Of a stretch of DNA of 33,275 bases, positions 1-33,275 are shown in pieces (positions within the stretch are counted from its first letter, which is position 1; each line of letters opens with the position of its first letter). The notes under the pieces were generated by a model. The model ran no database searches. It saw nothing but the letters and a program-made list of their open reading frames with translations, and was not told the DNA's origin. A program made the position numbers and the translations under genes. Source of the stretch: Kiritimatiellales bacterium (GTDB taxonomy: Bacteria > Verrucomicrobiota > Kiritimatiellia > Kiritimatiellales > Pontiellaceae); the NCBI GenBank assembly GCA_003246265.1, contig QKAU01000068.1:1-33275 (forward strand), given 5' to 3'.

Positions 1-14
1 GCTGGCAATTCCAG

Positions 15-40
15 TGCATATGCGGCGCGCCGCATATGCA
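15..40. repeat. Perfect 26-bp palindrome
   Basis: Two 13-nt arms (TGCATATGCGGCG and its exact reverse complement) meet with no loop. Symmetry stops at the flanking bases. It ends 20 bp before the start codon of the integrase-like stub and just upstream of its ribosome-binding site. It could be a recombination or protein-binding site, or the end of an upstream transcription unit outside the window. No T-run follows it, so a standard terminator is unlikely. Confidence 0.8.
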
Positions 41-60
41 GGTATTGAAGGGAGTGAGTC

Positions 61-297
61 ATGGAATATGTTGATCTTCAACCCTTTGAGGAGTACGTGC
101 GTCGGCGCGGCCTGGTCGATGGAAGGCATCTGCCGTATTATCGGAACTGGATTCTGCGCATTTTGCACTCGGGCTTCGACCGTGGCAAGCTGGCCGTCCG
201 AGAGAGGGTCCGCCCGTACATTGTAGCATTTTATCTTCGCCGGTTTCGGTCGGGGCGCAGCGGGTTCCCTTTCCCTTCTCCGATCTTCACCTTTTAG
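61..297 (+). pseudogene. Truncated integrase-like N-terminal fragment
   Basis: An ORF of 78 codons with a convincing start: ATG preceded by AAGGGAG at about 7 nt. Residues 1-53 (…FEEYVRRRG…LPYYRNWILRIL…, then RERVRPY) resemble the SAM-like N-terminal DNA-binding domain of tyrosine recombinases, particularly integron-type integrases. After about residue 55 the translation becomes Arg/Ser/Phe/Pro-rich without family resemblance and stops. The catalytic domain (R…HxxR…Y) is absent from this frame and I do not see it in the following 300 bp. The likeliest reading is a decayed or truncated recombinase gene. Resemblance was judged by eye over a short segment, so it could also be an unrelated small protein. 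Confidence 0.45.
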
Positions 298-630
298 CCG
301 CCGATCCATCCACCCGGAAAACGAGCAAGCGGCTGGCCGGAATGACCGCGATCACCAATGGATTTTCCTGCCATCCCCCCTGATAGAATTATGGGGGAAT
401 TCGGCCATCTGGACCATAGACAGTTCCTAGGCGGATCGGGTATGAATAGAGGGGTTTGTTGGACCGGAATGCTCCCTTGTTGGCGGAGCAGGTCCAATAT
501 ACTCTCCATCGGTCGGCGCGCTTTCGGTCCCGGACCTTCACCGGGCCGGGCAGAATGTTCTGACGGCAGGGACATGGACAGGATACAGGCTAGGGTGAAT
601 GCACCGAGCCGTGGCGATAAAGGGAATACG
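298..630. other. Non-coding stretch with hairpins
   Basis: No convincing gene. The reading frame of the downstream enzyme is open back to 358, but that part has no family resemblance and precedes a good ribosome-binding site and signal peptide at 631. Two hairpins are visible. One is TCCCCC/GGGGGA at 374-379 and 393-398. The other is a compound one with TTGGACC at 459-465 pairing with GGTCCAA at 491-497 and, inside it, GCTCC (471-475) pairing with GGAGC (485-489). A TAGAAT hexamer at 384-389 and TATACT at 498-503 are -10-like, but neither has a good -35 at normal spacing. Confidence 0.5.
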
Positions 631-2187
631 ATGAATAATATGGTTCAAGGAAAAAGGGTGCTTGTGACGGTCTCCGTTCTGTTCTTGATGGCAGCGGAAT
701 CCGCTGTCCGCGGCGCATACACGGAGCCCGCCGGCTGGTCCAGCCTTCCGGTCGAAGCAATATCGGCCAAGAGTGGAGATTGTACATCCCTTCTGCAGGG
801 AGCGGTTGACCGGGCCACGGCCAAGAGCAATGGCGGGCGCATCCTGCTGAGGCAGGGGACCTACAGCCTGAACGGGGTGGTGCTGAAATCGAATGTCCAT
901 TTGGAATTCGAAGCCGGCACCGTGGTCGTCCCCTATGCGAGCGGGACCGGCGCCGTCAATATCTTCGAAATCGGGTCTTCGACGAATGCCGAGGTGCAGA
1001 ATGTAAGCTTCAGGGGGGTTGGGGGGAAGTTCTTCATCAGCTATCCATCAACTTATACGCTGAACTCCCGATCATTCGCCGTGAATAATGTGAACAACCT
1101 CCTGATTCGCGACATCCACATCGCAGAAAACTACACCAAATTTTCCGCAATCGCCTTCCTGCTGCCCGACGGGGCGAATTCGAAAAGCCACCGGGCCAAG
1201 AATGTGACGGCAACCAATCTCTCCTGTGAAAAGACGGATTACGGGTACAGTCTTATCCAGGCCAATGCCGGACAGGACATGCTGTTCACGGACCTGATCT
1301 CAACGGATGCCGGAGTCACTGTGCGCGTTGAAACGGATCTCGAAGACAACAACATCTACAACATCGGCGTCGACAACATCGTGATTCAGAACGTGACCAA
1401 CGTGAACGGGCATGCCGTCGTCTTCATGCAGCCGCATTCCATTTCAAATGGCGTTGTCACGGCGGATGGCGTTGTTGCGATCGAGTGTGGAATAGGGGTG
1501 GCCATCTTCAAGAACATCGGCCGCTTCCCCGGCCTTCCCGACGGGACCTTCAGCACGAATTCATACATCAGGAACATATCGGTACTCTACGGGACGAATA
1601 CGCCGATGAACTATGCAAAAATCAAGTATATGCCGCCTTCCTTGAGCGGACAGGTTTATGAGACGCCCACCTCGCCTTCATCGTCCCACCGGGGCCCATC
1701 CGTCGCGGCCGTCATCAACCTGCTGCCCGACCAGGTCGACGTGAACTACTCCGACATAACCCACAGCGGCCCGAACCTGGACCAGTATTTAAAGATTGTT
1801 GAAGAAGAGCGCCGGTACGGCAGCTTCGGTCTCCTGAACTGGGATAATTACGTCTCAACCTATGGCATTGCCGGGCTGCCGTCCCTCGATTCCGATGGCG
1901 ACGGGCGGGATGACTGGGGCGAATATGTCCTGGGGGGCAACCCGAAGAATGCGGCCGACCTTGGCATACCTTCCTCCCTTGACGCCGAGACGGGGCGCGT
2001 GGCCTATTCCCTGGTAGGCGATCGTCATCTGGTCTGCAACGTCCTGACACGCAGTTCTCTCGGGATCGGCGGGTGGGAAACGAATGCGACCCTGGAGGTT
2101 TTCTCCGATGACGGGTTGATGCGAAGCTACACCAACTCCATCGACAATTCGGCCGAAGAGCTGTTTATCAAGCTGGTTGTGGAATAG
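631..2187 (+). CDS. Secreted beta-helix polysaccharidase, GH82 (iota-carrageenase)-like
   Basis: 518 aa from the ATG at 631, chosen because AAAGGGA lies 5 nt upstream and a hydrophobic signal peptide follows (about residues 9-29). Residues about 50-400 read as a right-handed parallel beta-helix, opening with a NGGRILLRQGTYxLNGVxLKSNVHLEFEAGTVV segment typical of the GH28/GH82/pectate-lyase fold. An ETD motif at E234-T-D236, with Q210 before it and H261 or H269 after it, matches the order and approximate spacing of the catalytic Glu/Asp and the Gln and His reported for GH82 iota-carrageenase. The C-terminus (about 415-518) carries a DSDGDGRDD calcium-type loop, then a short domain ending in FIKLVVE, shared in outline with the protein ending at 21906. 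GH82 is a probable assignment; GH28 or another beta-helix family remains possible. It appears to be transcribed alone. Confidence 0.6.
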   Translation: MNNMVQGKRVLVTVSVLFLMAAESAVRGAYTEPAGWSSLPVEAISAKSGDCTSLLQGAVDRATAKSNGGRILLRQGTYSLNGVVLKSNVHLEFEAGTVVVPYASGTGAVNIFEIGSSTNAEVQNVSFRGVGGKFFISYPSTYTLNSRSFAVNNVNNLLIRDIHIAENYTKFSAIAFLLPDGANSKSHRAKNVTATNLSCEKTDYGYSLIQANAGQDMLFTDLISTDAGVTVRVETDLEDNNIYNIGVDNIVIQNVTNVNGHAVVFMQPHSISNGVVTADGVVAIECGIGVAIFKNIGRFPGLPDGTFSTNSYIRNISVLYGTNTPMNYAKIKYMPPSLSGQVYETPTSPSSSHRGPSVAAVINLLPDQVDVNYSDITHSGPNLDQYLKIVEEERRYGSFGLLNWDNYVSTYGIAGLPSLDSDGDGRDDWGEYVLGGNPKNAADLGIPSSLDAETGRVAYSLVGDRHLVCNVLTRSSLGIGGWETNATLEVFSDDGLMRSYTNSIDNSAEELFIKLVVE

Positions 2188-2225
2188 CCCCGTTCGTTCC
2201 TTTTTTGGGGGGCATGGGCATGGAG

Positions 2226-2269
2226 CAAAAAGAAGAAAACCCTAGGCAACTCGTGGTTCCCTAGGGTTT
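2226..2269 (-). terminator. Intrinsic terminator of tRNA-Ala
   Basis: On the minus strand, arms AAACCCTAGG and CCTAGGGTTT (2237-2246 and 2260-2269) form a 10-bp stem with a 13-nt loop. A T-rich tail (TTTTCTTCTTTTT) follows, 10 nt after the tRNA 3' end. Confidence 0.8.
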
Positions 2270-2278
2270 GGTACAAGA

Positions 2279-2357
<79 letters not shown>

Positions 2358-2368
2358 AAAGGACGGGC

Positions 2369-2397
2369 TTTATAGAGTCTGGCCCATGGGGTGTCAA
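2369..2397 (-). promoter_or_regulatory. sigma70-type promoter of tRNA-Ala
   Basis: TTGACA at 2397-2392 and TATAAA at 2374-2369 on the minus strand, separated by exactly 17 bp. The tRNA begins 15 nt beyond the -10 element. This is the closest match to the bacterial consensus that I found in the window. Confidence 0.8.
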
Positions 2398-2468
2398 CAC
2401 TGGTTTGTCCTTTTTTGCGCCGGATCGAGGAGGGTGCCGAAAACGGTGCAAAACGGTTGGGTTTGGGG

Positions 2469-2497
2469 TTGACAGCGTGGGGGCGATTACGTAGTTT
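2469..2497 (+). promoter_or_regulatory. Candidate promoter of rplU-rpmA
   Basis: Perfect TTGACA (2469-2474), a 17-bp spacer and TAGTTT (2492-2497). The rplU start codon is 51 nt downstream, leaving a leader of about 45 nt that contains AGAGGT as the ribosome-binding site. Confidence 0.6.
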
Positions 2498-2548
2498 CCG
2501 CCCCTTGATTTTTCGGAAACAAAGCCCTTTGGGCACTAGAGGTCATTT

Positions 2549-2863
2549 ATGGAAGCATATGCGGTAATTGAAACCGGCGGCAAGCAGTACCGGGTCCAGC
2601 AGGGCGACGTCCTCGACGTGGAACTGCTCACGGCCGAAGCGGGCGCCAGCATCGAGTTCGACGCGCTGGCCGTCTCCAGCGGCGGCGAACTCGCCATCGG
2701 AACCCCCGTCGTGGCCGGCGCCAAGGTCAAGGCCTCGGTCGTGGAGAACCTGCGCGGCAAGAAGGTCGTCTCCTTCAAGAAGAAGCGCCGCAAGGGATAT
2801 CGTCGCAAGATCGGTCACCGGCAGGAACTGACCAAGATCAAGGTTGAAGAAATCAGCGCCTAG
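2549..2863 (+). CDS. rplU: 50S ribosomal protein L21
   Basis: Structural component of the large ribosomal subunit that contacts 23S rRNA. The 104-aa product has the usual length and the family signatures: MEAYAVIETGGKQYRVQQGD at the N-terminus, a basic VSFKKKRRKGYRRKIGHRQ stretch near the C-terminus, and the closing T-K-I-K-V-E-E-I. AGAGGT precedes the ATG. The gene is followed after 15 nt by rpmA, the conserved L21-L27 pair, and the pair ends in an intrinsic terminator before obg. The assignment is secure. Confidence 0.97.
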   Translation: MEAYAVIETGGKQYRVQQGDVLDVELLTAEAGASIEFDALAVSSGGELAIGTPVVAGAKVKASVVENLRGKKVVSFKKKRRKGYRRKIGHRQELTKIKVEEISA

Positions 2864-2878
2864 CGCGGGAGGTTCGTC

Positions 2879-3133
2879 ATGGCTCATAAAAAAGGACAAG
2901 GTTCATCCACCAACGGTCGCGACTCGAATTCGCAGCGCCGCGGCGTCAAGCGTTTCGGGGGGCAGCAGGTCAGCGCGGGCAGCATCCTGGTGCGCCAGGT
3001 CGGCACCCGTTTCCACCCCGGCATCAATGTTGGTTGCGGGCGCGACTACACGCTCTTCGCCCTCAAGGACGGCGTGGTCGAGTTCGACAAGCGCCAGCGC
3101 AAGGTGCACGTCCGCGAAGTGACGGCAGCCTAG
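2879..3133 (+). CDS. rpmA: 50S ribosomal protein L27
   Basis: Large-subunit protein whose N-terminal tail reaches the peptidyl-transferase centre. The 84-aa product begins [20 protein letters not shown] and contains the [12 protein letters not shown] and [28 protein letters not shown] blocks typical of the family. There is no N-terminal extension of the kind cleaved in Firmicutes. GGGAGG lies 7-12 nt before the ATG. It is cotranscribed with rplU and followed by a strong terminator. The assignment is secure. Confidence 0.97.
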
Positions 3134-3157
3134 CTGCGGGCTACAGCCGCAGGTAGC

Positions 3158-3185
3158 AAGGCGGGTTCTACCCGCCTTTTCTTTT
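3158..3185 (+). terminator. Intrinsic terminator after rpmA
   Basis: GGCGGG and CCCGCC (3160-3165 and 3171-3176) form a 6-bp GC stem extended by A-T pairs, with loop TTCTA, followed by TTTTCTTTT. A second small stem, CTGCGG/CCGCAG, lies just upstream at 3134-3152. The terminator separates the ribosomal-protein pair from obg. Confidence 0.85.
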
Positions 3186-3198
3186 ATCCCGGCGCGGC

Positions 3199-3227
3199 TT
3201 GAAACCCCCGGGGCAATCCCTTAACAC
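3199..3227 (+). promoter_or_regulatory. Candidate promoter of obg, possibly leaderless
   Basis: TTGAAA (3199-3204), a 17-bp spacer and TAACAC (3222-3227; only 3 of 6 matches to TATAAT). Transcription would begin about 3234, within a few nt of the GTG at 3237, which has no visible ribosome-binding site. Confidence 0.35.
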
Positions 3228-3236
3228 TCCATCGCC

Positions 3237-4286
3237 GTGAAGCACGTCGTATTCAAGGATCGCGTCAAGATCTACGCCCGGGCCGGCAACGGCGGCAACG
3301 GGTGCGTCTCCTTCCGCCGCGAAAAGTTCATCCCCAAGGGCGGTCCGGACGGCGGCGACGGCGGAAACGGCGGATCCGTCATCCTCCGCTGCGACGAGAA
3401 CGAGGATTCGCTCCTGCCGCTCTACTACCAGCCGCACCAGCGCGCGAAGCATGCCCAGCACGGCATGGGCGCGCAATGCCACGGCAGGAACGGCGAGGAC
3501 TGCGTCGCCAAGGTGCCTCCCGGAACGGTTGTGACCGATGCCGACACGGGAGACTGGGTGGGCGAGCTGCTCCATCCCGGCGAGGAGCTGGTCATCGCCC
3601 AGGGCGGGCGGGGCGGCATCGGCAACATCCACTTCAAGAGCTCCACCAACCAGACGCCGCGCCAATTCACCGAAGGGACGCAGGGCGAGGAGAAGAACCT
3701 GTGGCTGGAGCTCAAGCTGGTCGCGGACGTGGGGCTCGTCGGCTATCCCAACGCCGGCAAGTCGACGCTGCTGAGTCGGCTCACCCATGCGCATCCGAAG
3801 ATCGCCCCGTACCCCTTCACCACCCTCAATCCGATCATTGGAACGCTCCAGTTCGAAAACTTCAGCCGCCTGCGGATCGCCGATATCCCCGGGCTGATCG
3901 ACGGTGCCCACGAAGGCGTGGGGCTCGGCCACCAGTTCCTGCGCCATATCGAGCGTTCCCGCTTCCTGATCTTCGTCATCGACATGGCCGCCACCGACCA
4001 GCGCAACCCGGTCGACGACTTCCTCCATCTTCGGGAAGAGCTGCGGCTGCACAACGAGGCGCTCACCTGCACCCCTTATATCGTGGTCGCCAACAAGATG
4101 GACGATCCCGATGCCGAGGGGCGGTTGCGCGACTTCGTCGACCGCACCGGCGAAGAGCCCGTTTATCCCATCTGCGCCGAGCTGGGAGAAGGGCTGGATC
4201 CGGTCCGGGAGTTCCTCTACCGGCATTTCTTCGAAACCCGCAAGGTGCTGGAGGAATCGGCGGAGCAGGACCATGCGGACGATTGA
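3237..4286 (+). CDS. obgE: Obg/CgtA family GTPase
   Basis: Essential ribosome-assembly and stress-response GTPase. The 349-aa product has the glycine-rich Obg domain (about 1-157, with repeated GGxGGxGG segments) followed by the G domain: P-loop GYPNAGKST at 169-177, a PFTTLNP switch I segment, [12 protein letters not shown] (G3) and NKMD (G4). The C-terminus is short and lacks the acidic tail seen in some homologues. The start is GTG at 3237; the N-terminus ([22 protein letters not shown]) matches the family start. No ribosome-binding site is visible. The gene overlaps the next ORF by 14 nt, coupling it to the 5-oxoprolinase genes, an unusual partner for obg. Confidence 0.96.
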
Positions 4287-5688
4287 CCTCAATGCGGATC
4301 TGGGCGAGCTGGACGACGGCTCGCTCGACGCCGCGGTCATGCCCTGCATCTCTTCCGCCAACATCGCCTGCGGCGGACACGCCGGGAATCCCGATTCCAT
4401 CCGCCGCACCATCCGGCTGGCAAAAACGCATGGCGTGGCCATCGGGGCGCATCCCGGCTACCCCGACCGCGAAAACTTCGGCCGCGTTTCCATGGAGATG
4501 CCCGGCGATGGGTTGGCCCGGCTGGTTCGGGGACAGGTCGAGGCCTGCATGGCCATTGCCGCCGAGGAAGGGGCCTTGGTTCGCCACGTCAAGCTGCACG
4601 GCGCCCTCTACAACGACCTGGCCGACGACTACGAACGTTCGCTGGCCGTCTGCAGCGCACTTGCCGGGCTGGATGCCCGCCTGCGGTTCATCGCCTTCTC
4701 GAATTCCGCCGCGGCGCGGGCGGCCGAGGATGCGGGGCTGGTGGCGGTCCACGAAGTCTTCGCCGACCGTGCCTACACGTCCGAAGGACGGCTGGTGCCG
4801 CGCACGGAGCCCCATGCGGTCATCCACGACGAGTCGGTCTGCCTGGCGCAGGTGGAGATGATGGTGATGCGGCAGCGGGTACCGGCCGAAGGGGAGCGGC
4901 TGCTTCCGATCCAGGCCGACTCGGTATGCGTGCATGGCGACCATCCATCGGCGGTCGCCTTCGCGGCCCGCCTGCGAGCCTTCTTCGAGCGTCAGCGTAT
5001 CGCCGTCCGGCCTGCCGGGGAGCACCGTTTTTCCTTCGACCGGCTGGGCGAGGGGGCCCTTCTGGCCCGCCTGCCGGCGCGGATCTGCCGATCGACGCAC
5101 CGTGCGATCCGTGCCCTGCACCATGCCGTTGAACGGGAAGGCATCGCCGGCATCCGCGAACTGGTGCCGTGCTACGCCGAGTTGAGGATCGACTTCGATC
5201 CGGCCATCGTGGACGCGGACACGTTGCGGGAGCGGGTCGGGGCCCTCGGGGTCGTGCTCGATGCCGTCGTGCTGCCGCAGCCGAGGAGCGTGGAGGTGCC
5301 GGTCTGCTACGATGGCCCCGACCTTGCGATCGTGGCGCGGCACACGGGCCTGGACGAGGATGAGGTGGTCCGGCGGCATTCGACCCCCGGCTACCAGGTC
5401 TACATGCTCGGCTTCGTTCCCGGCTTCGCCTATCTCGGGGGACTCGATCCGCGCCTGGCGACCCCCCGTCTTCCGACGCCGCGCGTGGCCGTGCCCGCCG
5501 GATCCGTCGGTATCGCGGGCTGCCAGACCGGCATCTATCCGCTCGCCACGCCGGGCGGCTGGAATATCATCGGGCATACGCCGCTGCGGCTGTTCGATCC
5601 TGCCGCCGAGCGCCCGTTCCATTTCGAGCCGGGCGATCAAGTCCGCTTTGTCCCGATCCCGCGGAGGGGCGATGCCGCGAAGGCTTAA
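4273..5688 (+). CDS. pxpAB: 5-oxoprolinase PxpA-PxpB fusion
   Basis: A single 471-aa chain joining two subunits of the ATP-dependent 5-oxoprolinase, which opens 5-oxo-L-proline (pyroglutamate) to L-glutamate. Residues 1 to about 245 are PxpA (LamB/YcsF): NADLGE near the start, [37 protein letters not shown] and CVHGDHPSA. Residues about 250-471 are PxpB (KipI-like): [17 protein letters not shown], an [11 protein letters not shown] segment and the [16 protein letters not shown]…[30 protein letters not shown] block. No stop or frameshift separates them. The ATG at 4273 overlaps the end of obg by 14 nt with GGAG upstream; the end overlaps pxpC by 17 nt. Subunits A and B are usually separate, so the fusion is noteworthy. 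Confidence 0.93.
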
Positions 5689-6508
5689 GGTGATCGAACC
5701 CGGCCTGTATACGACCGTCCAGGATGCCGGACGGCCCGGGTGGCTCCGCTACGGCCTTCCGCCGGGCGGTGCCATGGACCGTGACGCGTTCAACGCTGCC
5801 AACGCGTTGCTCGGCAACGATCCGAGGGCGGCCGTGCTAGAGGCGACCGGTACGATGCCCGTGCTGGAATCCAGCCATGCCTGCCGGATGGCGGTGGCCT
5901 ATGCCGACGGGTGCGACACCTTGGAAGTCGGGGCGGGGGAGCGTACAAGGTTCGGTCCGATCCGGAACGGGTACCGCGCCTATGTCGCGGTCGAAGGGGG
6001 GATCGACGTGCCGGTTGTCATGGGCAGCCGCTCCACCTACGTGCAGGGTGGCCTGGGCGGGCTGGAAGGGCGGGTGCTCCGGGCGGGGGACCGCCTCCCA
6101 GTCGGCGAGCGGCATTCGAGCGCAGCCGCGGAACAGGCACCCTGCCCGGAGCGCTTCGGACGGGATGCCGTTCGCGTCATTCCCGGTCCTGAAGCCGAGT
6201 GGTTCGACTGCGGTGGGCTGAACACCTTCCTGACCGGAACCTTTTCCGTTTCGGCCAGGTCCGACCGCACCGGTCTCCGGCTGGACGGCACCCCGCTCAC
6301 CTTCCACTCGGAGGCGCAGATGGTCTCGGCGGGGCTGGCCTTCGGAACCATCCAGGTTCCGCCCTCCGGCCTGCCGATCATCATGATGGCGGACCACCCC
6401 TCGACCGGGGGCTACCCCCGGATCGCAACCGTCGTGGACGGCGACCTGCCGCTGCTCGCCCAGCTTCGCCCCGGATCGACGGTCCGCTTCATCGAGTGGC
6501 GGCATTGA
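5672..6508 (+). CDS. pxpC: 5-oxoprolinase subunit PxpC (KipA-like)
   Basis: 278 aa, biotin-dependent carboxylase-like domain family, third component of the 5-oxoprolinase. The ATG at 5672 follows GGAGGGG and lies inside the end of the PxpA-PxpB gene, implying translational coupling. Family features: [31 protein letters not shown] at the N-terminus, [16 protein letters not shown], the [20 protein letters not shown] block, [25 protein letters not shown] and a closing [10 protein letters not shown] segment. It is slightly shorter than the usual 300-340 aa but contains the expected conserved blocks. Its 3' end overlaps the convergent mltF gene by 20 bp, with no terminator between them. Confidence 0.92.
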
Positions 6509-7892
6509 CCGCGGCGTCGTAGGCGATATAGCGGCTCATGATCTTGCGGACGTAGCCGATGATCTCATCGCTCCGGCAATAGCCGTATTTGGCGCGCCGG
6601 GCATGGTCGGGTTCGGAGAGCAGGGCATAGGCCTGGTCCACGTTGTCCACCCAGACATTGGGGTCCTTTCCCATTTGCCTGGCGAGGTTGCGCGCATCGA
6701 TCAGGTGGCCATAGCCGCCGTTGTACGAGGCCAGGGCAAAGCAGGTCCTGTCGACCACGCCCACCTCCTCGGGGATGCGGTCATACTGCTTCCTGAGGTA
6801 ATGGGTTCCCGCGCGGATGTTGTCGCCGGGGTCGAACGGATCCTCCAGCCCCATCTCCCTGGCGGTCGGGGGCATGAGCTGCATCAGGCCCTGGGCCCCC
6901 GACCGGGAGACGGCATCGGGCCGGAAGCTGCTCTCCTGGAACATCTGCGAACAGACCAGGGTCCATGGGAATCCATATGTGGCCGCATGCATCTTCACCA
7001 GATCGTCGTAGGGCGAAATGCGCCCCGCCGCAGAGAAGTTGAAGGTTTCGTCGAGCTGCTGGTTGGCTGCCCGGTCGAAATAGCGCCGGTATAGGGCTGC
7101 GAAGCCCGCGCTCCGGGTCTCCTTTTCGAAGAACGCGTCGATGGCGGCCTTCAATTGGGGTTGGTCGTTTCGAACCCCCCAGCCATAGGCCCGGGGCTGG
7201 TCGAGCCGGTACACCGGCTTGATCCGGTTGCCGAGCCGGACCCCCTGGTCGAGGAAATTGACATCCACGCAGGTGAGGTCGTATTCGCCGCCGGCCACCT
7301 TCTCCATGACCTGGAAGCTCTCTTCGTCCTCGGGCACGGCTTCGATGCGGAAATCCAGCCGTTCCCTGCTGCGCAGCGCCTCCAGCGATTCGTAGTAGGA
7401 GCTGCTTCTGCGCACGTGCAGGGTTCTCCCTTCGAGTTCGGCCGGGGATGCCATGTAGGGTTCGTCCGCGCGGCCGACGATGGTTTCGAAAACCTCCCCG
7501 TAGGGGTGGCAGTACTGCAGGTTCGGATTGCGCCGGCTGCGGGACGACGTGATGGTCAGGCAGGCCGCAATCACATCCGCGCGCCCCTCTTCCAGCCACT
7601 GGCCCATGTCGCTCCAGCGATCGGGAACGATGACCACCACCTCGATGCCCTGCTGCTTGGCGAAGCGCTGGACCAGGTCGTACTCAAAGCCCATCAGCAC
7701 GCCGCGATGCATGAAGTAGCAGGCCGGGTTGTTGCGGGTCAGCACCCGGATGAAGCCGCGCTCCCTGATCTGCCCAAGGTCCGCCATGACCCCCTGCCGG
7801 TTGGCCTCCTCGAGGCCGCGGGGCAGTTGATCGAGCTCGGCCGCGGCGGTGGCCGCGAACGCGACGGCGAACGGGATGAGCCATTTCCCCAT
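6489..7892 (-). CDS. mltF: Membrane-bound lytic murein transglycosylase F-like
   Basis: Periplasmic enzyme that cleaves peptidoglycan glycan strands. The 467-aa product has a signal peptide (1 to about 18, ending AATAAAE). A solute-binding-protein family 3 domain follows (about 45-270, opening GFIRVLTRNNPACYF and MGFEYDLVQRFAKQQG). The C-terminal SLT domain (about 295-440) has catalytic Glu320 in QMFQESSF, then GAQGLMQLMPPTAREMG, NIRAGTHYLRKQY and ALASYNGGYGH. This two-domain order is the MltF arrangement. No lipobox is evident. The start codon lies 3 nt after the trpD stop, so the two are probably cotranscribed although functionally unrelated. The tail overlaps pxpC convergently. Confidence 0.9.
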   Translation of the reverse strand: MGKWLIPFAVAFAATAAAELDQLPRGLEEANRQGVMADLGQIRERGFIRVLTRNNPACYFMHRGVLMGFEYDLVQRFAKQQGIEVVVIVPDRWSDMGQWLEEGRADVIAACLTITSSRSRRNPNLQYCHPYGEVFETIVGRADEPYMASPAELEGRTLHVRRSSSYYESLEALRSRERLDFRIEAVPEDEESFQVMEKVAGGEYDLTCVDVNFLDQGVRLGNRIKPVYRLDQPRAYGWGVRNDQPQLKAAIDAFFEKETRSAGFAALYRRYFDRAANQQLDETFNFSAAGRISPYDDLVKMHAATYGFPWTLVCSQMFQESSFRPDAVSRSGAQGLMQLMPPTAREMGLEDPFDPGDNIRAGTHYLRKQYDRIPEEVGVVDRTCFALASYNGGYGHLIDARNLARQMGKDPNVWVDNVDQAYALLSEPDHARRAKYGYCRSDEIIGYVRKIMSRYIAYDAAVNAATR

Positions 7893-7895
7893 GGC

Positions 7896-8906
7896 CTAGC
7901 CCTGCGACAGGGTGACAAGCGTGTCCAGCTTTTCCATGGCCGCGCCGGAGTCGATCGATTCGATGGCCAGCGCGATGCCCGCCTGCGGGGTATCGGCCTT
8001 GCCGCCGGCCATGATGGCGAAGGCGGCGTTGAGCAGGACGATGTCGCGTTTCGGCCCCCTTTCGCCGCCGAGGATCGCGCGGACGATCTGCGCATTTTCA
8101 GCAGGTTCGCCGCCGACCAGGTCGGCGGGGGCGGCACAGGAAAGCCCGAGGCCGGCCGGCTGCACTTCGTAGCTCTCCACCTTGCCGCGGCGGATTTCGG
8201 TGACCATGGTGGTGGTCGTGGTGGTGAATTCGTCGAGGCCGTCGTTGCCGTGCACGATGAACTGGTAGTTCATCCCGAGCTGGGCGCAGGCGTCGGAGAC
8301 GATCGGCACCAGCTCCGGCTTGAAGACGCCCATGATGCCGTTCTTCACGCCGGCCGGATTGCAGAGTGGCCCGAGGATGTTGAAGATGCTCCAGACGCCC
8401 AGCTCGCGCCGCGGCCCGACGACGTGCTTCATGGCCGGATGCAGGCCGGGTGCGAAGAGGAAGGCGATGCCGGTTTCAGCCAGGCACTTCTCCATCTGCG
8501 CAGGGGTGTATTGGATGTTCACGCCGAGTTCGGCCAGGACATTGGCCGCGCCGCACTTGCTCGATACGCCGTACGAACCGTGCTTGGCCACGGTCACCCC
8601 GGCTCCGGCCGCCACGAAGGCCGCCGTCGTGGAAATGTTGAAGGTGTGGGCGCCGTCGCCGCCGGTACCGACGATGTCGACCGCATGGGGGTCGTCGCAC
8701 CGGATCCGGGTGGCGTTGGCGCGCATGACCTCCGCGCAGCCTGCAATGGATTCGGGGGTTTCGCCGGTCAGGCGCAAGGCGGCGATAAAGGCGCCGATCT
8801 GCGCCCCGGTGGCCTCGCCCGCCATGATGTCGGCCATGGCGCCGGCGGCCTCATCCCGCGAAAGGCACGCCCCGCCGATCAATTTGGCAACGGCTTCCTT
8901 GATCAT
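7896..8906 (-). CDS. trpD: Anthranilate phosphoribosyltransferase
   Basis: Transfers phosphoribosyl from PRPP to anthranilate in tryptophan biosynthesis. 336 aa, the normal length. Family motifs: DIVGTGGDGAHTFNIST (PRPP-binding GTGGD), KHGSYGVSSKCGAANVLAELG, APGLHPAMKHVVGPRRELGVWSIFNILGPLCNPA. The start was placed at 8906 (MIKEAVAKLIGG) because AAGGAG lies 8 nt upstream; the open frame extends 17 codons further without resemblance. No other trp genes are in the window, so the pathway is dispersed. mltF follows after 3 nt. Confidence 0.95.
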   Translation of the reverse strand: MIKEAVAKLIGGACLSRDEAAGAMADIMAGEATGAQIGAFIAALRLTGETPESIAGCAEVMRANATRIRCDDPHAVDIVGTGGDGAHTFNISTTAAFVAAGAGVTVAKHGSYGVSSKCGAANVLAELGVNIQYTPAQMEKCLAETGIAFLFAPGLHPAMKHVVGPRRELGVWSIFNILGPLCNPAGVKNGIMGVFKPELVPIVSDACAQLGMNYQFIVHGNDGLDEFTTTTTTMVTEIRRGKVESYEVQPAGLGLSCAAPADLVGGEPAENAQIVRAILGGERGPKRDIVLLNAAFAIMAGGKADTPQAGIALAIESIDSGAAMEKLDTLVTLSQG

Positions 8907-8934
8907 ATGCAATCTCCTTGGAAATTCCGTCCGG

Positions 8935-8963
8935 AGCATAGGCGAGCCCCCCTGCAATTGGAA
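8935..8963 (-). promoter_or_regulatory. Candidate trpD promoter
   Basis: On the minus strand, TTCCAA (8963-8958), a 17-bp spacer and TATGCT (8940-8935). The -10 is fair and the -35 weak (3 of 6). The trpD start is about 28 nt downstream with a clear ribosome-binding site between. Confidence 0.35.
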
Positions 8964-8987
8964 GGGCGAATGGCTTGGAAAGAAGAT

Positions 8988-9016
8988 TTGGCAGACGATG
9001 GGGCAGGCGCTATGTT
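8988..9016 (+). promoter_or_regulatory. Candidate ygiQ promoter, possibly leaderless
   Basis: TTGGCA (8988-8993), a 17-bp spacer and TATGTT (9011-9016). The predicted transcript start (about 9023) is only a few nt before the ATG at 9026, which has no ribosome-binding site. Confidence 0.45.
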
Positions 9017-9025
9017 CCGCCCACC

Positions 9026-10768
9026 ATGAGCCGTTCCGGATCCAGCTTCCTGCCTACCACCGCCGCCGAAATGCAGGCACGCGGATGGGACGGGCTGGAT
9101 GTCCTGCTTATCAGCGGCGATGCCTACGTCGACCACCCCTCCTTCGCCGCCGCCGTGATCGGCCGCGTGCTGGAGGCCGACGGCCTGCGCGTGGGGATCG
9201 TTGCACAACCGGACTGGACCGACCCGAAGGCCTTGCTGGCGATGGGGCGGCCCCGCCTCTTCTGCGGCGTCACGGCCGGGAATTTGGATTCCATGCTGGC
9301 CGCCTACACGGCGGCGCGGCGGAAGCGGCGGGAGGATGCCTACAGCGAGGGGGGCGAACCCGGGAAGCGGCCCAACATGGCGACGGTCGTCTATGCCCAG
9401 CTGGCGCGCCGGGCCTTCCCCGACCTGCCCGTGGTGCTGGGCGGGATCGAGGCGAGCCTGCGGCGCACCGTCCACTACGACTACTGGCAGGACAAGCTTC
9501 GCCCCTCCGTCCTGCTCGACTCCAAGGCCGACCTGCTGGTCTATGGCATGGGCGAGCGGGCCGTGCTCGAGGTGGCGCGGCGCCTCGCCGCAGGACGGAC
9601 GCTGGAAGGTATCCCGGGAACGGCCCGGCTGCTGGGAGGACGCGAATCAGCCGAGCGGGATTTCCACGAAGGCGTCCTGCTTCCGTCCTACGAGGAGTGC
9701 CTGGCCGACAAGGCCCAGCTCATCTACCTGGCCCGGCTGACCGAGCGGGAGCAGAACCCCTTTTCCGGCAAGCCGCTGGTGCAGATGCATGGTGCGCGCG
9801 CCCTGTGGATCGAGCCGCCGGCGGAGCCGCTCGACACCGCCGGCTTCGACCGCATCTACGAACTGCCTTTCCAAAACGCCCCCCATCCCTCCTGCAGGCG
9901 TCCCGTGCCTGCATTCGAAATGATCCGGGGATCGGTCACGGTGGTGCGCGGATGCGGGGGCGGCTGCACCTTTTGCGGGCTGGGATTCCACCAGGGGCGG
10001 TTCCTTTCCAGCCGCTCCGAGGCATCGGTGGTGCGCGAGGTCGAGGCCATGGCCGGGCAGATGGATTTTCGCGGTACCGTTACCGACCTGGGGGGACCGA
10101 CCGCCAACCTCTACGGATGCGTCAACGGGATCTCGGAAGCGTGCCGGAAGTGCAAGCGCCCGAGCTGCCTCCATCCCGCGGTTTGCCCCAACCTCGGGAT
10201 CGACCCCAAGGCGCCCGTCCGGTTGATGCGCAAGGTGCGCGGCATCGACAAGGTGAAGCACCTCTTCATCCAGTCCGGCATCCGGATGGAGCTTGCGCTG
10301 GACAACCCGGCGTATGTCCGCGAACTGGCCATGCACCATGTCTCCGGACACCTGAAGGTCGCGCCCGAGCACCTCCATCCCGATGTCGTCAAGCGGATGC
10401 GCAAACCGGGGGCGGCGGTCTTCGAGGCCTTCCGGAAGCTGTTCGAACGCTTCAGTCGCGAGGCCGGCAAGGAGCAGTATCTCGTGCCCTACTTCATCTC
10501 CAACTTTCCGGGATCGACCAAGGAGGAGATGAAGGTGGTCGAGCGCTACCTGCGCGATGAACAGTGGAAGCTCCAGCAGGTGCAGGACTTCATTCCCCTG
10601 CCCATGACGCCCGCCGCGGCCATGTACTACAGCGGCCTCGACTACGAAACCGGCAAGCCCATTCCCGTGGTCCGCGGCCTGGCCGAGCGCCGCGCCCAGA
10701 GCGACCGCCTCAAGGGGCGCAAGCGCCCCCGCCGCAAGGACGGTCCGCGCCCCGGCTCCTCAATGTGA
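9026..10768 (+). CDS. ygiQ: YgiQ family radical SAM protein (UPF0313)
   Basis: 580 aa. N-terminal region (FLPTTAAEMQARGWDGLDVLLISGDAYVDHPSF) is characteristic of the family. The radical SAM centre is RGCGGGCTFC with C310-x3-C314-x2-C317, the family's CxxxCxxC arrangement for the SAM-binding 4Fe-4S cluster. A second Cys-rich segment (ACRKCKRPSCLHPAVCPNL) may bind another cluster. PEHLHPDVVKRMRKPG and YLVPYFISNFPGST follow, and the C-terminus is basic (RLKGRKRPRRKDG). The reaction of YgiQ is not established. The start at 9026 matches the family N-terminus; there is no ribosome-binding site and a promoter ends 9 nt upstream. It is monocistronic, divergent from trpD and convergent with leuB. Confidence 0.93.
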   Translation: MSRSGSSFLPTTAAEMQARGWDGLDVLLISGDAYVDHPSFAAAVIGRVLEADGLRVGIVAQPDWTDPKALLAMGRPRLFCGVTAGNLDSMLAAYTAARRKRREDAYSEGGEPGKRPNMATVVYAQLARRAFPDLPVVLGGIEASLRRTVHYDYWQDKLRPSVLLDSKADLLVYGMGERAVLEVARRLAAGRTLEGIPGTARLLGGRESAERDFHEGVLLPSYEECLADKAQLIYLARLTEREQNPFSGKPLVQMHGARALWIEPPAEPLDTAGFDRIYELPFQNAPHPSCRRPVPAFEMIRGSVTVVRGCGGGCTFCGLGFHQGRFLSSRSEASVVREVEAMAGQMDFRGTVTDLGGPTANLYGCVNGISEACRKCKRPSCLHPAVCPNLGIDPKAPVRLMRKVRGIDKVKHLFIQSGIRMELALDNPAYVRELAMHHVSGHLKVAPEHLHPDVVKRMRKPGAAVFEAFRKLFERFSREAGKEQYLVPYFISNFPGSTKEEMKVVERYLRDEQWKLQQVQDFIPLPMTPAAAMYYSGLDYETGKPIPVVRGLAERRAQSDRLKGRKRPRRKDGPRPGSSM

Positions 10769-10790
10769 TCGATGGAAGGCCGGGAGATGG

Positions 10791-10819
10791 AAAAGGGACG
10801 CACGGTGCGTGCGTCCCTT
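10791..10819 (-). terminator. Intrinsic terminator between ygiQ and leuB
   Basis: AAGGGACGCAC (10793-10803) pairs perfectly with GTGCGTCCCTT (10809-10819) over 11 bp with a 5-nt loop. On the minus strand the stem is followed by a run of T, so it terminates leuB. On the plus strand the T-run is only two bases, but it may also act for ygiQ. Confidence 0.75.
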
Positions 10820-10845
10820 CAGCGTGCCGGCAACGGCGCGGTCCC

Positions 10846-11931
10846 TTACAGCGCCGCAACGGCGGCATCGCGGACCAGGTTGCCTAGCTGGGTGGTGGAG
10901 GCCAGCTTGTTGCCCTCGCGCCAGAGATCGCCGGAGCGGTAGCCCGCGTCGAGCACCTGGTCGACGCCGGTGCGGATGGCCGCGGCCGCGGCTTCTTCGC
11001 CGAGCGCATCGAGCATCATGGCGACGGAGAGGATCATGGCCAGCGGATTGGCCTTGCCCTGCCCGGCGATGTCCGGCGCGGAGCCGTGCACCGGCTCGAA
11101 GAGACCAACCGGCCCGCCGACGGAGGCCGAAGGCAGCAGGCCGAGCGAACCGCCGAGCGTGGCGGAGGCGTCGGAGAGGATGTCGCCGAAGATGTTGCCG
11201 GTGAGGATGACGTCGAACTGGCGGGGATTGATCACCATCTGCATGGCGGCGTTGTCGATGTACATGTGGTCGAGCTCGACGTCCGCATACTCGGCCTGGT
11301 GGAGGGCCTTGACGGTGTCGCGCCAGAGGCGGGAGACGGCCAGCACGTTGGCCTTGTCGACGCTGGTGACCTTGTTGCGCCGCTTGCGCGCCCATTCGAA
11401 GGCGACGCGGGCGACTCGCTTGATCTCGCCGACGGAGTAGACCATGGTGTTCCAGGCCTTGCGGTCGTCGCCTTCGCCCTCTTCGCCGACGGGCTGGCCG
11501 AAGTAGATGCCGCCGGTCAGCTCGCGCACGGTCAGCAGGTCGAGGCCCGCCACCTTTTCGGGGCGCAGCGGGGAATTTTCGGCCAGCGAGGCCGGCACGG
11601 AGACGGGGCGGAGGTTGGCGAAGGCGCCGAGCTCCTTGCGGATCTTGAGCAGGCCGCTTTCGGGGCGGAGCCGGCCGGTCAGGTGGTCCCATTTGGGTCC
11701 GCCGACCGCGCCGAGCAGGACGGCGTCGGCGGCCTTGCAGGCGTCGACGACGGCGTCGGGCATCGGATCGTTGTGGGCATCGATGGCGGCGCCGCCGGCG
11801 TTCCGGGTATCGTATTCAAGGGCGAAACCGGCCTTTCCGGCCACGGCATCGAGCACCTTGACGGCTTCGGCAACGACTTCCGGCCCGATGCCGTCGCCCG
11901 GGAGCAGGGTGATCTTGTAGGTCTTGGACAT
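10846..11931 (-). CDS. leuB: 3-isopropylmalate dehydrogenase
   Basis: NAD-dependent oxidative decarboxylation of 3-isopropylmalate in leucine biosynthesis. 361 aa, standard length. Motifs: [19 protein letters not shown] at the N-terminus, [49 protein letters not shown]…RLWRDTV, [47 protein letters not shown] and [19 protein letters not shown]. The start at 11931 ([14 protein letters not shown]) follows GAGGAA; the open frame extends 78 codons upstream without resemblance. No other leu genes are nearby. It is separated from the gene upstream by a promoter-like sequence and ends at a terminator. Confidence 0.97.
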
Positions 11932-11964
11932 GATGGATTCCTCGGTTGGCAAAACGAGCGGCGA

Positions 11965-11992
11965 ATAGTAGCGGTGCCGGCCGCGATTGCAA
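11965..11992 (-). promoter_or_regulatory. Candidate leuB promoter
   Basis: On the minus strand, TTGCAA (11992-11987), a 16-bp spacer and TACTAT (11970-11965). The leuB ATG is about 33 nt downstream of the -10, leaving room for the GAGGAA ribosome-binding site. Confidence 0.45.
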
Positions 11993-12016
11993 ACCCGGAA
12001 TTCATCGGGAGTTCCG

Positions 12017-12832
12017 CTATGGGGCGCGGTCGCCGCCGCCTTCGGGGGCACCGCGATCGCGGCCGCCCCTCCCGCCGGGGAATCCACCGCCGGGCATGCG
12101 CATGGAGGTGGCGTCCAGGATGCCTTGTATGTGCTCGGCAAAGGCCTGCGTGTCATCGCCGGCATAGCCGACGTCGATGGCCAGCTGGCGGAACATCGTG
12201 TTGCGCTCCTGCTCCAGCAGGGGGCGGACTTCGCGCATCGTATTGAACATCTGGCCCATGGCTTCGCGGTCGGGCCGCTGTTCGGGATCCTGGAACTTCT
12301 CGGTCATCTCCCAGATGGCGGCCATCTTTTCCACGAGCAGGTTGTGGTTGGCCAACTCTTCGTCGGTCATGAACGAGGTGTCGAGATCCATGAAGGAGGC
12401 GGTACGTTCGGCCAGGTTGTAGCGCATCGTCTGCTGCTGCTCCTGGCGGCGTTTGATCATTTCGGCGTAGCCTTCGGGGTCCTCGGCCTTCATGCGCGCC
12501 ATGCGGTCTTCCCAGCTTTCGCGGGGGGGGCGGTCCCTCCGGTTGGCCAGCTCGGCGCGCAGGGCGACGATCTCGGCCTGGAGGGCCTCCACGCTGTTGG
12601 TTTCGGAAGCCAGCCCGGCCAGCGTGTCCGCCGCGGCCGCGTCGGTGGAGTTGGTAGACGCCTTGTTGGCGGCCGCGACCGGCGTGGCGCGGTGGGCGGC
12701 CTGGGCCTGCAGGGCCAGCAGCTGCTTCTCGGCCTCCTGCCGGGAACGGGCGGACTTGGCGCCGTAGCCGATGCCGGCCAAGGCGATGAGGATTGCGAGC
12801 GTCGCAACGGCGAAGGGCAGGTTCTTGTTCAT
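12017..12832 (-). CDS. Membrane-anchored coiled-coil protein of unknown function
   Basis: 271 aa, family not recognised. One N-terminal transmembrane segment (about 5-24, no obvious cleavage site) is followed by charged helical stretches with heptad character (about 28-50 and 80-100), joined by an Ala/Thr/Asn linker. A mainly helical acidic/basic region follows (about 105-240, rich in Met, Glu, Gln, Arg). The tail (about 241-271) is low-complexity, Gly/Arg/Pro-rich. The layout suggests a single-pass protein with a long periplasmic helical domain, perhaps Spy/CpxP-like in style, but I see no LTxxQ motif. A strong ribosome-binding site (GGAGGA) precedes the ATG. It lies between fetB and leuB on the same strand. 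Confidence 0.75.
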
Positions 12833-12889
12833 GGTTTTCCTCCGGAGAAACGGGCCAACGCCGGCCCGGGTGGTTTTATTGCATGGAAA

Positions 12890-13675
12890 TCAGGAAATAA
12901 ATATGCCGGGGCGCAGCCGCTGGTGGTCGTCGAATGCCACGGGGAGGCTAAGGCGGATGTTGGCCAGCGCGGCCACCACCATGGAGGTGAAGATGCAGAG
13001 CATGATGCCGATCTGGTATTTGATGGCCGTGGCGGGCATGGAGCCGCCAAGGATCTGGCCGGTCATCATGCCGGGCAGGGAGACGATGCCCATGGTGGCC
13101 ATGGTGGCGATGGTCGGGTTGACCGCCGCCCTGAGCGCGTCGCGCAGGTAGGGCCGGACGGCTTCATGCAGGTCGGCGCCCAGCAGGAGGTAGGTGGTGA
13201 ATTCGTTCTCGTTCCTGCGGATTCCGCTGTAGAAGCGTTCGAGGCTGAGCACGTTGCTCCTCAGGCAGTTGCCGAGGACCATGCCGACGATCGGAACCAT
13301 GTAGCGCGCGTCGTAGGGCGGGTCGGGGCGGATGGCGACGAGGATGAACCAGGCGCTGACCAGCAGGGTGCTTGCCGCCACGCCTGCCAGCGAGCGCCAG
13401 AAAAAGAGGCGGCGCTCCAGCCCCGCGTTCTTCAGGATGCTGAAGTTGGCCACGACCATCATCCCCGCCACCCACAGCAGGCTCACCAGCGCGTTGTTGA
13501 GCTGGAAGATGTATTTGAGGTAGAGGCCGACGAGCAGCAGCTGGATGGTCATGCGGGCCACGGCCACCAGGGTGTCGCGCACGACGCCGAGCTGGAGGTG
13601 GAACATGGCCGCCAGCGGGAGCAGCAGCAACGCATACATGGACAGCACGGCGGGAATGGAGAGATCGGTAGTCAT
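12890..13675 (-). CDS. fetB: ABC transporter permease, FetB/UPF0014 family
   Basis: 261 aa integral membrane protein, the permease partner of FetA. The FetAB system of E. coli is linked to iron export and peroxide resistance. At least six hydrophobic segments are visible from about residue 5 onward, with family signatures VVRDTLVAVARMTIQLLLVGLYLKYIF, MVPIVGMVLGNCLRSNVLSLERFYSGIRRNENEFTTYLLLGADLHEAVRPYLRDALRAAVNPTIATMATMGIVSLPGMMTGQILGGS and a final IKYQIGIMLCIF segment. The start at 13675 has GGAGG upstream and overlaps the fetA stop in an ATGA arrangement, implying translational coupling. The open frame extends 20 codons upstream inside fetA without meaning. Confidence 0.92.
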   Translation of the reverse strand: MTTDLSIPAVLSMYALLLLPLAAMFHLQLGVVRDTLVAVARMTIQLLLVGLYLKYIFQLNNALVSLLWVAGMMVVANFSILKNAGLERRLFFWRSLAGVAASTLLVSAWFILVAIRPDPPYDARYMVPIVGMVLGNCLRSNVLSLERFYSGIRRNENEFTTYLLLGADLHEAVRPYLRDALRAAVNPTIATMATMGIVSLPGMMTGQILGGSMPATAIKYQIGIMLCIFTSMVVAALANIRLSLPVAFDDHQRLRPGIFIS

Positions 13676-14310
13676 GGGGCCTCCACGAGACGCTGGTCCA
13701 GGATGTCGATGCGCCGGTCGCAGGCATCGATCCATGCGGGATCGTGCGAGACCGAAAGCAGGGTGATCCCCGGGGCGAAGAGTTCCTGCATGACGGCGGC
13801 GCGGCTTTGGGGATCGAGCGCCGCCGAAACCTCGTCGGCCAGGAAGATCGTCTTGCCCAGCAAGAGCGCGCGGGCAACGGCGATGCGCTGCTTTTCGCCG
13901 CCGGAGATGCGCTTGGTGGACTGGCCCAGTATCCGGTCGGGCAGGTGCAGGCGCTCGAGGATTCCGGCGATCCGTTCCTCGTCGGGCCGGTTGCCGCGGT
14001 GCGCCTTGAAGGAGAAGGGCAACAGCAGCGCATCACGCACGGTGTCGGCGCCCATGACGGGCTCCTGGCCGATGTAGGCGATGCGCGCACGTATCGCGGC
14101 CACCGTGCACCGGCCGAGCGCCTGGCCCTCCACGCAAATGGTTCCCGCCGCCAGCGGCAGGGCCCCCGCCGCGCTCATGAGCAGCGAACTCTTGCCGCAT
14201 CCCGATGCGCCCCGCACGACGACCTTCTGGCCACCGGCGACATGGAGCGACGCGTTCTCCAGCAGGGTTTTCCCCGCCACGGCCAGGGTTATGTCGTTGA
14301 AAGCGATCAT
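13672..14310 (-). CDS. fetA: ABC transporter ATP-binding protein, FetA-like
   Basis: 212 aa nucleotide-binding subunit for the FetB permease. Walker A GASGCGKSS at 34-42, Q-loop around IGQEP (80-84), signature ISGGE at 135-139, Walker B TIFLADE ending in catalytic Glu160, and the switch His in SVSHD. The compact length and partner permease fit FetA (YbbL). The start at 14310 (MIAFNDITLAVAGKTLL) corresponds to the family N-terminus; the open frame runs 142 codons further upstream over the preceding gene's end, which is a shadow. A weak promoter-like pair precedes it. Confidence 0.9.
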   Translation of the reverse strand: MIAFNDITLAVAGKTLLENASLHVAGGQKVVVRGASGCGKSSLLMSAAGALPLAAGTICVEGQALGRCTVAAIRARIAYIGQEPVMGADTVRDALLLPFSFKAHRGNRPDEERIAGILERLHLPDRILGQSTKRISGGEKQRIAVARALLLGKTIFLADEVSAALDPQSRAAVMQELFAPGITLLSVSHDPAWIDACDRRIDILDQRLVEAP

Positions 14311-14359
14311 GGGCCCGCGTTTCCAAGGCACTCCGTCCGCAGGAGATGCCGATACCGGG

Positions 14360-14389
14360 AGCGTAGGCCTTTCCAGCAGTGCGACGCAA
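14360..14389 (-). promoter_or_regulatory. Candidate fetAB promoter
   Basis: On the minus strand, TTGCGT (14389-14384), an 18-bp spacer and TACGCT (14365-14360), 49 nt upstream of the fetA ATG in the gap after the DUF1080 operon. Weak match; it suggests fetAB may be transcribed separately. Confidence 0.3.
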
Positions 14390-14393
14390 CACC

Positions 14394-15311
14394 CTATTCC
14401 AGCGGGGCGGCCCAGACGTTGCGGTACATGACGGGATTGCCGTGGTTCTGGAAGTAGACCGGCCCCGATGCCAGTTGCTTGTTCATGGCTCCGTTTCCGG
14501 TTCCCGATGCCAGTTCGACATTGTCGTGGATCGGTACGCCGTTGTGGCGGACGGTGATGCGGGCATTCTGGCATTTGTGCTCGCCCACGAAGACCGGGGC
14601 GGTGAATTCGATGTCGTAGGTCTGCCAGCACAGCGGAGGGAAGGCCATGTGCACGTCGGGCGTCTTCGTCTTGTAGAGCGCGCCGCACCACTGGGTGTTG
14701 CGCGATTCGGTCTCGATGGCGTTGTTGGTTTCGCATAGGTCGAGGCCGAAGGAGTCGATGACCTGGATCTCGTAGTTGTTGAAGATGTAGATGCCGCTGT
14801 TCCCGCGATCCTGGCTGGAGAGGTTCCGGCCGGGCTTGAAGGGGATCAGGAACTCCAGGTGCATGCGGAAGGAGCCGAGGTCCTTCTTCGTCCTGCCGCC
14901 GGCCATCAGGAGACCCTCCTTGACATTGGTAAAGTCGTCGGGGAAAACAAGGATGGCGTTGGCGGGCGGCGCCAAGCCGAGCGAGGGGGAGGCGCGTCCG
15001 ATCTTCCTGTAGCCTTCCAGGATGGCGCCCAGTTCGCCAGCCGTCTTCACGGACGACCGGACAGGGGTTTTGTCCCAGCCTTCGCCCGGCAGTCCACCGG
15101 CGTAGATGGCGACAAGGAAGCAGCCGTCCGGAAGCAGGTTGGCCTGAAGCGCCGTAGTTCCATCCAGGGAGAGGTAGTCTCCGACCAGGGGGAAACCCGG
15201 GTGCGCTTCCGCTGCTTCTTCATCCGTCATGTAGGACGGTGCCGGAACCAGTTCGGCCGCCAGGCAACAGCTCGCCACGCAGGCGAGGAGTGGAAGGGCG
15301 AATGGATTCAT
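14394..15311 (-). CDS. Exported DUF1080 (PF06439, 3-keto-disaccharide hydrolase) protein
   Basis: 305 aa. A hydrophobic N-terminus (1 to about 19, ending CCLAAE) acts as a signal peptide; VASC could be a lipobox but the n-region has no basic residue, so lipidation is uncertain. Residues about 20-130 are an N-terminal extension. The jelly-roll DUF1080 domain covers about 135-305, with FRMHLEFLIPF, RGNSGIYIFNNYEIQVIDSFG, WCGALYK, WQTYDIEFTAPVF, RITVRHNGVPIHDNVEL and a closing GPVYFQNHGNPVMYRNVW. PF06439 members hydrolyse 3-keto-disaccharides and related glycosides. The ATG overlaps the stop of the upstream DUF1080 gene (ATGA), so the two form an operon divergent from two exported oxidoreductases. 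The exact substrate cannot be read from sequence. Confidence 0.88.
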   Translation of the reverse strand: MNPFALPLLACVASCCLAAELVPAPSYMTDEEAAEAHPGFPLVGDYLSLDGTTALQANLLPDGCFLVAIYAGGLPGEGWDKTPVRSSVKTAGELGAILEGYRKIGRASPSLGLAPPANAILVFPDDFTNVKEGLLMAGGRTKKDLGSFRMHLEFLIPFKPGRNLSSQDRGNSGIYIFNNYEIQVIDSFGLDLCETNNAIETESRNTQWCGALYKTKTPDVHMAFPPLCWQTYDIEFTAPVFVGEHKCQNARITVRHNGVPIHDNVELASGTGNGAMNKQLASGPVYFQNHGNPVMYRNVWAAPLE

Positions 15312-16060
15312 TGGAGCTGCTTGACCTTGATGTTGCGGAACAGGATGGTGCCTTCGCTGCCCTGATGGACCTGCAGGGAGAAGAAGCCCCCGAGGTATTC
15401 GCCGTTCCTCCAGCGGGCGGCGGGTACGCCGTTGACCCAGGTCTTGACGGTGTCGCCCACGGCCTCGATCGTGATGCGGTTCCAATCGTCCTTCCTGAGC
15501 GCCGCGCGCACCTCGGCGTGCGCGTCGAGCCACAGCGGATAATACCAGCCGCCGCAGCTCTGTCCGTAGATGCCGCCCGACCAGCCGCGACCCGCGAACG
15601 AAGCACCGAAGCCTTCCATCTCCGCCTGGGGCCCGTAGACGACGACCCCTTTATCCACATTCTTCTGCCGGGCACGGAACATGACGCCGCTGTTGCCATC
15701 GACCTCCCACCTGAGCTCCGCCGTGAAGATGAAGTTGGTGTAGTCGGATTTCACGGTCGAGAGGTAGGTGCTGGGGGAGCCCTTGACGCAGGTGCCGACG
15801 ATCGACTCGCCCTTCGCCTCGAATTTGCAGCGGCCCTCCAGAGGGGTCCAGCCTTCAAGATCCTTTCCGTTGTACAGGGCCGTGAAGCCCTCGGACAGGT
15901 CCGGTTCGGGATCGGTATTCACGAGCATCTCTTCGGCCTTGGGCACGACGGGCTGGCTCTTGTATCTCTCGACGTATTTCAGCTGGCTATCCGAGATCCG
16001 GTTGGCTTGCGCGAAGGCGAGTACCGGGAGCAGCATGGCGGCGATCACCTGGATTTTCAT
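15308..16060 (-). CDS. Exported DUF1080 (PF06439, 3-keto-disaccharide hydrolase) protein
   Basis: 250 aa. Signal peptide about 1-18 (MKIQVIAAMLLPVLAFAQA). After a linker, the DUF1080 domain covers about 58-250: GFTALYNGKDLEGWTPLEG at its start, then FIFTAELRWEVDGNSGVMFRAR, GPQAEMEG, SGGIYGQ, DDWNRITIEAVGDTVKTWVNGVPAARW and the closing GGFFSLQVHQGSEGTILFRNIKVKQL. This is the compact classic form of the family, unlike the extended downstream paralogue. AAGGAG lies 9 nt before the ATG at 16060; the frame upstream of it is a shadow. It is first gene of the minus-strand operon, sharing a 169-bp intergenic region with the plus-strand Gfo/Idh/MocA operon. It probably acts in the periplasm on keto-glycosides. 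Confidence 0.92.
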   Translation of the reverse strand: MKIQVIAAMLLPVLAFAQANRISDSQLKYVERYKSQPVVPKAEEMLVNTDPEPDLSEGFTALYNGKDLEGWTPLEGRCKFEAKGESIVGTCVKGSPSTYLSTVKSDYTNFIFTAELRWEVDGNSGVMFRARQKNVDKGVVVYGPQAEMEGFGASFAGRGWSGGIYGQSCGGWYYPLWLDAHAEVRAALRKDDWNRITIEAVGDTVKTWVNGVPAARWRNGEYLGGFFSLQVHQGSEGTILFRNIKVKQLQ

Positions 16061-16118
16061 GGTTGTTTCTCCTTGCCGGAATGGTTCATGGGGTTGGTTT
16101 CGTTCATTGGAAGCCCCA

Positions 16119-16139
16119 TTTGTCATAGAAAGTTACAAA
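16119..16139. promoter_or_regulatory. Candidate operator, inverted repeat TTTGTCA-N7-TTACAAA
   Basis: A 21-bp inverted repeat with 7-nt half-sites and a 7-nt spacer, centred at 16129 in the divergent intergenic region. The outer ATTTGT/ACAAAT pairs are exact. The same pattern occurs at 25621-25641 beside the ROK regulator gene. It resembles ROK (XylR-type) operators, which contain TTTGTT…AACAAA. Confidence 0.55.
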
Positions 16140-16145
16140 TTAAGG

Positions 16146-16157
16146 TTGCGTACGCAA
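16146..16157. promoter_or_regulatory. 12-bp perfect palindrome TTGCGTACGCAA
   Basis: An exact palindrome in the divergent intergenic region, 6 nt from the 21-bp inverted repeat. Its left half coincides with the candidate -35 of the plus-strand operon. It could be a second operator, for example for a GntR- or LacI-type protein. Confidence 0.45.
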
Positions 16158-16174
16158 GTTCCAAAACGTAAAAC
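16146..16174 (+). promoter_or_regulatory. Candidate promoter of the Tat-exported oxidoreductase operon
   Basis: TTGCGT (16146-16151), a 17-bp spacer and TAAAAC (16169-16174). The start codon at 16230 is 55 nt downstream, with AAAGGAG as ribosome-binding site. The -35 lies within the 12-bp palindrome. Confidence 0.4.
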
Positions 16175-16229
16175 CTTCGTTCAACCCTCGGATAGATGCG
16201 GCGCTGCGGCCGCAAAGGAGCGACGACGG

Positions 16230-17627
16230 ATGAAGCTTTCGAGAAGGAAAACGCTTTTCGCCACCGGCGCGGCGGCCGGCTGGGCGATGATTCCCGGCAG
16301 GGTGCTGGGCGCATCCGGCCGGATCAACCTGGCGGCCATCGGCCTCGGCCAACAGGGCGGCGGCATCACGGGGGCCTTCGCGGGCAACCCCGCCGTCAAT
16401 CTCGTGGCGATCTGCGATGTCGACATCGACAGCTCGGGCCCGGTCGCCCACTGGAACAAGGGCGGGCTGGGCTGGATGTCGGAGCAGGACACGCCCGCCG
16501 CGAACGCGGCCAAGTATCCGCACGCCCGCAGGTTCCGCGACTTCCGCGCGATGTTCGACAAGATGGGCAACGAGATCGATGCCGTATGCATCGGCGTACC
16601 CGACCACTCGCATTTCCCGATCGCCATGGCGGCGATGATGCTCGGCAAGCACGTCTTTGTCGAGAAGCCGCTGGCCCGGACGTTCCAGGAGTGCGAGCTG
16701 CTGATGCAGGCGGAGAAGCAGTTTGGCGTGGTGACCCAGATGGGCAACCAGGGCCATTCGGGCGCGAACTATTTCCAGTTCCAGGCATGGACGGAGGCCG
16801 GGATCATCCGGGATGTGACCCACGTCGACGCCTACATGAACAACTATCGGCGCTGGCATCCATGGGGCGATGTCGCCGGATTCCCGGAAGCGATGCCGCT
16901 GCCGGAAGGGCTCGATTGGATGGTCTGGAACGGAACGACGCCGAAGCCGGTCGACTTCAGCAACAAGCTGCACTACGGCAACTGGCGCGGCTGGCACCAG
17001 TTCGGAACGGGCTGCTTCGGCGACTGGGGGGCGCATATCCTCGATACGATCCACGAGTTTCTGGAACTGGGCCTGCCCGAACGCGTATCCGCCACCCATC
17101 TCAAAGGACGGAACGACTACATCTTCCCCGTCGAGTCCACCATCAACTTCGCCTTTCCGGCGCGCGACGGCATGCCGGCCATGGATATCGACTGGTACGA
17201 TGGACAGGCCAACAAGGCCCCGGCCCCGAAGGAGCTGGAAGGGCGCGGGCTGGGGGGGTCGGGCAAGGTGATCTACAGCAAGGAGCTGGTCTTCCAGGGC
17301 GGCACCCACAGCGATCCGCTGCAGATCGTCCCCTACGACCGGTTCAAGGAGATGCTCAGGGAGGGCAAGGTTACCAAGGACTACGGCAAGCACTCCAACC
17401 ACTACCAGAACTTCGTCAATGCCTGCCTGGGTGAAGAAAAGACCCGCTCGCCCTTCTCCGTGGCCGGCCCGCTCTGCCAGATGTTTGCGCTCGGCTGCAT
17501 CGCCCAGCGCCTCGGCGGGATGCTCGAGTTCGACCGCGCGACGAAGCGGATTGTAAACAACAAGCAGGCCGACAGCCTGCTGAAGGATGATGTCCGCAAG
17601 GGCTGGGAGCAATACTACAAGATCTAG
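16230..17627 (+). CDS. Tat-exported Gfo/Idh/MocA family oxidoreductase
   Basis: 465 aa. A twin-arginine signal (MKLSRRKTLFATGAAAG…PGRVLGA, about 1-28) predicts export folded with its NAD(P) cofactor to the periplasm. The Rossmann fold follows (INLAAIGLGQQGGGITGAF, about 32-50), with ICDVD at the end of strand 2 and the EKP motif at 145-147 (catalytic Lys146). The C-terminal domain contains MGNQGHSG, WHPWGD and GCFGDWGAHILDTIHEFLELG. The start at 16230 follows AAAGGAG. It is 12 nt from a similar second gene and divergent from two DUF1080 genes. A role in oxidising a sugar hydroxyl to a keto group before DUF1080-type cleavage is an inference from this pairing; the substrate is unknown. Confidence 0.92.
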   Translation: MKLSRRKTLFATGAAAGWAMIPGRVLGASGRINLAAIGLGQQGGGITGAFAGNPAVNLVAICDVDIDSSGPVAHWNKGGLGWMSEQDTPAANAAKYPHARRFRDFRAMFDKMGNEIDAVCIGVPDHSHFPIAMAAMMLGKHVFVEKPLARTFQECELLMQAEKQFGVVTQMGNQGHSGANYFQFQAWTEAGIIRDVTHVDAYMNNYRRWHPWGDVAGFPEAMPLPEGLDWMVWNGTTPKPVDFSNKLHYGNWRGWHQFGTGCFGDWGAHILDTIHEFLELGLPERVSATHLKGRNDYIFPVESTINFAFPARDGMPAMDIDWYDGQANKAPAPKELEGRGLGGSGKVIYSKELVFQGGTHSDPLQIVPYDRFKEMLREGKVTKDYGKHSNHYQNFVNACLGEEKTRSPFSVAGPLCQMFALGCIAQRLGGMLEFDRATKRIVNNKQADSLLKDDVRKGWEQYYKI

Positions 17628-17639
17628 GGAGCCATCGCC

Positions 17640-18983
17640 GTGAACCTGTCCAGAAGAAATGCCTTGTTTGCCGGCGGGGCCGCGGCCTCGGCCGCCCTGG
17701 TGCCCGGCCGCGTGCTGGGGGCCAACGAGAAGGTCGACGTCGCTTGGATCGGCATCGGCGGGCGCGGTCCGCGCATCATCCAGAATTTCGAGAATTCCGG
17801 CATTCTCAACGTAGTGGCGCTCTGCGATGTGCATGTGGACAACAAGTACATGCAGGAGATGCAGGCGAAATATCCCGGCGCCAAGGTCTACCAGGACTGG
17901 CGCAGGCTCTTCGACGAAATGTCCAACCGGTTCGATGCCGTCATCAACCTGACGCCGGATCACCAGCATTTTCCGATCAGCATGGTATCGATGGCGCACG
18001 GCAAGCCGGTCTACACCGAGAAGCCGCTGGCGCGGACCTTCCAGGAGATCGACCTGATGATGGCCGCCGAGAAGAAGTACGGCGTCGCGACGCAGATGGG
18101 CAACCAGGGGCACTCGGGCGACAACTACTTCCAGTTCCAGGCGTGGAAGGAGGCGGGCATCATCAGCGGGGTCACGCACGTCGACGCCTACATGAACAAG
18201 GGCCGCCGCTGGCACCCGTGGGGCGATGTGCAGGGCTACCCGACCGGGGCCGTGAAACCGGCGGGGCTGGACTGGGACATCTGGCGGGGCGTAACGCCGG
18301 CCGACACGGTCTACGACCCGAAGTTCCACCCCGGCAACTGGCGCGGCTGGTACCAGTACGGCACGGGCTGCTTCGGCGACTGGGGGGCGCACGTCCTCGA
18401 CACCATCCACCAGTTCCTCGAACTGGGCCTTCCCGCGAAGATCACGGCCAAGAAGCTGGAGCAGCCGAACACATTCATCTTTCCGCTCTCTTCGACGATC
18501 AACTTCGCTTTCCCGGCGCGCAACGGACTGCCGGCCATGGACATCGACTGGTACGACGGCCAAGGCAATCTGCCGCCGATCCCGGCCGAGTTCGGCGACC
18601 GGAACCCGCAGGATGTGGGCAAGTTCATCTACGCCAAGGACTACGTGTTCCAGGGCGAGAGCCATGGGGCGCCGCTGCAGATCGTGCCGTACGAAAAATA
18701 CCGGGAATTGTTGAAAGCCGGCAGTGTTCCGCGCGATTTCGGCAAGAACTCCGACCACTACAAGAACTTCCTGCTGGCCTGCAAGGGCGAGGAAAAGACC
18801 CGCTCGCCGTTCTCGGTCTCGGGCCCGCTGTCGCAGATGCTCTGCCTGGGCTGCCTGGCGCAACGGTTGGGCGGCGAACTGCATTTCGATCGCGAAAAGC
18901 GCAGGATCACCAACAATCCACTGGCCGACAGCCTGCTCAAAGACGATGTCCGCAAGGGCTGGGAGCAATACTACAAGCTGTGA
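17640..18983 (+). CDS. Tat-exported Gfo/Idh/MocA family oxidoreductase (tandem paralogue)
   Basis: 447 aa with a GTG start at 17640 preceded by AGGGAG. Twin-arginine signal (MNLSRRNALFAGGAAASAALVPGRVLGAN), Rossmann motif VAWIGIGGRGPRI (34-46), LCDVHVD, and EKP at 127-129. Long blocks are shared with the upstream gene: MGNQGHSGxNYFQFQAW, THVDAYMN, RRWHPWGD, NWRGWxQxGTGCFGDWGAH, PAMDIDWYDGQ and the ending SLLKDDVRKGWEQYYK. It is clearly a tandem duplicate of it, diverged in the first 100 residues and in the 290-310 region, which suggests a different substrate or a heteromeric partner. It is probably cotranscribed with the first copy. Confidence 0.92.
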   Translation: MNLSRRNALFAGGAAASAALVPGRVLGANEKVDVAWIGIGGRGPRIIQNFENSGILNVVALCDVHVDNKYMQEMQAKYPGAKVYQDWRRLFDEMSNRFDAVINLTPDHQHFPISMVSMAHGKPVYTEKPLARTFQEIDLMMAAEKKYGVATQMGNQGHSGDNYFQFQAWKEAGIISGVTHVDAYMNKGRRWHPWGDVQGYPTGAVKPAGLDWDIWRGVTPADTVYDPKFHPGNWRGWYQYGTGCFGDWGAHVLDTIHQFLELGLPAKITAKKLEQPNTFIFPLSSTINFAFPARNGLPAMDIDWYDGQGNLPPIPAEFGDRNPQDVGKFIYAKDYVFQGESHGAPLQIVPYEKYRELLKAGSVPRDFGKNSDHYKNFLLACKGEEKTRSPFSVSGPLSQMLCLGCLAQRLGGELHFDREKRRITNNPLADSLLKDDVRKGWEQYYKL

Positions 18984-19016
18984 ACGCATGCGGGGCGCTT
19001 CTGACCTATTGTCTAG

Positions 19017-19045
19017 TTGACGACCCGGGGTGTCGCGTGTGTAGT
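19017..19045 (+). promoter_or_regulatory. Candidate promoter of the 950-aa beta-helix gene, possibly leaderless
   Basis: TTGACG (19017-19022), a 17-bp spacer and TGTAGT (19040-19045). The expected transcript start (about 19052) lies next to the ATG at 19054, which has no ribosome-binding site. Confidence 0.45.
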
Positions 19046-19053
19046 GCGGCACC

Positions 19054-21906
19054 ATGAATAGGAATGGATCTTTCTGGGCGGCCGTCTCCCTGGCCTGCGT
19101 GCTGATCGCTCCCGGCAGCCGTGCGGCAACCTACTACCTCGATGCCGATGGCGGCAGCGACGGCAATGCCGGCACCTCCCCGGGGGCGGCGTGGGCAACC
19201 CTTTCGAAGGCCAGTTCGCGCACCTTCCTGCCGGGCGACCGCATACTCCTCCAGTGCGGCGACACCTTTGCCGGGAAACTGGAACTGCAGAACGACAGCG
19301 GCACGGCGCCGAATCCCGTGGTCGTGGCCTCCTACGGATTCGGAGCCCGGCCCGTCATCGATGCGGCAGGATATCTGGCCGGCGTGCACATCTCGAACAC
19401 CGACTACATCACGGTGCGCGACCTGGAAATCACCGCCGACGGCGGGGCGCCCGTCGACGGTTCCGACCCGTCGAAGCGCTACGGGGTATACGCCAGCACG
19501 TCGAGCGGGGATACCGTCAACGGCATCACGCTGAGCAACCTCTACATCCACGCGATCTATCCGCACACGGCCACGGCGAACGAAGGGGTGAACCCGACGA
19601 CCTACATGGGCACCGCCGTCGAGGTGAAGGGGCAGTCGTCGATCCCTTCCTCGCTACTCGTCGTTCAGAAATGCCAGTTCGAGGATTTGGGATTTCGCGT
19701 GCTGAGCATGACCTGGATGAATTGGGCGAAGATCATCGACAACACCATGACCAACATCGGCGGTCCGGCCATGGTGCCGAACCAATGCGACGATCTGTTG
19801 GTGCAGGGCAATGTCGTGCACGCCTCCGGCGCGTATACCGATCCGCGGATGCACGGCCGGGGCAGCGGCATCTGGCCCATCCGCTGTGACCGGGTGCTGA
19901 TCGAGCACAACGCCTTCATGCACGCCCGCGGCCGCTACGACTCCTGCGGGGCGCACATCGATATCGGCTGCAACGACGTGGTGATCCAGTACAACCTGAG
20001 CATGGACAACGAGGGCGGCTTCGTCGAAATCCTCGGGGAAAACAACAACTGCGCCTACCGCTACAACATCAGCGTCAACGACGGGGCCCGCCGGGCGGGC
20101 ACGCAGGAGAACGGGCTCCCGATCGGCGACGGCCATGTCTTTTTGTTCAGCGGCCACAACGGGACCACCAACCGCGCCGGCCCCTACAACAGCTACGTCT
20201 ACAACAACACCATCTACGTGAAGCAAGACCAGCCTTGCTCCTTCTCGATCGAGGCCTACGCCGACGGGATCCTGGTGGCCAACAACCTCTTCTTCATCGA
20301 CGGGCCCGCCGAAGACGGCACGCCGTCGTGGTGGGGCGCCTATCCTCCCGGCATCGAAGATACCGTCGTCTGGACCAACAACCTCTACCAGCGCGGGGGC
20401 ATCTTCCCGGACTGGATCTTCCACGAGGGCCATCCCATCTACGGCAATCCGAACCTGCCCAATCCAGGGGGGCTTTCGCCCGAAGACTACATTCCTCCGC
20501 CGGGCGCATTCGTGCAAGGGCGCGGCATTGCCATCCCGAAGATCCCGGGCGATCCGCTCGGCCTAGCCATCGGCCTTGCCGCGACCAACGACTTTTTCGG
20601 CAACCCCATCCAGGGCCTGCCGGACATCGGCGCGGTCGAAGTCGGCGGCGGCGTTTCAACCAATATCGGTGTCGCGTTCATGGGGCTCCCGGTATTGTCG
20701 GCCAAGGGCGATGCGGTCTATCTGTCGGCGGTGGCCGGCCCGGCCGGAGCGGAGTACGATTTCCGGGAAACCACCGGCAACCACGGCGGTACCGATTCCG
20801 GCTGGCAGTCCGGCACGAACCATGTCGATGCCGGCTTGCTGCCCAACACCCCCTATGCCTACGAGCTGCTGTTGCGCCAAGGGTCGCTCGTGAGCGCCAA
20901 TACCAGCGTGCTTTATCGCGTGGCCACACCGGTCCGGTCGCCCTTTATCGAACATGTGCTGCTCGACGAGGATTTTTCCACCGCGCCCAACCCGGTGAAT
21001 GTCGTTTCGCCGTTTCCCTTGAACACGTGGTACCTCGACGACGCGCAGATATGGAGCCGGGAAAGCCAGGATGCCGCCGTGTCGACCCAGTCGGGCGCCC
21101 TGCGCCTCGGCTGGGGATACGACGAGGTGCTGGTCCAGTTCTATCGGGACGTCGCCATCCAGACCGGCGGCGAATACCGCTTCTCCGGCGATTGGCTGAT
21201 CCCGACCGTGTTCGAAAACCATGTCGGGTTTCTGGCCGGGGTGGGGGAATACGATTCGACAACCGGGCTCCTGCTCAAGCGCATCAAGCAGATCACCGTG
21301 GGCGAGCTGGGCGCACCGTTTGTTGGCCAGACCGGATCGTTCGAACTGGTGGTTTCGTCGGCGGAACTACAGGCCGCCGGGGTTGCCGCCACGAACCGGA
21401 TCGGCATCTTCCTGCATCGCGACGACGATGGCATCTTGTACTCCGAGAGCTCGGCGAAAAACGACATCTACCATGTCGACAACCTCTTGCTGCTCTACTT
21501 CGGCGACAACATCGATACCGATGGCGATGGCATTCCCGATACCACCGAGACCATGGAGGGACTCGATCCGGACGATCCGTCCGACGGCCTGCAGGACGCC
21601 GATGCCGACGGCATCCCCAACACGGAAGAGTACCTTTTGGGAACGGGCATGAGCGATTCCAACGGGCTCTACCAGACCAGCCTTTCGGTCTCGCCGACCG
21701 AGGCCGCGTTCTCCATCCCCGACCCCTATGTCTTGTCCAACCGGGTCTATATCCTGGAGCACAAGCCATCCCTCTTGGCGCCGGATTCGTGGCGCGCCGT
21801 CGATGGCGCGAGCGGCACTGCGGCGGCCGGAAGCGGTGCCGGCCTGCTCCTGCATCCGACCACGGAAGACCAGTCGTTCTACCGCCTCCGGGTGGAATGG
21901 GAGTGA
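19054..21906 (+). CDS. Large secreted right-handed beta-helix protein with calcium-type C-terminal loops
   Basis: 950 aa. Signal peptide about 1-25 (…LIAPGSRAATYY). Residues 26 to about 500 form a right-handed parallel beta-helix, opening with the TYYLDADGGSDGNAGTSPGAAWATL motif common to secreted polysaccharide-acting beta-helix proteins and containing many N-N and YN-rich rungs (LVVQKCQF, VLIEHNAF, VVIQYNLS, YVYNNTIYV). About 535-625 resembles a fibronectin-III-like linker and about 630-800 a beta-sandwich possibly binding carbohydrate. DTDGDGIPD (from 821) and DADADGIPN (about 848) are calcium-type loops, followed by a C-terminal module ending FYRLRVEWE. It is probably a secreted or surface glycan lyase/hydrolase; no catalytic site is identified. 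It follows the oxidoreductase pair on the same strand but has its own promoter-like signal. Confidence 0.85.
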   Translation: MNRNGSFWAAVSLACVLIAPGSRAATYYLDADGGSDGNAGTSPGAAWATLSKASSRTFLPGDRILLQCGDTFAGKLELQNDSGTAPNPVVVASYGFGARPVIDAAGYLAGVHISNTDYITVRDLEITADGGAPVDGSDPSKRYGVYASTSSGDTVNGITLSNLYIHAIYPHTATANEGVNPTTYMGTAVEVKGQSSIPSSLLVVQKCQFEDLGFRVLSMTWMNWAKIIDNTMTNIGGPAMVPNQCDDLLVQGNVVHASGAYTDPRMHGRGSGIWPIRCDRVLIEHNAFMHARGRYDSCGAHIDIGCNDVVIQYNLSMDNEGGFVEILGENNNCAYRYNISVNDGARRAGTQENGLPIGDGHVFLFSGHNGTTNRAGPYNSYVYNNTIYVKQDQPCSFSIEAYADGILVANNLFFIDGPAEDGTPSWWGAYPPGIEDTVVWTNNLYQRGGIFPDWIFHEGHPIYGNPNLPNPGGLSPEDYIPPPGAFVQGRGIAIPKIPGDPLGLAIGLAATNDFFGNPIQGLPDIGAVEVGGGVSTNIGVAFMGLPVLSAKGDAVYLSAVAGPAGAEYDFRETTGNHGGTDSGWQSGTNHVDAGLLPNTPYAYELLLRQGSLVSANTSVLYRVATPVRSPFIEHVLLDEDFSTAPNPVNVVSPFPLNTWYLDDAQIWSRESQDAAVSTQSGALRLGWGYDEVLVQFYRDVAIQTGGEYRFSGDWLIPTVFENHVGFLAGVGEYDSTTGLLLKRIKQITVGELGAPFVGQTGSFELVVSSAELQAAGVAATNRIGIFLHRDDDGILYSESSAKNDIYHVDNLLLLYFGDNIDTDGDGIPDTTETMEGLDPDDPSDGLQDADADGIPNTEEYLLGTGMSDSNGLYQTSLSVSPTEAAFSIPDPYVLSNRVYILEHKPSLLAPDSWRAVDGASGTAAAGSGAGLLLHPTTEDQSFYRLRVEWE

Positions 21907-21916
21907 TCCGCGGCGT

Positions 21917-21931
21917 GGCGGGATTCCCGCC
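21917..21931. terminator. Small hairpin between convergent genes
   Basis: GGCGGG/CCCGCC with a 3-nt loop in the 24-bp gap between two convergent genes, touching the minus-strand stop codon. No T-run on either side, so terminator activity is uncertain. Confidence 0.3.
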
Positions 21932-23013
21932 TACTGCGTTCCATCCGCCATCGCCTGCGCCTTCATGGAGAGCTCGGCGGCCTTGAAGGCGTGCTCCTGG
22001 GTCATGGCGTGCTCGGTCCGGTTGAGGCAGTCGAGGATCAGCTTGCCGAAGAAGGGGAAGCCCACCTTTCCGTGGCACGCGATTTCGCGCTGCCCCGATC
22101 CATCGACGAGGAAGATGCGGCTATCGGGCGCCTGGCGGCAGACATCCATGTATTTGCGCACCTCAAGTGTTCCGTCGGTGCCCACGACGAAGGTCCGGCC
22201 GTCGCCCCAGACCGGCGAACCCTCCGGCGTGAACCAGTCCATGCGGCAGTAGAAGGAGGCCCCGTTGTCGGCCGCCAGCGACGCCTCGCCGAAATCTTCG
22301 AGTCCCGGCGTGTCGGGATGGTTGAAGTTGGCGACGCGGGCGAAGTTGACCTCCGCATCCCGCGCGCCGGTATAGGCGAGGAACTGCTCGAACTGGTGCG
22401 AGCCGATATCCGTGATGATCCCGCCATACTTTTCCTTATTGAAGAACCAGTCGGGGCGGGCTCCCTTGCCGAGGCGGTGGGGGGCGAGGTTGACCACCTG
22501 GAGGACGCGGCCGACGGCCCCGTCGGCAATCAGTTTTCCGGCCTTCATGCCGGCCTCGTTGTGCAGCCGCTCGGAGTAGTAGACCATGTACTTTCGTCCG
22601 GTCTCCGCCACCCGTGTGCGGGCCACTTCCAACTGGTCGAGCGTGGTGAAGGGCGACTTGTCGGTGAAATAGTCCTTGCCCGCATCCATCGCCCGGAAGC
22701 CGATCCCGGCGCGCTCGCACGGCACGGCCGCCGAGGCGACCAGCCTCACCTCGGGATCGTCGAGGATCTGCTCGTACGAGGCAGCCGCCTGCACTCCGGG
22801 ATGTTTTCCAGCAAACGCCGCGACCTTCTGGGGATCGGGATCGAACACCCACTTGAGCGTGGCCCCGGCATCCTTCAGTCCGTTGGCCTGGCCGTGGATG
22901 TGGCCGTGGTCGAGGAACGCCGCCGCAAAGACGAATTCACCGGGGCGAACCACCTTTTCCGCTTCCGCCGTCGGAGCGTACTCGGCACCGTTTGAAATCT
23001 GAAGGTCCGCCAT
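21931..23013 (-). CDS. Cytosolic Gfo/Idh/MocA family oxidoreductase, divergent subfamily
   Basis: 360 aa, no signal peptide. The nucleotide-binding segment reads FAAAFLDHGHIHGQANGLKDAGATLKWVFDPD (about 29-60), in which the usual GxGxxG is replaced by a LDHGHIHG sequence. The EKP motif is altered to TDKS (118-120), keeping the catalytic Lys119. GGIITDIGSHQFEQFL corresponds to the GGG…D…H active-site block. The C-terminus has GKLILDCLNRTEHAMTQEHAFKAAELSMKAQ, typical of the family. The ATG overlaps the stop of the transporter gene by 1 nt (TAATG), so it is translationally coupled. It is the last gene of the ROK-linked operon. The substrate is unknown; a sugar or keto-sugar is inferred. Confidence 0.88.
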   Translation of the reverse strand: MADLQISNGAEYAPTAEAEKVVRPGEFVFAAAFLDHGHIHGQANGLKDAGATLKWVFDPDPQKVAAFAGKHPGVQAAASYEQILDDPEVRLVASAAVPCERAGIGFRAMDAGKDYFTDKSPFTTLDQLEVARTRVAETGRKYMVYYSERLHNEAGMKAGKLIADGAVGRVLQVVNLAPHRLGKGARPDWFFNKEKYGGIITDIGSHQFEQFLAYTGARDAEVNFARVANFNHPDTPGLEDFGEASLAADNGASFYCRMDWFTPEGSPVWGDGRTFVVGTDGTLEVRKYMDVCRQAPDSRIFLVDGSGQREIACHGKVGFPFFGKLILDCLNRTEHAMTQEHAFKAAELSMKAQAMADGTQ

Positions 23014-24452
23014 TATTTCGCTTCCCCGGTTGTGGCCATCTTCCTGATCTTGTCGACGACGCCGCCCTTGATCTTGATGCCCGCGCCGACGAGCGAGAGG
23101 ACCACCGCCACCAGCAGCACCGCGTTCACGGCGATACGCTTCCATCCCTTGCCGACGGCGTCGCCGAGGTAGCTGCGCTTGTTGTTGAGGATGAAGAAGC
23201 TGACGTAGGCGATCGGCAGCATCGTGAAGGCCAGCGCGGAAGCGATCACCGGCAGCCAGATCGGACTTTGGATCATGACGCCAAGGAGGCCGACGGCCGG
23301 AACGAGGGTGAACATGCGGTAGCGCTTCGGCGTATATTCGAGGCCGAACATCTCGCAGACGGTGAAACCGCAGCAGACCATGTGCGCGCTGATCGCCCCG
23401 CAGGCCATGCCGGCGAAGCCGAGGTCGAAGACGATCCGGCCCAGCGAACCGCCCAGCACGGTGGCCAGGCTCTGCGCGGCGTCGATGGGCTTGAAGTTCG
23501 CGGTGGTCACCCCTTCGGCAAGGTTGCCGTGGACGGTGGACGCCATGCCGACGATGATCAGCGAGGTGAGGAGGACATAGGGAACGAAGAGCGACATGGC
23601 GAGGTCGAAGCGCGCCAACCCCTTATGGTGCCGGCCCCAGCCCTTGGCGAGGATGGAGTAGGGGTAGAGGAAGGTCATGTTGATTCCCACCGCCGCGCCG
23701 ATGGCCCCGAGGATCGTGGTGAGCGAGCCCTTTTCCGAAGGGACCGAAAAGGCGAAGAAGCCCTTCAGGACCCCGCCCCAGTCGACCTTGAGCCGCGCGG
23801 CCTGGACCACGACCACCACAAGAAACGAGGCCATGACCAGGCGGATCATCCAGCGCAGGAAGCCTTCGTAGAGCTTGATGCCCTTCGGTTTCCCACCATA
23901 GCTCCAGGTCAGGGCGATGTTGATCCCCAGGATGAGGAATCCGCCGGCGAAGCGGACTAGGGTTTCGATGGCCTTGGAGTCGCCGCTGTTTTCGATGCCG
24001 GCCACGTTGGCCATGTCCCAGAACGCGCCGCCGAGCAGGGCGTATTGCCCGAAGTGCCAGATCACGGTCGAGACCACGGTGGCCAGCGCCCAGAAGAAGG
24101 CGATGGAGGGGTGCAGTTCGCGCCTGACCACTTCGTAGCCGCGTTCGCCCTTTGTCAGCGTGATGTTGGCCAGTGCCGCCATCATGAAGACGCCGAGCAG
24201 CATGGCGATGGGTTGCACCCACAGGAGCTGGTAGCCGAAGAACGCGCCCGCCACGACCGAGGCCGCCGCGCTTCCCGCGCCGAGCGTCATCGCGCTCTGC
24301 ATCCAGGCCGGGCCGGTGAGTTTGAAGTAGCCCTTGATCCGCTGGACGAACGGCTGGCGCTCCAGGGACTGGAGCAGGGCTTCCTCGGCCCGGATCTTTT
24401 CGGGGTCCCATTTGCTGGTCATCGGCAGGCCGCTGCTTTTTTCTTCGCTCAT
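23013..24452 (-). CDS. NRAMP-like membrane transporter lacking the metal-binding motifs
   Basis: 479 aa, about 11 transmembrane segments between residues 45 and 470. The overall pattern matches the NRAMP/SLC11 (LeuT) fold: a GPAW entry to TM1 (47-50) and a GINMTFLYPYSIL segment at 256-268 where TM6 is expected. In true NRAMP metal transporters TM1 carries DPGN and TM6 carries MPH; here the TM1 core reads TLGAGSAAAS and TM6 reads INMTFLYP, so the Asp, Asn and Met metal ligands are missing. The start at 24452 follows AAGGAA. It lies between two Gfo/Idh/MocA genes, 10 nt after one and overlapping the other by 1 nt. This suggests a sugar-derived or other organic substrate; the assignment rests on fold similarity seen by eye. 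Confidence 0.8.
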   Translation of the reverse strand: MSEEKSSGLPMTSKWDPEKIRAEEALLQSLERQPFVQRIKGYFKLTGPAWMQSAMTLGAGSAAASVVAGAFFGYQLLWVQPIAMLLGVFMMAALANITLTKGERGYEVVRRELHPSIAFFWALATVVSTVIWHFGQYALLGGAFWDMANVAGIENSGDSKAIETLVRFAGGFLILGINIALTWSYGGKPKGIKLYEGFLRWMIRLVMASFLVVVVVQAARLKVDWGGVLKGFFAFSVPSEKGSLTTILGAIGAAVGINMTFLYPYSILAKGWGRHHKGLARFDLAMSLFVPYVLLTSLIIVGMASTVHGNLAEGVTTANFKPIDAAQSLATVLGGSLGRIVFDLGFAGMACGAISAHMVCCGFTVCEMFGLEYTPKRYRMFTLVPAVGLLGVMIQSPIWLPVIASALAFTMLPIAYVSFFILNNKRSYLGDAVGKGWKRIAVNAVLLVAVVLSLVGAGIKIKGGVVDKIRKMATTGEAK

Positions 24453-24462
24453 CGGTTTTTCC

Positions 24463-25608
24463 TTATCGGTATGATTTCGACATGTCGACCCTGGCGGCGG
24501 TGGCCAGGAGTTGGCGGGGCTTCGATTGCGCGATCCGGTCAAGCAGGGCCGCTTCATAGGCGAGGCCATCGAGCGGCAGCGGCACCGGTTCCCCGGTCCA
24601 GCCGGAATAGATCATGGCTCCGGCCAGCTCCAGCGAGCGCAGCCCCTCTTCCGCCGGGGCGATCAGCGCCTCTTCGCCGCGGGCCGCCTTGATGAAATTG
24701 TCAAGGATGGCGGCATGCTGGTTGACCGGTTCCTTCGGAGTGTAGACCTCTTCGCTGGTGTCCGGGGCGCCGAACATCTCGTCGGTAGAGCGGCTGAAGG
24801 CCGGGGCCGGTTCGCTGTTGCGGACCAGCCGGACCGAGGCGCCGTCCGTGGTCACGGTACCGAGATCGCCAACGATCTCCAGCCGGTTGGTGCCGGGCGA
24901 CTCGCCTGTGCTGGCCACGAATTGCCCGGTTGCACCGTTGGGGAACTCGAAGAAGGCGCTGGCCTCGTCCTCGACTTCGATGTCGTGGTGTTTGCCGAAA
25001 CCGCACCAGGCCCGGATGGAACTGGGCAGGCCGACCAGCCACTGCAGGATATCGAGGTTGTGCGGGCACTGGTTCATCAGGACGCCGCCGCCTTCGCCCT
25101 TCCAGGTGGCGCGCCACGGGCTCGATTGGTAGTAGATCTCGGGGCGGAACCAGTTGGTCATGGTCCACGATACGCGCCGCAGGGCGCCGATCTCCCCCGA
25201 GTCGATCCACTGCTTGATCCGGGCATAGCAGGGATGGGTGCGCTGGTTCATCATGAGGGCGAAGAGCTGGTCGTCGCGCTTGCGTGCAGCCAGCAGGCGC
25301 TCTCCTTCCGCCTTGTGGCAGGCGAGCGGTTTCTCCATGACCAGATGCAACCCCGCCTCGAGCACCTGCGTGCCCACCGGGGTGTGCAGGAAGGTGGGAA
25401 GGGCGACGATGGCCGCGTCGGCCAGTCCGGCCGCGACGAGGTCCTCCGCACTCCCGAAGCAGGCGACCCCGCGTGCCCGGAAGTCGTCGAACCGCTCGGG
25501 TGTGTTGTTCGCGACGGCGACCAGCTCGCCGTTCCGTACCGCCCCTTCCAGCAGGTTCCGGGCATGGACCAGCCCGATGTTGCCGAGCCCGATGATACCG
25601 AATTTCAT
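24463..25608 (-). CDS. Cytosolic Gfo/Idh/MocA family oxidoreductase
   Basis: 381 aa, no signal peptide. Canonical Rossmann motif at the very N-terminus (MKFGIIGLGNIGLVHARNLL), EKP at 92-94 (catalytic Lys93), and the GGGVLMNQCPHNLDILQWLVG active-site block with the conserved His and Asp. The length and order fit NAD(P)-dependent sugar or inositol dehydrogenases. The start at 25608 has GAGGGG just upstream; a TTG 12 nt earlier is less likely. It is first gene of an operon with the NRAMP-like transporter and a second oxidoreductase. The 70-bp gap before it holds a TTGACA hexamer and a 21-bp inverted repeat, consistent with regulation by the adjacent ROK protein. Confidence 0.92.
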   Translation of the reverse strand: MKFGIIGLGNIGLVHARNLLEGAVRNGELVAVANNTPERFDDFRARGVACFGSAEDLVAAGLADAAIVALPTFLHTPVGTQVLEAGLHLVMEKPLACHKAEGERLLAARKRDDQLFALMMNQRTHPCYARIKQWIDSGEIGALRRVSWTMTNWFRPEIYYQSSPWRATWKGEGGGVLMNQCPHNLDILQWLVGLPSSIRAWCGFGKHHDIEVEDEASAFFEFPNGATGQFVASTGESPGTNRLEIVGDLGTVTTDGASVRLVRNSEPAPAFSRSTDEMFGAPDTSEEVYTPKEPVNQHAAILDNFIKAARGEEALIAPAEEGLRSLELAGAMIYSGWTGEPVPLPLDGLAYEAALLDRIAQSKPRQLLATAARVDMSKSYR

Positions 25609-25620
25609 GCGCCCCCTCAA

Positions 25621-25641
25621 TTTGTCACGATGCCTAACAAA
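25621..25641. promoter_or_regulatory. Candidate operator, inverted repeat TTTGTCA-N7-TAACAAA
   Basis: A 21-bp inverted repeat of the same form as the one at 16119-16139, with 13 of 14 half-site bases shared. It lies between the ROK regulator stop codon and the oxidoreductase/transporter operon, 12 bp before its start codon. A perfect TTGACA (minus strand, 25660-25655) lies 13 bp upstream of it in the direction of transcription, so the repeat would cover the -10/start region. No good -10 is visible (best TTAGGC at 17 bp). Confidence 0.55.
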
Positions 25642-25678
25642 ATGCGCGATGCAGTGTCAATGGCGATCTGCCCGCTTC

Positions 25679-26863
25679 TTATTTTGCGGCGCGGACGAGA
25701 GGGATGGGATCGTTGATGACCCGGTCGAGCACCATGCAGGCGGCGCCGAATACGGCGTCGTCGTCGCGCCCCGACACCTTGATCTTGACGTTTTCGCGGG
25801 GCTGGGCAAGGGCCCGCTGGTCGACCACGGCCCTGGCCTTGTCCAGCAGGAAGGGGAGGATCGGTCGCATGGCACCGCCCAGGACGACGGTGTCCAGGTT
25901 GAAGAGGTTGACCAGGTTGACGATGCCGAGGCCCAGCATTGCGGCCATGCCGTCGGCGGCATCCACTACGGCGGAATCACCCGCACGCAGGGCCTGGGCG
26001 GCCTCTTCGGGCGAGATGGAGGCAAGGCCGCTTTTCCGGGCCAGCGCGGCCATGCCGACCTCCGTCACCCAGCAGCCCCGGTCCCCGCACGAGCAGGGCT
26101 CGCCGTCGGGGCGGATCTTCATGTGGCCCGCCTGTCCGGCATAGCCGCCCGTGCCGCGGAAGAGGTGGCCGTCGAGGACCAGGCCGGCCGCCATGCCGAC
26201 CCCGATGCTGAGGTAGGCCAGGTTGAGGGCCTTGGAGCGGTCGGCATAGGTATAGTAGCCCATGGCCGAGGTGTTGGCCTCGTTGTCGAGGTGGACCGGC
26301 AGGCCGAATTTCTCCTCCCACAGGGCCTTGAAGGGGATGTTGCGCCATTTCAGCGAGGGGGCGTAGGTGAGGGTGCTCGCCCCGGCATCGACGAGTCCGG
26401 CCAGCCCCAGCCCGATCCCCAGCGCGGGGAGGCCTTCGGCCCGGCCCCAGGCAAGGCCCGCATCGACCAGTTGTTCGGCGGTCCGCGACGTTGCCTCGAA
26501 GCTGCTGGAGGCGCCGACCTTCGCCGACTCCTCCCAGAGTACCTGGCCGCGGAAATCGACCGCGACCACGATGATGCGGCTGATGTCGATCTCCGCGCCG
26601 ATGGCGAACCCGCCGCGCGGGGAGAGCTCGAGCAGGAGTCCCGGCCTGCCCGCGCCGGAGCGGCGGAATTCCGTCTCGACCACCAGGCCGGCGTCGAGCA
26701 GGTCGCTGACGATGTTCGAGGCGGTATTGCGCGTCATTCCCAGCTCCTTGGCCAGGTCGGCGCGCGCCAGGGTGCCGCGCTCGCGCAGCAGCTTCAGGAT
26801 GGCCGACATGTTGAAGCGCCGTACCGACGCCTGGTCCGCCTTGGATGAACCGGTCTTTTTCAT
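25679..26863 (-). CDS. ROK family transcriptional regulator
   Basis: 394 aa. An N-terminal winged helix-turn-helix (about 19-65: MSAILKLLRERGTLARADLAKELGMTRNTASNIVSDLLDAGLV) is joined to a ROK sugar-binding/kinase-like domain (about 84-390). The zinc-site signature is GH at 246-247 with C257, C259 and C264 (CSCGDRGC). The position of the catalytic Asp of ROK kinases (N-D-x-N) reads N194-E195-A-N, so it is probably a sugar-responsive repressor and not a kinase. The start at 26863 overlaps the stop of the amidotransferase gene (ATGA); the frame upstream is a shadow. By position and by the nearby inverted repeat it likely controls the downstream oxidoreductase/transporter operon and, through a matching site, the DUF1080 and Tat-oxidoreductase operons. 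Confidence 0.92.
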   Translation of the reverse strand: MKKTGSSKADQASVRRFNMSAILKLLRERGTLARADLAKELGMTRNTASNIVSDLLDAGLVVETEFRRSGAGRPGLLLELSPRGGFAIGAEIDISRIIVVAVDFRGQVLWEESAKVGASSSFEATSRTAEQLVDAGLAWGRAEGLPALGIGLGLAGLVDAGASTLTYAPSLKWRNIPFKALWEEKFGLPVHLDNEANTSAMGYYTYADRSKALNLAYLSIGVGMAAGLVLDGHLFRGTGGYAGQAGHMKIRPDGEPCSCGDRGCWVTEVGMAALARKSGLASISPEEAAQALRAGDSAVVDAADGMAAMLGLGIVNLVNLFNLDTVVLGGAMRPILPFLLDKARAVVDQRALAQPRENVKIKVSGRDDDAVFGAACMVLDRVINDPIPLVRAAK

Positions 26864-27543
26864 GCAGGGATGCAGAATAGCGAATCGAGCAGGGTTTCCA
26901 AGACCTGGTTGGCCTGGTCCATGTTGGCGGTACCGGCCCGCATGAGCCCGGCGGGCTGGATGAAGGGGGCGTCGACGAGCTCGTGCGAGCAGTGCGCGAT
27001 CAGCGCCTCCATGCTTCCGGGCGTCGTTTCCAGGTGGAACTGGAGCCCGACGACGCAGTCGTTGTGGACGAACCCCTGGTTGATGCCAGCTGAGCTGGTC
27101 GCCAGCTTGACGGCGTCCGCGGGGATGTCGAAGGTGTCGCCGTGCCAATGGAAGGCAACCATGGTCTCGGGGATTAGATTCGGGGCCTTGGGATCGCGCC
27201 GGATCGGAAACCAGCCAATCTCCTTGTGCGGGCCGGGATAGACCTTCGCCCCGAGCACGTCGGCGATCAGCTGGGCGCCGAGGCAGATACCCAGCATCGC
27301 CTTTCCCTCTTCGATGGTATTGTGGATGAAGGCCTTCTCCTCCCGGAGCCACGGATGGTCGCCGTGGTCATGGATGCCCATGGGTCCGCCCATCACCACC
27401 AGGCCGTCGAAGCTGCCGGAGGCGGGAAGGCGTTCACCTGCGAAAAGCCGCGTGCAGGAGAGCTCGCAGCCCCGGGCCTCGGCCCATGACGCGATATGCC
27501 CCAGCCCCTCGAACGGAACATGCTGTAGCCAGTGCAGTTTCAT
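26860..27543 (-). CDS. Class I glutamine amidotransferase (GMP synthase-like domain)
   Basis: 227 aa standalone GATase domain. FDGLVVMGGPMGIHDH (45-60), the nucleophile elbow LGICLGAQ with Cys87, and the catalytic pair H170/E172 in LQFHLE. The segment MVAFHWHGDTFDIP is typical of the GuaA-like type I GATase group (YfeJ/GAT1-like), enzymes that hydrolyse glutamine or related gamma-glutamyl compounds. The start at 27543 (MKLHWLQHVPFEGLG) matches family N-termini; the ribosome-binding site is weak. The last 4 nt overlap the ROK start (ATGA), so the two are cotranslated. The physiological substrate is unknown and its link to the sugar genes unclear. Confidence 0.88.
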   Translation of the reverse strand: MKLHWLQHVPFEGLGHIASWAEARGCELSCTRLFAGERLPASGSFDGLVVMGGPMGIHDHGDHPWLREEKAFIHNTIEEGKAMLGICLGAQLIADVLGAKVYPGPHKEIGWFPIRRDPKAPNLIPETMVAFHWHGDTFDIPADAVKLATSSAGINQGFVHNDCVVGLQFHLETTPGSMEALIAHCSHELVDAPFIQPAGLMRAGTANMDQANQVLETLLDSLFCIPA

Positions 27544-27624
27544 GGGTGCCATCCGTACCACAAATGCCATGGGAAACACAAAATGGGAGAAGCGGCTTTT
27601 TCGTGGCTGCCGGCCAGACCGTGG

Positions 27625-30600
27625 CTATAGCTTCCTCCGCAGCAGGATGGTGCGCATGTCGGGGTGGGCGAGCCTGCGCCCGGCCTCGACGATGTCGGCA
27701 AACCGGTCGGCCGGAATGAGGGCGGGCTTGAGGTCGGCCATCTGGACGATGCGCACGGCGTTGGCCCGCTCCGAATAGTCGACCGCCACCTCGACGAGCC
27801 CGGCCCCCTCGGGGGCCTGCCAGGAGAAGTTTCGCGGCAGGATGAGCGGTTCGTAGCCGTCGGGCAGGACGATGTTGTACTCGACGAGGGAGTCCACGTA
27901 GCCGTTCCACGAGAGCGGCAGGGTCCGTTCGCTGGAGCGGTACTGCAGCAGGCCGCCCAGTCCGCCGGGCACGGTGAAGTAGAGGTAGTCGCCGTCGAGC
28001 ACGGCGTAGCGGTCGGCCGCGACGGAATACTCCATCGTGCCGGGATAGGTCGCATAGTCGGTCGTCAATTCCGAGACGGCCCTGGCCGATTGCGACACGG
28101 CGGTGACGAGTTCAAGGTAGTGGCGGCGCCGGTTTTCCGGCGTCATCTCGGCGTAGGCCTGGTGGAACCCTTCGAAGGCGGCGCCTTGCAGGGTGGTCGT
28201 CTGGGTCAGGCCCGCCTGGCCGTCGGGACCGATGCTGATCTCGCAGGCCGCATGGCCGCGATCGGCCTTGACGGACGGAACGCGGAGGGTGCCGAGCTTC
28301 CCGCTTTCGAGGTCGAGCATGGCGCGATGGTCGTAGGCCGAGGTGCCGAGTTCCGCGTATTGGGACTCCTCGTCGAGATAGACCGTTTCGCCGTCGACCT
28401 CGAACCGCATCAGGACGGTGCCGAAGGTGGTCCGCATGGGGACGGATAGCAGGGGTTTGGCGGCTTCGGGCACCAGGGGGACGGAGCCCGACAGGATGAA
28501 TTCCGGTTTCAGCCCGGCGGCATGGAGCAGGGCATGTAGAAGGACCATGCGGTCGGGGTTGTTCCCGTAGCGGTCGGCCAGGGTCCGGTCGGCAGGCGTG
28601 ATGGCGGAGAGCGGCAGGGCGTTGAGTCCCGGTCCGGCGGGCCGGATGTTCTGCGCCACCCAGTCGCGCAGGGCGACGGCCTTGTCGCGGTCGCTTGCGA
28701 GGCCGTCGGTCAGCTGCCGCGCGAGGGCTTCGGCACTGGGCTGGTTGTCGGCGGCCTCCTGCAGGCGGCCACGGATTTGGCGGGCATGGCTCTTCCAGTC
28801 GGAGGTGGAGATGAAGAGCGCGGGATTGAAGGTCCACCAGGCGGGCAGGGCCTCCTCCTGCCGGACCGCCGGCTGGTTGGTGGCGGACCAGGCATAGGTC
28901 GCCGTCCCTTCGCTCGCGGTGCGCGTTTCCGCAATGCCGGTATTGAGCACCTGCACCTCCATCGATCGGGGCGCGGAGAGCGTGACCGTCTTGCCATCGA
29001 TCGGTTCATGGCCGTTGAAGGCCTGGTAGATGGAGAAAAAGGGTTTGCCGAAGACGGTCGAGACGATCTCGTAGTCGAGGATGCTGCCGATCTCGACGCC
29101 GGGGAGGTTGGCCACCAGGATCTTCTCGGCGGGGTAGCGCGGGGCGGAGGCGACCCAGCCCGCGTCCATCAGGTTGATCTCTTCGGGGGCGATCGTCTTG
29201 ACGGTGCCGTCCGGCAGGGTGACCGTCGCGCGGGCCAGCTCGATGCGTTGCCATGCCGGATTGTAGGCCAGCTTGATTTCGGAGTTCGACTTCTTCCCGG
29301 CGTAGGTGAGGATCTTCACGCGACTGCGCGTGGTTTCGGTCCAATGGGAGGCATCCTCCAGCGCGTAGTGGATCTCCTGGTCCAGGATGCGCACGTCCGC
29401 GCCGTCGTTCTCCGTATCGGGAGCGGCTTCGAAAACCAGCCGCTTGCGCAGGTTGTATTCGATGTCCTTCAGGTTCTGCTTCAGGACGAGGTACTCCTCG
29501 GGGCTGAACTCGACGGCGCTGATCAGCACGGTGTTGGTGGTTGCCAGGGTGCCGCCGGACTGCGCGAGGTCGACATGCCAGTCCAGCTGGCCGGAGTCGA
29601 TGGCATCGTAGCGCGGCAGGATGGGGCTACCGATCGTGTCGGGCAGGTCGAGCGCGAGGGTTTCGCGGATGCCGGCGGTCATGCGGGTGAAGAGGGGGTA
29701 CTTGCGCTCTTCCAGTCCGGTCTGGCCGATGAGGAAGTTGGCGTAGCCGAGGGAACTGCCCAGCCGCGGCAGGGTCAGCATCCGGGTGGCTTCGCCCTCG
29801 ACCAGCAGGTTCTCCGCGGTGTAGGCCAGCTTCACGACGAGCGGCTCGGTGGTGTCGCGCAACTCCTCGGGGAGGATCGACAGCGAGCGCAGCTCGGCGG
29901 TGGGCATGCCCTTCTTCAGGTGCCCCTCGAAGAAGCGCCTGCGCTCCTCGGGCTTGATCTTCGAAAAGTAGCCGCGGTAGACGGTGTCGTTGATCCCCTC
30001 GAAGCGGAGCGTGCTCTGGGCGTCGAGCTTTCCCGTGGCGTCGAGCGAGGCGGTCGAGTCGATCTGCAGCAGGTTCTCCCCGGCCGGGATGATGGGCGAG
30101 GTGCGCAGGGTGTCGCCCCCGGGGCGGGCGACGATATAGCTCATGTTTTGGAGGTAGGAGGGGAAGATGTCCTTGGTGTTCTCGTCGGTGGAGTCCATCA
30201 GGATGTACTCCCCGCCGTCGCCAAGCGCGGCGGTGACGGCGTGGTTGAAGAAGGCCTGCGGCACCTCTTCGTCCTTCTTCGGTCCGGCCATGATGATGAC
30301 CGGGAAGGCCTCGACATCGACCAGCCGCAGCATGGCGGCGAGCAGGGCCGCCTTGTCGCGGCAGACGCCGTAGCGGTTGTCGAAGGTGGTGCGGACGTCG
30401 TGCGGCTCGTAGCCGGGCGCCTCCTCTTCGGTGGTGATGCCCATGTAGCGGATCTCTTGCGACACGAAGTTGAAGATGGCGCGGATCTTTTCGGCCGTGT
30501 TGGTGCAGCCCTCGACCAGTTCCCGCGCCTTGGCCTCCATCTCCGGGGTCGTGGCTTCGAGCCGCGGCTTGCACAGCTCCCAGTACCACGTCGACAAGTC

Positions 30601-31383
30601 CTCCCATTTCTCCATGGTGCTCACCAGCAGGCGTTGCACCACCGTGTAGCGCGCGGGCATGTCGGGCTCGTCGAACATGCGCGGCACGCCCTGCACCGTC
30701 CAGGTGTAGATGATCCGGTCGCTCTCCTCGACGGCCTCCTTGGCGAACACGACGGTGCCGGGCACCTCGGACTTGAGCGCGATGTTGGCCAGCGGCTTCG
30801 CCTTCGGGGCTGAAATCCGGTAGACGAGGTGCTCGATCGGCGAATTGCCTTCGAAGACCTGGTAGTCGCTCCAGACCCCGGGCACGACTGCCTTGGTCTC
30901 GATGCGGTGCGAGATGTAGCGCAGGGTGTCGCCGATCTCCATGCCGGGCACCGAGAGCTGCAGGATCTTGGACTTGGGGTTGTAGATGTTCGCGCCCATC
31001 TGTCCCGGATCAACCATCACCTTGCTGTTGGCCTCGGGATCGATGTCGACAACCGCGCCGTCGGGCTTCAGGAGCTGGACCTTGGTGAAGTAGTTGGTGC
31101 CGTAGGCGATGTCGAACGCCAGCGTCAGGGTGCGGTTGTCGCGCTTCCCCTTTTCGGTGAGGATCTTGATGGCCGTATCGTCCCATGTCTCCGAAGCGCC
31201 GCCGGCCTCGTACTCCACGTGGATCACATCGTCGATCAGCACGTCGTCCGAGTCGGGATACTTCCCGGGGGTGGCCCCGGCCGCCTGTTTCGCCACGGTT
31301 GCCAGGTCGAGAAACTCCATGGCCCCGGTCGGCAGGGCGGCGAGGAAGAGGAGGGAAAGGAGGGCTTGGGTCATCTTCAACAT
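27625..31383 (-). CDS. Large exported protein with two DUF3857-transglutaminase modules, the second apparently inactive
   Basis: 1252 aa. The start at 31383 has GGAG 7 nt upstream and a signal peptide (about 1-21, …ALPTGAME). Module 1: DUF3857 (about 45-235) and transglutaminase-like (about 285-420) with catalytic C341 (RYGVCRDKAALL), H381 (FFNHAV) and D397 (LMDST). A beta-rich spacer follows. Module 2: a second DUF3857 (around 680-850, ETTRSRVKILTYAGKKSNSEIKLAY…) and a transglutaminase-like fold in which RYGNNPDRMVLL replaces the Cys with N942 and FGTVLMRF replaces the His with Thr. The last 200 residues are beta-rich. DUF3857/transglutaminase proteins are common periplasmic proteins of unknown role in Bacteroidetes and PVC bacteria. 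It is probably monocistronic. Confidence 0.9.
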   Translation of the reverse strand: MLKMTQALLSLLFLAALPTGAMEFLDLATVAKQAAGATPGKYPDSDDVLIDDVIHVEYEAGGASETWDDTAIKILTEKGKRDNRTLTLAFDIAYGTNYFTKVQLLKPDGAVVDIDPEANSKVMVDPGQMGANIYNPKSKILQLSVPGMEIGDTLRYISHRIETKAVVPGVWSDYQVFEGNSPIEHLVYRISAPKAKPLANIALKSEVPGTVVFAKEAVEESDRIIYTWTVQGVPRMFDEPDMPARYTVVQRLLVSTMEKWEDLSTWYWELCKPRLEATTPEMEAKARELVEGCTNTAEKIRAIFNFVSQEIRYMGITTEEEAPGYEPHDVRTTFDNRYGVCRDKAALLAAMLRLVDVEAFPVIIMAGPKKDEEVPQAFFNHAVTAALGDGGEYILMDSTDENTKDIFPSYLQNMSYIVARPGGDTLRTSPIIPAGENLLQIDSTASLDATGKLDAQSTLRFEGINDTVYRGYFSKIKPEERRRFFEGHLKKGMPTAELRSLSILPEELRDTTEPLVVKLAYTAENLLVEGEATRMLTLPRLGSSLGYANFLIGQTGLEERKYPLFTRMTAGIRETLALDLPDTIGSPILPRYDAIDSGQLDWHVDLAQSGGTLATTNTVLISAVEFSPEEYLVLKQNLKDIEYNLRKRLVFEAAPDTENDGADVRILDQEIHYALEDASHWTETTRSRVKILTYAGKKSNSEIKLAYNPAWQRIELARATVTLPDGTVKTIAPEEINLMDAGWVASAPRYPAEKILVANLPGVEIGSILDYEIVSTVFGKPFFSIYQAFNGHEPIDGKTVTLSAPRSMEVQVLNTGIAETRTASEGTATYAWSATNQPAVRQEEALPAWWTFNPALFISTSDWKSHARQIRGRLQEAADNQPSAEALARQLTDGLASDRDKAVALRDWVAQNIRPAGPGLNALPLSAITPADRTLADRYGNNPDRMVLLHALLHAAGLKPEFILSGSVPLVPEAAKPLLSVPMRTTFGTVLMRFEVDGETVYLDEESQYAELGTSAYDHRAMLDLESGKLGTLRVPSVKADRGHAACEISIGPDGQAGLTQTTTLQGAAFEGFHQAYAEMTPENRRRHYLELVTAVSQSARAVSELTTDYATYPGTMEYSVAADRYAVLDGDYLYFTVPGGLGGLLQYRSSERTLPLSWNGYVDSLVEYNIVLPDGYEPLILPRNFSWQAPEGAGLVEVAVDYSERANAVRIVQMADLKPALIPADRFADIVEAGRRLAHPDMRTILLRRKL

Positions 31384-31600
31384 GCGGTACTCCGGGGTTC
31401 GTTCACGAATCGGGCAAACGGTACCTGCGCGGGCCTTCGCCCGCAAACCCTTTGTGCGACAGCCCGTGTGGCCGACTGTTGAATGCACCTTGCAACTTTC
31501 TCCGCCGCGCGAGGAGGATGGTTCGACCCACTTCTCCTGCGGCTTTTGCGCCATGCGGCGATCGCATGGCTGCGACACGGAGCGGGAGGCGCGGGCCCGG
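31384..31600. other. Intergenic region with two stable hairpins
   Basis: The 217-bp gap upstream of the DUF3857 gene. A GC-rich hairpin, GCGGGC/GCCCGC with a 4-nt loop (31429-31444), lies in the probable leader of that gene. A second hairpin is at 31550-31570. I see no convincing promoter hexamers and no gene. Confidence 0.5.
31550..31570. terminator. Hairpin after the SHD1-protein gene
   Basis: GCCATGCG (31550-31557) pairs perfectly with CGCATGGC (31563-31570) around a 5-nt loop, about 30 nt beyond the minus-strand stop codon at 31601. No T-run follows (GCAAAAGCC), so termination by this element alone is doubtful. Confidence 0.4.
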
Positions 31601-33275
31601 CTACCGCAGCCACGCCGACCGGTCCGAGATCTTCGGCCTGGGCGGCATGACGTGGATGCACTCCTTGTTGAAGTGCTTGCCGATCGGCACGCCCTTCAGG
31701 TTTCCGAGCTTCTCGAAGAGGAAGGGCGAGGTCTCCCGGTGCGCGATGATGCGCCCCAGCTCGTCGGTGATGGTCACGACATAGCCGCCATACTTGACGC
31801 CGCGCAGGTCCGAGTTCTTCAATCCATAGACCTGCAATTCGATCGCGCGGTCGCCCCGGAATTCGCAGAGGCCGCCGGTTTCCGACGGGGTAAAGGTTTC
31901 GCTCTTGCGGTCGAGCAGGACGAAGTTGTCGGCCTCCACCTCGTCGCCGACGGCGAAATATTCGACGGTCAGCGGGTGGGCATGGACGGTGCCGGCGGTG
32001 GTTTGCTTTACCCGCACGCCGAACGTGTAGTCGGATATCTGCTGGCGGCGCGATCCCGGAAGCCAAGGGGAATCCGGCTTCGAGGGGCGCTGGTTGCTGG
32101 TCTTGGTGAAGTTGATGTCGAACTCCGGCGGCGTCTGGAGCGCGATGTAGGCCTGGTCATCCGCGCCCAGCTGGTCCCAGTCCATCTTGCGCTGCTTGCC
32201 GTCGGCGCTTTCCAAAACCACCAGCCTGTCGAGCCGGGTCTTGAAGCGGGCCTCGAAGGTCTTGCCGTCCGCCGCGGTCCAGGTGCGGATTTCGGGAGCG
32301 CCGAGCACGATGGGCGGGGGCGGGGGCGGCAATTGGGGCGCATCGTCGGCGGATTCGATGATGTTGGTCGAAGGCGTCGTTCCGAAGTCGTTGAAGATCG
32401 GGCCGCCGTAGCAGGTGGCCTCGCCCTGGTGCAGCTTCCAGTAGACGGCCTCGACCATGTCGCGCGAGAACTCGTCGGTCTTGAAGAAGGGGAGGCAGGG
32501 GCCGCCGCCCCGCCAGGGGCTCTTGGGATATTCGACGCCCTGGACCTCGACGCAGAGCATGGCCGCGAAGATGCCGCCGTGGGATTCGCCGATGAGGATC
32601 TCGATGTCGCGGGGTTCGTGGGCCTTGAGCGTGACCCAGTCGCCGACGGCGGAATAGTGGTTGCCCAGCGGATACTTGCGGTTGTCGACCGAAGTGCTCT
32701 CCCAATGGTGGATGAGCGCTTCCTGGAAGTCGGTGACCCACTGGGGAAAGCAGGCCAGAAGCACGATCTGCCCATCGAGGCGCACCGCCAGCAGGTCGTC
32801 GCCCTGTCCCCAGAAGCGGAAGGTGATGTCCTCGTTGTGGACCACCTTGCCCTTGTAGTGCACCAGCCAGCAGTAGTCGGGTGTCGTCTGTTCGCCGAAG
32901 GCCTCGGGGGCCTCGATCGACTGGGTCACGGGGATGGCCACGGCGGTGGCGTAGAGCTTCCTGGGCGAGTGGTACCACGGGGCGAAGACCGAGGGCGACC
33001 AGCCGCGTTTCATGAAACGGTCGATGAGCTGGGCCAGCTGCTGTGGGGAGATGGAGTAGAACGAGCCGTCGCGCTTGCGGTTGAAGTCGTAGAAGGTGCC
33101 GACGAGCTCGCTGCCGCTGGAGACCGAGCTGCCGAAGAAGGAGACCTCCTCCATCTCGGGCATGAGCTCGAGGCCGCCGATGCCCGCTTCGAGGCCGTTG
33201 CCCATGCCGGACATCTCCGGGAGCTTGATGTCGGGCATGCTGGCGCGGTTGACCTTGGTGACGATGCGGGTGGTG
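31601..33275 (-). CDS. Partial PA14-like/SHD1-domain protein, 5' end outside window
   Basis: The frame is open to the window edge, so the N-terminus is missing. An internal ATG at 33238 gives 545 aa, but the codons before it (…TRIVTKVNRAS) continue without a stop and it has no ribosome-binding site. Numbering from that Met: a Met/Gly-rich segment (5-40), then SELVGTFYDF and a PA14-like core (about 137-161, DITFRFWGQGDDLLAVRLDGQIVLLA). A Cys-containing middle region and a poly-Pro stretch (304-309) follow. An SHD1 domain lies at about 318-367 (IRTWTAADGKTFEARF…LESADGKQRKMDWDQLGADDQAYI), and a beta-rich C-terminus ends RSAWLR. SHD1 domains are frequent in exported PVC proteins. Function unknown; probably exported or envelope-associated. 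Confidence 0.75.
   Translation of the reverse strand, partial: TTRIVTKVNRASMPDIKLPEMSGMGNGLEAGIGGLELMPEMEEVSFFGSSVSSGSELVGTFYDFNRKRDGSFYSISPQQLAQLIDRFMKRGWSPSVFAPWYHSPRKLYATAVAIPVTQSIEAPEAFGEQTTPDYCWLVHYKGKVVHNEDITFRFWGQGDDLLAVRLDGQIVLLACFPQWVTDFQEALIHHWESTSVDNRKYPLGNHYSAVGDWVTLKAHEPRDIEILIGESHGGIFAAMLCVEVQGVEYPKSPWRGGGPCLPFFKTDEFSRDMVEAVYWKLHQGEATCYGGPIFNDFGTTPSTNIIESADDAPQLPPPPPPIVLGAPEIRTWTAADGKTFEARFKTRLDRLVVLESADGKQRKMDWDQLGADDQAYIALQTPPEFDINFTKTSNQRPSKPDSPWLPGSRRQQISDYTFGVRVKQTTAGTVHAHPLTVEYFAVGDEVEADNFVLLDRKSETFTPSETGGLCEFRGDRAIELQVYGLKNSDLRGVKYGGYVVTITDELGRIIAHRETSPFLFEKLGNLKGVPIGKHFNKECIHVMPPRPKISDRSAWLR

Follow-up and report, generated by a model that had tools for sequence, protein, structure and literature searches.

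The gene for transporter T (23013..24452, minus strand) lies in a 33,275-nucleotide stretch of a Kiritimatiellales genome, contig QKAU01000068.1, referred to here as the window. Its open reading frame, with coordinates verified, runs from an ATG at 24452 to a stop codon ending at 23013 and encodes 479 amino acids with 11 predicted transmembrane (TM) helices. On either side, on the same strand, are genes for two cytoplasmic oxidoreductases of the Gfo/Idh/MocA type, GfoB (24463..25608) and GfoA (21931..23013), and the gene order is ROK-GfoB-T-GfoA. The stop codon of GfoB is separated by 10 nt from the ATG of T, which is preceded by AAGGA, and the stop codon of T overlaps the ATG of GfoA (TAATG). 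This is the arrangement given in the preliminary description of this DNA, where T was placed between two such genes, coupled to one and 10 nt from the other. Both oxidoreductases were assigned with Pfam, and no export signal was found in either. The nearest solved relative of GfoB in a phmmer search of the PDB is the glucuronide-3-dehydrogenase P2B11 (8tdi, E 2e-66); for GfoA, assigned also from its junction with T, the PDB match is 2p2s, a putative oxidoreductase (E 1.6e-104). The same strand carries, 70 bp ahead of GfoB, the gene for a ROK-family transcriptional regulator with a winged HTH (25679..26863, minus strand; Pfam ROK 158 bits), and a ROK gene is also present upstream of GfoB in several relatives. 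In the window it overlaps (ATGA) the gene for a class-I glutamine amidotransferase (26860..27579, minus strand), which was identified by Pfam, by synteny in relatives and by this junction. The amidotransferase gene belongs to the conserved context upstream and is preceded by a large transglutaminase-domain gene.

A second group of genes, absent from the preliminary description, is located downstream of GfoA and faces the Gfo pair. It came to light when a gene from the neighbourhood of a relative was used as query against the genome and the matches led back into the window. Two plus-strand genes encode putative Tat-exported glycoside 3-dehydrogenases that resemble BT_2158, G3DHa (16230..17627, Tat motif LSRRKTL) and G3DHb (17640..18983, Tat motif LSRRNAL). 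These score 251 and 274 bits with the NCBIfam model for BT_2158 (NF058561), under its equivalog cut-off of 750. Two minus-strand genes encode 3-keto-disaccharide hydrolases of family PF06439, each with an N-terminal signal peptide (15308..16060, 111.5 bits; 14394..15311, 90.2 bits). BT2158 has been reported as a periplasmic glycoside 3-dehydrogenase required for disaccharide use (PMC11300592), and PF06439 proteins have been described as 3-keto-glycoside hydrolases (PMC9007349). The presence of both kinds of gene beside the T operon recalls the BT2157/BT2158-type 3-keto-glycoside pathway of Bacteroides, for which the literature found mentions no NRAMP-type transporter. An open reading frame of 971 amino acids on the minus strand (16140-19055) was rejected as a gene, since it is antisense to the two dehydrogenase genes.

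By sequence, T is a genuine member of Pfam family PF01566 (Nramp). The match (95.2 bits, E 5.6e-27, cut-off 29.8) is full-length, spanning residues 63-432 of T and positions 2-353 of the 357 in the profile. Solved NRAMPs are matched by phmmer (E 3.6e-6), and the NCBIfam models for metal Nramps match T only below their cut-offs. An AlphaFold2 model built from 45 relatives (pLDDT 87.5, pTM 0.88) has as its best Foldseek match the outward-open DraNramp of Deinococcus (6d91, E 9.6e-13, TMt 0.80), and ranks 1-26 are NRAMP-type throughout (DraNramp, BfraNramp, EleNRMT, YcsG, DMT1 and others). YcsG (9a52) is listed by Foldseek and not by the sequence search of solved structures. The model and these matches, along with Pfam, support the LeuT-type NRAMP fold that had been claimed for T. 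In the model the central site is marked by two helix breaks, one at 57/58 and the other at 259-261. T has in common with canonical NRAMP/SLC11/MntH proteins (e.g., DraNramp, 6d91, and BfraNramp, 10ky) the Pfam family, a LeuT-type fold in which TM1 and TM6 are broken, the GP motif before TM1 and the 11 helices. It is the sole PF01566 protein of the genome, and a separate gene, FeoB, provides for iron uptake.

The central site of T differs from that of canonical NRAMPs. The motifs are TLGAGSAAAS in TM1 and GINMTFLYPY in TM6, and a profile-profile alignment with canonical Nramps (probability 98.6%, E 5.7e-16) sets GAGS at the place of D-P-G-N and GIN at that of M-P-H. HMMER and MAFFT give the same register, so that the motifs quoted in the preliminary description do fall where it put them, and no metal-ligand residue occurs at the equivalent TM1 and TM6 positions. 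The codons concerned are at 24270..24281 (G58-A59-G60-S61) and 23679..23687 (G256-I257-N258), both on the minus strand. Canonical Nramps from the same phylum carry D-P-G-N and M-P-H without exception. Besides T itself, the family comprises 80 relatives at 46-87% identity, which come from the Kiritimatiellota, Verrucomicrobiota, Planctomycetota and Acidobacteriota. In place of D-P-G-N, 80 of these 81 sequences have GAGS and the remaining one GSGS; in place of M-P-H, all 81 have GIN. Residues G58, G60, S61, G256, I257, N258, T260 and L262 are identical in 81/81 sequences, and Q52, S53, T56, W132, H133, Q136, Y137, M259, T260, H357, T364 and E367 are practically constant across the relatives too. 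For TM3 the comparison was made with the acidic residue near the site, E134 in DraNramp and E133 in EleNRMT. An HMM alignment to EleNRMT sets the invariant Q136 at E133, and the TM3 glutamate is probably replaced by this glutamine in T; with canonical Nramps TM3 aligns ambiguously, since a gap opens there in the profile comparison, and the MAFFT result for this helix in distant NRAMP groups, with its unreliable gaps, was not used. Because the replacing residues are constant in the 80 relatives, the alignments describe a conserved, different site and not decay, and T as a decaying metal transporter was ruled out.

In the tree, the family of T joins a sister group in a single branch with strong support, which is distant from canonical Nramps, NRMT-like sequences and the YcsG-like proteins encoded next to pxpA (these last taken from plasmid records). 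Canonical Nramps and T fall on separate branches with support of 100/100. Members of the sister group, 31-45% identical, have GGGS in TM1 and GINMTFLLPY in TM6. Other Nramp-related branches also have glycine for the TM1 aspartate, as GTGS, GGSH or GAGE, and as GPGF in YcsG-like proteins. Genes from other Nramp-related branches occur in a glucuronate operon with GH115, RraA-like, UxaC, UxuA and SDR genes (L176) and in a pectin/acid-sugar cluster with a sugar-acid kinase, PdxA and a pectate lyase (L114).

According to a 2026 preprint by Ray, Berry and Gaudet (PMC12873925), Nramp-related proteins are paraphyletic, outside the canonical Nramps, and include 'G-motif' groups; apart from MntG and NRMT, every group is there called entirely uncharacterised. 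The 'G-motif' groups resemble T in having glycine at the place of the TM1 aspartate and lack the metal and proton-path residues; T matches them in TM1 and TM6, with an uncertain mapping of TM3 and TM9. The alignments and the tree agree with the earlier proposal of a distinct NRAMP-like branch without metal ligands. That T 'has lost' its ligands presupposes an ancestor that had them, which published trees do not support. Since the Nramp-related proteins as set out in the preprint are paraphyletic outside canonical Nramps, a metal site may never have been in the ancestry of T, and the phrase probably has the wrong polarity. The T clade belongs to a known, almost uncharacterised set of Nramp-related proteins and is not wholly new as a kind.

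Sugar genes, not the metal genes of canonical NRAMPs, are the context of T, and the association recurs, a point that the preliminary description had proposed to check. Of 80 loci, 14 have a same-strand Gfo gene within 350 bp of T, far above the roughly 0.7-1.4 that the density of such genes in the genomes predicts. With related loci collapsed, 8 of 58 have a Gfo gene beside T (P 3e-8 to 6e-6 under a rough model). The loci come from MAG-based contigs, and most neighbours were classified through representatives. Outside Kiritimatiellota, a same-strand Gfo gene adjoins T in 8 more loci. In 5 Pirellulales-type loci an exported, sugar-isomerase-like AP_endonuc_2 protein is encoded just upstream of T; a sister-clade locus (L123) has the order T-Gfo-AP_endonuc_2, and one T relative (L041) is fused to a GH28 domain. 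The linkage of T and Gfo genes is not universal, for many Planctomycetota, above all rumen Thermoguttaceae, have housekeeping genes around T. Metal-homeostasis genes, which would have spoken against the earlier interpretation, were not seen beside T homologues among the neighbours scanned.

The closest view of this association comes from the family of the window's own genome (f1), in which the transglutaminase-GATase-GfoB-GfoA locus is orthologous, with GfoA 74-84% and GfoB 64-84% identical. T is found between GfoB and GfoA in 8 genomes, two of which (the window and G174) carry one lineage and six another. Within a lineage T is 87-94% identical, and between the two inserted lineages 55-59%. 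A sister-clade T, about 32% identical, is upstream of GfoB in three further genomes, and in 4 of the 15 T is elsewhere, unlinked to the Gfo pair. GfoA, GfoB and a clade T are together present in 15 of the 29 f1 genomes and together absent from the other 14 (Fisher 1.3e-8, uncorrected for shared ancestry, from which the co-occurrence may in part derive). The strongest evidence of shared function is that several transporter lineages of one clade occur at the same Gfo pair. Ten of the 15 genomes, that of the window among them, have the periplasmic 3-dehydrogenase/3-keto-hydrolase module opposite the Gfo pair and facing it. There are also a related Gfo pair without T (G038), a T without a close 3-dehydrogenase (G186) and two cases of a dehydrogenase without T (G166, G179).

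Because the site residues differ from those of metal transporters and genes for sugar oxidation and cleavage recur as neighbours, T probably imports sugars or keto-sugars and not metal. That the substrate is organic appears likely with good confidence; that it is a keto-sugar in particular is favoured only slightly. In its full form the reading we prefer, with modest confidence, is that T is a LeuT/NRAMP-fold secondary importer, likely of 3-keto-hexoses or small 3-keto-glycosides, within the following pathway. In the periplasm the Tat-exported BT_2158-like dehydrogenases would oxidise glycosides at the C3 hydroxyl, and the exported 3-keto-disaccharide hydrolases would release 3-keto-sugars. 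T would bring the product through the inner membrane and would bind it where TM1 and TM6 are broken; there the metal ligands are replaced by small polar residues (GAGS, GIN-M-T). In the cytoplasm GfoB and GfoA may reduce or otherwise interconvert the imported product, and the ROK protein would regulate the genes. We infer the substrate, the direction of transport, the coupling ion, the Gfo reactions and the role of the ROK protein; the sequences themselves show the family and fold, the replaced ligands and their conservation, the coupling of the genes, and their recurrent linkage and co-occurrence. The suggestion of a keto-sugar substrate, made in the preliminary description before the periplasmic genes were noticed, is strongly supported by them. 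No literature that links NRAMP-type proteins with Gfo/Idh/MocA proteins or keto-sugars was found. To our knowledge no importer of 3-keto-sugars acting between periplasmic oxidation and cytoplasmic Gfo/Idh/MocA enzymes has been described.

T could carry another organic solute of sugar catabolism that is a substrate of the Gfo enzymes, for example a uronic or aldonic acid, an inositol-type polyol or an intact glycoside, which we regard as unlikely though worth keeping in view. GfoB and the neighbouring Gfo proteins also match models of inositol 2-dehydrogenase, with scores under the cut-off; the solved enzyme nearest to GfoB acts on a glucuronide; and the glucuronate and pectin/acid-sugar clusters contain Nramp-related genes. 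These two clusters are on other branches, however, and the conserved partner module of T consists specifically of a 3-dehydrogenase and a 3-keto-hydrolase.

Transport of a divalent cation (Mg2+, Mn2+ or another) through an unusual site, serving the metal-dependent enzymes of the pathway, is considered improbable. Fold and Pfam family would allow it, as would the absence of any other PF01566 protein from the genome, and there are two precedents: EleNRMT, whose site is altered, transports Mg2+ (PMC8806188), and YcsG, which among proteins lacking the ligands has been studied best, has been reported to be a Mn2+ importer that raises cell Mn (PMC10448178). EleNRMT (7qia) is like T in its fold, in a non-canonical central site and in the lack of TM6b histidines, but NRMT retains Asp55 in TM1 and Glu133 in TM3, where T has Gly58 and, by HMM alignment, Gln136. 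The NRMT motifs DxxG in TM1 and TxxA/T in TM6 were not found in T, which has GAGS and AAVG there. T is without any side-chain ligand in TM1 or TM6, and probably in TM3 (Q136), and its recurrent partners are sugar oxidoreductases, with no metal genes seen nearby.

Import of 5-oxoproline or an amino acid, after the manner of PxpT and YcsG, is very doubtful. PxpT of C. glutamicum and YcsG (= MntG) of B. subtilis share with T the family (PF01566/TC 2.A.55), the lack of DPGN and MPH and an operon with enzymes for an organic compound. Both are described as necessary for the use of 5-oxoproline, PxpT being required for growth on it (PMC13274462), which gives the superfamily a precedent for an organic substrate; for its homologue YcsG the substrate is disputed between 5-oxoproline and Mn2+. 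The window also contains a fused pxpA-pxpB gene and pxpC (4111-6508), and a PxpT-type gene is not known from this genome. However, these genes are about 17 kb from T, with unrelated genes between, and are not in its operon; no T relative was found beside pxp genes. YcsG-like proteins, with motifs GPGF and GGYI and with PxpABC in place of Gfo/Idh/MocA partners, do not group with T in the tree, where the two are separate 100/100 clades on long branches. That the neighbourhood is coincidental and T serves some general, unconnected function can be dismissed as highly improbable: PVC-type genomes are Gfo-rich (the genomes here average 6.7 Gfo genes per Mb) and many T loci have housekeeping neighbours, but only 9 PF22725 Gfo genes occur in the 3.0 Mb of this genome, two of them flanking T, and three T lineages at one Gfo pair with co-occurrence in 15/15 genomes would be hard to obtain by chance, so that background density and co-occurrence led us to reject it.

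The preferred reading would have consequences for annotation and for the history of the fold. Database records label the relatives of T as 'divalent metal cation transporter' or 'Nramp family divalent metal transporter', so genome annotation would give metal uptake where sugar uptake is likelier. If T carries keto-sugars, it would supply a missing inner-membrane step of glycan breakdown through 3-keto-glycosides, and it would show how the central site of a single fold came to serve metal ions in some proteins and organic molecules in others. The question of whether the NRAMP superfamily started out with metal transport is touched as well. A wider and more tentative view, to which we give somewhat less credence than to its opposite, is that much of the Nramp-related half carries sugars and sugar acids, the T clade 3-keto-sugars, with metal transport derived and the ancestral solute organic. 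Clear genes for a test are at hand, e.g., the locus in Pontiella sulfatireligans (L025). The T clade is a conserved Nramp-related clade with a probable role in the use of keto-sugars.

Genes around the Gfo pair, the two Gfo/Idh/MocA oxidoreductase genes GfoB and GfoA that flank the NRAMP-fold transporter in the window, include two others. One (27625-31578, minus strand) codes for a protein of 1317 aa that carries a transglutaminase-like and a DUF3857 domain; it precedes the GATase gene and, further along, the Gfo pair, a synteny that is kept in relatives. A secreted right-handed beta-helix protein of 950 aa (19054-21906, plus strand) lies between the 3-dehydrogenases and GfoA; no counterpart was found at the equivalent position among the relatives examined. 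The window also contains 5-oxoprolinase genes (4111-6508, plus strand), with PxpA (LamB_YcsF) and PxpB (CT_C_D) fused in a single ORF (4111-5688, plus strand) that is overlapped by the PxpC (CT_A_B) ORF (5261-6508, plus strand). A YcsG-type NRAMP protein accompanies pxp genes in other places; here the sole NRAMP protein is about 17 kb from them.

In the planctomycete UBA4800, the ORF of one member of the transporter's family (L041, 6001-8769, plus strand; 923 aa) runs without a stop into a GH28-like domain, possibly a transporter-glycosidase fusion. Sister-clade transporters at L181, L182 and L218 are 569-587 aa long, with additional segments ahead of TM6 and within the TM7-TM8 loop, and their genes are positioned upstream of GfoB rather than between the Gfo genes. 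A highly divergent Nramp-related branch, with GPAT in TM1 and HITL in TM6, occurs on haloarchaeal plasmids (L112 and L116), where the next gene, with an overlapping start, encodes a small hypothetical protein that is conserved.

Nramp-related proteins are also found in a glucuronate operon and in a pectin/acid-sugar cluster. In the Pontiella sulfatireligans genome (G181), one with a GTGS motif (L176, 4393-5646), distinct from the window's transporter, shares an operon with GH115, RraA-like, UxaC, UxuA and SDR genes and is a candidate glucuronate carrier. Another, annotated as a metal transporter, is encoded on Croceibacterium plasmid NZ_CP156083.1 (L114, 3410-4774), flanked by four-carbon acid sugar kinase and pectate lyase genes and adjoined by PdxA and a DHDPS-family gene; it is a further candidate organic-acid carrier.
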